Below, piece after piece: positions 1-64,000 of a stretch of DNA of 64,000 bases. Within the stretch, counting starts at the first letter, position 1. Every line of letters begins with the position of its first letter. Both the position numbers and the translations under genes were made by a program. The notes below the pieces were generated by a model. It was not told where the DNA came from, did no database searches, and worked only from the letters and a program-made list of their open reading frames with translations. The DNA comes from Hydnum rufescens UP504 (lineage: Eukaryota; Basidiomycota; Agaricomycetes; Cantharellales; Hydnaceae), in NCBI GenBank assembly GCA_014904985.1, contig MU128909.1:361714-425713 (forward strand), in the 5' to 3' direction.

Positions 1-719
1 GCTCAGAGCAGCTACAATAGTACTGGCAGCCTATGAGTAGCCTCTTCAATGTGAGTAGCTCCTGAATGCAGCAATGAGCAGCTGCTTGGATCAACAGTAG
101 CTGCTGAATGAAGGGAATAGCAACTGCACTGTGGAATCAATTGTAGCTCCTAATTTATTGGAGCTACTTGAGTGAAGACTAGTAGCTGCTCCAGCATGAG
201 TAGCTCCAGCATGGAGCAATGAGCAGCTGCTTGGATCAATGCCAGTAGCTGCTGTTCAAGATGTAGCTGCTGAGGGGAGAAATGAGCCAGAATCAATTGA
301 GGCTGCTAATTTGTTGCAGGTACTTGGATCATCAACAGCAGCTGCAGGGAGATGAGCAGCTCCAATATTACATGAATGGATGTGTCTCATCTGGTGGAGC
401 TATTTAAATTATTACAGCAGCTGCACCAGCATCATGCTGGATACCAGCAGCCCCTGTTCCCAAATTAGCAGCTTCCAATATATGTGGGATGCAGCTCCTG
501 TTGGTCATAGTAGCTACAATAGTGCCTTGAAGCAGCAGCAATGATCAGGTTGCTATGCTACAGTGGCTGCTGTATGAGGCTCCATCAGAAGGGATCAGCT
601 GCTGTAGCACTCAGCAGCCTCACTTGACCTGGTGGTCACTTAGCAGTCTAAGACCTCTTAGGTCCTTTCCTGCGTAGTGGAAGCCAGCCTAAGAGGTCCA
701 AAGTAGTGTCCCTATTGTG
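1..719 (+). repeat. AGCT-rich dispersed repeat, copy 1
   Basis: This AT/GC-mixed stretch is dominated by irregular repeats of AGCAGCT, TAGCTGCT and GAGCTACT cores and has no open frame. Its last 110 bases (about 605-719) reappear in reverse complement at 35135-35240, including a small hairpin between GGACCTCTTAGG and CCTAAGAGGTCC. The internal part (about 150-220) matches 35540-35610 in reverse. It abuts and truncates the integrase relic that starts near 723. It is probably one end of an undescribed mobile repeat; the left end lies outside the window. Confidence 0.6.
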
Positions 720-722
720 ATC

Positions 723-1899
723 TGGAGTTCCACCAATACTGATTCTACAGAGCTGAAAGTAGCACAACAATTCTACAAGAGTAAAGATGGTCTGCTCATT
801 TTCAGAGATGTGGACTGGGTAGCTAGACTCTGCATCACCAGTTCTGAAACCCTTCACCTCCTACAGGAGACACACGACTCCCCTTGGGAAACAGCTCACA
901 CCAGAGTGGCTAGGCTCTTCCTCAAGCTGAGTGCCTGATTCTACTGGCCACAAATATGGGCTGAAATCATCCGCTTTACAAAAACTTGTGATGTCTGCCA
1001 GAAAATAAAGCCTGATACTCGAGGCCCCAAGGGGAAGCTTCTTCCCCATTCCATTCCTCTACTGCCTTACAATGTGGTCTCCCTGGATCTCATTACAGGT
1101 CTGCCAAAATCCAATGGTTTCAACACCATTCTAGTAATAGTGGACAAACTCTCTAAATACATTCACTACTTGCCCACTCATTCCGACCTGGATCAAGAGG
1201 GCTTTGCAAAGCTGTTCACAGATGAGATTGTCTGTGGGAGAGGAATACCCAAGAAAATGATCACTGATCACAATGCATGGTGGTCTAAAGGATTCTGGGA
1301 TGCCATCACTAGGCACCTAGGTCTGGGATTAATGCTATCCACCTCTCACCACCCTCAAACAGATGGTCAGACTGAGCAAGCTAATGCTACATTGGAAGTG
1401 GCCTTGAGAGCATACACAGCGGGTAATAGATGATCCTGGGCCAAATGGCTGAAGCCTCTTGCCTTTGCCTACAACTCCACTCCCCATTCTTCCTGCTACA
1501 TGACTACATGCCCCATTCCCCCGCCTCACCGTGGACCCTATGGAGTGCAGAGTTGCTTGGTTCAAGGAAGTAGATGGTCCAGTGACCAGCTTCATCAAAG
1601 AGCTGGAAGTCCACCGAGCAAGGGCTCGAGATGCTCTCACAAAGGCTCAGTCCAAGAAAGCTGCTGCATATGACAAATACAGGAGGCCAGAAGAGTTTGA
1701 GGAGGGAGACAAGGTCCTCATGAATCCTCACTCACTAGAGTTAGTGGATGTCAAGGGTACTGGCAAGAAGTTGGTGCAAAGGCACATAGGTCCTTTCAGT
1801 ATCACAGAAAAGATCAATCCTGTAGTATACTGCCTAGCTATTCCTTGGGAATACAAAATGCACCCTATTGTCAACATCCAACATCTGCAGCATTACCAC
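723..1899 (+). pseudogene. Element A: Ty3/gypsy integrase core, decayed
   Basis: The frame encodes the part of a Ty3/gypsy polyprotein that inserts cDNA into host DNA. A QQFYKSKDGLLIF lead-in is followed by the His/Cys zinc region (HDSPWETAHT... CDVCQK). The core starts at LDLITGLP and has the second Asp region ITDHNAWW and the Glu region DGQTEQANATLE. After a frame change near 1500, the C-terminal barrel reads to IQHLQHYH. In-frame TGA occurs at 936-938, where element C has the arginine codon CGA, and at 1431-1433. The 5' part is lost at the AGCT-rich repeat. The 3' part is displaced by element D and resumes at 23711. Homology to the integrases of B and C in this window is obvious by eye. 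It is non-functional. Confidence 0.9.
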
Positions 1900-2541
1900 T
1901 GTTATAGAAGAAGGATTGGGAGCTCCGATGACTGTCAAATCAAACTCTGGTTCAGCCAGTGTGTAGATGGGAGACTGTATTTCTGTTTTTATTCTATGGG
2001 CTGGTTCGCTCTGATGGTTAATCACTCTCTAACAAGTTGTGTATGATATTCAGTGGAGGATAAGGTTGTAGTATGGACTAGCTATAGTCAATGATATATT
2101 GTGGGATGCTTTGTGAAAGGCTTATACATGTTGTATTGAACTGTTTACTGCTATTTATGTGTATCTATTTGTGTCCTCCTGGTCAAAATGTGGATTCTAA
2201 AGAGGGTTCTAGACTAGTTTAAGCTTGATTCAGTGTGTAAATGTATTTCTTTCTTCTTCTGACTTGGCTTTGTTATTACTCACCTTTCCTTGGATGTCCA
2301 GCAACTCTAACCTTAGGTCCTGCAACTATCCTTGGCTTAGTATTTCGCATAGAGGGCTTCCAGTGACTTAGTCTTAACAACCTTGTATATGGCTTAGCTC
2401 CAGATGGCTTTAGATCAGTACTCTCTTTAGATGCAAGCAGATTTGTAGACAGTAGTATATTCTAGTAGTGAGGAGATGGGGGGATACAGGAAAATCTACC
2501 AGCTTTTATACCTTTCTGAAGGTGGCTGTGTTTAAAGAATA

Positions 2542-2683
2542 TGACTCACTCCTAGGTGAGTCATATGTGAGTCATAGGTGAGAACAATAGGGTTGTCAAG
2601 GAGGGTGAGTCATTCATAAGGTGGTTGCAAGGAAGGTGAGTCATTTATAAACAGAACAAAAGGGTTGCTAAGAAGGTGAGTCA
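2542..2683. promoter_or_regulatory. Cluster of six TGASTCA (Gcn4/AP-1-like) sites in LTR
   Basis: TGACTCA occurs at 2542-2548. TGAGTCA occurs at 2557-2563, 2568-2574, 2606-2612, 2637-2643 and 2677-2683. TGASTCA is the consensus of fungal bZIP regulators of the Gcn4/AP-1 type. Most of the cluster is kept in the second LTR (21434-21610) and reduced in the third (61224-61320). A role in induced retroelement transcription is inferred only. Confidence 0.45.
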
Positions 2684-2884
2684 TTCATAAACAGAACAAA
2701 AGGGTAGTCAAGGAGGTGTTATCTTTCTTATCTGTGAAGTTCTAGAAGTTATTTGTGGCAATGGGAGATGAAATCAATGGATATTTCCAAGTTCTTGGAG
2801 ATTAATTTGTTTGTAGTCCAGTGGTTAAGATGTTTTTGTAGCTGGTTGATAATGGGGACAAGTGCATGGGATGGGATTCAATGC

Positions 2885-3325
2885 AGAAACAACAGTTTAA
2901 ATCTGTAATAGATGTTCTTGGTATCATTCAATGCGGATTTTTAACAGCTTTCTGGGCGCAGTGGCTTTGAGCAGATCAGATGTGAACTGACAGAGAAATT
3001 CGTAAAATACTAATGGGTGTTGATTCTGATAATAATATTGTTCTATAGAGCTCAGTTTTGATTTGTTCTTCATGTGCTCAGTACCATTGGATGTGGATTT
3101 TTTATATCTTTCTAGGCAAGGTTATTTTGAGAGGATTAAATGTGAACTGACAGACATTTGTTTTTTTACTAGAAATTCCGGATTTTGATAGTAATATTGG
3201 TCTGGAGAGTGCAGTTCTGGTCCATTTGACTTGTGTTTGGTACCATTCAAAAGGTGTGAATTGTGGCTTTCCAAGAGTTATATGGGCATACCTCTCCAAT
3301 CAAAACTGATGGAGTAATCAAATGA
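2885..3325. repeat. Three degenerate tandem LTR modules (about 150 bp spacing)
   Basis: A module of the form GGTAYCRTTSRATG, then RGATTTTTTATATCTTTCTAGG-like sequence, then GAACTGACRGAGAAATTCG recurs at about 2917, 3080 and 3238. The same triplet is found at about 23185-23600 and 62835-63255. Related single modules occur in the unrelated solo LTR at about 62290 and 62455. The third module in each set is the most diverged. Confidence 0.6.
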
Positions 3326-3456
3326 ACTCTGTTTTCATGCATAGCCGTAATTAATTTTGTAATAGGTCACATGATCATTCCATAGGCTAGGATCAATGGA
3401 TATTCACATTTTCTGATACTGGATGTTTTTATCTTCCACAGATGGTGAACACTTTT

Positions 3457-5281
3457 AATTGCAGCCCCTTGCAATGTCTTTTGTCATTCCCTGGCTTATA
3501 CAACTGAGCCTGAGTTGCCTTTCCTTGTGTAATACCACCATTTCCACCCTTCAAACCAAAGTGAAATCTCCTGCAAGTTTATACTTTGAATTTGGTGATA
3601 GAAGTCGCTTATTGTCGGGTATGGATCTTTCAATATCCATGTTTTCAATAGGTTTTCTTTGTATAAGTCTTGGATTATCAAGCGAATACCCACTTTGGAT
3701 TACATTGTTCAGGTGGAGGTCAAGAGAATCTGTGGAGAAGGTTCAACGAGGCACAGATATGTTCTCTGGAATGCGGAGAAGAAGGACAAATTTGATTTTG
3801 AGGTCGTGATGTAATGAGGGTCGATTGTTGAATGGTTCTCCAAACTTGTATGTTGTCCAATCAACTCTTTTTGTCTTTATAATGCCATCAAATGCGACTT
3901 GGGGATTTGGGAAATAACAGATGATCATATGGGATTCAAGGTGGGTGAATGGTTCAGGATAGAGATAGTTGAATTGCCAGTAAATGATCATGTGAAGTTC
4001 CAATGGCATGGTGAACACTTTTGATTCGTACCTTGAGGATAGTCATTTGATTTGCTTTTATGTCATTTTTGCATCCGTAGGTCTGTGATCATGTGTCAAC
4101 CTTTAATTTTGCTTAGGCCTCCCATGAGCTCGGATTCCTTCATTGATCAACAGGGTCACTTGTTTTCACATTTTGCTATTGTTCCCTTTTTATATCAATG
4201 TCTTCGGGTGGAGGTGGAGGTTTATTTCATAATTGGCTATACAATGATTGGGATCGTGTGGGTGAAATATGGGTGGGGGCACTCTTCATCCTCCAAATCT
4301 CCAAATACTACAATAAAATGAGTGATCTGAATGAGGAGGCAACCATCCGAACTGAAGTCTTTGATTCGGATTTGATTCAGGCAAGTGAAATAGAAGTGTT
4401 TGTTGTTGTTTTTGGCATTGGGATAAAATGTGCCAAATTCCCCTACTCGTAGTGATAGGAAGGGCAAATTGTGGGTAGTTACATATACTTTTAAGCCAAT
4501 TTCAGTTTCTGGCATTGTCGCAAAGTCCTGACATGAAAGAGAAATTCCATCAGCAGTTGAATTTGAATCACTGCCTGAGTTCTCAATATCATCTAGGTTC
4601 CTGTTTGTTTAGTGAATGTCCTTAATGATTGCAGTTTTCACATACTGGTTGAGCTCATGACTTTTTCGAGGTTGTAGTGGGGTTTTGGATTTGCAGATGA
4701 AGGTGTTTGGTCCGCATTTTTCAATGATTTTGTATCCAGTTGTTTGACTTCTGGCACATGATCAAATTTGCAATTTCATATGCCCCTTTTTATGGCATTT
4801 TCATGATGGAGGAGGATTTTGTTTTTAGTGGTGGTTCAACGATGATGAGGGTTTATTCAGGGAGGTCATGGGTGAATGTAGGAAGGTAGATCACCTCTCC
4901 ATCAACATTTCCATACACAGTTAGCCTTATCTGCACCCTCACATGAAAATCGGAATCATTGGAGTAGTCTTGGGTCATGCAGTATGATTCAATGCAGGCG
5001 ATCATATATGTTTGGATTGTGGTTGTTGTGTTGGGGCAAAAGTAACCCCTTCATCCGATGTGAAGATTTAGAATAGGATCATTCCAGTCCCAGATGTGCT
5101 GCACAAAAAAAACCATGTGCCCCACTGTATTGTCCGGGATGTATATGCTGTCAAGGTTGGATGGGAGTTCTGCATGGGTTTCAGGAATGCTGTCCATAAA
5201 TGCATTGGTAGGCATAATTGATGGTGTTCTACCCCTTTTTAGGTAAGCATTTATATAAGTAGCATTATTTCTGACATACAT
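3457..5281 (-). pseudogene. Decayed post-pol coding region E1 of element D
   Basis: Minus-strand open segments at 5281-5051, 4515-4237 and 4018-3457 join into one long reading path of roughly 600 codons with few interruptions. Several breaks are single TGA codons, for example after NLHIG near 5051 and after ISVPR near 3740; TAA breaks also occur. The path ends with a stop just before the 3' LTR. Recognisable pieces are YVRNNATYINAYLKRGRTPS, VYGNVDGEVIYLPTF and FGTFYPNAKNNNKHFYFTC. I do not recognise a family. It has the position an env-like or accessory ORF would have, in the same orientation as gag-pol. No signal peptide or membrane segment is evident. Confidence 0.4.
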
Positions 5282-5899
5282 TCTTTTTAGAGTTGTGTGG
5301 ATGGGATGAGAAAAGAGGAATTTGCTTGTTGGGGGTGTTCTTATAAGTTGGATTGGATTGGTCTAGGCTTAGAAATTTACTTGGATTTTCAGGGTTCTAG
5401 GTTCGGGTTTGGATTTGGTGTATTAATCTGTTAAGTCGTGGGTTTGATTTTGCTGTTTATAGACTTGTAGTTTCTGTTTCTGATTTCAGTGTGGTTTTTT
5501 ACAGCTTGGTTCTATGGGCCATAACTTGTACTTTGACTTTGACTTTGGTCTTTGGTTGATTTTTTTTTTTTTTTGATTTTGCTAAGTTCAAAGTAAGCAT
5601 TGGGTGAAGTCAAACATATTTTTAAAGGTAGAACAGGAATCCAGGATTTTTTTAATTAAGAGTTTTTAGGTGAGTTCAGACACTTTTAAGACTTTTTAGA
5701 GAAGAGAAAAGAAAAAAAAGGAACAGATAAGGTTTTTCTTGGCTGATAGGTGACATATTTAGTACATTTGGACTTGGAGCATATGCAAAAGAAACATTCG
5801 AGGCACACATTTTATAGTTAAGGATGGGATCAGTGAGAAAGAAAGAAAGAAGAGAAAAGACAGAGGGGAGTGGGGAATGGATCGGATGACTATGAAATG
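5282..5899. other. AT-rich spacer, nothing recognised
   Basis: The stretch has homopolymer T runs (for example near 5560) and no convincing frame on either strand. It lies inside element D between two decayed coding regions. Confidence 0.4.
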
Positions 5900-5924
5900 T
5901 GGGGTTATGAGGCATGAGGTTACA

Positions 5925-6445
5925 AGGTGTGAGATTGTGAGCTGCAACATACGAGGTACGAGTTTGCGAGGCATGGGGAGGTACAAGTCTGTGAGATGTG
6001 ACATATGAGGTACGAGTTTGTGAGGCATGGGGAGGTACAAGTTTGTGAGGCATGGGCTACAAGGTATGAGTTTGTGAGATGCAACATACGAGGTACAAGT
6101 TTGTGAGGCATGGGCTATGAGATATGAGTTTGTGAGATGCAACATATGAGGTACGAGTTTGTGAGGCATGACAGATGAGGTACAAGTTTGTGAGGCATGG
6201 GCTTTTTGAGATACAAGACAATGAGGTGCAAGATGCAGGTTGCGAGACTTATGAGAGAGTTTTGAGATACAAGATGATGAGGCACAAGATGCAGGTTGCG
6301 AGACTTATGAGAGAGTTTTGAGATATGAGATGATGAGGCACGAGATGCAGGTTGCAAGACTTACGAGAGAGTTTTGAGATACGAGATAACAAGGCACGAG
6401 ATGCAGGTTGCGAGACTTACGAGAGAGTTTCGAGACACAAGATGC
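5925..6445. repeat. 27/54-bp and 56-bp tandem repeats
   Basis: From about 5925 to 6200 the unit GAGGTACGAGTTTGTGAGGCATGG alternates with a GAGATGYRACATAY variant. From about 6190 to 6440 a 56-bp unit starting TGCGAGACTTATGAGAGAG repeats with starts at 6241, 6297, 6353 and 6409. The minus-strand translations (MPHKLVPHMLHLTNS...) are low-complexity and probably not meaningful. The array separates the two decayed post-pol regions of element D. Confidence 0.85.
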
Positions 6446-6461
6446 AATGGACCATGTTGCG

Positions 6462-8072
6462 CTACCACCTGTTTGGGTCGACGTCAGAATCCTCAGTTGC
6501 TGGATTGGATGGGAGGTCTGCGAGCTCATAAGGGGCTGCTGGGTCTTTCTTGAATTCAGCCCATTCATTGTCTAGGAGGTCATATTGGATATCATGTATG
6601 TGCCTAGTGTAGTAAAGAACTGCTTGATTGTCAGGCATGATTGTTAGAAAGGAGGTGTCCATTTCACAGAGGGATGATGCAAGCTGGGATATTGTGGGGG
6701 CGATATGATGATGGAGGGCAAAGACTGCAGAAGGCATGTCTAACCTATGATGTTGTCATATAATATCGGCTGCATGGATAAAGATATGGGATAGTCTGTC
6801 AGTCTGTGATACGTGATGACATGCTGAAGGATAGAGAAGATGATTACACCAGTTAGTGATGCATTCTTCATCACGGGCTAACTTGATGTCATGATTGTTG
6901 AGTATCTTGGATTTTGTTTCGAGGTTGGCCTCTCACTGATGAAGAGTGGATGAGAGAAGCGCAAGGGGCGGCATGAGAGAATTGATTTGCATGTTATGAT
7001 TGGCAACCATGTGACTTAGCTGGTCAAGAAGATCCACATGTTGCTTTACATCCTCATAACACTTGTCTTCATATTCTCGTTGGACCTCATCTAGTCATTG
7101 CACAGCATTGCGCTTGTGATCTACAATTGCTTGTCTGTACAAAGGCTATGCATGATATGAGTTGGCGTTTTTGCTGGGTTGTGGGATACTGATTGGTCAC
7201 TTATAAAAGTTGCAAGGAGCATGAGGAGGGAGTTTTGACAAATAAGATAGATAGGATGAGAGACAGGATGATGGATGAGAAGAGTTTGTTGAGTTCGAAG
7301 TGAGTGAATCTGTGGAGGAGTGGAATATTTTGTGTAGTTGCTGAGTGGTTGGAGACCTAGTTTGACTTGTGGTTTCTTTCTTGGCAGCCTGATTCGTCTC
7401 GAGTTCTTGTCATAACACAAATAGGTCACCTACAGTCATATCAGGAGGGAATGATTTGAGAGGAATCGCCGTTTGAACAGATGATGGCAGTTGTGAGTTG
7501 AAAGCATGTCCAGTTTCAGGGTTCTTCAGTTGATCTTCTGCATCATTTTGTTTAGCCTTTTGTTTGGTTATGAGATGGTCAGAGAATGATGTGGTGGACT
7601 GAACTGGTCTGGGACGTGGATTGGCAGTCTGATGGTGTAACGTGAGATGCAGGTCAAGTGCAAAATGGATGTTGGAGCCTACAGGTTGGCTGGGGTTAGA
7701 CTGTTCATCGTTATTGTATGTTTTTACAATTTGGTTCGAAGATGAATTGATAGAATCAGGCCAGAAACTCTGTGTTGTGTTAGTATTATATGGGTGTGTC
7801 GATGTAGATGTTTGTACCTCATCCAACTCATCTTTTTCCTTTGGTGAAGAGCTAAAGAGAATATCCTCACCGAGTTTGAGTTCAGTTAGCTGCATAGGAG
7901 GCACAGGTGAAGGAGCAGGCATGTTGATATACTGGAATGTGTAGTTGGGAGTCGAGGTCGCAGTGAGGTCAAGTGAGGCTGAGTTGGACATAGTGAAGAC
8001 TGTAGAGTAGTTCAGATGATGGTTGGCTGGTGCTTTTGTTAGCAGATTGTCTGTGCTTTTTATACCTGTCAT
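6462..8072 (-). pseudogene. Decayed post-pol coding region E2 of element D, coiled-coil-like
   Basis: One reading frame runs about 535 codons from the Met at 8072 to PATEDSDVDPNRW at 6462. The N-terminal 220 codons are open and rich in Ser/Thr/Asn/Pro. The rest contains TGA at 7410-7412 and at least four other in-frame stops, mostly TGA. It includes charged helical sequence such as QREYEDKCYEDVKQHVDLLD and LETKSKILNNHDIKLARDEE. No known domain is recognised. The position and strand suggest an accessory ORF of element D; a captured host fragment is the alternative. Confidence 0.45.
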
Positions 8073-8488
8073 TATCAGCTGTGCCTGAGTTTGATGACTC
8101 GTTTTTCATTGTGGGACAGAAGTTCTAAGCGAAATCAGACGATAGCTAGCCAGTGGAGTCATCCTTAGGTTGTCATGTGAAGTGTTGTTCATAGATACGA
8201 GTGGACTGAAAGAAAAGAAAAAGAGAAAGCGATAAGCGATAATTTACATGATTTAAGTTATGGGGAAGCAGGAGGAGGTGATTGTTGACAGTGGTGATTA
8301 TCTAGACATTGCGGAAGGAGGATGAGGGCAAGGGGACACTAATTTTGCAGTGCGGTCTTCTTTTTAAAAGCAGTAGCATCGATTTTTCATGGCACAGCAC
8401 ATTCCATGACTCAATGCCTCATGGCCCAAGGGTGACAATCACAGGATTTTCTTAGTCCCACATTGTTGGAATGATCTCAGATTTGTAT
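8073..8488. other. Spacer upstream of E2, nothing recognised
   Basis: No open frame, repeat or structure stands out. It ends at the target duplication of the large fold-back element. Confidence 0.4.
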
Positions 8489-8496
8489 GGTTACCA
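8489..8496. repeat. 8-bp target site duplication GGTTACCA, left
   Basis: GGTTACCA is directly repeated at 13806-13813 with no mismatch. It flanks the fold-back element exactly at its CAG/TTG ends. An 8-bp duplication is typical of hAT transposases. Confidence 0.85.
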
Positions 8497-8569
8497 CAGC
8501 CTGGTCAGCCAATTATCGGTATCTAACTAGATACTTCAAGGGTTGCATTTATATGCTCTAACTAGATAT

Positions 8570-8655
8570 CAGACCCAGGGGGCCCCCAGGGGCCCCTGCA
8601 ATTCAGTCGAGGGGGCCGGTCAAGCAGCCCAGGGGCCCCTGGGGCCCCTAGCCAT
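8570..8655. repeat. GGGGCCCC-rich subterminal hairpins, left end
   Basis: Short inverted repeats CAGGGGGCCCCCAGGGGCCCCTG and AGGGGCCCCTGGGGCCCCT sit about 75-150 bases inside the terminus. Counterparts lie at 13664-13715 in the right end and at 24750-24820 in the lone terminus. GGGCCC hairpins also occur near the ends of the other two family members. Confidence 0.7.
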
Positions 8656-8810
8656 TAGGATTATTTATTTATTATTTATTCATTTATTTATTATTATTAT
8701 ATACACTAGGCTCGCCCAGTGGGGCTCACCCATGCACCCAAGAAGAGCAGCCAGAGGCTGCTCTTCTTGCGCAATGTAGCTAAGGAAAATAAATACCAGG
8801 GGGGACTCAC
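8648..8810 (-). other. Intron/hairpin unit L5 (atypical)
   Basis: On the minus strand GTGAGT at 8810-8805 could be a donor, with a possible branch TCCTAATGG and CTAG acceptor at 8651-8648. Hairpin A' is at 8739-8769 with stem AAGAAGAGCAGCC/GGCTGCTCTTCTT. This variant of the usual GCAAAAAGAGCAGC has compensated bases. No hairpin B precedes the donor. It is longer (163 nt) than its neighbours and lies at the outer edge of the array. Confidence 0.4.
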
Positions 8811-8967
8811 CATATATAGGGCCACTCGTTGGGCGCGTTCGGTTCTCGTCTGGTGAATTGCCGTTTGTCGCGTCGCCGTTTGGCGTGTTGCTGTCCATTG
8901 CGTCGCCCTTTGGTGTGTTGCCATTTGGGCCCTTGTTCATTTTGCGGGTTTTCATTGTGGCCACAAT

Positions 8968-9074
8968 CTAGAGTAATAAAAGATATATTAGTACAAATAT
9001 CCAAAGCAGCGCAAAAAGAGCAGCTTTCGCTGCTCTTTTTGCGCGGGTGTAGCTACTGGGGTGCGGGGACTCAC
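8968..9074 (-). other. Intron/hairpin unit L4
   Basis: Minus strand: donor GTGAGT at 9074-9069, hairpin A at 9009-9044 (GCGCAAAAAGAGCAGC stem), branch-like TACTAATAT, acceptor CTAG at 8971-8968; 107 nt. Hairpin B (9083-9116) has a 15-bp perfect stem GTACCACACACCCGC and ends 8 nt before the donor. Confidence 0.65.
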
Positions 9075-9296
9075 CTTAAATCGTACCACACACCCGCTAC
9101 GGCGGGTGTGTGGTACCTGGGGTCCTCATTTGGCGCGTTTGCGTGTCTCACGTTGGTGCGTGTCGCGTTGGTGCGTGTTGCGTGTTGCGTGTTGTGTGTT
9201 GCGTGTTGTGTGTCGCGTGTCGTGTTGGCGCGTGTCGCATTATGGCTCGGTCCCTCGTTGTTTCGTGGGTTTTCGTCGTGTCTTGGACAAGTCAAC

Positions 9297-9412
9297 CTAG
9301 AATAATAAACGAATCGTTAGTATGAATATTCAAAGCAACGCAAAAAGAGCAGCTCATGCTGCTCTTTTTGCACCACAAGAATCAGAAATAAAAAATAAAA
9401 ATAAAAACTTAC
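9297..9412 (-). other. Intron/hairpin unit L3
   Basis: Minus strand: donor GTAAGT at 9412-9407, hairpin A at 9340-9371, branch TACTAACG, acceptor TTCTAG ending at 9297; 116 nt. Hairpin B at 9421-9450 has the changed stem ACCCTACA.../...TGTAGGGT, with both sides altered relative to the other units. Confidence 0.65.
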
Positions 9413-9570
9413 CTTGGAGCACCCTACAACCGCTGTGGCGGGTGTAGGGTACTGGGAGCGCGGACTCCGGCTCGTACGTACGGGTTCTCCCTGTGCCCCG
9501 TCGTTCGGGCGTCAATAAGGGGGGTACGGGGGGTTCTGCGTCGGTATTGGTTCGCGAGAATGGTTAATAC

Positions 9571-9676
9571 CTATAAAATAATATTGTTAAATTAGTTAAA
9601 AATTAAACACCATGCAAAAAGAGCAGCTTTCGCTGCTCTTTTTGCGTGGTTGTAGCTACTGGGGGTGGGGACTCAC
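9571..9676 (-). other. Intron/hairpin unit L2
   Basis: Minus strand: donor GTGAGT at 9676-9671, hairpin A at 9614-9645, branch-like TTAACTAAT, acceptor TTATAG ending at 9571; 106 nt. Hairpin B at 9686-9717 is slightly eroded on one side. Confidence 0.6.
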
Positions 9677-9999
9677 CTTATATGGGACCACACACCCGCC
9701 GTGGCGGGTGTGTGATTCCTGGGGCCCTCATTTGGCGTGGTCGCGTCCTCGTTTGGCGCGTTGCCGTGGGTCACGTCCCCATTTGACGTGGTGCCGTATT
9801 TCGCATCGTTGCCGCGTTGCTGTGGGTCGTGTCCTCTTTCGGCGCAGTGCCGTATCTCGCGTCGTTGCCGCGTCGCGTCCTCATTTGGTGTGCTGCCGTA
9901 TTTCACGCGTTGGCCCCTTGCTGTGGGTCGCGTGTCGGGCTGCCGTTTGGGTTCTCGTTATTTCACGGGCTATCGTCGTGTGTTGAACGAAGCCTCAAT

Positions 10000-10104
10000 C
10001 TAGAATAATTAAAGTCGCGTTAGTAAAGAGTTTCAAAGCAGCGCAAAAAGAGCAGCTTTCGCTGCTCTTTTTGTGCCGTCGTACCTACTAGCAGAAAAAC
10101 TCAC
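10000..10104 (-). other. Intron/hairpin unit L1
   Basis: Minus strand: donor GTGAGT at 10104-10099, hairpin A at 10041-10076, branch TACTAACGC (plus 10019-10025), acceptor TTCTAG ending at 10000; 105 nt. Hairpin B (10111-10140) ends 6 nt before the donor. The exon upstream opens with the central-palindrome ORF starting at 10284. Confidence 0.65.
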
Positions 10105-10284
10105 CTTATGACCACACACCCGCGGTGGCGGGTGTGTGGTCGCGCGCTTGCCTTTCCAGGCGGTTGTTTGTTGTGGTTTCGGAGATGAGAAGAAAGATCC
10201 GAAATTCAACGCCGGCAATTGCCGATACTCAAGAAGCGCCCAAGTGCTGACGCTACAAGCACAATACAGATTGATAGCAAGCAT
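10105..10284 (-). CDS. Short ORF/first exon on left arm, leader shared with right arm
   Basis: From the ATG at 10284 the frame stays open for exactly 60 codons to the predicted donor at 10104. The first part reads MLAINLYCACSVSTWALLEY, followed by RQLPALNF, and the exon ends in the Hairpin B codons PPPRVCGHK. The right arm starts with the same leader at 10767 because it lies in the palindrome. After splicing, the next exon hits a stop within about ten codons, so any peptide would be about 70 residues. It may be chance coding in a structured RNA. No family is recognised. Confidence 0.3.
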
Positions 10285-10862
10285 GTAGATGTGGAATATA
10301 GAATATACAATAAATAATTGTTTAAAAATGTGAAGAAGAGGATAAAAATGAGCCAGAGCTCAATAAGGGACGATATGCCTCATTGCAAAGTGGATTAGAT
10401 CACTTCTATGCATCAGAATTGGCCCAAATTTAAATATAGTGATGGTATATATATACCCTACATGGGAAACCAATTATATCAGACGATTCTGGCATTTTCT
10501 ATTTTTCACGCCTTCAATTCCCTAAATAGGGAATTGAAGGCGTGAAAAATAGAAAAATGCCAGAATCGTCTGATATAATTGGTTTCCCATGTAGGGTATA
10601 TATATACCATCACTATATTTAAATTTGGCCAATTCTGATGCATAGAAGTGATCTAATCCACTTTGCAATGAGGCATATCGTCCCTTATTGAGCTCTGGCT
10701 CATTTTTATCCTCTTCTTCACATTTTTAAACAATTATTTATTGTATATTCTATATTCCACATCTACATGCTTGCTATCAATCTGTATTGTGCTTGTAGCA
10801 TCAGCACTTGGGCGCTTCTTGAGTATCGGCAATTGCCGGCGTTGAATTTCGCAACTACGCAG
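10190..10862. repeat. Near-perfect central palindrome (arms about 335 bp)
   Basis: The symmetry centre is at 10525/10526 (CCTAAATAGG). Sequence from about 10196 to 10525 is repeated in reverse complement to about 10855 with only a few differences, one being GACGC/GATGC at a CpG. Each half contains a GGTATATATATACC motif (about 10445-10458 and 10593-10606) and the start of an outward ORF, so it could act as a bidirectional promoter. The region would extrude a very long hairpin in single strands. Confidence 0.9.
10440..10612. promoter_or_regulatory. Mirrored TATA-like motifs at palindrome centre
   Basis: TATATATA lies at about 10447-10454 and again at about 10597-10604, mirrored about the centre. 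Each is about 165 bases upstream of an outward ATG (10284 minus, 10767 plus). Promoter function is inferred from the symmetric spacing only. Confidence 0.35.
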
Positions 10863-10971
10863 CCACACCCAGCAACAGAAGGACGACGACGACGATCCCA
10901 CAACCGGACGACAACGACGACCCCACAACCACACGACCACACACCCGCTGCTGCGGGTGTGTGGTCATAAG
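10767..10971 (+). CDS. Short ORF/first exon on right arm
   Basis: The ATG at 10767 begins the same leader as the left arm (MLAINLYCACSISTWALLEY). The frame then becomes a basic, low-complexity stretch and ends HTPAAAGVWS inside hairpin B, with a TAA at 10968-10970 just before the predicted donor at 10972. A 67-residue product is possible. The HTPAAAGVW tail simply reflects translation of the hairpin B stem and recurs in several units. Coding status is doubtful. Confidence 0.3.
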
Positions 10972-11072
10972 GTGAGTTTTGTCAGTAGATACAATAGCGC
11001 AAAAAGAGTAGCACAAGCTACTCTTTTTGCGCCACTTTGAACTCTTATACTAACATAGCTTTATTATTTTAG
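10972..11072 (+). other. Intron/hairpin unit R1
   Basis: Donor GTGAGT at 10972, hairpin A at 10997-11032 with paired change GAGTAGC/GCTACTC, branch TACTAACAT at about 11049, acceptor TTTTAG at 11072; 101 nt. Hairpin B (10935-10966) ends 5 nt before the donor. Confidence 0.7.
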
Positions 11073-11212
11073 ATTATGGCCTAAGGCCCAAGACGAAAAC
11101 CCACCGCACGATGAGGGCCCGAACGGCAAGAGCCAAACCAAAAGAAACGACGGAGCGCCAATGGGTGGCCCCAGGAACCACACCCGCTGCGGCGGGTGTG
11201 GTACTATTTAAG

Positions 11213-11321
11213 GTGAGTGTTGCCCCCCCCCCAATAGATACAGTCGCGCAAAAAGACCAGCGAAAGCTGGTCTTTTTGCGCTGAATTATAACCTTAACTA
11301 ACATATATTTTGATATTCTAG
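11213..11321 (+). other. Intron/hairpin unit R2
   Basis: Donor GTGAGT at 11213, hairpin A at 11246-11281 with paired change GACCAGC/GCTGGTC, branch CTAACATA, acceptor TTCTAG at 11321; 109 nt. Hairpin B (11177-11202) is shortened equally on both sides (ACCACACCCGC/GCGGGTGTGGT). The exon (11073-11212) is 140 nt. Confidence 0.7.
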
Positions 11322-11458
11322 GTCACGCTTTGAACCACCATCCACACGAGCACCAACCGAAACTACACCAAGTGAAAACCCGACGAACACCCCACCGAAC
11401 CGATAAACCAACGCAAACCAGACACCCGCCACAGCGGGTGTCTGGTTATACATTCAAG

Positions 11459-11551
11459 GTATGTGTCCCAACGGCGCAAAAAGAGCAGCGAAAGCTGCTC
11501 TTTTTGCGCTACTTTGAATTTCTTTACTGATTCCTTTTTAATTCATTCTAG
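11459..11551 (+). other. Intron/hairpin unit R3
   Basis: Donor GTATGT at 11459, hairpin A at 11474-11509 (perfect 16-bp stem), branch-like TACTGATT, acceptor TTCTAG at 11551; 93 nt. Hairpin B (11416-11447) has the paired change CCAGACACCCGC/GCGGGTGTCTGG. The exon (11322-11458) is 137 nt. Confidence 0.7.
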
Positions 11552-11716
11552 GCCATCAAATGAAACCCCCCCAAACGATGAGGCCAATCAGCCAGGGCCC
11601 CAGCGGCACACGCAAACAGAAACCACGCGAAACGAAAACGCGAGACGTGGCCATGGACCACCCGAGTGGCCGTGCGAACCACACACCCGCTGCGGCGGTG
11701 TGTGGTTCTATACAAG

Positions 11717-11809
11717 GTAAGTGTACCCCCAATGGCGCAAAAAGAGCAGCAAATGCTGCTCTTTTTGCGCTGGTTTTAATTTATCTAACTAATACATCCG
11801 TTATTCTAG
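11717..11809 (+). other. Intron/hairpin unit R4
   Basis: Donor GTAAGT at 11717, hairpin A at 11735-11770, branch TCTAACTAAT, acceptor TTCTAG at 11809; 93 nt. Hairpin B at 11684-11709 has lost one G of the GCGGG side. The exon (11552-11716) is 165 nt. Confidence 0.7.
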
Positions 11810-11960
11810 GCTGCCACAAATGAAGATCGGCGAAACGAAACCCCTCTGAAACGATAACCCGCCGCAAAGTTGAACGAGCCGTCACACAAACAAAAAACGA
11901 GATGCGCCAACCCCGGACCGAACCACACCACCCGCAGAAGCGGTGTGTGGTAATTTCAAG

Positions 11961-12058
11961 GTAACGGTACGATCACACAAAAGGAGCAGCGCACGCTGCT
12001 CCTTTGCGTGGCTTTCTGTTTTTTTTTTCTCTCTTTCATTAACATTATTTATCTCTAG
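11961..12058 (+). other. Intron/hairpin unit R5
   Basis: Donor GTAACG at 11961, hairpin A at 11975-12010 with the AAAGGAGCAGC form matched by GCTGCTCCTTT, branch CATTAACAT, acceptor CTCTAG at 12058; 98 nt. Hairpin B at 11922-11950 is imperfect. Confidence 0.6.
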
Positions 12059-12280
12059 GCTTTAATCTCAGCCTACAAACCCCGTCAACCCCCAAATAAA
12101 GACCCACCACCCCGCCGAAGACACCTGCGAGAATGGTGACCCACCCGCCAGACGAACCCACGAGAACGGAAACCCGCCAACCCCTAAGTGATGACCAGCC
12201 CCCGTACAAGTACGAACCACGCGACGCGGTACCAAATAGTACCACATACCCACTTAGGTGGGTGTGTGGTACTACAAAGG

Positions 12281-12372
12281 GTTTTTTTTTTAATTTCGAT
12301 ATCTTCAACGATGCGAAGGGAGCAGCACAAGCTGCTCCTTTTGCGTCACTTCGAATTTTTTTTACTAACTAG
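12281..12372 (+). other. Intron/hairpin unit R6
   Basis: The donor is eroded (GTTTTT at 12281). Hairpin A is at 12311-12347 (GGAGCAGC/GCTGCTCC) and TACTAACTAG merges branch and acceptor at 12372. Hairpin B (12241-12270) shows the paired change CCCAC/GTGGG in place of CCCGC/GCGGG. Confidence 0.5.
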
Positions 12373-12484
12373 GATTCAAATGGAAGGACCCAAAATGCAA
12401 CCCGTGCCCCACGCTCAACGGTGAAGTACCAAGCCATGCCCCCGGTACCACACACCCGCCCAAGCGGGTGTGTGGTGCTACTAG

Positions 12485-12594
12485 GTATTTTTTTTTGGAA
12501 TTTCTATACGTACAGCGATGCAAAAGGAGCAGCGCAAGCTGCTCCTTTTGCGTGCCTTCGAATTTTTATTTATTAATGTATGGTATTATTGTAG
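12485..12594 (+). other. Intron/hairpin unit R7
   Basis: Donor GTATTT at 12485, hairpin A at 12520-12551 (GCAAAAGGAGCAGC/GCTGCTCCTTTTGC), branch TATTAATG, acceptor TTGTAG at 12594; 110 nt. Hairpin B is at 12445-12478. This is the last unit before the assembly gap. Confidence 0.6.
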
Positions 12595-12641
12595 AATCCA
12601 AGCCGGAGCGCCCAAAACGACGACCCACCCCAACAGCAACC

Positions 12642-12666
12642 NNNNNNNNNNNNNNNNNNNNNNNNN
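12642..12666. other. 25-base assembly gap
   Basis: Run of N. The sequence after it (12667 to about 13340) is a degraded direct copy of about 12010-12641, which suggests that two ends of the same locus were not merged. Confidence 0.9.
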
Positions 12667-13340
12667 ACAAGAGAGGACCCGGATGCGCCATTTGGATGGA
12701 CTCTGTTTTTTATTTTTTTCTCTCTCTTTCATTAACATATTTTATCATTAGGAACTTATATACTCACTACGCAAAACCCGTCACAATCCGCAACACACCC
12801 CACCACAGCACCGAGCACCTGCCGAGAAGTCTGGTACCATCACCCGCCAGGACGACAACCAGACAACGAACCGCCAACACATACAGTGAATGACCAGCCC
12901 GTATCAAGTACGACCACGGCGACCAGCGGTTACGCTCACACATAGTACCACATAACAAAATCACCCCAACTATACGTGCGTAGTGTGAGAGGCCGGGAGG
13001 GGATACTTACAAAGCGAGATTATTTTTTCTTAATTTTGACTCAACGATGCGAGGGCGACAGCTTTTGCACATGTCGAATTTTTTTTACTAACCTAGGACT
13101 TCAACATGGAAAGACCCAAAAACTGCAACCCGTGCAAACAGCGCTCACGGTGACGTCACAACACGCCCAAATGCCACGGCTACCACACAACCCCGCAAGC
13201 GGGTTGTGCTGTGTCACTATCATACAGCACCTGCCTCATATCGTGATGTATATGTAGAACCAAGCCGGGCGCCCAAACGACGACTCCAACGCCCACACAC
13301 CTGTCCAAGCGGGTGTGTGGTGCTACTAGATAGTTTTTTT
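12667..13340 (+). repeat. Degraded direct copy of units R5-R7
   Basis: Landmarks recur in the same order with many small insertions and deletions: CTCTCTTTCATTAACAT, CATCACCCGCCAGGACGA against CACCCGCCAGACGA, TCAACGATGCGA and TACTAACCTAGGACTTCAA. Hairpins A and B are broken in this copy. It could be true duplication plus decay, but the indel-rich pattern next to a gap favours poor-quality unmerged contig ends. Confidence 0.6.
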
Positions 13341-13805
13341 TTTAAATTTCTATGGATGGTACCACACAAGCGGGTGTGGTAAGTAGTTTGGATTTCTACA
13401 GACAGTACCACACCCCAGTGGGTGTGGTGAATTTTTAAATAAATAAATAAATAAATAATACAGTAAGAATGAAACATGGAAATGCCGAATGAAACCCTGC
13501 TGACTGGGGGTAGCAGTGATAATAAATAAATAAATAATCATAAATGGAACATATTATCCCGGACAAGCATGTATGGCCCACTGTGCAAGTCTGAGATTAG
13601 GTGACTGAAGAAGGCACCTAACCCAATATATTGAAGTTCTGTGGCCAGTCTAAGTCCCACACAGGGGCCCCTGGGGGCCCCTGCCTTGATCACGGAAATC
13701 AGGTTAGCCGGCCCCAGGGCCCCAGCATCAAAACCTCTAGTTAGACTATATAAATGCAAGGCTCATAATATCTAACTAGACCTACATTTGTGGCTGACTG
13801 AGTTG

Positions 13806-13813
13806 GGTTACCA
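13806..13813. repeat. 8-bp target site duplication GGTTACCA, right
   Basis: Exact partner of 8489-8496, directly after the GAGTTG end of the fold-back element. Confidence 0.85.
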
Positions 13814-13884
13814 ATAATTTTTGTTATGTGGCTTTAGTCAAAATAATTTCAGGGATTTCCTTTTTAAGACTTAAATTTGCATAT

Positions 13885-15294
13885 CTAGACTTTCTTCAGA
13901 TGACCCGTAATAAGATTCAGTGATTTGGGGTTCTTCTGTGTGATTCCTAGAATTTCTTGAAGAATGTTCTGTCGCCTCCACTCCACTAATTTGTCTTCCC
14001 AATACCCCCATGAATCTGTGGCTCTCAGAGGTGGCCAAAGATAGCTACTTAATTGATTTTCCAGTCCAAGGGATACTGGTGGATGTTGTTTCTTGATAAT
14101 AATATCTCTGTTGAACCTCATTGCATGTCCTGTATTTTTTGTGTATTTTTGTGTATTTTCTTGAATTGATCCTTCATCTATGGCACTGTGGCTCTCATTG
14201 CCAGCAACGTCCATTGTGGCTATATGGTCACACATATGATATTTTTTTAAACGATTTCTGGCAAACATTCCATTGATTAGTGTCCCATCTAATTCTTCTA
14301 GTTGATAGGATCCACAGGGATGGTGATGCCTAACCTGGTATGGTCCAATCCACCGTACCTCCCCCTTTCATCCATGTTGCATTAGTAATACAGAATTGAA
14401 CACCAATACAATTTCACCCAGTTGGTAATCCCTGTTTACTAGTACATTTTCATTTCGTTTTGCGTAATCCTGAGCACTCCGGATTCTTGCTTGAAGAACA
14501 TCATTTGAAGCAGTTTGAATGTCTTTGTCGTAATGTGCTAATTGTATTCTGTGGATAGCTAATAATTCTTCTGTAGTTCAGACTGCACCCCATTTTAATG
14601 TATACCATGATGCATCCATAATATCGAATGGAAACACATGATGTTTTCCATAGAGTAGGTAATAGGGGGTATGACCAGTCATCCACTTTACTGTTACTCA
14701 GTCTGCCCACATACATGAATAAAAATATTTCAACCATTGGCTCGGATTTCCTTTACTAGCAAGAAATAATGAATTTATCCAGGTCCTATGACTGTGTTCT
14801 ATCATTCCATTTGCTTCCAGGTGATATGGGGCAGCTCAGACAATTGGTACATTGTATTCATCTGCCATGGTTTGGACTAATCCATTGAATTCTGTGCTGT
14901 TGTCCATAGTGATTTGTAATACACAGCTGAACTGGCACATGACATCTTCAAATAGAAACCTGGTGACGTTCTTACTTGAGGCCTTACATAACATTTTTGC
15001 TTCCAGCCATCCGGAGAGATCATCCCAGAGATCGATGATGTATTTGAATCTGTTAGACACTGGCATGTGGACCATGTCCATGTTAAATTTATGTAATATT
15101 GTATTAACATAGGTTGGGCTCAATGTGATTTTTGGGCGGGTTACGGATCTTTGCTGGCACTCATGGCATATCCGGCAATACCAGGCCACATAAGATAACA
15201 TATTAGGCCAGTAAAATCTGTCTGATAATTTTTTGAATGTCAGGTCTCGTCCGCGATGACCAGATTCGTCATGTGCTGCCTTACATAAGCAGGC
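13885..15294 (-). pseudogene. Element D integrase, decayed
   Basis: The path opens near HDESGHRGRDLTFKKLSDRFYW, the zinc-binding region with CHECQQRS. It continues through the catalytic core with TMDNSTEFNG (second Asp) and ANGMIEHSHRT (Glu), typical of a retroviral-type integrase. The C-terminal part reads LGEIVLVFNS... GEVRWIGPYQVRHHHPCGSY and ends in a 120-residue tail at 13885. In-frame TGA interrupts it at least five times: after NPDD at 15295, after NVPIV near 14836, after CMWAD, after WGAV and after MQHG. No TAA or TAG is needed to read it. There is no chromodomain like those of A-C. It inserted D cDNA in the past and cannot function now. Confidence 0.85.
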
Positions 15295-16539
15295 TCAATC
15301 ATCTGGGTTTTTGATAACTTTCAGTGGCAATTGACCAGTTTTAGGCCTTCTCCATAGGGTTTCTTGATACAAAAAATAATGTTTGGTAGTCTGAATAAAT
15401 GTTTTGGTGTTCTTGACTCCTGAGGGCATTTTTAAGTGGTTTAAATAATATTCAATCCTTTTCCAATAGTCTTCTCCATCAGAATCTTTGAGTTTGTGTG
15501 GATGTTCTTTGAATTTTGAGTCAATCTCTGAATGTTGTGATACTGTATTGAAATTTCTTTGAGTTACTGAGTGGGCTTGGCATGAAGGAGCTACAAATCC
15601 ACCATTTCTTGACATATTCTCTTGTGGTTTGAGTGATATTACTGTGTTATTTTGTCTGAATTCAATGATGTCTTCATATGGTTCCCTTTTAATCTTTGTA
15701 GCTGATAGTATGGCTGCTGAGGAATCATGCAGAGTCCAGTCTTCATATTCTTCTAGGGATTGTGGTCCAGGAATATAATTTCCGAGTTCATCTAGTTCAT
15801 TCACTAAATTTTCTGAATCATTTTTATGTCCTGAATGTTTTGACAATTCCTCTGGTTTTGTTTCTGAGACAAGGATCCAGTCTTCATATTCTTCATGAGG
15901 TCTTGGCCCAGTAATAAAATGGCCTGGTTCATCTGGCTCCAGTTCATCTTCTGATTCAATTGAGTCATTTTCATGTGCTGGGTGCCTAGATAATCCATCT
16001 GGACCTTGGTGTTTTGTGGCTGGAACATGGACCAATTCAAAATCAAATAGCTGAATGTAGGAGATCCATCGTGACATAGCCGCATTTGGTAATCCTGGTG
16101 TATTAATGGTTTGCTTGAGAAATTTGACATCTACTTCCACTCTAAAATGGATTCCCCAAAGATCATTCCTTTGTGCTTTGAGTGCTTTGAATAGTCCTTT
16201 TAATTCAATTTGTGGCTGGGAATACTTGGTTTCAGCTTCATTATTGGTCACTGACCCAAAGACAATTGGATGACATCCATCTTCCAGGGTTTGATATTCA
16301 ATCCATCCTACTGCCATGATAGAGCTATCCACTGCAAGCATTACAAGGCCATAATCTGATGTTTGTTCATCTTCTTTTAACACTCTGGCTATATCAATGT
16401 TTAATGTTTTTCGAGCAGGAAGGTTTGTAGAAGCTTCTTTTAATTGGTTCATGGCTTCTTCTGCTTGGTCATTCCATTCAAATTCATTATGAGTCTTCTT
16501 GGTGAGCAATGTGAGAGGTTTTGCTATTTTAGCAAATTG
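15295..16539 (-). pseudogene. Element D RNase H and connecting region
   Basis: An open stretch of 404 codons encodes the RNase H part of pol. It opens with LTKKTHNEFEWNDQAEEAMN, a usual start of the tether. AVDSSIMAVGWIEYQ carries the expected Asp, and a Glu region follows at ETKYSQPQIELKGLFKAL. The segment VDVKFLKQTINTPGLPNAAM and the C-terminal HQGPDGLSRHP match the RNase H/tether of Ty3 polyproteins. An acidic linker (ESEDELEPDEPGHF, repeated in part) leads to the integrase. A TGA at 16552 separates it from RT. Confidence 0.85.
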
Positions 16540-18099
16540 CCAAATCCAATTTCAAGCAACTCCAACTGTTCCTAGAAATCCGTGGACTTGTGTTACATTG
16601 GTTGGATGTGGCCAGTTCTTTATTTTTGTGATAATTCCATGGTGAGGTCTTCTTCCTTCCATTGAACAAACATTTCCTACAATGTGTACAAGGGGTGTTG
16701 CAAGCACTAATTTACATCCTGAGGCTGTACATCCAGCTTCAATGAATGTAGTGAATAATTCATCAATGACTTGAGTGAATTCCCATATGTATCGTTGAAT
16801 TTTTGGATTTTCAGGTATAGGTTCATCATTGTACCACATTTTTGGCCCTTTTCCTGCTACATCATCCACAAAGGCTTCAGCTCTGTCTGGGATCATTGGT
16901 CTGATCATGTGTGTGACTGTTTTCATGAATTCTTGCATAGAGTTTGTGTATCCTTGGGGCAGTGTTGTGAGCTTCACAGGACCCAATGGTGAATTGCTTG
17001 TTGTGAGTTCCTGGGATTCTTCTGCCAGTTGTTGTCCATCATATCCTGCATAGAGATCCACGACAATATAGACTGAGTGTCCCACAAAGCTGTCTGCAAA
17101 GTCATTGATATTTGGTGGCAATCCTGAGTCTTTTACTGAAACTGCATTTAGGGGTTGTAGATCATGAACAATGTGAATGCCTCCTTTAGGCTTAGCCACT
17201 GCAAACATTTGTGAATGATAGGAAGACCATGATGTTTTGTATTTCCCAGCTGCTAATTGATCCTTAATCATCTTGATAAGTGTAGCCACAATTGCTTTTG
17301 GAGGTCGAATTGGTGGTAATTCCCAAGGAACATGTGGAACTGTTTCCATAATGTAGTCTGGAAAGTATTCTGTTTTGAAGATCCCTCATTCTGATTCATC
17401 AAATGCAAGACCCTTTTCTCTTTGAGTGACCACATAGAGAAGCAAATCAAGTTCTTCTTCTGAAAGAAAATCATTGGGAATGTTGTCAATTATTTTCTTG
17501 ATGCATTCAGGGGTAAGCTTCTTGGTGTATTGAAAGTCTTTGAAGCTAGGTGGATGCATTGGAAGTAGGAGAGGTGTGATGGGAGGAAGATCTTTATAGG
17601 GAAGACAAATGACTGGGTTTCAAATGACTCCCAAGGGAATAGGGTTTTTCTTCTTATCCACAGTTTTATATTTTATCTTATTGGCATTTCTGATGACCTG
17701 GCCAATTCAATAGCTAAAGTCCTCCACTTTTTCTGGAGATTTTTCTGCAAAATCTGGTCTTAATTCATTATAAATGCATACAAGATTGTCTTCAAGCTGA
17801 TTCCCAGATGTTGCTGAAGATGATTTCCAAGTTTGATTGAGATATTGTGCAGACATGCTGTCCTTGTTGATAATAGCATCTATTAGGTACTTGTTTGTGC
17901 TTGGATCAAAATCTTTTGTACATGTTTCTGGGAGTCATAAGACCTCTGACAATTCCCATTTAATGATTGGTCAGATGGAGTTGCTTCTGTGTGATAATAT
18001 TTGTAGGTTTGTGAGGGAGTTTCAGGTACTGTTCAAACTAATGATGCTCCATTTGATTTATATCAATATTGCGGCTGTGGTGGACCTGAATTGCTTCCT
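16540..18099 (-). pseudogene. Element D reverse transcriptase, decayed
   Basis: The RT frame starts upstream of 17489, with in-frame TGA near 17388 (FDESE*GIF). Clear motifs are FAVAKPKGGIHIVHDLQPLN, VYIVVDLYAGYDGQ (first catalytic Asp), TTLPQGYTNSMQEF, and FVDDVAGKGP, the YxDD box as FVDD. The thumb and connection follow (HIVGNVCSMEGRRPHHGIIT, KIKNWPHPTNVTQVHGFLG). The region upstream of about 17650 is more broken. The RT type resembles a fungal Ty3 lineage with the extended pre-RT segment FLSEEELDLLLYVVTQREKG. Confidence 0.85.
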
Positions 18100-19397
18100 T
18101 CAGGTGGCTGTTCTCCTGGAGGTATGGCTGATGCTTGAAGAACTAGTTTATTTTGCTCTCGTTCTTCATTCATAAGAGCATGGAGAGAAATAGATGATCC
18201 TGTTGGGTTTCCTTTTTCATAAACCTGAATGTCCATTCCATGATTTCCATCTGTGGCTCCTTTGTATTTGATTTGGGCACCGACTCCTACTAACCATGGT
18301 TGTCCAAGTAGTATGTCATGGCCTTTGAAGCTTCCCTTTTTAACAAAGAAGTGATGATTGAATCTTATCCCTCCTATTTCAATTGGAACATTTCGACAAC
18401 ATCCTATAAGGGGTTCCAGTCCACTATTGATTCATTGTAATGACCAGTTTTGTCCATCATAGTCTATTGGGATGTTTAATCTTTTCTGAACTTCCTGGGA
18501 GATAAGGTTTAATTCAGATCCTGTGTCGATCATAAGCACAACATCTTTGGTTCCATTCTGACCAGTGGCTTTAGCTGCAATTTTCCCTGTGTCCATAGCA
18601 AACAAAGGATTTGGCCCAAGGGATCTAATCAAATTTACTTGTGCTTGATAGTTTTCTTGTGTCTGTAGATGTGTTTGTTGGGATAGGTCTTCATCCAAAT
18701 CTCTGTCCATCAAGGTTTGTATATGGTCATAGTATTCATCTTGCTCTGCTTCATCATCAGAATCATAATCAGAGGCTTCAGTTGTTGGAAAATGCAGTTT
18801 AAAGGTAGCATGATTAACTGTAAGTGGCTCTTGATGTTTAGGATTATAGTCACATTTCAGTTTAAGTCCAGCTGCAAATATTTTGGCTGCTCCATGTGCT
18901 GACCCAAGGAAGTCTCTGAGTGTTATTTCGACTTTTTGATTGAGTACTTTCTTAGCTATTTCTTTATCTTCACATGCTTCTTGAAACTCTGTGGTAAAAT
19001 GATACGTTGGAGGATTCTTTGGGATTCATTTCTCAGGTAGTGCCATTTCTATGTCTATTGTTTCCTCTGGGAGTGGTCCAGCCTTTTTAGGAGCAGGTTT
19101 TTCTGTTATTGGTTCTTTTATTACTGAGGAGGGCAATATTCCTGGAGGATGAGTTGGCTGCAGAGGATTTTCTGGGGCTGCTTGTTTTGGTTCTGAGGGT
19201 TTTGGTTGATTAACTGGAGTTTTAGCAGGTGTCTGGCCACATGGGGGTACCTCAACATACATTTGATTTTTAGGGTGTTGTGTGGTTTTATCTCCCACTG
19301 GATTGTGACAATTATCTGGTTTGCTTGTTTTGGTCACTGGTGCAGATATAAATGGGCCTGCTGCTATCACATATGAGTGTGTTCTAAAGGGTGACAA
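18100..19397 (-). pseudogene. Element D protease region, decayed
   Basis: A Pro/Lys-rich linker (19397-19026) is followed by a TGA and the block TTEFQEACEDKEIAKKVLNQ, which precedes protease in this kind of gag-pol. VLMIDTGSELNLIS at about 18540 is a retropepsin active site (DTGS). Downstream, GHDILLGQPWLVGVG matches the conserved Gly-Gln-Pro-Trp end of fungal Ty3 proteases. A TGA splits it at 18432. The enzyme would have cut the gag-pol polyprotein inside particles. Confidence 0.85.
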
Positions 19398-20917
19398 TCC
19401 ATTTTTGTCAACAATACGAATTGCTCCTGTTGTTCATTGATGGGTTGATTCCTCCCTAATTCATTTTATATCATCCACAATGGCTTGTTTAATCCCTCCC
19501 TTCCCAGCTATTCCTTGTGGTAGTTGTGTGTCATCCATTTTTACAAGTCTTCCTTCAATAGAGTATTTGATGATCCCTGTCAAACCATAGCTTGGGCATC
19601 TGGGCAGTTCTTCATTCCAACATTATGTGCTCCTGTTTTATCACAGAACCAGCAAAGGGTTGCACCAGCTGATGCATTAGGACCTTGGGAACGATTAGGT
19701 CCAAGTGGTTGATTGTTTGGATAGGTAGCTGGGCTTCCTTGAATCCGCATTTCTGAATCATGAGGTTGTGCATATGGGTTTGGAGCTTGCCCCTTTTGCT
19801 GTGATTGTGCCATGAATATTTTCATTTCATTAAAGGACTGTGTGAGATCACTGATTTGCTCTGTTACATTGCAGAGTGATGGAATGATTGTTGGCTTTGG
19901 TTTGGTGGATACTTTCTTAATGGATATAGGTGATATGGCAACTGGTTCTTCTTCACTTTCACTATCAGAGTCACTGCCTTCTTCTTCGCTTTCTGAAACT
20001 TCTGATTCATCCGAGGAGTCACTGTATCTGCCATGTGACCTGTAATAGCTGGGCTTTATTTTTGACTTTTTGGTCTTTGTAGTGGCTCGTGGTCTTTCCT
20101 TATTAAGATGTCTGAAGTTGTAATAAAGATCTTCTTTGAGTATGGTCTTCATTGTGTCATATGCGATGGTGCAGTCCAATGGTTTTGTGTCATCAAATCC
20201 CGGAACATAGCGAAATAATGGGAGTATGATCTTCTGGAGACATCATGAAATCCCTTGCCAGAAAAGATCATCTCAGTCTCACTCAGCTAGGACTTTCTTC
20301 TCATCAAGGCATTGTACCTGTGTAATGAATTCGCGATAGTAATCATCCAGATCTGCTTCATTGATAATCATTCTCTTTTGTTGGCAGAAGTCTGCTAGTC
20401 ATTCTCATGTGTATCTTTGTCTTCTGTCTGTCTGTCCATATAGTTTTCTGAGACAGGTTGCTAGAGCTTCAAATGTAGTAGGATTTTTAACTTCTGGGAG
20501 ATTCTTCAGCAATTCAGCTTCCTTGTTGCTACAGAATCAAATAATGTTCTTGCATTTCCTATGATCATCATAGAGAGCTTTGTCACAGCAGGCTTCATAG
20601 TCAAGGAGGAAGTTATTGAGGCGTTTTCCCTTAAAATGTGGAGCATCTCTACCTGTGGGCCATGGCATTGCTTGAGGATTTACTTTGGCCATTGTTTCTG
20701 AATTGGTTGATGTTGTTATATTATTAGATTGAAATGTTTTGGAAGGGGTGAAAGGTGTATCAAAGTGAGAACTACCCCTGTAAGGACCACCAGTTATAGA
20801 AGAAGGATTGGGAGCTCCGATGACTGTCAAATCAAACTCTGGTTCAGCCAGTGTGTAGATGGGAGACTGTATTTCTGTTTTTATTCTATGGGCTGGTTCG
20901 CTCTGATGGTTAATCAC
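19398..20917 (-). pseudogene. Element D gag, decayed
   Basis: The Met at 20917 lies inside the 5' LTR edge and the frame crosses the LTR end. The N-terminal part reads ...PFTPSKTFQSNNITTS, then KGKRLNNFLLDYEACCDKAL. After several stops the capsid-like segment gives LYGQTDRRQRYT and FEALATCLRKL. A Ser/Glu-rich acidic linker (19960-20030) precedes CWFCDKTGAHNVGMKNCPDA, an altered zinc knuckle. A TGA and a frame change follow. Gag forms the particle that packages RNA; this copy is dead. Confidence 0.8.
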
Positions 20918-21619
20918 TCTCTAACAAGTTGTGTATGATATTCAGTGGAGGATAAGGTTGTGGTATGGACTAGCTATAGTCAATGATATATTGTGGGATG
21001 CTTTGTGAAAGGCTTATACATATTGTATTGAACTGTTTACTGCTATTTATGTGTATCTATTTGTGTCCTCCTGGTCAAAATGCAGATTCTAAAGAGGGTT
21101 CTAGACTAGTTTAAGCTTGATTCAGTGTGTAAATGTATTTCTTTCTTCTTCTGACTTGGCTTTGTTATTACTCACCTTTCCTTGGATGTCCAGCAACTTT
21201 AACCTTAGGTCCTGCAACTATCCTTGGCTTAGTATTTCATGTAGAGGGCTTCCAGTGACTTAGTCTTAACAACCTTTTATATGACTTAGCTCCAGATGGC
21301 TTTAGATCAGTACTCTCTTTAGATGCAAGCAGATTTGTAGACAGTAGTATATTCCAGTAGCGAGGAGATGGGGGGATACAGGAAGATCTACCAGCTTTTA
21401 TACCTTTCTGAAGGTGGCTGTGTTTAAAGAATATGACTCACTCCTAGGTGAGTCATATGTGAGTCATAGGTGAGAACAATAGGGTTGTCAAGGAGGGTGA
21501 GTCATTCATAAGGTGGTTGCAAGGAAGGTGAGTCATTTATAAACAGAACAAAAGGGTTGCTAAGAAGGTGTTATCTTTCATGAAGTGGTTGCAAGGAAGG
21601 TGAGTCATTCATAAACAGA

Positions 21620-21627
21620 ACAAAAGG
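21620..21627. repeat. 8-bp target site duplication ACAAAAGG, left
   Basis: Exact direct repeat at 22966-22973. The uninterrupted LTR copy at about 2697 carries ACAAAAGG once. Confidence 0.85.
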
Positions 21628-22965
21628 CACCTTGGTCAGCCAGTTATGACACCTACCTTAGGTGGAAAAATGAGGCATTTTTAATACCTAACTAGGTCCC
21701 AAGCAATATGGAACATAATTGGGTCCAACTCAGGGTCTTTAATACCCCTGGCTTACAGACTTTGGGCCCAAGTTGGGCCCATTTGTGGCTACCTTGGGCC
21801 CAACTTCACCTCATGCTGTAGTATGCCAAATATAGTAATTATGTTGGTGGTTGGGGTTGGTGGTTAGGGTTGGGGGTTGGAGTTGGTGGTTAGGGTTGGG
21901 ATTGTCTGGAGTGTGGTTGGGAACATCTACCCCCATGTCCAGTGAGGTTAGGGTTCAGGTTTGATCAATTACATAATAATGTGCTTATGTAGTACACCAT
22001 AAGTAGTTGCTTAAATAATCAATTTCCATATTTGGACATATTACATAATCAATTTCTCTATATGGGCATATTACATAATCAATTTCTCTATATGGGCATA
22101 TTACATAATCAATTTCCATATTTGGATTATTACCTAATCAACTTCCATATTTGGAAGTATTACATAAGCTTCCATATTTGGAATAATTACCTAACCTATT
22201 ATATACAGTTATATTACCTAATTTAATTATGTAAGCAAAAAAGCGGACAAAGGGGGGGAGCCCCAGGGGGGATTTGCTGAAAGCCTTGAGCCTTATATGT
22301 TCCTCAGAATGTCTGTGTGCAAGGCTGATCCCCAGTTGTGGGATGTTTGGGTGGACTTAATACATCACTTGTATTAAGTGACACTCAAACATCCCACAAC
22401 TGGGGATCAGCCTTGCACACAGACATTCTGAGGAACATATAAGGCTCAAGGCTTTCAACAAATCCCCCCTGGGCCCTTTGTCCACTTTTTTGCTTATATA
22501 ATTAGATTAGGTAATATAACTGTATATAATAGGTTAGGTAATTATTCCAAATATAGAAGCTTATGTAATACTTCCAAATATGGAAGTTGATTAGGTAATA
22601 ATCCAAATATGGAAATTGATTATGTAATATGCCCATATAGAGAAATTGATTATGTAATGTGTCCAAATATGGACATTGATTATGTAATATGTCTAAATAT
22701 GGAAATTGATTATTTAAGCAACTACTTACAGTAATTTTTTATGGATGCTTATATAATATTGATTATATAATCCATTATGTTACTATTTATGGTTAGGACC
22801 AGTTGGGCCTAGTTGGGCCCAAATTTGGGCCCACATCTTGCTCAGGGGTAGGCTAATCAATTGTTTGGGCCAGAGTTGGGCCCAACTATATACAGACCTC
22901 CATAGGTATCAAATCTGCCCCAGATTGGTACCTAAGATAGGTATAAAAAGTGGCTGACCAGCCTG
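21628..22965. mobile_element. 1.3-kb hAT-like fold-back element
   Basis: It starts CACCTTGGTCAGCCAGTTAT; its other end read in reverse is CAGGCTGGTCAGCCACTTTT. It has 8-bp duplications and no coding capacity. The inner part (about 21970-22780) is an inverted repeat centred near 22367. Its arms hold 30-bp tandem units of the type CATATTACATAATCAATTTC. GGGCCC motifs lie near both ends. The left flank of the palindrome carries a G-rich GGTTAGGGTTGGGGG stretch at 21842-21905. It shares its termini with 8497-13805 and 36757-37960. Confidence 0.85.
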
Positions 22966-22973
22966 ACAAAAGG
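22966..22973. repeat. 8-bp target site duplication ACAAAAGG, right
   Basis: Partner of 21620-21627. Confidence 0.85.
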
Positions 22974-23710
22974 GTAGTCAAGGAGGTGTTATCTTTCTTA
23001 TCTGTGAAGTTCTAGAAGTTATTTGTGGCAATGGGAGATGAAATCAATGGATATTTCCAAGTTCTTGGAGATTAATTTGTTTGTAGTCCAGTGGTTAAGA
23101 TGTTTTTGTAGCTGGTTGATAATGGGGACACGTGCATGGGATGGGATTCAATGCAGAAACAACAGTTTGCATCCGTAATAGACGTCCTTGGTATCATTCA
23201 ATGCGGGTTTTTAACAGCTTTCTGGGCGCAGTGGTTTCAAGCAGATCGGATGCGAACTGACAGAGAAATTCATAAAATACTAATGGGTGTTGATTCTGAT
23301 AATAATATTGTTTTATAGAGCTCAGTTTTGATCTGTTCTTCACGTGCTCAGTACCATTGGATGCAGATTTTTTATATCTTTCTAGTAGAGGTTATTCTGA
23401 GAGGATTGGATGTGAACTGACGGAGAAATTCGTTTTTTACTAGAGATTCCGGATTTTGATAGTAATATTGGTCTGGAGAGTGCAGTTCTGGTCCATTTGA
23501 CTTGTGTTTGGTATCATTCAAAAGGTGTGAATCATGGCTTTCCAAGAGTTATATGGGCGTACCTCTTCGATCAAAACTGATGGAGTAATCGAATGAACTC
23601 TGTTTTCATGCATAGCCGTAATTAATTTCATAATAGGTCACATGATCATTCCATAGGCTGGGATCAATGGATATTCACATTTTCTGATACTGGATGTTTT
23701 TATCTTCCAC

Positions 23711-23997
23711 ACCATAGTGAGCAAGACTCAAGAACCTCGCTCCCTGAACTGAGGGAACTAAGAAAGACAGAGGAATATGAAGTGGAATGGCTTCTTGGCC
23801 ACTGCTTTAATAAATCCCAGCGACACTGGGAATACCTCATTCAGTGGAAAGGCTTCAGCCCAGAACATGATATGTTCAAGCCAGAAGCCAGCCTGTGTAA
23901 TGCATTCTCAAAACTCAGGGAGTATAAAGCCACCCTTCACCCAGCTGCTGAAGAAGTTCTCCCTGCCCCCACAGGCAGCCTGAAAGTGAGCTTATGA
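23711..23997 (+). pseudogene. Element A integrase C-terminus with chromodomain
   Basis: The frame continues the integrase interrupted at 1899: SEQDSRTSLPELRELRKTEE leads into YEVEWLLGHCFNKSQRHWEY and LIQWKGFSPEHDMFKPE. This is a chromodomain with the aromatic residues in place. It ends with a stop at 23995. Chromodomains in this position direct integration to marked chromatin. It matches B at 51207-51365 closely. Confidence 0.9.
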
Positions 23998-24026
23998 CCA
24001 CACTCGGGCCCCCCTTGAAATTTCTG

Positions 24027-24685
24027 CCCCTGTTTCTGGAGTCGGCAGAGCTATAGACATCATTTGCAGCACAGCCCCTTTGACACCATGAGGCTAACAC
24101 CACTAAACTGCGTGTCACCCTTGCCTACTTCTCTTTTTGCCCCCAAGTCAAAAGAACTCACTGTACCCCTGCAACCAATCAATATGCCCTATAGAGAAGA
24201 CACATTGCCTCCTCCTCCTGCCCCCCCTCACAGAGGTTTCCACATAGGAACCAATTATGCCACTGACCGATCCCCAGCTGACTACAGCTTGAGAAGCCAT
24301 GTCCAATATGGTGACCACATTGACAATCCAGAAAGACAAGTGTCTTATGGATCCCTACTGTACCAGCTGGCTTGCTGTTTCGAATACTGTATTGAAACCC
24401 TGAATCTAGCTGGGCCGCTGTTGGAGGGATAAATCCCTACATCATAGAATCCTCATCCGAGGCCATTCTCCCTATGAATGAATTAATTGTACGTCACCAT
24501 GCTCATTTAATTTTATCACCATTCATTTATTCAAGAAGTCAATTGGATTCCCACCCCTGGCCAACTCATAATATTGCCTCATTCCTTTACCATATCCACC
24601 AGTCAATTTATTGACTATCCTTCAGACTTCAACAGTCCTCACCAAAAAGGGGCAGTTTATGCCCTACTTCAAGCAACCCAGTCAG
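24027..24685 (+). pseudogene. Element A ORF3 fragment
   Basis: Immediately downstream of the chromodomain a frame (Met at 24064) reads ...YGDHIDNPERQVSYGSLLYQ and CIETLNLAGPLLEG. These align with the start of the extra ORF in B (YGDEEDNPQQRPAEYFSLER, LTTLNLAGAFLQVQG) and C (YADWLDNPAQWPGN, SLNLLGPLPRIQG). Stops follow at 24432 and the frame is lost before the fold-back terminus at 24686. Function is unknown. Confidence 0.6.
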
Positions 24686-24840
24686 CCACTTTTCCCCATC
24701 ACCTTAGATATAATGAGCCTTGCTTTTATTATATCTAAGTAGGGATTTCACCAGGGGGCCCCCAGGGGCCGGATACGGTCATTTTCAGATTGAGACATGG
24801 GGGCCCCAGGGGCCCCTTCAAGGGAACTTTGGCAATTTTC
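24686..24840 (+). mobile_element. Lone terminus of the CAGTCAGCCA fold-back family
   Basis: CAACCCAGTCAGCCAC, then TTAGATATAATGAGCCTTGC and GGGGCCCC hairpins, match the right end of the 8497-13805 element read in reverse. No matching opposite end or target duplication was found, so the element is truncated or its partner end lies among rearranged sequence. Confidence 0.65.
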
Positions 24841-25058
24841 CCTGCAGCTTAAGGTGCTCTTTTGCAGATGGACTCAGTAGTGAGGAATCAAATTTTATCG
24901 ACTGGGCTGTGGTATTAGTTACACAAGTAACAAAAACTACTGTAGATGAGAGGGGGTGGACTAAAGATGAGAAAATTAAAGAATGATAGGGTGAATGAAT
25001 TAAAACATGCAGTATCCCATGCTGCATCATATCTCGATAGAGTATAGACCAGTCAACT

Positions 25059-26684
25059 TCACTTTTCACTTTTCACCCCAGGTACAGAGTTGGATGGTCC
25101 AGGGAGACCAAAGACAGAGTTTGATTGGTGAGGGATGAAGTTGGATGGTCCAGCCAGTCCAGCAAGACCAACGGAAGGATCAGAATTTGGTTGGCAAGGG
25201 ACAAAGTTGGATTGTCCAGCAAGGCCAAAGAGAGGATCACTGTTTGATTGGCCAGGGACAAAGTTGGATTGTCCAGCAAGACCAAAGAGAGTGTCACTGT
25301 TTGACTGGCCAGGGACAAAGTTGGATTGCCCAGCGAGACCAAAGAGAGGATCACTGCTTGATTGGCCAGGGACAAAGTTGGATGGTCCAGCAAGACCAAC
25401 AGAATGATCAGAATTTGGTTGGCCAGGTACAAAGTCAGATGGTCCAGCAAGACAGAAGAGAGGATTAGACTTTCCAAATGTGTGGCCAGAAGTTGGGACA
25501 CTCGCTCCTTGGAGAGCATTCAGACCTAATTCCCCATAGTTCTGGGGGCCATACAGATGTTGATGCAGAATTGGGTGGGTAATCGTCAATTCGGTTGGCT
25601 TATTGGGAGCATCCAACCCAAGGGAATCATCATCCATCTCATCTCCTGAGGTGATCACCTCAGTGGACTTCAGCTGTGCTTTCTTGCCCTTTCGGTGCTT
25701 TGAATTGGGTGGATTAGTACTGCTCAATCCTTCAGACTTGGCACTCTGGGTGAAGCGCCCGCAGGAGTCCTTTGATAAGTGTTGAACATTTGAAGGTCCA
25801 GTAGTATTCAATGAGGAGTGTTCAATGGCAATATCGCGAACACGGTGGACAACTGTACCAGTCCAGTCAATGATTAAGGCAATATCATCATCTTCATCTT
25901 CATCTTCCGAATTCCAAGACTTGACCTTGATGGAACAGTCTTTGCCTTTGTGGAATTCGCTAATGAGATATCTCCACTCTCCACCTTCCCATGTTTTGTG
26001 GCCTTGTCGAGGGTGGGGGGCAGGGCACTCTGCTTCCAGTGGCCAACCAACAATGCACACATGATGCTGGGCCAACATGAATAGTAGGCGTGTCCAAGGA
26101 ACAGTATTTGGAAACCATGCATGGTCAACAAAAAGGTTCCTAATATATTTTGAGGCGGCAGAGTAGGCAGCATCACGGGACTTGAGTTCCTTTGCTTTCT
26201 CTGCCTTCTCGGTCTCTTCATGCCACTTCAATAGACCATGTCCATTGAGGCATTGATGCAAGACCTTGACAAAGAGGTCATTGAGACACTTATCCAGGTT
26301 GAATTCACCATTTGCAATATTTTCGATTTCAGGAGATCTGCAGATTACAGCATCTTGGGCATGTGCCACATGAGTGCCTGCTTGTCCTGCAACAACAAAT
26401 CATATTGTATGGACATCGAATTTGGCCATGTGTGCCATTTCAGCCTTCATCGCCTTCTTCTTTCGTGCCATGAACTTGGCAACTTTGGACCCCTGGGTCA
26501 GCTTGATGTCATTATCCACCCTTGTGGTTTGAGCCAAGATACATAGGTCCTCAAGCCATGACTCAAGACCCTCAGTATTGCCATCGAAAGCTTCCTTCTC
26601 TTTAAGGTACGCATCCTTCAATTTGCTGGAAGGCACTATAGACAGATGCTTATTAGGATGTGTTCCTACTGACTCAAAGAACAA
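25059..26684 (-). pseudogene. Hypothetical protein with 19-residue repeats, last exon(s), decayed
   Basis: Two open segments (26684-26400 and 26369-25059) are separated only by a TGA at about 26395 (FDVHTI*FVVAGQ). The first is Lys/Glu rich. The second has a folded-looking part (LFVKVLHQCLNGHGLLKWHE, YIRNLFVDHAWFPNTVPWTR, GGEWRYLISEFHKGKDC), an acidic stretch EDEDEDDD, and a C-terminal tandem repeat of FGLAGQSNFVPGQSNSDPL, about seven copies. I do not recognise a named family. A donor-like GTGAGT lies upstream near 26695. The gene probably continues through 26767-27650. Confidence 0.5.
25085..25480. repeat. 57-bp coding minisatellite
   Basis: ACAAAGTTGGATTGTCCAGC recurs at 57-base spacing (25201, 25258, 25315, 25372), with more diverged units on both sides. 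The period is 19 codons, so the reading frame of the minus-strand gene is kept. Confidence 0.9.
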
Positions 26685-26699
26685 AAGGAGTACTCACAA

Positions 26700-27650
26700 G
26701 CTGGAAGACCCTCCTTTTTCTGCTTCCATGCATACCCACTGAAAGGATTTGAGGCATGCTTGGCTTTCAGAGTTGAAGTGAGATTGGCAAGGCACTCCAC
26801 CTGATGCAATGGGCGATTATGTTTTCAGCGAGTTTGGCCAGAGCATTGGTGAAGGCCTGCGTTAAGCCTTTCACTTCATTTGCAAGCTCAATGGGCAAAG
26901 GCCCTGTCACATATGACTTCCCCTGGGTCTTGGCACCAGGGCTTGTAGTGGTATTATCCTGATGCACATCCTCATCTGTGTTTTCATCATCATCAAGTTC
27001 TGATGAATTGCCATCATTACCAGATCCATCATCATTGGAGAAGTGGACTGTTTTAGCTTGGCGATGGGCTGCTTTTGAGGGTAATGGATGAGGGTGCCAT
27101 ACAGGAGAGGAACAAGGGTGTGATGTGGGTTATGCGGTGCTACAATGTTTCAAGGATGGACTACACTCATGGAATAGTGGAGCTTTCTCATGATTGGGAC
27201 TGTAAGTGAAGGTTGCATGTCAGTAAATAACCTTGAGAAGATAAAAAGGACAGACGTACTAGACACATCGGCAGAGGGCTTTAACAAGCTTCAACAGCTT
27301 GACCTCAAACTGAACTAAGTTCAGGCTATGGTGTTCAGCAAAGAAGTTCAATCCTTCCACAATGCCAAGGGGGCCACAAGAACCATGCCACATCTCTTGA
27401 ACAAGATGCGACACACCTGTGCCTTGGAAAAGATGATTGAGCATGTGATCAACATATTCAACATCTTCACTGGGATCCACACCACCATCTGGTAAAGACA
27501 ATACAATGGCACTGACAGAGTTGGCATCCCAAATGTGGAGAAGATCTCCTGGGTGGGCCTCAGGAATGCTTTTTGGGAGTCAGAGTGCTAACACCCAGGC
27601 TTCTTTGAGGAGTTCAGCTGGCATGTATTTCTGGACTTCCTCCAAAGCTG
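26700..27650 (-). pseudogene. Upstream exons of the hypothetical gene
   Basis: The coding path reads EEVQKYMPAELLKEAWVLAL, a TGA near 27588, then LPKSIPEAHPGDLLHIWDAN and the open segment 27501-27260 (DHMLNHLFQGTGVSHLVQEM). A well-formed intron follows. After it the frame continues YPNHEKAPLFHECSPSLKHC and, after a stop or further intron, DENTDEDVHQDNTTTSPGAK to 26767. The product is unknown. It appears to be the same gene as 25059-26684. Confidence 0.45.
27200..27259 (-). other. Spliceosomal intron in hypothetical gene
   Basis: Donor GTACGT at 27259-27254, branch TACTGAC at 27226-27220, acceptor CTTACAG ending at 27200; 60 nt. Splicing removes the stop at 27259-27261 and keeps the frame open. 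The length fits basidiomycete introns. Confidence 0.65.
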
Positions 27651-28054
27651 ACTGGGAGTGTCAGACAGATATGAAGGGGAAAGAGGACCATCATCAGATG
27701 ACAGATTGATGTTTGAAGCAGGGAGAGGGGGTTCAGCACAATGGGCAGTCTTTTCAGGTGATGAATGTGAGGATGGGGTGGGTGATTCAGCATGATGCAC
27801 AGTATTTGCAGGCAATGAATGTGAGTCTGTAATGGGCATGAGACTTGTCGTTCAGTCTTTCACAAAACTCGGGTCGACTGGGAGGTAGAGAGGGAGTGGA
27901 GAGCAGATCAATGCTAGGCACGGGTGATATATTGACTGTGAGGTCTCTATCAGTGTGTAGATAGACAGATGACAGAGGATGCATGTACATACAGTGTCAA
28001 CAGATGCAGTATCAGCATCTGAGTGGTCTTTAGAAGGCCCACTCCTGAAGGTAC
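27615..28054. repeat. Gap-flanking duplicate, copy 1
   Basis: This sequence up to the N gap recurs at about 28080-28535 in the same orientation, including GATTCAGCATGATGCACAGTA and GTGGTCTTTAGAAGGCCCAC. Copy 2 has scattered single-base gains and losses. Confidence 0.8.
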
Positions 28055-28079
28055 NNNNNNNNNNNNNNNNNNNNNNNNN
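28055..28079. other. 25-base assembly gap
   Basis: Run of N between two near-identical direct copies. The most likely cause is unmerged overlapping contig ends rather than a biological tandem duplication. Confidence 0.9.
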
Positions 28080-28535
28080 TGTATTTCTGGACTTCCTCCA
28101 AAAGCTGACTGGGAGTCAGAGAGTAGAAAGTGCATCTCAGGCGATGAATGGCAGCATGGTGATGATTCAGCATGATGCACAGTATTGCAGCAATGAATGT
28201 GAGTCTGTAATGGCCATTGAGACTTGTCGTTCAGTCATTTCCACAAAAACTCGGTCGACTGGAGGTAGAGGGAGTGAGCCAACAATGCAGACTTTTTGCT
28301 TGGCTCCAGGAGGCCAACCTTGGGTGGTGCATCCATAACTTTGCACTTAGCTGCACATTGTGTGCCACAGGACTGAGGTGTTCCCCATTATGAGGCTGTG
28401 AGGTGACCTTTGTACAGTATGCAAATCGTAAGTATTAGATAAGACAGATGACAGAGGATGCATGTACATACAGTGTCAACAGATGCAGTATCAGCATCTG
28501 AGTGGTCTTTAGAAGGCCCACTCCTGAAGGTACAT
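28080..28535. repeat. Gap-flanking duplicate, copy 2 (indel-rich)
   Basis: Direct copy of 27615-28054 with additional bases inserted, for example 28330-28430. It continues into unique sequence after GAAGGTACATG. Confidence 0.75.
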
Positions 28536-30477
28536 GTTTCTTGTATGTTTTAATAGGTGATTTTGGGGTAGTAGAAGCCATGGTGAGGCCAAAAGATTGG
28601 AAGTCTCCTCTTCAACAGATAGGGTAGGTGCCAAACATCTGTAGCCCCACGAGAAATCCAAGGATTGCTCCTGGGACGTCTCAGTTAAGAACACATTGAC
28701 AACTTGAACAGAACCACAATGTGATGTAACCAGGAAATCCAAGAAAAATTCAGGGACTTCCCAAGTACAATGCTTCAGTTTCAGTCAACAAGCGATCAAA
28801 TTGATCTGTTCTATGATGAAGTGCAAACAGAAAGAGAAGGTTGAGGCACTGAATGGGAGTAATTTGGGAATATAAAGAGAGACAGATTGTATGATACTGC
28901 AGTGTGACAGCCCACCACTCTATCCAAGAAATCCAAGTGTTAGCAGGGACTTCTCTGGATGGAGAGAGATTGTGGGAGATCATTGCAAAAAGAGTCATTG
29001 GGTTTAGCCGGAAATTGGACTCAACACAAACAGGATATGCAATGAAAGCTATATTAAGACATGAGCACAGTATAAACATGGGGAGTACAATAGCACAGAT
29101 AGAAAGGAATATACAAAGGACAGGAGGGGAAGGTGCACAAGGTGTCTCATCATTCCTGACCAAAGATGGCATCTCCAACATTCAATTGTCATTGAGGATC
29201 AAGTTCCATTGGCTCCCACTCAATGTACCATTTCTGGTTATCTCCAAACCCACATGATTCCAGAAAGCGAGGGTGGGGGTAGGAAAGACTTTGAGACCCA
29301 CATCACCAGCAACAGCACCAAGCTTGGCCAAAATTGCAATCTCGCAAATCAACATATCATAGGGACCACCTGTCACAAACAAAGGAACCCAGAAAGGAAG
29401 GAGGGCCCAATTGGATTCTCGTTGTGTATGTGCATGCACAACAATACTCAATCAATGTCGGACCACACTGTACTCTGATTCAAGCAATGCCAGAAGCCAC
29501 AATGTTGTGAATTCAACTTGATCTAGAATATGTGGCCTTGAGGGGGAAATCTTCTCAGGGTTGACCAATGGGGGATACCGATTGAAATCCAGAAAACAAT
29601 AGCAAATGTAGAACTTGAGGTCCACAGGGTCACCAATGCAAGGAGGGAAGGGGTGTAGGTCTCTCAAGTCACCAATATTCTGACATGCAGGTGAATTTTG
29701 TAACAACAATGTGAGATCATTGGGATATTGCTGATGCGCATATGACATCTCGACGTACTCTGCATCCCACAGGTACCGATATGAGCCAATCATCTCATGA
29801 TGATCAGGCAATAATGCAGTCATTGAAGTAGACTGCCAAGGGCTGAACCCAGGTACATCATGGAAACGAGCAAGTATGATGTCACATCTCTGCTGGGACT
29901 TGAAGGCAAGCAGGACCCTCTTCACCTTGACTGGGGGATCAGCCATCTTCATCTTGACTGACAGACTGCCCATCTTCATCTTCATCTTGACCAACAGACT
30001 GGCTGACTTCATCGGATTTGGAAGAAATTTATCCTTCCAAACTTGAATCCCTATCAAGCGATCTTCAACCAGGGATTGGAACACTTCTTTCATGTTCACT
30101 TCTGCAGTCACACCAGTGAACTGGATACGGAACCACTGGCCCACAGGAACCACTGGATCAAGCAAGCCAGGGGGGACTTTGGGAGGTGCAGAATCCATTT
30201 CCATTGTGCCTTGACTGCTTTGCACATTGTTCATGACCTCCAGAGGAATGGAGAAAGAGTCTGGCATTGACCTGGGGTGCTGGCCAGGAGGGTCAGGCAC
30301 AGTGGCCTGAGGTATTGACTCATCCAAACTCATGCGTGTGGGAGGAGGGCAGTTGGCTGTTGGCAACTTTGAGGGAGCTTGATCCACACCCATGTGCCCA
30401 GAAGGGGTTGATGGGGCCAGTTGTTCCTTCAAACTTGCAGATTGCACAGGGGATGAGGGTGCTTTTGGCAGCTTCAA
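28509..30477 (-). pseudogene. Hypothetical protein segment, decayed by TGA codons
   Basis: The 341-codon open segment 30477-29452 begins Pro/Ser rich (PPGQHPRSMPDSFSIPLEVM). It then reads VPVGQWFRIQFTGVTAEVNM, a KMKM-rich stretch, and GSYRYLWDAEYVEMSYAHQQ. TGA at 29452 and 29182 each interrupt an otherwise continuous path (ESEYSVVRH*LSIVVHAHTQ; ILNDN*MLEMPS) down to 28750. A shifted frame continues to 28509. The family is not recognised. It lies on the same strand as the upstream and downstream segments and may be part of one large gene. Confidence 0.45.
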
Positions 30478-30603
30478 TGGTTCCTGATTATGCTGCCGGT
30501 AATCCCAGGTCCTTCCATCTGGATGTCATGGATTGGAATTACTCACCTGCCAACCAGGTCTAGGCCCACAAGAAAATCATCATCATGTCGATGTTGCCAG
30601 GAT

Positions 30604-30795
30604 GGAGATTGAGAATGACGAGGAGATTGAGAGTGTCGACAAGGAGATTGAGAGCATCGACGAGGAGATTGAGAGCGTTGTCGAGGAGATTGAGAGCATC
30701 ATCGAGGAGATCGAGAGCGATGTCGAGGAGATCGAGAGCAACAAACAGACTGAGAGTGATGTCAAGGAGATTGAGAACAACAACGAGAGGGGAAA
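30604..30795. repeat. 21-bp minisatellite coding a heptad in both directions
   Basis: About nine units of GAGGAGATTGAGAGCRTCGAC. Plus-strand translation is EEIESxx; minus-strand translation is xxLNLLx. The unit length equals one coiled-coil heptad. It lies between the two long minus-strand coding segments. Confidence 0.85.
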
Positions 30796-32506
30796 TGACA
30801 AGATGGAACATGGTAAGGAGATTGAGAACAACCTCGATAGGGGGGCCATCCATGACTCTGCAAAGCCATACTCAATGACTCTGCCCTTGCTGATTTGGTG
30901 AAACCATGTCCCTCCAAGTTGTAAGGTTTTGCTGCTCCCCTTCTCAGCTGATTGCTCCAACGATGCATGACATACCCCTCAAAAGCTGACCTGTCTAGCT
31001 TTCGCTTTGCTTGGGCAGCCTTGACAATGTCAAGAATGCATTGCTTGGCTGAAGGCGCCTTTGGGTCTTCAGCAATCGCTTGAAAATCCTTAATCACTGC
31101 ATTCCAGCATGGATCCACCTTCACCTTCTGAATTAAATCACATTTTTTGTCTATCCTGTGGACATCCATGTTCCCAGCTATGAAGCCCAGGCCAAAGTCA
31201 AGGAACTTGTCTTCCTGTTCTTCCTCACTCTCAACCCCCAGCATTGCACGATCAAAATCATCAAGTGACCTTGATGGTGTGGTGACATTGGCTTCAGCGG
31301 GAGAGGCTGGTGTGGAGGCCACAGAAGTGGAGGAGATGGGAGCTAGCGGGACTGCATCACAGAGAGTAATGGTCACTGGACCTAAGACGTCAGCCAAGGC
31401 CCCAGCCATGGCACTATCTACATCTCGAAGGCCAGAGCCAAATAGAGCACTGTAGACAGTCGAGAGAAGACTGTCCCTGTTGGCCAGTTCAAGTGGATAT
31501 TTGACTGACCAGCGAGAAGGGTGTTTGACTTCCTCAGCCCACCTCATCTTCCAAATCTCCATAAATTCCCTGTGGCTTTGGTCATGGGGGCGATGGGCCA
31601 CAGCATCAGCAACAATCTGGCACTGAGGCTCCATGACCATTGCCAAAGGATCAAGAGGGTGAATTTCCCTTGCTTCCAAGATATGGACACCATGGAGAGG
31701 AATGCCATGGTGCTCCAGTTCGGCAAGGGGGAAATCATCCTCAGTGACTGAGAAAAAAGCCCCTACCAGAGCATAGTCGACCCCAAATTGAGGTGGTTCT
31801 GGGCCATTGACAATAGCCACATGGTCGACAATCTGGTGCATCAAATAACGAGCAATGCCACGGAGTTGTGCCTCATCATTCTCAAGTGCAACAGCAAGTT
31901 GTGTTATAGAGACCCTGGTGCCAGATTATTCCAAACATTGCAGGACCTCGCCCTCAAGACCAACTTGGATGAGGTTGTTGGACTCTGGGATGGGCTGAAA
32001 TTTTTTGATCTTGTGGCAATCCAAATGCAAGTAACGTGTAGCAGACAGCCATTCTTGATAGCACCTATGAGCATCAAGGAGACAATGTCGAAATGACTTC
32101 AACCAGTGCCTGTGGATGAACCAGTCCAATGGGTATGAGCCCCTGGCTATGGGAGAAGTCAGGGGAAATTGTCCTATGAGGACATATGGGAGATGTGGAG
32201 CATTGAAGTTGTACATGTGTCACACAAAAAGCATGTCATTGTATGACCAGTCGGGAGTTGTGGCCTTCCATGCTCTATCCACAGATCCAGTAAAAGGCAA
32301 AACACAATGCATTGATTCACCACACCACAGATCAGGGGGCCCAGAGAAGAGTAGATTGTGCTTCCGAAAAGGGGTTTGATGGGTCAAAGATGTATCGAGG
32401 AGCGATGGAGAACAATTGTCCTCCCACAGAGTGTTCGAGTATTCCAACACCCACTCCTGAATGCTGATGTAGTGGCACTCATCACTGGGTGTCCTGCCTT
32501 TAGCAG
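30762..32506 (-). pseudogene. Hypothetical protein, second exon, decayed
   Basis: After the intron at 32507-32567 the frame reads AAKGRTPSDECHYISIQEWV and continues with one TGA at 32219 (YNDMLFV*HMYNF) and one TAA at about 31925 (LQCLE*SGTRV) to the stop at 30762. That is roughly 580 codons. Conserved-looking pieces are LFSGPPDLWCGESMHCVLPF, HRHWLKSFRHCLLDAHRCYQ and EFMEIWKMRWAEEVKHPSRW, followed by an acidic linker and VIKDFQAIAEDPKAPSAKQC. No known domain is recognised. The length and amino-acid variety suggest a real former gene. Confidence 0.5.
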
Positions 32507-32567
32507 CTGGAGATTGAAGTAGTGTTAGTATCTAGAGAGAGTATAGGGCGATGCAGAAAGCAGACAC
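32507..32567 (-). other. Spliceosomal intron in hypothetical gene
   Basis: Donor GTGTCT at 32567, branch TACTAAC at 32530-32524, acceptor CTCCAG ending at 32507; 61 nt. It links the first exon (ending HHFLAKIK) to the second. Confidence 0.5.
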
Positions 32568-32901
32568 CTTTGATTTTTGCAAGAAAATGATGAATGTAGC
32601 ATGAACACATGCCCACTGCAGAGGACTTGAGATTCTTGATAGCATCAGGGGGGAGTGGTGCAAGGGGCTGATGTAGTTGCCACAGTAAAGGGCCATGGGA
32701 TTCCTCCAGCAAAACAGAGCTTGGGTCCTTCTTTGTAAACTTTGGGAACTTCACCAAAGACAATGATGGGATCGAAAGTGGTGAGGGTTGATTGGAGGAC
32801 GGTAGGCGGGTGTTGACAGTTCGGCCTTTTGACCTCGAAGATGAGGTTGGCTTGTGTGAATGAGTGGGCGAGTTCCTTGGCATGCGAGAGGCGCTCATCA
32901 T
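32568..32901 (-). pseudogene. Hypothetical protein, first exon
   Basis: The Met-Met at 32901 starts a Ser/Pro/Lys-rich N-terminus (MMSASRMPRNSPTHSHKPTS) followed by LSLVKFPKFTKKDPSSVLLE and PPDAIKNLKSSAVGMCSCYI. It is the most upstream part of the minus-strand gene that runs to about 30762 or further. The product is unknown; no transit or signal peptide is evident. Confidence 0.45.
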
Positions 32902-33379
32902 GGACCTAAGAGTACAAGGAGAGTGTCTCTTTAGCAGGCCCCTACAACTTCAGAGGATAATTTCTTCCAAAGTGCAAAAGCAAGCAAAGGATCACCAAGG
33001 AAGCAGAGTGCAAACATCTGACACTTTTGCATCTGAAGATCCCTCTATTTTCCCACTGGTGTTGGTTACCAACAATATTCTCACTTCACTATCAGCATAT
33101 CTGCATAACTAAAAGAAGCCATTTGTTGACATCTACCTTGAAGTTGGTTGAGATGCATTAGAGACTGCAACAAGGGGTGAAAAACCACAGAAAGACCATG
33201 ACTCTGGCTGATGGAAAGCCACAACACAAAGTGTAGCCCGACGTCTAACTCGAAGTCCATCGAGACTGTAAGATTAATTTCACTGAGGGCTGCATAGAGC
33301 AGACACAGGGAAAACTGAGTTGTGCGGATAATAATGGACAATGTTACAATACACTTGACCTGGGGCACACAGACTAGAT

Positions 33380-34095
33380 AGAATGTGAGTCCACAGATGA
33401 GCATGAGCTGTGAGTGTCGACAAAACATGCTGATAGGATGGGCCAATGGGATACACCACCCAGTAAAGCCACTACGTCTATTGAGACACATTGGAGAGAT
33501 TGCAAAAATGACAGGGGAAAGACGATGGGGAATCCATAAGATCCATCAGGCGATAGGACAAGATCAGTAACAACTCTTGCTGACGGAAAGCCACTACACA
33601 AAGTGTAGCCCAACATCTAGCCCAAAGTTGATTAAGACACATTGGAGAGATCACAAAAATGACAGGGGAAAGATGATGGGGAACCAGTGGGATCTATCAG
33701 GTGATAGGACGAGGTCACCAGCAACTCCTGCTGATGGAAAGCCACTACACGAAGTGTAGCCTGACATCTGGCCCGAAGTTGATTGAGACATATTGGAGAG
33801 ATCACAAAAATGACAGGGGAAAGACGATGGGGAACCAGTGGGATCCATCAGGCGATAAGAGGAGGTCAATAGGATCTCCTGCCGATGGAGAACCACTACA
33901 CGAAGTGTAGCCCGACATCTAGCCCTAAGTTGATTGAGATGCATTGGAGAGATCACAAAAATGACAGGGGAAAAACAATGGGGAACCAGTGGGATCTATC
34001 ACGTGATAGGATGAGGTCACCAGTAACTCCTACTGATGGAGAGCCACTACACAAAGTGTAGCCTGATGTCTAGCCCGGAGTTTGTTGAGACGGGA
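33380..34095. repeat. 151-bp tandem repeat
   Basis: The marker ACAGGGGAAAGACGATGG occurs at 33511, 33662, 33813 and 33964, spaced exactly 151 bases. Units contain an inner inverted pair ACTACACGAAGTGTAG. A lone partial unit at about 33190-33270 lies upstream, separated by unrelated sequence. ORFs across it are repeat artefacts. Confidence 0.95.
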
Positions 34096-34157
34096 AAATT
34101 GAGGAACTTCTGATTCTACCAATGAATGGCTATGGATACAAATATAAACATATGTAG

Positions 34158-34775
34158 CTAACCCAGGATCAACAATCTTATAGTGTATGGCCTGCCCCAC
34201 GAATCTAGATGAATGATGTCACAATGTGTATCTATACTGAGTGAACGATTGTCCATATCCCAATCTGGGATATCGCTGTGATCACATACAGGACCTGTGG
34301 GCATTGGTGCAATATCGATTTCCTCAAGGTCCTCAGTGACATCGATGACTTTGGCAACATCAGAGGCAGAGATTTGAAGGGAATTATCTTGCGGATCATC
34401 AACATCCATAGCAGATTTATTGTCTGGCAAGCCATCGACATGCTGTTGATCAACATGTTGCTCATCGATGTCCATTCCATCTATCAGAACACAGTTGAAT
34501 TTCAGCCATTTTGAGGGACCATCCAGAGGGGTTAGAGAGTGGTGGTGTTTATTCAAAGCTGAGGGGATATTGGCAATCGGTGGCGGGACAAGTATCAACT
34601 CATGTAGGAATGTTGGTACTTCATCACCAGGCACATGTGGGGTGACGTGTTGAATTTCAACCATTTCCAATCGCCGAGCCTGGATTGACCTGGCTGCCCC
34701 ATTGTGTTTGCGCAACTTGGTGCAGATGCCTTTTGAGTATGTGACAGATCGAAAATCTATTTGGCTGGCAGACAC
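34158..34775 (-). pseudogene. Hypothetical acidic protein fragment
   Basis: An open segment of about 205 codons with no in-frame ATG at its 5' edge; the frame stays open further upstream. It reads SVTYSKGICTKLRKHNGAAR and RRLEMVEIQHVTPHVPGDEV, then an Asp-rich part (DGMDIDEQHVDQQHVDGLPD; DVAKVIDVTEDLEEIDIAPM), and ends at 34158. It has normal amino-acid complexity but no recognised domain. It lies directly downstream (in gene direction) of the small fragment at 34965-35130 and may share a gene with it. Confidence 0.4.
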
Positions 34776-34964
34776 ATTAGAAAAAACTTGGGACTGGGGT
34801 ATCCAACCTACTATAGTCCTTTAAATCATCCTGACTAAAATGGCTCTTAAATAACCAGATATCTCCACAAGAGGTTTCGTACTTTCCGATCTTGGTTTCA
34901 AGGGTACCAGATGCAAGGGAGAAGATGATGGGAAGTGACTATAATAGAAGACTGATCAGCACTT

Positions 34965-35130
34965 GATGTCTGCAAGCATATTAAGGCGATTTACTGCATC
35001 AGTGTCATCAATCGGCAACAGAGCCCACACCTCACCTGCATAAACTGAGAGATGAGCAAGGAACCCAAAAAAACCCTCAATCCTTTGCTTGAAAGTTCTT
35101 TTGTCTTTCAGAAGGCGGTTTAACTGGATA
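34965..35130 (-). pseudogene. Short coding relic next to the AGCT repeat
   Basis: Minus-strand codons give LNRLLKDKRTFKQRIEGFFG, then FLAHLSVYAGEVWALLPIDD, then a TGA. The segment is cut at 35130 by the AGCT-rich repeat. No family is recognised. Confidence 0.3.
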
Positions 35131-35134
35131 CAGT

Positions 35135-35655
35135 TACCACAATAGGGACACTACTTTGGACCTCTTAGGCTGGCTTCCACTACGCAGGAAAGGACCTAAG
35201 AGGTCTCAGGCTGCTATGTGACCACTAGGTCAAGTGAGGCTGCTCATAGGGTCTGAGAGCTGCAGGAGCTGATACTGTCTCATTGGAGCCTCATTTGCTT
35301 TGACATTGGAGCTGCTTCAAGGCACTATTGGAGCTACTCCTAAGCTGTTAATACTACTGTACCTATTATGACCAGCTCATTTCTGCATTCAGCAGCTGCT
35401 CTTGAGGGGCTGAGTAGCTGCAACAAATTAGCAGCCTCAATAATTCTATATTCTAGTGGCTCATTTCTTCCTTCAGGAGCTACTCCCCATAGAGCAGCTA
35501 CTGGTATTAATCCAAGTAGCTGCTCATTGCTCTGTTTCAAAGCTACTCACCCTGGAGCAGCTACTAGTCTTCACTCAAGTAGCTCCAATACATCAGGAGC
35601 TCCAATCAATTCCTCATTGGAGCTACCCATTTCTTAATTTAGCAGCTCCTTATAC
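35135..35655 (-). repeat. AGCT-rich dispersed repeat, copy 2 (inverted)
   Basis: It starts CACAATAGGGACACTACTTT and is the reverse complement of the end of the repeat at 1-719, including the GGACCTCTTAGG hairpin and the ACTCAAGTAGCTCCAATA region. It cuts the KDZ relic just after its second intron. The outer boundary near 35655 is approximate. Confidence 0.65.
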
Positions 35656-35660
35656 TGAGA

Positions 35661-35716
35661 CTACAGGAATAAATTGATGAGTCCTCATCACATGGGAATA
35701 CTCCGCAAAAACACAC
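35661..35716 (-). other. Intron 2 of KDZ relic
   Basis: Donor GTGTGT at 35716, acceptor CCTGTAG ending at 35661; 56 nt. The following codons (SQYKELL) fit the expected continuation before the repeat cuts the gene. Confidence 0.6.
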
Positions 35717-36082
35717 CTTCAGAGGTGTCAAACCCGTATTGTCAGTCTCTTGTATGAGAGCCTCATAGAAATGATAAGCCGATATGTTCGACTGAAGAGT
35801 TTGCAAGTGAAAATGGTGAAGAAGTTGAAACGTCACACAGGTCTGGGGTTGCAGCACTGTGGCAGGGAACCAATGGCTACACAGCAATTGCTGGTACAGT
35901 GGCACCGCTTGGGTACAGTCACAAAAACAGACATTCAATGCATGAAGGCCATTCGTATGGAAGATGACGAACAACGTTGGCCCTGCCTTTGGGTTGGGGC
36001 AGAGTGCGTTGGGATGACTGAGTTGGATGATTAGACTGAGATCCTTGAGGGAGGTGTTATTGAATGACCGGCCATTCCATAC

Positions 36083-36132
36083 CTCATAAGGTGTGAGGAT
36101 TAATAGTGCCAGAGGGATATAAAGGGACATAC
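36083..36132 (-). other. Intron 1 of KDZ relic
   Basis: Donor GTATGT at 36132, branch-like TATTAATC, acceptor TATGAG ending at 36083; 50 nt. It joins LPFHxIK to VWNGRSFNNTSLKDL, as expected for the family. Confidence 0.7.
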
Positions 36133-36756
36133 TTTGATTCAATGGAAAGGGAGATTTTGGTGCCGTCAAATCGAACACAAAGGACATAGTAATGCCCCTC
36201 CAAAGCATTCCTCACAATGAATGGTCCCGCTTTGGCCAGGTGCCTCACAATCCGGGCACCCCAGAGTATCCAATGCATAGCCCCGTCCATCTCCCCAAAG
36301 CATACTATCCAGAAAACTGTCATGCATAGGGATCCATGTCTTCAGAGGCTCATCCTGTAAGAGTACACTACCGATGTTAAAGTCAGTTTCAAATAAGAGA
36401 TTAGCACTTACTGATGCAGTGTTGTGCTTTCGATGCGAACCAAAAGATGGTGCTGGGATATAGTGAATAGTTCCCAAATCACTTGAGGTGTCAGGACCTG
36501 GATCATCAGGCAGGTGTTGTGTGGAAGGAATGAGTCGATCAGGTGAAGCAGTTGTAAGAACAGAATGGGACTTCGCTACAGTTCGGTTGTGGTGAATCAT
36601 GATGTGTTTGACTACTGTCTCTACATGGGTTTCATGTTGCTGATATGTGGAGATAATTGAGGCTTTTGGTGGTCGGCCTCGAGGCATATGCATGTCCACC
36701 CTCGGATCCAATTTTACTTTACTCAATTCACAAGTTGAGGTCACTCAGGGTCCTGG

Positions 36757-37960
36757 CAGACTGGTCAGCCATATTTGATACCTATGATAGGTATCAAATT
36801 TGCGACACTTTTTGGTACCTAAGTAGGTCCAATTGTGATGGGGTGCCATATGGGTGCCAATTGATAATTCAATATCAGAGAATCAGCCCAAATGGGGCCC
36901 CAATTGGGCCCATATACCCCAATGTGGTGCCATGGGGCCCCAATGTGGCTCCAAAATGAACCCCTTCATAGTTTCCACACTACTGAGGCACTGATCTGCA
37001 TTTAATTTTAATTATTACAATTATGGTATCAACAGCTAGTAGAATATCCACTATATCCACTCCCTGTGGGTGCAGGGAGTATACTTGAAAGACAAGAACA
37101 CATACCTGGCGAAAGTCCCCCTAAAATATGGGGGCTTTGCATGCATACATTACATGGGGGTATTCATTTTGTCATGATTCCACTTGATTGGGTGAGATTT
37201 TCAGGGGCTGCACATGTCCGTATTTCCTGTTGGGGCTCTGTCCATGTTCTTGTTAGGTCAGGTTTCGTTGGGGGCAGGGGTGACCTAGAATAACAAAAGA
37301 ATCATTAGTAGAGACTATATTGAGTGAGAATTTACCTGAGATTACCACACACCCACTGGAGCGGGGGTGTGTGGTAATCTCAGGTAAATTCTCACTCAAT
37401 ATAGTCTCTACTAATGATTCTTTTGTTATTCTAGGTCACCCCTGCCCCCAACGAAACCTGACCTAACAAGAACATGGACAGAGCCCCAACAGGAAATACA
37501 GACATGTGCAGCCCCCGAAAATCTCGCTCAATCAAGTGGAATCATGACAAAATGAATACCCCCATGTAATGTATGCATGCAAAGCCCCCATATTTTAGGG
37601 GACTTTCGCCAGGTATGTGTTCTTGTCTTTCAAGTATACTCCCTGCACCCACAGGGAGTGGATATAGTGGATATTCTACTAGCTGTTGATACCATAATTG
37701 TAATAATTAAAATTAAATGCAGATCAGTGCCTCAGTAGTGTGGAAACTATGAAGGGGTTCATTTTGGAGCCACATTGGGCCCCATGGCACCACATTGGGG
37801 TATATGGGCCCAATTGGGGCCCCATTTGGGCTGATTCTCTGATATTGAATTATCAATTGGCACCCATATGGCACCCCATCACAATTGGACCTACTTAGGT
37901 ACCAAAAAGTGTCACAAATTTGATACCTATCATAGGTATCAAATATGGCTGACCAGTCTG
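36757..37960. mobile_element. 1.2-kb fold-back element, single-hairpin version of the array element
   Basis: Almost the whole element is one palindrome centred at about 37359. Ends are CAGACTGGTCAGCCATATTT and its reverse complement. The centre is hairpin B (37341-37378, TTACCACACACCC... GGGTGTGTGGTAA). On each side lies a 51-nt intron-like segment with GTAAAT donor, CTACTAATG branch and TTCTAG acceptor (37384-37434 plus; 37335-37285 minus). Exon-like sequence beginning GTCACCCCTGCCCCCAACG follows. GGGCCC motifs lie near both ends. No 8-bp duplication is visible, so its flanks may have been rearranged. Confidence 0.85.
37285..37434. other. Mirror-image 51-nt introns around central hairpin B
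   Basis: Plus-strand intron 37384-37434 and minus-strand intron 37335-37285 are exact mirror copies, each preceded by hairpin B. Unlike in the big array element, hairpin A is absent. The length is typical of Agaricomycete introns. Confidence 0.6.
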
Positions 37961-38049
37961 GCCCGTTTCATCCGCACCGCTCATTTCATCCATACCGTTG
38001 GTTGCATCCGTACTGTTGGTTGTGTCTGTACCACCCATTTCATCCACTT

Positions 38050-38705
38050 CATCTGTGGAGTTGCCCCCTTCATCCATCTTGTCCCCTTCATCTCTTTCAA
38101 CAAACCCGACCGGACAGAAGGACACCCTGGCTGTGCCAGGGACAGTTGTAGATCGTCCGAAGTACCCCATTTGGTTGGAGACACAATACTGCTGTCTTGA
38201 GAAATTAGATAATAGTTGCAACTGGCTTGAGACACTTCAACACTGGGGCTCTATTGAGGAAACCTTTGGTTTCACTGAAAAGATGGTACATCTCATATAG
38301 TTGTCTGTGTTTAATATTTATGCATCCTAATTTTTGTAGACACCAAAGAACCTCAGTACATATGGCTGACCACCCAAGATTGCAATGTGGATCAAGAACT
38401 ATTGCAAGTTGACGTTTTCCCCATGCATCTCCGACGTCAGCAAGTATGAGAATGCATGGTGGCAGTGGTGGACAAGCTGCCAGCCACCGTGGCGCCCAAA
38501 GGATCTTCGCACAGACCCACCCCACCATACTGTGCCCCCTGAAGCCGACTGGTCAGTGGTCAAAAAGGGTGGGCTGAATGGGTTATTGGGCGTCATGATT
38601 GCTCTTGGATTTTGGAGAGAGCATATCCAAGTTGGGCATGAGGAGTACTCGCACTGGCTATCAGCCATGTGGGACGTCGCCTGGGTAATGAAGTCATGTG
38701 TTTAG
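38050..38705 (+). pseudogene. Hypothetical protein relic, two exons
   Basis: Exon 1 ends with LETQYCCLEKLDNSCNWLET, LQHWGSIEETFGFTEKMVHL at about 38300. A possible 40-nt intron (38301-38340, ...TTTTTGTAG) precedes TPKNLSTYG. A TGA at about 38370 follows, then PPKIAMWIKNYCKLTFSPCI and SDVSKYENAWWQWWTSCQPP to the stop at 38703-38705. The Trp-rich WWxWWxSxQPPWR stretch is reminiscent of repetitive hypothetical proteins of mushroom genomes, but I cannot name the family. The start is lost near the fold-back element. Confidence 0.4.
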
Positions 38706-39162
38706 GGTCCCCCATCTTTTTTTGCTTGCCCTATGTGCTAAGCATAGAATTTCAAGAGTCTAAATTTCAAGAGTCTGACTTAGAGAATTTTGGCACATGG
38801 AGTCATATGACTTCCGATGGAATGGAGAATTCCAAAGCAGAATTCCAATGGAACATGCTGGATGTGGACTTAGAAAATTTCGGAAGGTGGAATCACATGA
38901 TTTCGGAAATGGCCTCAGATATACCGGTGCATTCCAGACCAGTCACATGGTTAATTGCCCCATATATCCAGTGGAAATCCCCGACATATGCTATTCCTGC
39001 CTATCCTGATATGATATATAGCTAGCCTGGTACGATATATTACCCCTGGTACAATATATCACCCCCTGGTATGATATATTGCCCCTGGTATTTGTTACTT
39101 ACCACTGTTGATGTATGAATTTTCATGGCAAGTTATCAGTTTATTATGTATCATTTTACAGC
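38706..39162. other. Spacer with short CCTGGTAYRATATAT repeats
   Basis: No gene is seen. Near-direct repeats AATTTCAAGAGTCT (38751-38776) and three or four copies of CCTGGTAYRATATATYRCCC (39026-39090) are present. Element C sequence becomes recognisable at about 39163. Confidence 0.5.
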
Positions 39163-39539
39163 ATAGGCTGAGATGTTGGAGCCCCCAGATCCTATGACGT
39201 ATTGGGAAGAAGACCTAGAAGCAATCATTGACATCTCCCCCAATGCACCCCTAGAAATCTGGAAACAGACCTTCGCCCTGGTCCACAAGTGTATTAAGGT
39301 GTTTGGCTTTGATGATCGTCTCGGAACACTGGAGACAATAGCCAAGATCCATTTGAAAGAAAGGGTGGACCCTATTTCTCTGCCCATGTATGGAGCGTCC
39401 CCAGCAAAAAGGAAGGTGATTGACAAACAGATGGAGAAGTGGATCAGGCAGGAGGTCATAGAGCCTTCTAAGAGCCCATGGGGTGCGCCAGTAGTCATAG
39501 CATACCGGAACGGGAAACCTAGGTTCTGTGTAGACTACC
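39163..39539 (+). pseudogene. Element C: pre-RT and RT start
   Basis: The frame reads MLEPPDPMTYWEEDLEAIID, ALVHKCIKVFGFDDRLGTLE, PISLPMYGASPAKRKVIDKQ and KSPWGAPVVIAYRNGKPRFC, then VDY. These are the leading residues of a Ty3/gypsy RT. The reading frame is resumed at 54742 with YCKLNAQTIPDEFPIPHQKE. Upstream gag and protease are absent, so C is 5'-truncated in this window. Confidence 0.9.
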
Positions 39540-40147
39540 TGTAATATAGTGATTAAATGCTATTGCACACGCTCCCGCGAAGTGCCCTTAACCTCCTTCC
39601 TAATCTAGTCGCTGATGTAATAGCGTAGTCATGAGGATTGTAGCCGCAGGCCTAGCCATAAATATATCATCTTTTGCCCGGACTTCTATGCGATGCGAGA
39701 AACTGTGACCTTCCCTCTATCAGTTCAGCCCTGTGTCTCAGTGACGCAGCCACGATACTAACGTACGAACAGATATAACTACAGCTGCTCCACGAGCCCA
39801 CTGTACATGGAGGGTTTGGGGTACGAGTTGTGTATGGGCGCAACTCATGTGGTAAGTCCATTCCCTTAGCCTCTATTCGCTAACACCCCCCTCTCTACCT
39901 TCTAGGCAGCTGTTGTGCCCCTTGGCCAATGGCTGCCACCTCATCCTCCTATTCCCTTATCCCTTTCCCTCACTTCTCCCACGCTTGAGGCGAAGCTAGT
40001 GCCTAGCCTCGCATGCGGTCTCCCCATTTGAAGTGAGTGCTTAGAACAGCGGGATTTCCTTTCCCTTTCAGTTCACAGGCAAGTCGACTCTGTCTCATCC
40101 AACAACAACTCTTGCGTATATTTGAAGTCGGATAGCACAATATTACA
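39540..40147 (+). repeat. Element B 5' LTR
   Basis: 608 bp, TGTAATATAGTGATTAAATG to GCACAATATTACA. Alignment by eye to the 3' LTR shows almost only transitions, many at CpG (ACGCTCCCGCGA against ATGCTCCCACCA). TTGGTTCCCTCTAGCCG follows and may contain the primer-binding site, starting TGG at 40149. Confidence 0.95.
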
Positions 40148-41251
40148 TTGGTTCCCTCTAGCCGACAAGACGGTCAAACCCTTACGCCACCCCAATCCGC
40201 TACCTCTTTACCTGCCGCATACTCCTACAGCCCCCAGCCCTCCTCCAAGATGAGCAGATGTGGGAAATCGCCCAGACCCAACCTGCACAACAAAATACCC
40301 CACAGTATCCCGTCCTCATATCATGAGGATGTACTCTATCACGCAGCTACGCGTGAATGCTTAGTGATTCCCCCCCGTCTTTGTTCCATAGGATGCTACT
40401 GCGAGATCACTCAAAGACTCGATGAGCCAGTAGGTGAGTATGCAGACCCCTTCTCTGAAGCGCCTGTAACAACATACCAATTTCTCATGGTATGGACGAA
40501 ATTCGCCCCAGCACAGTACAGCACATCGTATTTTCTATTCAAGGAGGATAGACAGGAGTGGTTCGTAGATAAAGAGCTGCTCATCATGATACAGACGGCA
40601 TTAGAGAGGTTGCAGAACATCATCTCAGATGTTATAGCTATAGTAGGGGAGGAGGAACACCGATTTGTAATAGATCGTGAAGGCAAATTAACAGAGCAGC
40701 TATGGACTTCGCGGGAGCTCAAGGAGCTGATGATGGCCGATAAGCTGTTAAAGCTGAGGGTTGAGCTGGCCTTCATTCGACTATATAAGCTGAAGAAGCT
40801 GCACATGGGAGAAGGCCTGTCCACTCCCATGGGCTCTGAAGATTCTCTTCCCCCTACGCCAGAACTCAGAGAGTGTCTACATAAAGCCTGGCACAACAAG
40901 CGCCTTCCCACCAGAAGGGTTGCCCATCGAGCTCTCACAGTGGGATGGGAGGCTATCGAGGCTGATATTGACAGAACTAAACCCATCACCCACTCGACGA
41001 GGCATCCCTTTTCAGGGAACCAAGCTATGAAGTATGCCAATTATGACATCCAGCTTGAGGAAGCACTGGACGTGCAGCCCCTCCCCCATGTAGATGTGGA
41101 GCCCTATGGCTTAGGGATATTTGTGCCAGCCACAAATCTCGAGGAGTCCAAAGTGAGTGCGAGCCATGAATCCACTCGCAGCCCTAGAGCAGGTCTTGGA
41201 TCGGTCTTCAACCTACCAGTGTGGCCCATGCCTCCCTCAGACCTTACATGA
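40148..41251 (+). CDS. Element B upstream ORF (ORF1)
   Basis: An open frame of 367 codons follows the LTR. The first ATG overlaps the putative primer-binding region, so the ATG at 40250 (MSRCGKSPRPNLHNKIPHSI) is an alternative start. The product has a central charged helical part (LERLQNIISDVIAIVGEEEH; LKELMMADKLLKLRVELAFI) and a Pro-rich C-terminus. It precedes gag and is separated from it by about 270 bases with stops, so it may be the N-terminal part of a once longer gag polyprotein. I recognise no domain. It is unbroken, unlike most of the element. Confidence 0.5.
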   Translation: MVPSSRQDGQTLTPPQSATSLPAAYSYSPQPSSKMSRCGKSPRPNLHNKIPHSIPSSYHEDVLYHAATRECLVIPPRLCSIGCYCEITQRLDEPVGEYADPFSEAPVTTYQFLMVWTKFAPAQYSTSYFLFKEDRQEWFVDKELLIMIQTALERLQNIISDVIAIVGEEEHRFVIDREGKLTEQLWTSRELKELMMADKLLKLRVELAFIRLYKLKKLHMGEGLSTPMGSEDSLPPTPELRECLHKAWHNKRLPTRRVAHRALTVGWEAIEADIDRTKPITHSTRHPFSGNQAMKYANYDIQLEEALDVQPLPHVDVEPYGLGIFVPATNLEESKVSASHESTRSPRAGLGSVFNLPVWPMPPSDLT

Positions 41252-43142
41252 TCTGGGAGCTCGCTCACCTACTGTGCTGCATCCATAGATCTGGAAGCAT
41301 CACCCACTAAGTGGCAGGAGATCCCCCTCTATGACTCCATGCCCCACGAATCTACCACTCCAACGCCGAACCCGTGCAATCGCTTTGCCACGTTCTTGCA
41401 GAGGGTCTCAACTCTGGGAGGGGATTTGCGGATGCGCTGTGGACCCCCTCAAAATGGAGCCCAATAGCCAGAAGAGACCCTATTGGGAAATTCATGGGCT
41501 ATGACCTACCGACCTCCCTCGCATGTGCTCACCCCTCACAAACTACCTCATAGGGCAAGTGAACACAGCTGAAGGAGGAATAGAATCTCAGGGGCCTACT
41601 TGGGATGCAGTCATGGACACACCAGCTTTGCCAGCCCCTGGCATATCTAGGGCGCATGATTACTATGCAAGCATGGTCAAGGCCATCCCGTTCTCCCTCT
41701 CTGGTGCGCTAGCTACTTGCATGCCCACTACTCTCACCTCCCCAGGCCCATCTAGCAACCCTACCCCCTCACAAGGTCGAACATCACACCAACCCGGCTT
41801 GCTGAACAAGGGAGCTCCAAGGGTAAGGGCCCTCCCCCACCACCTTCACGCCCCAACAGTCTGGAGGGAGGTGGCAACAGACCTCCTGGAGGAGGAGGCA
41901 ATGGGGAGAACCAGGAGGCGGAGGAGGTGACCCCCACAAGGAGGCTCAGGCACAAGAGACCCTCCTAGTGGAGGGTTTCCGGGACCCAATGGTCCCTCTG
42001 GTCCTCCGGGTCCCCCTGGCCCACCGGGACTGCCTGGACCACCAGGATTTCAAGGAGCCATAGGTGGAGCCCCCTCCCAGGGAATTACATGGGACAACTG
42101 CATCAAGTGGTCACCAGTGCCTGAGTGGGATGGTGACCCTGACACAGTGATCAATTGGCTCTACAAGTGTAATGACCTCACAGGCCTAAGCCCCGAGCTG
42201 GAGAGCCAAATGCCCAAAGTCGCCACAACCTGGTTCAAAGGCACCATCACAACGGCTTGGCAAGCCCATTCATACCCAGTAAGGCACACTATCCTCCAAT
42301 CCTGGGACAATGTATGCAAATGGGTCCTGCACCATTATCTAGGACAAGCATGGTATACGGCCCAGCATATTAAATACAACGAGGTCTTCCATAGTGTAGA
42401 TCACCTGGATGAGTTGCCTGCTGAATATATACAGCCGCGTATCCTCCTCTCCCGCATCTTCCTCAGATTCATGCCCAATAGCCCCGAGGAGACTGCTTCA
42501 GTAATGAACAACGCCCCCACAGAATGGGATGTAGTTCTTCGATGGAGCAACAGACCCCCAATTGAATCGGTCCTCATGTATGCCAAACAGTTCAAGCCGA
42601 CATTAGTAATGCAGTGGAAGTCCTTGCAGCACTATCGTCATCGCCTCGAATCAAAAAACCCTAAAAGGGCCAACTTCGTCTCCCAGGACAATGAAGAAGA
42701 GAGAAGAGATGAAGAATCCGTACACTCCCCCTTTGAGGACAACTCCGAAGGAGCGTTCCAATACTCGAGCGATGAAAAGGAAGGAGGCCAGGCCTCGTCA
42801 AACACCTTTAATGTGAATAAACACTCAAGCCACCCATCCTATCACTCACAGATGCACTTTCAGCCCAAAAGCAAAGCTGCAGACAGTGTCGAGAAAATGT
42901 ATCCGTACCCTCGTGATGACACTGTAGCTAGTCATCACAAACCTGGCCAGAAGTGTTTTGCATGTGGAAGTGAGAAACATTGGGTCAGGGACTGTAAATA
43001 CTTCAGAGCATATTCTAATCGATTGGAAAGGAAAACATTGAAGAAAGAGCATAGACAATATGAGACCCCTGACTATAAAGCTGCATACTCAGCAATGATC
43101 GACACTATGCCGAATTTTCAGAGCCAGGATGGGCAAAATTAG
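41252..43142 (+). pseudogene. Element B gag
   Basis: The N-terminal part is broken by frame changes (open piece 41523-41930 with Pro/Gly-rich end). A collagen-like run of Gly-X-Y triplets (GPNGPSGPPGPPGPPGLPGP) at about 41980-42050 leads in frame into ITWDNCIKWSPVPEWDGDPD. The capsid part reads VATTWFKGTITTAWQAHSYP, ... RILLSRIFLRFMPNSPEETA and MYAKQFKPTLVMQWKSLQHY. The zinc knuckle CFACGSEKHWVRDC (CX2CX4HX4C) is intact, and the stop is at 43140-43142. Pro/Gly linkers of this type are common in gag proteins of mushroom chromoviruses. Confidence 0.85.
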
Positions 43143-43324
43143 CTTCCCTGCCTAGCTCCCATGTACCTTAGCAGAAGCCCTCATACATAGAGGCACATAA
43201 TGAACTTTTGCATAATGTAAATGTAATGACAAATAACATGCAGCCTCCTCCCCCTGTAAAAACTCCCTGGAAGTGACCTAGGAAACCACCTGATGAGTTA
43301 GTTGAAGACGAACAGCAGGAAGAA

Positions 43325-43930
43325 GTGCGAAAACTCGCTGCTGCAGCCATGAAGTCATTGCCCATAGTAGAGGCTTCATACCACCCTGAGACGACACAGG
43401 ATGCCCCTCCAGTGAGGGTTATTCGCTGTCATAAAGCTAGAACCATGCCTGCCGGAAAGTCAGCGCTGGGGATTACAGCGCTAAGTGTACACAATGGCCA
43501 TTTAGGGACACTCTCGAGTTCCCCCATACAGTTATGCCTGGACTCGGGGGCGGACATCACCTTAATTTCGGAAGACTGCTACAATGCTCTAGAGCGTCAG
43601 CCAAAACTACAAAAGGGTATGAAGCTTCGTCTCTTCGAACTCACCAACCAGGTGAAGATCTTAGGATTTATAAACCTTCAAATCTTCATGCCCACAGCAG
43701 ATGATAGAGTGCTGGAATTCATCGAAGAAGCTTATGTGATCCCAGGAATGAACATCCCCATGCTGTTAGGGGAGGACTTCCAGGTCAACTACGAAATATC
43801 TGTACTGAGATCAGCACAAGGAACGCACCTGTTGATCAACCAGCCAGGGGAAAGGTTTGACATGCCAGCCCACTCGACTTCCCCTCAACCGAGGATTTCC
43901 AAGTTCGACCTCGTCACCCCCCAGAGATAA
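43325..43930 (+). CDS. Element B retropepsin (protease)
   Basis: 201 codons open. LCLDSGADITLISEDCYNAL is the aspartic protease active site (DSGA). VKILGFINLQIFMPTADDRV supplies the second strand and NIPMLLGEDFQVNYEISVLR the hydrophobic-Gly motif that ends the fold. It would process gag-pol. The frame ends at 43930 with a shift into the next segment. The 180 bases between gag and this frame contain stops and no clear domain. Confidence 0.85.
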   Translation: MRKLAAAAMKSLPIVEASYHPETTQDAPPVRVIRCHKARTMPAGKSALGITALSVHNGHLGTLSSSPIQLCLDSGADITLISEDCYNALERQPKLQKGMKLRLFELTNQVKILGFINLQIFMPTADDRVLEFIEEAYVIPGMNIPMLLGEDFQVNYEISVLRSAQGTHLLINQPGERFDMPAHSTSPQPRISKFDLVTPQR

Positions 43931-44235
43931 GAAATCACGCCACATACTTGGCCGCTTCCAGAAACCCCGGCTACATGCAGAAAAGCAGGACTCCCATGAT
44001 GTGCTTACTGCGAGCAGTGGCAGACATGAAGATTCGTGCGGGATGGGTTGCCAGGGTTCCTGTAGAAGGCCCAACTACGGGTTGGGATGAGTGGTTCATG
44101 GAGCGAGTCACACTCCCCATGAACAATGGTTGCTTCCTAGCAGCTCCATCGACACTGATTAAATCTGAGAAGCCCACAGTAGCCGTAGCCAACACATCCC
44201 CTTCCACAGAATGGATCAGGAAGGGCCACCTGATG
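43931..44235 (+). pseudogene. Element B PR-RT linker
   Basis: In a shifted frame the conserved linker reads LLRAVADMKIRAGWVARVPV, EGPTTGWDEWFMERVTLPMN and SEKPTVAVANTSPSTEWIRK, ending GHLM, where the palindromic element interrupts. It resumes at 47769 with MGWKGNILGILHNLECYLDS. Confidence 0.75.
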
Positions 44236-44490
44236 CTGTAGACTTATTGCATCACATACGGTAACTTACCACAAGTTTTTTGCATCAATTACGGTAAGTT
44301 ACCGTTACCGCGTTTTGATGCATCAGGTCAGCTGTTGCATCAGAGCTGTGGCAACCCTAGGCATTTTAATATCAGCCAATGGCTCAGTTGGGTTCTTAAT
44401 GGATTTGCATCCAATCATTTCCTATTTAGGATAATTTCCATACTGGGTTTGGGGTCACTAAAAATATTATATAATGATTCCTAAATGGTA

Positions 44491-46028
44491 TCCAGTTACA
44501 TAATACACTGATTCCTATTGAAAAAAAGCCTAAATGCGGAAATTAAATGAACTACATCCAAGAAAATTTTCCCCATCCAGCCCAATGGGGGCCCAGGACC
44601 AGGGGGTGGTGCCTGGGATGGATGGATGGACCCCTAGGGACCCTGATACAGTGAAAAAACCAGGCCCAGGGCCACTGGTTAGTGCCTGAAACAATGAGAA
44701 CAGTAAAAACAGCACCGGAACCACCGGAAGTTAAGCGCTGGGCGGACGTGTCTGAAATTTGGCACATGATTAGAGACTATTAGGGCGCAAATCATATAAA
44801 AATTTCAGCCCAATCCATGCATTACCTATGGAGATATGAGCCAAACAAGTTTGGACATTAAAAATTGATTTCCTCCCCCATAAAATAGCTAGAGACTTGA
44901 AAATTCACACAGACTATGACATCATTATAAAGTAATTAGGTGCCAAAAATCAGCCCAATCCATGCACTTAAAGAGGGGGAACTGGGCAGGGGGACCAGAA
45001 CCACCGGAAGATGCCAGAAAATAAGCACTGGGTGGACGTGTCTGAAATTTGGCACATACTAGGAGGCCATTGGTACGCAAATCATATCAAAATTTCAGCC
45101 AAATCCATGCATTACTTATGGAGATATGAGCCAAACAGGTTTGAACATTGAAAATTGATTTACTCCCCCTACAGTCACGATATGAACTTGAAATTTTACA
45201 CAGAGTATATTCATATAATGGACTAAATATATGCCAAAAATCAGCCCAATCAGTTGAGTTTGAGACATTCAACTCCCTTGGCAGGCAGAAAAGAGGAACA
45301 ACCCCACCATAAATGTGAATCACCCCACACTGGGCCCAAAATAGGTGGAATTGACCTGTAATATTATGATACATACTATATCCAAAAATGGAATGAATTG
45401 GATGTGTGGAAGTGGCTGAAATTGAGGGGGGAGGGGAAGGATAATCAAAAGTGAATTACACAAGATGTAGAGCAGGCATGGATCTGATCTCAGGCCACTA
45501 GTGTAATATGTATATGGGGAGCTCATATACCAAATATCAGCCTAACAGAGAAGAGATAATTTACTTTATAATGACTCATACTCTGTGTAAATTTTCAAGT
45601 CCCCAGCTATTTTATGGGGGGAGAAAATCAATGTTTAATGTCCAGAACTTGTTTGGCTCATATCTCCATAAGTAATGCATGGATTGGGCTGAAATTTTTA
45701 TATGATTTGCGATCCTAATAGTCTCTAATCATGTGCCAAATTTCAGACCATGTCCACCCAGCGCTTAATTCCGGCAACTTCCGGTGGTTCTGGTGCTGTT
45801 TTTACTGTTCTCATTGTTTCAGGCACTAACCAGTGGCCCTGGGCCTGGTTTTTTCACTGTATCAGGGTCCCTAGGGGTCCATCCATCCATCCCAGGCACC
45901 ACCCTTCTGGTCCTGGGCCCCCATTGGGCTGGATGGGAAAATTTTCTTGGATGTAGTTCATTTAATTTCCGCATTTAGGCTTTTTTTTCAATAGGAATTA
46001 GTGTATTATGTAACTGGATATTATCAAG
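44491..46028. repeat. Inverted repeat 1 in palindromic element
   Basis: 44491-44770 (ATCCAGTTACATAATACACT onward) is repeated in reverse at 45735-46028. The arms enclose a direct repeat of about 275 bp (44715-44985 and 44997-45240) with the shared block GTGTCTGAAATTTGGCACAT. A reversed third copy lies at 45540-45765. The right arm runs into the N gap. Confidence 0.8.
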
Positions 46029-46040
46029 GTTATTATGGGA

Positions 46041-46769
46041 NNNNNNNNNNNNNNNNNNNNNNNNNNNNNNNNNNNNNNNNNNNNNNNNNNNNNNNNNNNN
46101 NNNNNNNNNNNNNNNNNNNNNNNNNNNNNNNNNNNNNNNNNNNNNNNNNNNNNNNNNNNNNNNNNNNNNNNNNNNNNNNNNNNNNNNNNNNNNNNNNNNN
46201 NNNNNNNNNNNNNNNNNNNNNNNNNNNNNNNNNNNNNNNNNNNNNNNNNNNNNNNNNNNNNNNNNNNNNNNNNNNNNNNNNNNNNNNNNNNNNNNNNNNN
46301 NNNNNNNNNNNNNNNNNNNNNNNNNNNNNNNNNNNNNNNNNNNNNNNNNNNNNNNNNNNNNNNNNNNNNNNNNNNNNNNNNNNNNNNNNNNNNNNNNNNN
46401 NNNNNNNNNNNNNNNNNNNNNNNNNNNNNNNNNNNNNNNNNNNNNNNNNNNNNNNNNNNNNNNNNNNNNNNNNNNNNNNNNNNNNNNNNNNNNNNNNNNN
46501 NNNNNNNNNNNNNNNNNNNNNNNNNNNNNNNNNNNNNNNNNNNNNNNNNNNNNNNNNNNNNNNNNNNNNNNNNNNNNNNNNNNNNNNNNNNNNNNNNNNN
46601 NNNNNNNNNNNNNNNNNNNNNNNNNNNNNNNNNNNNNNNNNNNNNNNNNNNNNNNNNNNNNNNNNNNNNNNNNNNNNNNNNNNNNNNNNNNNNNNNNNNN
46701 NNNNNNNNNNNNNNNNNNNNNNNNNNNNNNNNNNNNNNNNNNNNNNNNNNNNNNNNNNNNNNNNNNNNN
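46041..46769. other. 729-base assembly gap
   Basis: Run of N between the two inverted repeats of the palindromic element. Open frames reported across it are empty. Confidence 0.98.
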
Positions 46770-46989
46770 CAGACTCCATTTAGGCATTGCTCCACATCAT
46801 CCCCCCCTAACTCACAATTTCCTCCCCAGGGCCTTCCATCCATGCATTACCTGAAACTCACAGTTGGCTCATCCAAACACATTCATAACATCCCTCAAAA
46901 TTTCAGATTTCTCACTGCAATGTGAGACCTTGCAGAATATTTTCAAGTTTCACTGTAATACACCTCCAGTGGGGGCACTTCCAGCACTC

Positions 46990-47545
46990 CAATGACTCTG
47001 ATTTTTTTGTAGGCCACACCTGGTCACCATTTGAGGCTCAGGTGAAAAATTTCAGGCCATTCTAAGCACTTCTGGCATTGTCACATGACCCAGATCTTCC
47101 CTCCCCCTGCTTTACTCAGTGATCCAATTTGCATGAACTTTGTGGCCATTTGTAGTAGTAGTAGGTGGCACCCCATGATTCCAATTTGAAGACATTCCAT
47201 GGAATATTCATTGAGTTATTCAAGAACTTCCAGATCAATTCAATTTGAGGTCAGAACCACAGTATTTCCAGTAAATACTGTAAGTTCTGACCTCAAATTG
47301 AATTGATCTGGAATGTTTCTTGAATAACTCAATGAATATTCCATGGAATGTCTTCAAATTGGAATCATGGGGTGCCACCTACTACTACTACAAATGGCCA
47401 CAAAGTTCATGCAAATTGGATCACTGAGTAAAGCAGGGGGAGGGGAAGATCTGGGTCAGTGACCAATGCCAGAAGTGCTTAGAATGGCCTGAAATTTTCA
47501 CCTGAGCCTCAATGGTGACCAGGTGTGGCCTACAAAAAATCAGAG
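46990..47545. repeat. Inverted repeat 2 in palindromic element
   Basis: Near-perfect arms meet at the centre AGTATTTCCAGTAAATACTG (about 47260-47281). Sequence from GACTCTGATTTTTTTGTAGG (about 46995) returns in reverse complement at about 47515-47545. An extra ACTTCCAG and a few single-base differences occur. Confidence 0.85.
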
Positions 47546-47768
47546 TCTTGGTATTATCTAATGCACCCTTCCTTATTGGGCTATCTAATTACCACATTTA
47601 GGGATATTAATATTATAAAATATATATTATTAACTGGAATAATAATAATAGCCTGGATGCAAAAGGTTTAATGAAATGGGGTTACTGTAGCTTGATGCAA
47701 CAGAGTTACCAGGTTTTGATGCAACCCTTCCACAGTAAGTTACCGCGTTTTTTGCAAAATATTTACAG

Positions 47769-48879
47769 CATGGGCTGGAAGGGCAACATACTAGGCATTT
47801 TGCACAACCTGGAATGCTACCTAGACAGTGGCAGGAATGATGAGGAGTCCGAACGGTTGAAAGCCCACGCCTGCATAGTACAGAAAATTGCCTGCGGATC
47901 ACTAGGGGACCGAGATCTGTCAGATCAGATGCTAGCGAAGTCACGAGCGGTAGAGATCCCTCCAGAACCAGATGGCCCTGACAAGCTGTGGGGTCTGAAA
48001 ACATCAGAACCTGGGGACCCAACGACTTACGATTCCAAGAAACTGGACAAGCTGATGGACATCACACCGGACGCTCCTCCAGAAATAAAAAGGAAGACCC
48101 TGGAATTGATCAAAAAGCACATTAGAGCGTTCAGATTCGACAACTGACTCGGAATGTTGGAAATGATCGCCAAGATTCGTATGAAAGAGGAAGCTCACCC
48201 AGTCTCGATGCCTATGTATGGAGCTTCTCCAGCGAAGAGACAAGTGATTGACGAGCAAATGGACAAATGGATCCAGCAAGAAGTTGTAGAACCTTCAAAA
48301 AGCCCCTGGGCCACCCCCGTGGTCATAGTGTACTGAAATGGGAAGCCCAGATTTTGTGTTGATTACAGGAAACTCAACGCTATGACCATACCTGATGAAT
48401 TCCCAATTCCACAGCAAACAGAAATCCTGCAAGCTTTATCCGGATCGCAAGTCTTATCAGCCCTCGACACACTGGCTGGGTTCCACCAGATGGAAATGGA
48501 GGACAAGGATAAAGAAAAGATGGCCTTCTGTTCTCATAGAGGGCTTTGGCAGTTCAAATGGATGCCCTTCGGTCTAAGAAATGGCCCCTCAACCTTTCAA
48601 AGGATGATGCAATCCATCCTTGCCCCCTTTCTGTGGATTTTCTCATTGGTGTACATAGACGATATTGTAGTATACTCGAAATCCTACAAGGAGCACCTAG
48701 GGCATCTTGATAAGGTTCTACAAGCGTGTGTCGAAGCCAGATTGATGCTAGCACCGAAGAAGTGCCACTTCATGTACACATCAATTCTCCTCCTGGGCCA
48801 AAAAGTCTCCAGGCTGGGACTTTCTACACACAAGGAGAAGATCAGAGCTGTTGTAGACATAGCCCGTCCTCATAATTGA
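47769..48879 (+). pseudogene. Element B reverse transcriptase, decayed
   Basis: The frame runs from MGWKGNILGILHNLECYLDS through SMPMYGASPAKRQVIDEQMD, CVDYRKLNAMTIPDEFPIPQ, ALDTLAGFHQMEMEDKDKEK and PFGLRNGPSTFQRMMQSILA to LVYIDDIVVYSKSY, the YIDD catalytic box. TGA breaks occur at 48147, 48336 and 48879. At the first two, element C has arginine (CGT at FDDR, CGG at YRNG). The catalytic residues are intact, so the loss is through stop codons only. Confidence 0.9.
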
Positions 48880-49724
48880 GCGACGCTTCAAACGTTCTTG
48901 GGAATGGCAGTGTACTTCTCGCACTTCATACCACACTACTCGGAGAGAGTGGCGCCCCTATTTGAGCTTCTGCGCAAGGATGTAAGATGGAACTGGGGGG
49001 CAGACCAGGAACAGGCTTTCGAAGATGTCAAGGAAGGCCTGGTTTCTGCCCCAGTGCTCAGTCATCCCATGCCCTCAAGACTGTATCGCATGTACTCTGA
49101 TGCTTCAGATGTAGCATTGGGAGCTAGCCTCCAGCAGGTACAACCCATAATGGTAAAAGATCTAAAGGGTATGAAGCTACACGACAGGATTTTGGATGCG
49201 CATGCCAAAGGCGAACCCGTACCAAAGCTGGCGCATCAAGCAAAAAATACTGATGATGTGCCCAACTCTGACTCCTGGGCCCCAGATGTGGAAGACACTA
49301 CAGTGCATGTCGAATGAGTGATCGCCTACTGGAGCAGGTCCTTGAAATCCGCAGAACGAAACTACTCAGCAATGGAAAGGGAAGCCCTAGGAGTGAAGGA
49401 AGCACTAGTGCGCTCCAGCCCTTCATCAAAGGCGAGAAAAACATCGTGATCACGGATCATGCAGCACTACAGTGGGCAAGGACATACGAAAATGTCAACA
49501 GGTGTCTCACGGCATGGGGGGCAGTGTTCACAGCATATCCAGGTTTGGATATAGTACATCGAGCAGGGATAGTGCACTCGAATGTAGACCCCCTCTCGAG
49601 GCTGCAACAGATACCACCGCATCAATCACCTGTAAAAGATAAATCCCCACTCTTGCCCAGCCAGCTCCCAGCCCAACTGATATTTGCCTGGGAAGATGCA
49701 GTTGAGAGAAAGCCTGCAGAGTGA
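48880..49724 (+). pseudogene. Element B RNase H and tether
   Basis: The frame reads TLQTFLGMAVYFSHFIPHYS (RT connection), then YRMYSDASDVALGASLQQVQ with the first RNase H Asp. An insertion of about 60 residues (LKDLKGMKLHDRILDAHAKG... TVHVE) precedes VIAYWSRSLKSAERNYSAME. TGA at 49317 and a frame slip near 49400 break it. KGEKNIVITDHAALQWARTY and HRAGIVHSNVDPLSRLQQIP finish the domain. The insertion is shared with element C and is typical of this mushroom chromovirus lineage. Confidence 0.85.
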
Positions 49725-49751
49725 GCCGCATTCCTATCGACACAAGCGCAG

Positions 49752-51377
49752 ATGAAGAAGCAGATGGCGGGGACCACCCCAACAGCAGCTGGAAAAATAA
49801 CAGAAGCCATACCACAGAGAAGCAGGACAGAAAACCCACCCAGCTGGGAACAAATGCCACAGATGCTCAACATCTCAGCGAGTCCCTCCCGAATAGAAGC
49901 CTTTGTCAAAGGATACCAAAGCGACCCCAGCTTCAAACAGCCTTGGAAAGAGGCTGTCGCTGACGAATTGGAGCTCTCAGCAGCTCAACGATTCCATAAA
50001 TCGGACGAAGGCCTCCTGATATTTCATGACATGGACTGGGTCGCCAGACTTTGCATGCTGAAACCGGAAGTATGTAGAATCCTCCTGGAATCCCATGAGT
50101 CACCATGGGAGTCTGCACACGCAGGATCCTCAAGGCTGTTCCACAAGCTGGCGGCTAGGTTCTACTGGCCGAAGATGTGGGCAGATGTTGTGGAGTTCAC
50201 AAAAACCTGCGACGTTTGCCAGAAGACCAAATCCGATAAGCGCAGTCCGACAGGGAAGTTATGTCCGCATGCGATCCCCCTCCTTCCGTTTGAAGTAGTG
50301 ACCCTAGACCTGATCACGGGTCTCCCAAAGTCAGAGGGACATGATGCAGTCCTGGTAATCGTGGATAAACTCACCAAGTTTGTTCAGTACATCCCAACCA
50401 CATCGCACCTGAAGCAAGATGGATTTGCCAAGTTGTTCATGCAAACCGTCATTTTAAAATATGGCATTCCTCACCAGATGATTGTGGATCGGGATGCTAG
50501 ATGGGCCAAATCCTTCTGGGCTTCAGTAGCCAAGCACTTGGATTTAGATTTGATGCTGTCCACCTCACATCACCCCCAAACCGATGGGCAGATGGAGAAA
50601 GCGAATGAATTGCTAGAAGTAGCCCTACATGCCTACATGGCTGGGAATCGCAGTTCTTGGGCCCAGTGGCTCGGAACACTAGCAATGGCCCACAATGCCA
50701 CACCTCACTCATCTATGGGATACTCTCCCTTCTTCCTATTGCATGGATACTCTCCTCGAATGCAAGCCATAGTGATAGACCCAGTATCCAGAGGAATTGA
50801 GCGGTTCGAGCTCAATAGCGCGTCTGCATCGACCTTCGTGGATGAGCTGGAAGTGCATCGCTCTCAAGCACGAGATGCTCTAGTAAAGGCCCAAGCCAGG
50901 CAGGCCAGAGCCTATGATAAGAAGAGGTGCGACGACGAATTCAAGGAAGGAGATGAGGTTCTAGTGAACCCTCACTCTCTGGAGTTGATCGATGTACAAG
51001 GAATGGGAAGGAAATTAGTCCAAAGGTGTATTGGACCTTTCACTATATCGGAGAAGATAAATCCCATAGTCTATCACTTGCATCTTCCACCCGAGTATAA
51101 AATGCATCCCATAATGAATATTCAGCACCTAACCAAGTACTACTGGGATGTACAAGAAGAGGGAAGGGCTAAGCTCCCTGAGCTAAGAGAGCTATCCACT
51201 GAAGAGGAGTATGAAGTAGAGAAGCTGGTAGGCCACCGATATAACCCACGGATGAGGAGGAGGGAATATCTAGTACATTGGAAGGGATACGGACCAGAGC
51301 ATGACACATTTGAGCCGGAACCCGCATCACGGAACGCCTTCGTGTGGCTCAGGGAATACCAAAAGACCCTGGAGTGA
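49752..51377 (+). CDS. Element B integrase with chromodomain, uninterrupted
   Basis: 541 codons without a stop. The zinc region is HESPWESAHAGSSRLFHKLA ... CDVCQK. The core has LDLITGLPKSEGHDAVLVIV, VDRDARWAKSFW and HHPQTDGQMEKANELLEVAL, supplying Asp, Asp and Glu. The C-terminal barrel is EFKEGDEVLVNPHSLELIDV... RKLVQRCIGPFTISEKINPI. The chromodomain spans 51207-51365: YEVEKLVGHRYNPRMRRREY, LVHWKGYGPEHDTFEPE. It is the best-preserved protein in the window. In life it would be the end of pol, so the Met at 49752 is not a true start. Confidence 0.9.
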   Translation: MKKQMAGTTPTAAGKITEAIPQRSRTENPPSWEQMPQMLNISASPSRIEAFVKGYQSDPSFKQPWKEAVADELELSAAQRFHKSDEGLLIFHDMDWVARLCMLKPEVCRILLESHESPWESAHAGSSRLFHKLAARFYWPKMWADVVEFTKTCDVCQKTKSDKRSPTGKLCPHAIPLLPFEVVTLDLITGLPKSEGHDAVLVIVDKLTKFVQYIPTTSHLKQDGFAKLFMQTVILKYGIPHQMIVDRDARWAKSFWASVAKHLDLDLMLSTSHHPQTDGQMEKANELLEVALHAYMAGNRSSWAQWLGTLAMAHNATPHSSMGYSPFFLLHGYSPRMQAIVIDPVSRGIERFELNSASASTFVDELEVHRSQARDALVKAQARQARAYDKKRCDDEFKEGDEVLVNPHSLELIDVQGMGRKLVQRCIGPFTISEKINPIVYHLHLPPEYKMHPIMNIQHLTKYYWDVQEEGRAKLPELRELSTEEEYEVEKLVGHRYNPRMRRREYLVHWKGYGPEHDTFEPEPASRNAFVWLREYQKTLE

Positions 51378-51391
51378 CATGCTCGTAACCC

Positions 51392-54115
51392 GTGGGGTCC
51401 ATGAGGCTGCTGCAGAGATTCCCAGCCGCTTCTACACCCCCCTTCCAGTATCAAGTTCCCCTTGTTTTTACAACCTCCCTCAACTCAGACTCTGATCCGA
51501 TGCAGCATCCTGGCCCTCGAAGACACAAGGGAGTGCACTGTGGCCAGCGCTACACGATGCCTGGCGATGACGCTGATCCTCTTGACCCATACTACGCTCA
51601 ATATGGTGATGAGGAGGACAATCCGCAACAACGCCCTGCAGAATACTTCTCCCTGGAGAGATCGGCATACTTCTATGTATATATGCTAACCACATTGAAT
51701 CTAGCTGGTGCTTTCCTGCAAGTTCAAGGATTTCCTCCATTCTACAAGGACCCTTATGGCTACCGTTGGGAGGATCTGGATGAATGGGGACGGCTCAGGA
51801 AGTTTGAGTGGACTTACCGCATGCAGCTACTCCCTATGAATCGTCCATTCCCTTTACACTGAGCCTTCATCCCATTCGATGTGAAGCAATTCAATTTCAA
51901 CCCCCACCAGCATCTCCTACAGGCCAGAGGTCCCAATCCCAGCCTCAGATCCCTCTCGAATACCTACCTGCGAGCTGTCCGCGAGGCGGGGCAGTCAATG
52001 TTGCGATGTATCAGAGGGATCGAGCATATGACCAAGAGCTACGACCTTACGCTCCCCTCCAATTATGATCCAGATTGGCACTTCGGACAGTCCTGGATGT
52101 TCCTCCTCCAGCAGGGAACCACTCCAGCCCCCGCTTGGAAAGCTGTCCATGTTGCACAGGAGCTTAGGAGGCGGGTCCTTGACATGACAGGATATGTCTC
52201 CATGGCTTTCCGCGTCCTCCTCCATCTCTTATGCTTCAAAGAGAGGCTGCGCCCTCCCCAATTTAGGATGACAGTTCGACTTGCTGGTCTCGTTGTTCTC
52301 AAGAGAGACAAGCGCTCTCGACTAATTGGAGAGGGGCTAGCACAACTGGGAGTCCCTGTATGGTCTGCCAGAGCAGATGACGAGACTCCGCCACTCAAGT
52401 TATACCCCAGAGGCACCACTCAGAATTCACCTCTATGGGAAGAAGCAAAGCAAACAATTAAGGACCGGCACCCCCATTGGAATTTGAGGGACGCAATCTC
52501 CCTACAAGCCATACAAGAGCTATTCGAGCAGAAGCTCAAGATTCAACAACACCAGCATCTCATCGGCCCCCCGGAGACCATTTGGATAATGAAAAAGGAT
52601 CACCCTCGCGAAACTAGGCGGACAGGACCATACTATGTCCATCATCCCGCTTACTTTCATAAACCCAAAGGTCCTCTGGGTGAGATTTACCTCGAAGGTC
52701 TCACATGATGGCTTACCCAAGTAAACAATGGGAATTACATGACAATACTGGCAGAGATACAAGCCTGTGTCTGGGAGAAGCTACCCTTCCACTCATGAAG
52801 CTAGAGCATCAGGAACAATCCCCTCCTCTCCCAGCGTTCCTCCATCAGAATTACCCTCAGTGTCGCGAATGGATGAGGAATCGGGGAATCGAATGGCATG
52901 AGCCTGAGTCCTTCCCGCAGCTAGCAGTACAGGAAGAACTGTCCGCGTGCTTAGTGGACCCATTACTACGCACCTATGGGGCCCGCCTGCACTACTAGAC
53001 TGGCTGAGCGATCCTGACCCCCTTTATCCCTCAGTCCCATGCTCTGCTAGAAGGTTGAGATCCAAATCGCCTGAGGAAAGACAGGTCCGAGCATGCCAGA
53101 ATGCTCCTATGTTCCCAGAGGAGGAGCTGGCCCCTTACGAGGATTACGACCCCATGTCAGCGGACTTCACGCTGCCTGAAGACCTGAAGTCCCACTAGCA
53201 GACCCAGCGGCTGCGGGACCACTGATCATTCCTACCTCACAAGACCCGAACAAGGTATGGGATTCCCCAGGAGCACAGTTGGCCAGGTTCCCAGTGGAAC
53301 TGGCCCCCTTCGTTTACCTTAGCTCCCAGGAGAAACTTGAGGACAAACTGGTTGATCATTATGCCTCAGGCATGGTGGAATGGTTATATGAGGAACCACG
53401 TCTCATCCTCATATTCATAGACCAGGACCGAGCCCGTTGTGCTTTGGAAAGTCAGTGGCAGGCTGCAAGATTCTATCCTTCTGAGCCATCAGCCTGAGCA
53501 CTCCCCTACATCGAAAACCAGTGCAGCCCCTGGAGCTCTGGTTCCATAGCGCGGTGCGAGGAAGCAGTGGAGCTGAGGTACCTGGGCTGCCTTGAAAAGT
53601 ACCCCATCCCTGAGCCAATTCGAGTCCAAGGAAGCATGACTCGTCCCCCTGAGACAGTCTTCAAGTCAGCACACCTTGTCGAACTCTTCTACCCTCAAGG
53701 CCTTCCTAGAACCTACAGGACAAGCCAATCTCTCATGTCGCACTACCTCATTCAGCCCGTGGCATTTATGGGTCTCCTAGAACATAGAATTGACCTTCTC
53801 CAAGAGATGAACATTCCCTTAGCCTCTCAGTTACTGGAAGCCACGAAGAGTCTACTAGCTCTCCTAGAGAGACATTTATCCTATGAAGAACTGGTACAAT
53901 TCAACCTCCCCATTCCACTCGTTGGCCACCATTGCGACACCTTAGTCTGGCTAGCCTACAAGACTCCTGAGGTCAATCCCACCTCCATGGGGGCCCGAGG
54001 TACTTACGTGGGCAAGCAATTCCATTGGAACAACATGTACGAGCGCTTCGAAGTCACTCTCAATGATCTCGATCTTGACTCAAATGATTCCAAAACTCAC
54101 GACTACAAATCCTAG
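51392..54115 (+). pseudogene. Element B ORF3, conserved accessory protein, decayed
   Basis: About 900 codons follow the integrase and end 20 bases before the 3' LTR. Open pieces are 51392-51862 and 51881-52708 (broken by TGA at H*AFIPFD, where C reads HRACIPLD), then shifted pieces to 53497 and 53567-54115. Conserved blocks shared with C are DPDWHFGQSW with PAPAWKAVHVAQELRR, SRLIGEGLAQLGVPVWSARA, FPVELAPFVYLSSQEKLEDK and SMGARGTYVGKQFHWNNMYE. No membrane segment, signal peptide or known fold is evident. Its env-like position and conservation suggest a real element-encoded protein. Confidence 0.7.
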
Positions 54116-54134
54116 CGTCTACGCTGGGGGGCAC

Positions 54135-54741
54135 TGTAATATAGTGATTAAATGCTATTGCACATGCTCCCACCAAGTGCCCTTAACCTCCTTCCTAATC
54201 TAGTCACTGATGTAATAGCGTAGTCGTGAGGATTGTAGCCACGGGCCTAGCTGTAAATATATCATCTTTTGCCCGGACTTCTACATGACGTGAGAAACCA
54301 TGACCTTCCCTCTATCAGTCCAGCCCTGTGTCTCAGCGACGCAGCCACGATACTAACATACGAACAGATATGACTATGGCCACTCCACGAGCCTGCTGTA
54401 CATGAAGGATTTGGGGTATGAGTCGTGTACGAGCACAACTCACGTGGAAGTCCATTCCCTTAGCCTCTATTCGCTAACACCCCCCTCTCTACCTTCTAGA
54501 CAGCTGTTGTGCCCCTTGGCCAATGGCTGCCACCTCATCCTCCCATTCCCTTATCCCTTTCCCTCACTTCTCCCGCACTCGAGGCGAAGCTAGTGCCTAG
54601 CCTTGCACATGGTCTCCCCGTTCGAAGCGAGTGCTTAGAATGGTGGGATTTCCTTTCCCTTTCAGTTCACAGGCAAGTCAACTCCATCTCATCCAATGAC
54701 AACTCTCATGTATATTCGAAGTCAGATAGCGCGATATTACA
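54135..54741 (+). repeat. Element B 3' LTR
   Basis: 607 bp copy of 39540-40147, preceded by the polypurine tract TGGGGGGCAC and followed by the CTACT target repeat. Confidence 0.95.
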
Positions 54742-55864
54742 CTACTGCAAGTTGAATGCACAGACCATCCCTGATGAGTTTCCAATTCCCCACCAGAAAG
54801 AAATCCTGCAGGCACTATTGGGGGTGCAAGTGCTATCAGCAGTGGATGCACTGAGCAGATTTCATCAGATGAACATGGAGGACGAAGATAAGGAAAAGAC
54901 AGTGTTTCATTCTCATTGGGGACTATGGCAGTTCAAAAGAATGCTGTTTGGACTGCGCAACAGCCCCCCCATCTTCCAAAGGCTTATGCAGTCAATCCTA
55001 TCACCATATCTTTGGATATTCGCCCTGGTCTACATTGACGACATAGTCATCTACTCAAGATCATATGAGGATCATCTGGAGCATCTTGACATGGTACTTC
55101 AGGCATGCGAAGAAGCCCACCTGACCCTGGCACCAAAGAAATGCCACTTCATGTATACTTTGATACTGCTACTGGGGCAGAAAGTGTCAAGACTAGGCTT
55201 GTCTACACACAAAGAGAAAGTTTACACAGTGGTCAACCTGGCCCACCCCTCCACATGCTCCACCTTACAGACGTTCCTAGGAATGGCCGTCTATTTCTCG
55301 CACTATATCCCATTCTACTCAGATCAGGTGGCCCCTTTATTCAACCTACTCAAGAAGGACAGCCCTTGGACATGGGAGGCAGAGCAAGAGCAAGCCTTCC
55401 AGGATATCAAGGAAGCATTGACTCAAGCCCCAGTTCTTGGCCACCCAATGCAGGGACTTCCTTATCAAATATATTTGGACGCTTCGGACATAGCAATAGG
55501 AGCGAGCCTGCAGCAGGTGCAGCCCTTAGAGCTCAAAGATCTGAAGGGTATGAAACTCTACGAACGAATAAAACTCACATATCAGAAAGGGGATCCCATA
55601 CCAAAGCTAGTACGACAAGCCTCGAAGGCAACAAACAATGTTCCAGACCCAGGGTCTTGGGCACAAGAATTTGAACAGACGATTGTTTTCGTTGAACAAG
55701 TTATAGTGTACTGGAGCCAATCGTTGAAGAGCACTGAGAGGAACTACTCCGCGATGGAATGGGGGGCCCTAGGAGTCAAGGAAGCCCTAGTCCACTTTCA
55801 GCCATTTATAGAAGGAGAGAAAAACATAATCATCACGGACCACTCAGCGTTACAATGGGCTTGA
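54742..55864 (+). pseudogene. Element C reverse transcriptase and RNase H
   Basis: It resumes from 39539 with YCKLNAQTIPDEFPIPHQKE, SAVDALSRFHQMNMEDEDKE, FGLRNSPPIFQRLMQSILSP and LVYIDDIVIYSRSYEDHLEH. It passes the RT connection TFLGMAVYFSHYIPFYSDQV and RNase H start YQIYLDASDIAIGASLQQVQ. The insertion of about 60 residues is followed by VIVYWSQSLKSTERNYSAME. TGA at 55862-55864 replaces the arginine that element B keeps in ALQWARTYEN. Without element B this segment is continuous. Confidence 0.9.
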
Positions 55865-57307
55865 ACATATGAGAATGCCAACAGATGACTAGCGGCATGG
55901 GGGGCAGTGTTTGGAGCATTCCCAGGGCTCGAAATCATACATCAAGCAGGAGTGACCCACTCAAACATCAACCCTCTATCGAGGCTGAGCAGGATTCTGC
56001 CACACCAGTCACCTGTGGAGGATCCAACACTACCTCTACCAGCTTCACTACCCAATCAACCCTTACAAGCATGGGAGACGAACCTGGAGCAAATGCCAGC
56101 ACAAAAGGCAGTCTTCCTAACAATGAGGGCACAGTCCAGAATTGCACCTGAATTGGAAGGAGTGCAAAAGGGCAAACAAAGCTCCATGACTACAGAAGAA
56201 AGGTTAGAGAAGGAAATGTCACAGGCCGCACAAGAGAGAAGTAGGAGAGCCAACCCTCCAGGAAGGGAATGGCTCCCTCACGGCCTATCTATCAGCATAA
56301 GCCCAGGAAGACTCCAGGCCTTTGTAGATGGCTACAAGGAGGACCCAAGCTTCAGCCGAACCTGGGGGGCTGTGGAGCCAGAGGGAGCAGAAGTCTCAGC
56401 TGCCCAATGGTTCTATAAGTTGCCAGAAGGACTGCTCACATTCCGCGACACAGATTGGGTAGCCAGGCTATGTGTCCCAAGATCAGAAATCCAACACCTG
56501 CTACAGGAGACACATGACAGCCCATGGGAGAGTGCTCACACAGGCTCATCACATCTCTACCACTGGCTAGCTGCCCGATTTTACTGGCCCAGGATGTGGG
56601 CTGACATCATCCAGTTTACAAGGACCTGCGACGTATGCCAGAAAATGAAGCCCGATAAGCGGGGGCCTAACGGCAAGCTGCTGCCCCACTCAATTCCGCT
56701 ACTACCCTTCAAAGTCGTCTCCCTGGACCTTATCACGGGTCTCCCCAAATCGCTGGGTCATGATGCAGTGCTGGTAATCATGGACAAGCTCACGAAGTAC
56801 ATACAATACATCCCAACAGTCTTGATGCTGAAACAGGAAGGGTTCACCAAACTATTCGTCAACCATGTGGTCTACAAGTATGGGATACCCAAACGAATGA
56901 TCGTGGACAGGGACGCGTGGTGGGCTAAAGCCTTATGGGCTTCAGTAGCTAAGCACTTGGATCTGAATCTCCTGCTCTCAACCTCACACCACCCTCAGAC
57001 CGACAGGCAGACAGAGAAAGCCAACAACACGCTGGAAGTAGCACTTAGGGCATATGTTGTGAACGATAGAGGAAGTTGGGTGCAGTGGCTGGGACCCTTG
57101 GCATTAGCCTACAACTCCACCCCTCACTCCTCTACAGGATACTCACCCAATTTCCTTCTCATGGGCTATTCCCCCCGCATGGGCATGCAGGCCATTGACC
57201 CCATCTCACGAGGGATACAGCGCCTCTTCGCACACAGCATGGCCGCGACTCCCTTCATCGAGGAATTGGATGTTCACCGGGCTAAGGCGAGAGACACATT
57301 GGCGTGA
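55865..57307 (+). pseudogene. Element C integrase core
   Basis: A TGA near 55888 precedes the tether HQAGVTHSNINPLSRLSRIL and a 466-codon open stretch. The zinc region is HDSPWESAHTGSSHLYHWLA ... CDVCQK. The core has LDLITGLPKSLGHDAVLVIM, VDRDAWWAKALW and HHPQTDRQTEKANNTLEVAL. The arginine codon CGA is present at AARFYW, exactly where element A has TGA. A stop at 57307 sits at a lysine position of B. Confidence 0.9.
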
Positions 57308-57845
57308 GCGCAAGCCAGGCAAGTGCAAGCATATGATGCAAAGCGAAGAGAGAAGGAATTCAAGGAAGGGGATGAGGTCCTCCTCAATCCTCATTCCCAA
57401 GAATTGGTGGATGTTAAAGGTACGGGACGGAAGCTCCTGCAGCGGCACATGGGCCCTTTTATGGTCACCGAAAAGATAAACCCAGTCGCCTATCACTTGA
57501 ACATCCCACTGGAATATAAGCTGCACCCCCCATCATTAATATTCAGCACCTGACAAAGTACTATAGAGCCCCAGATGAGAGCGAATGAGTGAAATTGCCC
57601 AACTTAAGAGAACTGGCAACGGAAGAGGAATACAAGGTAGAAAAATAGTAGGGCATCACTACAACTCTAGCAGGAGGCATAAGGAGTACTTAGTGTGTTG
57701 GAAAGGATATGGCCCTGAGCATGACACATTCGAGCCTGAAGGTGCCCTCCACAATGCATTCTCAAGACTAAGGGAATACAGAGGGAACATGGCCACCAGG
57801 GGCCCTGACGAAGCTGCAGGCAGAGATCCTGGAGCGGAGATATGA
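57308..57845 (+). pseudogene. Element C integrase C-terminus and chromodomain
   Basis: AYDAKRREKEFKEGDEVLLN and RKLLQRHMGPFMVTEKINPV are followed by a one-base frame slip near 57527 (LHPPSLIF for HPIINI). Another slip near 57645 leads to VGHHYNSSRRHKEYLVCWKG and YGPEHDTFEPEGALHNAFSR, the chromodomain. The stop is at 57843-57845. Confidence 0.85.
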
Positions 57846-57894
57846 GCCATGAGTATACAATGAGGCGGCGCCCCACCTATCTCAGCCAACCCCA

Positions 57895-60406
57895 CCATGC
57901 CATCCGACCAGGAGTTGCAACAACACTTAGGAATCTGGGAGGGCCGCCACTATGTGATGCCAGGAAAGAACACGGACCATGACAACTATGACCATGAGCA
58001 ATACGCGGATTGGTTGGACAACCCTGCGCAATGGCCTGGCAATAGCCCCAGCCTCCCCTGCTCAGCTCGATTCTTCAACTATGAGATATGCTCTCTCAAT
58101 CTCCTGGGCCCCCTTCCAAGGATACAAGGGCTTCCCCTTATCACCATGATCCATACAGCTACAGCTGGGCAGATCTGGACGAATGGGGGCATTTAGGGAA
58201 GTTCAACTAGACGATGAGAACTCAGCTCCTCCCGACAAGTAGCCCCTTCCCCATACACCGAGCCTGTATTCCACTGGATCTCCACTCCTTCGACTTTGAC
58301 CCACGTTCACACCTCATCCCTTCCACCAGCCCCAGGCCCAACCTTTTCACGTTAGCCACAAGCCACGTCCAATACTTGCAAGCCTCAGGCTCAATCATCT
58401 TGACTAACATGATGAAGCTCGAGACTGCCACCAAGGAAAATGCCCTCACTCTGCCTTCTTCATGGGACCCCGACTGGCACTTTGGGCAATCATGGTCTAC
58501 CCTATTAGGACAGGCCATTCAGCCAGCCCCTCCTTGGAAGATCGTGCAGATCGCACAGGAGCTACACTGACAGCTCATGGAGGGTCTTGGATTCCTGACC
58601 CTAGGAATTTGATTCCTCCCATACTTCAGACTATACCGGGGACAATTCAGCCCCCCAACCTTCCGCTCAACAGTACACCAAATGGGGCTAATGGTCAGGG
58701 CCAGCGACACCCACTCGAAATTCATTGGCGAAAGCCTAGCCGAGTTGGGAGTGCCAGTGTGGACAGTCCACGAGGCTAACTCCCAGCCGCCGGTGGAGCT
58801 CTTCCCCCAGGGTTCAGCAGAGGAATCACCCCTCTGGGCCCAAGCCCAAGCCCACACTGAGGAGCATTTCCCTTTGCACCGATTCGGGGAAGGATTCACA
58901 CAGGAGAAGACACAGGTACAATTCCATAGGGAGCTGAGCCGGGCTATCGCAGCACAGGAGGTGCTGAGCCCAGTGGATGTTTGGGTGGTGTGCCCAGGGC
59001 ACGCCACCAAAGCACCAGCGCCGGGCCCTATCACTGCCTCCATGGAGCCAACTACAGGTGGCCAAGGGGAGAAAGTGGTGAGGTCTACATAGCACAAATG
59101 GTCCGCTGGCTGACAAGCACCAAGGAACCCGACACTATGGCGGTCCTCTGGGAGATGCAGGAGGTACTAGGAAGGGAAACCATTTCACTCAAGGGGCTCA
59201 CAGATTGGAAACACTATGAGCCTCCATTACCACTATTCCATGAGAACTACGAGACTTGCAAGAAATGGGCCGAATGAAACCAAGGGAACTGGATCATTCC
59301 CTGATGTTCCTGGCTTTCCTCCATACTTCCCCTCTGTGTCAACGACTAGTGGACCCATATGCCCACCCTTATGGGGCTCCACCAGACCTGCTGGAACATA
59401 TGGAATTGGATCCCCTATACCCTTCAGCCCTGCGAAACACACCGCGCCCTCCTCCTCCACCAATCCCAATGGCATCTATGGTAGAGGACATGAATCCTCC
59501 ACCTTTCGAGGACTTCTCAGTGCCCAGGAGCCTCCAGAGGAAGCCCCACCACCATCCACAGGGGAGTCAGGCTTGTCAACCGTGGGAACCGAAGCCGATT
59601 GGGATGAAGAGTGCATCTGCACAGGAATCTTTCCGGTACACTTGGCCCCTTTCCTCTACTTCGGGTCCAAAGATGAACTGGAATGTGAACTATTCGAGAA
59701 ATACAGCCCCTTCATACACTCATGGCTCCACCTCCTATGTACAACTATCATCACCTACAAGGATCATGATCAGGCCCTCCTAGCTGTCCAGAATCAATGA
59801 GTGGCTTTCCTCCAATACCCGCTGAACCCTCCGCTGCGGGAATACACCCCAGCGTGATTCCTGGCACCCTGCAAGAATTCAGCCCCAGAGCGAAGGCTGA
59901 AGTCACGCAAAAATACAAGTAAGAGGCAGGGAACCCCTCGAGAGTTTCCTGATCCCCCTTGGTCCAGAAGGGCACCCTTGCATCCCATTCCCCACTTTCA
60001 GCGGGAAGAGATGGTCCTCCTGTTACACAGGGTGACAAGTCTCCCACCCAGGGTGCAGGGCTCTAGCTCTCGCCTAATGTCACAATATGCACTCTTGCCG
60101 GCCTTCCTCATAGGACAGGTGCAGCAATTACGGGCCCTAGGGCTGGCATCACTGACCTCACAGCACCATCAAGCCTCGGATCTGGAGGCCCTACTTCGTA
60201 AGCACCTCTCCTATGTCTCCCCTCTAGGCTTCTTGGTCCCTTTGGACCCCAACAGCGTCTTCCGTGAGCTGCTGGCTTCTGCCGCCCATGCCTCCCCCCA
60301 GGTCTCTCCTATGTCACTATTAGCTCGCAGCACGTACAATATGGAATACTTCAGATGGGTGGGCGCAAGAGAAATCGATGAGATCATATTGGATGAGATA
60401 TTGGCA
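57895..60406 (+). pseudogene. Element C ORF3, conserved accessory protein, decayed
   Basis: Open pieces at 57897-58196, 58214-58570, 58682-59092, 59216-59800 and 59978-60412 follow the ORF3 of element B in order. Shared blocks are EGRHYVMPGKNTDHDNYDHE, RACIPLDLHSFDFDPRSHLI, SSWDPDWHFGQSWSTLLGQA, SKFIGESLAELGVPVWTVHE, FPVHLAPFLYFGSKDELECE and SPMSLLARSTYNMEYFRW. Frame slips rather than stops cause most breaks. The end is displaced by a D-family LTR at 60407. Confidence 0.7.
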
Positions 60407-60604
60407 GTATAGAAGAAGGGTTGGTAGCTCCAATGACTGTCAAATCAAAATCTGGTTCAGCCAGTGTGTGGATGGGAGACTGTATTTCTGTTGTTATTCG
60501 TTGGGCTGGTTCGCTTCAATGGTTGATCACACTCTGCAAGATGTGTATGGTGTTCAGTGGAGAATAGGAAGGGCTATGGACTAGCTGTAGTCAATGATAT
60601 ATTG

Positions 60605-60790
60605 TTTGGGATGCTTATGGAAAGGCTTATACATCTGGGATGCTTGTGGAAAGGCTTATATGTTGTGTAGGATGCTTATGGAAAGGCTTATACATCTGGG
60701 ATGCTTGTGGAAAGGCTTATATGTTGTGTAGGATGCTTATGGAAAGGCTTATACATCTGGGATGCTTGTGGAAAGGCTTACACGTCATTC
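60605..60790. repeat. 61-bp tandem expansion inside LTR
   Basis: ATGCTTATGGAAAGGCTTAT starts at 60611, 60672 and 60733, exactly 61 bases apart, each with an inner near-repeat ATGCTTGTGGAAAGGCTTAT. The other D LTRs have a single related segment. Confidence 0.9.
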
Positions 60791-61613
60791 GTGTTGTGTT
60801 GGTCTGTTTACTGATATTTGTGTATACTTGTTTACATTCTCCTGGTCAAAATGCGGATATCTGTGGGTTATAGACTGGTCAGTGCTTGGTTAGTCTTGTT
60901 AGTATGTTTCTTTCTTCTTTCTTCAAAACCTGATACGTATTTTGTTATGCTTACTTTTCCTTGGATGTCCAGCAACTCTAACCTTAGGTCCTGCAACTAT
61001 CCTTGGCTTTAGTGATTCACATAGAGGGCTACCAGTGGCTTTGTCTCAACAACCTTGAAGATGACTTAGCTCCAGATGGCTTATAGATAGACTGTTCTTT
61101 AGAGGCAAGCAGAAAAGTTGACAGTGGTTGACAGTGATGATTTCCAGAGAGGAGATGATTGTGTGGGGATACAGGAAATCTACCAGCTTTTATACCTTTC
61201 TGAAGGTGGCTGTGTTTAGAAAATATGACTCCCCCATGGGTGAGTCATATGTGAGTCATAGGTGAGAACAAAAGAAAAATAACAAGATGATGTAATAATG
61301 TGGTCATAGCTGAGTCATGCATAAGGAGAACAAAAGGAATCATGAGGGATGATGTCATAGTGATGTCATTCATAAAGAGAACAAAAGGAATCATGAGGGG
61401 GGGTGATGTCACCAATTTGCTGAGCATGTGGAATGCTTGGAGCATGAGGTCACTGACCATGTGGAGCATTCTGGAGGTGAAATGAAAGGATATCTCTGAG
61501 TTTTGGAGATTAATTTGAGCATAGTCCAATGGTTAAGGTGTTTTGTTGTTGGTTGATAATGGGGACAAGTGCATGGGATAGGATTCAATGCAGAAACAGC
61601 AGTTTGCATCCGT

Positions 61614-62830
61614 TGTAAGCAGGTGGGTATGAAACCAATCCAACTACTGTCCACATCGTTGAGGATAGGACAAATGAAGGGAGCCACGGGGACAATTCGA
61701 ATATTCAGGTCCAGGAAAATGAAGGTCTTTTAGGATAATAGAAAATCCCAATGAACAGTGATTGCTCAAAGGAATAGATCAGTGTCACAAAGTAAAAAAT
61801 GTCAAGGCCACACCCTGAAGTTGTCCTCTTGACTATTCAGTCTAAATGCGGCTGTACAAAGTCTTGACAAGTGGGAAATCTCCTCCAGACAGCGGCAATA
61901 CTTCAGTGCCTCAGACTGTGATAAGGGGAAAAACCAAATATTTACATGCCCCCTCCCCTTTATATACATTCCAGACCACAATTCAAAATTCCGGAAGAAA
62001 AGCGGAGATAAGGGAAGCATAATGAAAAAGAAATGAAGCCAAAAGCTTCAAAACTGGTGGAGATATTCAAGAATCAAGTGAAAAAGAGACAAAAAACACT
62101 TTACAAGGCATTCCTCCCTTGAAACTGGATAGATTCCCTTAAGGAAAGGTGGAATAGGTCGCCCTGAGTGCCCTTTGCATTGTAATTAAGAGGGCCGGAA
62201 CCAATTTGTCATTTGTGTAGGTGGAGCAAGGGGGGAGTCATGAGGAAGGGGTTGTCTTGTGAAAAATGGAGTTCTCGTCCGTTCATTTTGCCCTTGGTAC
62301 CGTTCGATGCGCATTTTTAACAGCTTTCAGGGCGTGGTATTTGCGAACGAATCCGATAAGAATTGGCTTCGAAAATCAAGAAATACTCCTTCAGAGTATG
62401 AATCATGGAAAGATATTGTTACAGGGACCGCATTTTTGATCCGTTCGTCGCGTGTTTGGTACCGTTCGATAGGTACGATTCGTATCTTTCTGGGCGCGGT
62501 CGTTTCGAGTCGATCCGATCAAAACTGACGGAGAAATTCGAAAAATACTCCTTTAGAGTGACATAATCCCTTTTTGAATCATGTGATGGGTCCGCGGGTC
62601 CAGAACGAAGGCCAGGCACAGTCCGCGTCATTACATAATCACAATTCTTCGCCCTTAAGGCAAAGGAACGACGTGGAATGAGAGGTTTCGGATGTGTGGA
62701 ATTTGGACTGTTTCTCCAATGAATGAAGGGTGTAAAAATTAAGAATCAGATGGACGATCAATTTGTTTGTTTGGTTGGAAAATCGTCTTCGGATGGGGTT
62801 TCTATGGTGTAGGGATTTATCCCTCCAACA
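61614..62830. mobile_element. Solo LTR of another retroelement
   Basis: 1217 bp from TGTAAGCAGGTGGGTATGAA to GGATTTATCCCTCCAACA. CCGT is repeated on both sides (61610-61613 and 62831-62834). The empty site ATCCGTAATAGACG is seen in the D LTR at about 23171. TG...CA ends and a short direct repeat fit a solo LTR. It contains two copies of the GGTACCGTTCGAT module also found in the D LTR. Confidence 0.75.
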
Positions 62831-63407
62831 CCGTAATAGACGCTCTTGGTATCATTAGATGCAGATTTTTAACAGCTTTCTGGGCACGGTGGTTTCGAGC
62901 AGATCTGGTGTAAACTGACAGAGAAATTCGTTTTTTACTGATGGGTGTTGATTCTGATAGTAATATTGTTCTGTAGAGTTCAGTTTTGATCTGTTCTTTG
63001 CGCGCTCGGTACCGTTGGATGCGGATTTTTTGTATCTTTCTAGGCACAGTTGTTCCGAGAGGATTGAATGCGAACTGATGGATAAATTCGTTTTTTACTG
63101 GAAATCCCAGATTTTGGTAGTAAAATTGGCCTGGAGAGTGCAGTTTTGGTCCGTTCGACTTGTGTTTGGTACCATTCGAAAGGTGTGAATCGTAGCTTTC
63201 TAAGCGTTATATGGGCGTATCTTTCCGATCAAAACTGATGGAGTTATAGAACGAATTTGATTTCCACATGTAGCCATAATTAATTTCGTAATTGGTCATG
63301 TGATCATCCAAAGGCTGGGAGTGGTGTGATTTCGTGTTTTCTGATACTGGATGTTTTTATCTTCCACAGCGGACTAGAGGTCGCACATCGTATATACAGG
63401 GGGGCAC

Positions 63408-64000
63408 TGTAGTATAGTGATTATGTAATCATAATGTACATATGTTGTGCAACTACAGGGAGCTGCCGTGGTGAGCCTGCAGCTTCTCCCATCGAATTCT
63501 ATGTTGTTTTTACTCCCGAAGTGAGTCGAAGTAACATGTCATTTGTAGGAACACGAGAATACAAGAACTGAGCAGTGAGTACTCACTATTGGTTAGACTG
63601 CTAACAATTGCTATTTTAGGTAATCCTCTGCCTTCTCCCAGTCACCCAACCACTCCACTTCCACGTGAGGCCAGGCCAAACAGGAAGTGAGATTACTACC
63701 TAGCCAGGCTAGGTAGGATCTTCAAGTTGGTCGAACTAAGGACACGCTACAAGGCACATCCCTTCTACACTCTTCTGGAACTCACGCAACCACACTCATT
63801 CGAGCTGCTCATATTGCCCGCCCTGCCTATTTCCCCTCATATCCTACCTCCTCGCTTTTCCCTTTCGTACCTCCCTACACACTTCCCTAGGCTACACGTT
63901 CAACTACTCTCAGTTCATGACGGTTTACTCATCCAATTCGTAGTACTTTATTACACTGAGTGTTTTCTTGTTCATGAGTCTTGTGAATAGATTCAATAGC
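63408..64000 (+). repeat. Element C 3' LTR (partial)
   Basis: CAGGGGGGCAC (polypurine tract) precedes TGTAGTATAGTGATTATG, which parallels the start of the element B LTR (TGTAATATAGTGATTAAATG). The LTR runs off the window. The rest of its sequence differs from B, so C is a related but distinct family. The frame at 63727-63990 is probably chance. Confidence 0.7.

Follow-up and report, generated by a model that had tools for sequence, protein, structure and literature searches.

A putative non-autonomous DNA transposon of Hydnum rufescens with two diverging arrays of predicted introns and conserved hairpins

Organization of the Element

The element occupies positions 8497–13805 of a 64,000-nucleotide stretch of Hydnum rufescens UP504 DNA (contig MU128909.1, hereafter the window), and is bordered by the 8-bp target site duplication (TSD) GGTTACCA (Table 1). 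The right end, read as the reverse complement, begins CAACTCAGTCAGCCA and matches the left end, CAGCCTGGTCAGCCA, imperfectly. A genome-wide search for the ends gave 288 and 304 first-look candidates for the two ends, of which 40 each were scored. Seven complete copies are present in the genome, including that of the window, each with its own perfect 8-bp TSD, the sequence of which differs among the six other copies. These copies and duplications bear out an earlier note on this DNA, which had read it as a transposon with two diverging arrays of intron-like units.

The two arrays are separated by a near-perfect palindrome, with an arm identity of 97.2–99.7% and 8–10 gap positions in the seven copies. 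In L003, a complete copy without N, it measures 654 nt, with 325 paired positions and one mismatch (G-T counted as paired). Five copies of a first hairpin (hairpin A) lie to the left of the palindrome and seven to the right in L003 (the scan tally of 15 at this locus includes three from the flank), and the 12 hairpin-A units of the window copy are likewise divided 5 and 7; the unit scan found 11 or 12 hairpins A in the locus of each other complete copy. AATAAA tracts lie close to both element ends, the left sites numbering two in L003 and L007 and five in the remaining copies (seven copies in all).

Positions 12642–13292 of the window copy are missing in the six other complete copies, as judged by length and a break in the matches (by direct alignment for L003 only). 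This segment is probably an assembly artefact outside the element proper, which measures approximately 4.7 kb and holds 12 intron units. Of the extent proposed in the earlier note, the termini were retained, and the segment within them was probably included in error.

Table 1. Features of the window copy and its borders (positions in the window).
Feature	Position	Strand	Remark
TSD GGTTACCA, left	8489..8496	.	perfect match to right copy
TSD GGTTACCA, right	13806..13813	.	perfect match to left copy
Left terminal inverted repeat, imperfect, begins CAGCCTGGTCAGCCA	8497..8590	.	inner limit by eye
Right terminal inverted repeat	13710..13805	.	inner limit by eye
AATAAA-rich tract near left-arm end, poly(A)-signal-like in sense	8660..8705	-	7/7 copies
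AATAAA-rich tracts near right-arm end	13436..13545	+	7/7 copies
Central near-perfect palindrome, putative divergent promoter region	10200..10851	.	arm comparison
Unit L5, degenerate intron; hairpin A 8735-8773	8648..8810	-	
Intron L4; hairpin A 9009-9044; hairpin B 9085-9114	8968..9074	-	
Intron L3; hairpin A 9335-9376; hairpin B 9421-9450	9297..9412	-	
Intron L2; hairpin A 9609-9650; hairpin B 9687-9716	9571..9676	-	
Intron L1; hairpin A 10039-10078; hairpin B 10111-10140	10000..10104	-	
Hairpin B of unit R1	10936..10965	+	
Intron R1; hairpin A 10997-11032	10972..11072	+	
Intron R2; hairpin A 11246-11281; shorter hairpin B immediately upstream	11213..11321	+	B by eye; also in L003
Intron R3; hairpin A 11473-11510; hairpin B 11417-11446	11459..11551	+	
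Intron R4; hairpin A 11733-11772; hairpin B 11678-11706	11717..11809	+	
Intron R5; hairpin A 11980-12005; donor GTAACG	11961..12058	+	
Unit R6, degenerate; hairpin B 12241-12270; hairpin A 12310-12347	12241..12372	+	
Unit R7, degenerate donor; hairpin B 12447-12476; hairpin A 12518-12553	12447..12594	+	
N run and apparent noisy repeat of ~12010-12560	12642..13292	.	absent from six other complete copies

Splice Signals Around the Hairpins

The coordinates, the order of the units, the two hairpins and the approximate number of units described earlier were all confirmed. The typical order (hairpin B, donor, hairpin A, branch-like site, acceptor), which recurs in many other copies within the same genome, holds for nine of the 12 window units (L1–L4 and R1–R5, in which AAG precedes the donor and both a branch-like site and an acceptor are present); L5, R6 and R7 are degenerate. 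The R5 donor, GTAACG in the window copy, is GTAAGT in the seven other copies compared; an automatic donor call at 11943 was discarded, as it falls inside hairpin B.

Allowing one mismatch, hairpin A occurs at 2,968 places in the genome, and its reversed control at none. An independent set of 310 units was chosen solely by the presence of hairpin B 15–75 nt upstream of hairpin A. Strict donors were found in 220 of these units, compared to 5.9% in shuffles (mean of 20), strict branch sites with YAG in 244 (3.0% in shuffles), and all signals, strict and ordered, in 190 (0.3%), the copies being related and the counts therefore not independent. One or both strict signals are missing in the other 120 units. 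When the flanks were read in antisense, in windows that differ in length from the sense ones, signals were found in 6/310 and 1/310 units. The linkers, stripped of their hairpins, fall into 85 clusters, of which 44 carry the full signals in half or more of their members and 41 do not; 36 representatives of clusters of two or more have a median identity of 63%, against 56% in shuffles. Among 111 look-alike hairpin A cores from 110 prokaryote and viral loci, none had a hairpin B within 100 nt or ordered splice signals. The ordered splice signals around the hairpins are not a chance effect. The introns have a median length of 105 nt and a 5–95% range of 93–127 nt, compared to the 93–116 nt noted earlier.

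Alignments A1 and A2 were derived from 301 units in 28 loci, of which 194 were good and 74 diverse, 71 remaining after three were dropped by eye. As the units had been chosen for their splice score, conservation of the splice columns in these alignments was rejected as independent evidence. Among eight close copies, with the window copy limited to its first 4,145 bases, the splice sites at first appeared strongly conserved; this effect was not significant on a retest that left out the ill-defined introns L5 and R7, with R6 below the score cut-off. Splice positions varied at 2/144 sites and other intron positions at 20/447 (p = 0.13), or at 1/97 and 4/306 when restricted to A/T sites (p = 1); therefore, the recent copies may be neutral. 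The idea that the hairpins hold the donor open is unsupported by the predicted mean unpaired probability of the donor, 0.38, a figure with no control value beside it. In a search for intron-less copies, a query of four joined exons gave 792 candidates, 40 of which were scored; among the listed matches, none extends more than approximately 11 bases beyond a junction. Of the 73 junction-spanning matches in the collected loci, four were examined, and none of these is a spliced copy.

Hairpins A and B as Probable RNA Structures

The loop is four nucleotides long in 299/310 hairpins A and 282/310 hairpins B. Hairpin A loops conform to GNRA in 123 of the 299 cases in sense and in 3 in antisense, and hairpin B loops to UNCG in 49 of 282 and 8, respectively; YNMG loops number 85 in sense and 11 in antisense. 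The GNRA and YNMG biases are present in close and in divergent families alike. Given the sense-strand GNRA (A) and UNCG (B) loops, both hairpins look selected as RNA. In the 71-row alignment (the same units that were chosen for splice score), 18 of 31 stem pairs have changes on both sides; none of 500 shuffles scored as high on any of five measures and slid partners scored far lower, with the caveat that related sequences can yield such scores without structure. The overall wobble excess of hairpin A (142:77) is partly CpG-driven, and the counts were therefore split: for non-CpG changes G-U exceeds A-C in sense in hairpin A (46:21) and in hairpin B (41:11), and for CpG-type changes in hairpin B the ratio is reversed (G-U 71, A-C 106).

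The stem core sequences are conserved beyond the needs of pairing, which could also mean DNA recognition. The hairpins might be palindromic DNA sites for a transposase or a host dimeric DNA-binding protein, with the intron signals incidental or secondary. The conserved core around a variable 4-nt spacer is what paired half-sites would produce, and DNA transposons commonly carry subterminal repeat arrays. The sense bias of the loops, the covarying stems and the ordered splice signals in the flanks, in one orientation only, all argue against this reading, which we consider unlikely, though the strongest of the competing explanations.

The exon junction complex (EJC) lands at position -24 upstream of an exon junction, and this position falls within hairpin B in all 220 donor-bearing units. 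The genome has matches to Mago_nashi, an EJC core family.

Comparison With Known Mobile Elements and Host Genes

The 8-bp TSD (7/7 complete copies) and short imperfect terminal inverted repeats (TIRs) match those of hAT transposons. The earlier designation as hAT-like is at most tentative, as only the 8-bp TSD and short TIRs fit, and 8-bp TSDs are also made by other superfamilies. A hAT gene on C331 adjoins a 168-bp copy of the element's right end. Other copies of this gene (96% on C142 and C17, and two at 75–76%) match only up to the right-end stretch, so the junction is probably chimeric, and the gene was rejected as proof of an autonomous partner. KDZ genes are also abundant in the genome. 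Non-autonomous hAT-type and foldback transposons share with the element an 8-bp TSD, short TIRs and an inverted-repeat centre; unlike in these, the interior here is an ordered array of exons, introns and hairpins, and no matching transposase was found. As a DNA transposon the carrier is unremarkable; what appears new, on a limited search of the introner literature, is the cargo.

The palindrome, near-perfect in 7/7 copies, could give long double-stranded RNA upon read-through of its 325 bp, making the element an RNAi trigger or decoy with arrays of no further role, and Piwi-domain matches are present in the genome. As this would leave the splice signals, the sense-biased tetraloops and the T-poor exons unexplained, we regard it as improbable.

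Slightly less probable still is an introner-type element, in which every unit would be a mobile intron spreading to genes. Introners and introner-like elements are described as mobile DNA with spliceosomal intron signals (PMC9860276; PMC4457414), some families being DNA-transposon-like, with TSDs and TIRs (PMC9860276). The present element resembles these, and its units carry complete intron signals also when chosen by hairpins alone. It differs from the introners described there in that 12 intron units, with two conserved hairpins and non-coding exons of their own, lie in one 4.7-kb element, and in that the TSDs flank the whole element. Moreover, all five isolated-looking hairpin A matches, a small sample, proved to lie inside arrays and none was single, which leaves the suggestion of an intron-spreading device in the earlier note without support. 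Exon starts look similar between units (by eye), which suggests tandem duplication.

Host genes of snoRNAs such as UHG and GAS5 also have non-coding exons, and each of their introns holds a structured RNA; unlike the RNAs in these, hairpin A is a simple hairpin closed by a tetraloop. Over window positions 8000–14200 no Rfam family reached its gathering score, and a snoRNA host gene is not indicated. The 18 sub-threshold rows are mostly of miRNA type and on the palindrome; the best of them has an E-value of 2.7e-08 and scores 49.7 bits, the cut-off being 86.

Exons and Coding Potential

The exons contain 12.8% T and the introns 36.2%. No conserved reading frame was found after predicted splicing: the longest open reading frame (ORF) of the joined internal exons was no better than in shuffles (32 arms; at the lowest count, 4 of 100 shuffles equalled or exceeded the observed length), exon lengths are out of phase and 35 of 37 exon indels are not a multiple of three. 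Protein-coding exons were therefore rejected, and the earlier prediction of non-coding exons punctuated by hairpin B is supported. A relic of a captured protein-coding gene, multiplied together with its introns, would account for the ordinary spliceosomal kind of the introns and for ORFs of 121–168 aa in 10/32 joined arms, and is about as improbable as an introner, given that these ORFs do not exceed those of dinucleotide shuffles in length at the 1% level and that exon lengths and indels disregard the frame.

A Spliced, Structured Non-coding RNA as the Most Likely Product

The preferred reading, to which we assign a probability of roughly 0.7 on the basis of sequence analysis, is a non-autonomous DNA transposon carrying two divergent, multi-intron, non-coding transcription units that are predicted to be spliced. 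Each half of the palindrome would contain a promoter directed outwards, and transcription of each arm would continue as far as the AATAAA tract close to the end of that arm. From the left-arm transcript the spliceosome would excise as many as five short introns, and from the right-arm transcript as many as seven. This would leave a T-poor, open RNA in which a hairpin B, in many cases with a UNCG loop, lies just 5' of nearly every exon junction; hairpin A, often GNRA-looped, would reduce each intron to an effective length of approximately 67 nt. Among the possibilities raised earlier, a structured non-coding RNA is the best supported, by the tetraloops, the covariation and the lack of a coding signal.

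The most likely function is at the RNA level: hairpins and introns would maintain the splicing and the stability of a selfish non-coding RNA, hairpin B occupying the landing place of the EJC. In a more specific and rather unlikely version, hairpin B, its middle centred on -24, would deny the EJC its landing and thereby protect a non-coding RNA rich in junctions from nonsense-mediated decay, and the GNRA hairpin A would aid or mark splicing, possibly docking on hairpin B across the donor.

The element thus suggests a mobile DNA that may live by a spliced, structured RNA instead of a protein. If its transcripts are spliced, it would be mobile DNA with introns, not exons, as its most conserved content. 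Hairpin A is present at approximately 3,000 places in this single genome of 63 Mb, and the element would then offer a natural, replicated test bed for the action of donor-flanking hairpins on splicing, EJC loading and transposon silencing, and would constitute an added source of introns that bypasses single introners.

Anatomy of the element and its copies

The assembly (63.2 Mb in 539 contigs) contains at least 389 matches to the whole element, fragments included. Among these are seven complete copies (L001–L007), each flanked by a perfect 8-bp duplication that differs from the other six. Six copies are 4,676–4,750 bp long; the window copy measures 5,309 bp, because of a run of N and an apparent noisy repeat reaching position 13292 (Table). 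The absence of this stretch from the six other copies is shown by their length and by match breaks at the same two query positions, with direct alignment over the region for L003, the N-free copy. The extra stretch probably arose in assembly and makes the element look larger than it is. The earlier note placed the element correctly, with the reservation that its right arm includes this probable artefact.

Table. Coordinates of the element, its terminal sequence, and neighboring features in the window.
Feature	Position (window)	Sequence or remark
Element start		CAGCCTGGTCAGCCA; the other end is an imperfect inverted copy of the start
N run	12642–12666	Inside the right arm of the window copy
N run plus an apparent noisy repeat of the ~550 bases before it	12642–13292	Absent from the other six complete copies
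Open frames right of the element	15295–17385, 41931–57307	By eye, LTR retrotransposon (gag-pol) proteins
Long N stretch	near 46050–46760	

At positions 102–268 of locus L037 (G000:C187), a right end is followed by 8 bases and then a left end, corresponding to two elements head to tail that perhaps share a single 8-bp duplication; two palindrome-like stretches lie deeper inside this locus.

No transposase could be linked to the element ends. KDZ transposase genes are abundant, with at least 154 domain matches genome-wide from the best 150 of 584 candidates, many with stop codons, and Mago and Piwi matches are present as well. Judged by its content, the genome resembles that of a mushroom-type fungus. 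At locus L045 (G000:C331:22050–28500) a hAT transposase gene adjoins a 168-bp element right end, and what look by eye like fatty acid synthase fragments lie beside this junction. The arrangement is likely a chimera, and the hAT gene is therefore not taken as proof of a transposase partner; other matches to the gene end before the element right end.

Hairpins and splice signals occur in a fixed order

Read outwards from the palindrome, both arms of L003 show a single order of hairpin B, donor, hairpin A, branch-like site and acceptor, with five hairpins A on the left and seven on the right, which bears out the unit count and order described in the earlier note. To avoid circularity, units were chosen by their hairpins alone, after which the intervening and downstream sequences were inspected. 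From 354 hairpin A cores in 35 loci, we retained 310 with a hairpin B core 15–75 nt to one side; the remaining 44 lacked a hairpin B core on both sides, and no core was flanked by two. A strict donor was present in 220 of the 310 units, a strict branch site with YAG in 244 and both in 190, compared to 5.9, 3.0, and 0.3% in dinucleotide shuffles (20 per unit). Antisense flanks yielded 6/310 and 1/310, in windows that differed in length from those on the sense strand, the donor windows being longer and the acceptor windows shorter. Because the units derive from one another by copying, the 310 cases are not independent; both signals were found in 110/154 units of the close family and 80/156 of the divergent families. 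Linkers without hairpins formed 85 clusters. In 44 of these, half or more of the members carried full signals, and the other 41 fell short of this; the similarity between 36 cluster representatives was barely above that of shuffles. Sequences from elsewhere served as a control: 111 look-alikes of hairpin A, located in 110 prokaryotic or viral stretches, had no nearby hairpin B and no ordered splice signals.

Several observations count against splicing. One or both strict signals are missing from 120 of the 310 units, conservation at splice positions in recent copies is not significantly above that at other intron positions, and the donor is not left open in the predicted fold.

Genome-wide, the hairpin A core (30 places, at most one mismatch) occurs at 2,968 places and hairpin B at 1,969, whereas the reversed patterns of both gave no matches in the same genome. 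With both strands combined, there are 366 occurrences of an exact AAG donor separated by 8–28 bases from the first half of a downstream hairpin A. Five exact hairpin A matches without a neighbor among the matches listed were read out, and each lay inside an array.

The hairpins carry RNA-type loops

Loops of four bases predominate in hairpin A (299/310) and hairpin B (282/310). GNRA loops in hairpin A number 123/299 on the sense strand vs. 3 on the antisense strand; in hairpin B, UNCG loops number 49/282 vs. 8, and the wider YNMG class 85 vs. 11. A further 95 hairpin B loops are such as CpG decay of YNMG-class loops would leave, other origins being possible. The GNRA and YNMG biases are present in close and divergent families alike. 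In an alignment of 71 rows chosen by splice score, both partners changed in 18/31 stem pairs, and not one of 500 shuffles matched any of five covariation measures. Outside CpG contexts, sense G-U exceeds A-C in hairpin A (46:21) and hairpin B (41:11); CpG contexts in hairpin B show the reverse trend (71:106). The exons of eight close copies carry 142 sense C-to-T changes at 568 C sites and 129 G-to-A changes at 399 G sites. The former are not overrepresented, and a sense-strand C-to-T bias therefore does not explain the wobble excess. In our view, the loop sequences argue decisively for selection as RNA over DNA for both hairpins.

The predicted transcript appears non-coding

Joined internal exons of 32 arms contained no frame beyond shuffle expectation at the 1% level (at minimum, 4/100 shuffles reached the observed length), and 35/37 exon indels between close copies are out of frame. 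Sense T content is 12.8% in exons and 36.2% in introns. Positions ~200–565 of locus L160, ahead of a normal intron, lack hairpin B and are not T-poor; this stretch reads like foreign or coding sequence trapped in the array.

Sense AATAAA occurs once inside each right arm and never in the left; in all seven copies it clusters 169–196 bases from the left end and 271–376 from the right end. Its antisense hexamer is present at 2–7 sites per arm, and the contrast thus lies in placement and not merely in number.

The exon after intron R1 (11073–11212) matched more places than the other three exons tested, many at 83–90%, among the matches listed, and could contain a conserved segment of the predicted RNA.

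Position of hairpin B relative to the donor

Hairpin B spans approximately −39 to −9 relative to the donor (medians), ending at −13 to −4 in 90%, which places position −24 within it, as observed in 220/220 donor-bearing units. The hairpin A core starts 18–44 nt past the donor (5–95%), and the median intron length after subtraction of hairpin A is 67.5 nt, a usual size in mushroom-type fungi. That hairpin B is fixed to the donor and hairpin A is not suggests a target for hairpin B at the end of the exon; the exon junction complex is deposited around −24 and avoids double-stranded RNA. The anatomy of the element is firmly established, and the arms are likely to specify a spliced non-coding RNA with hairpins selected as RNA.
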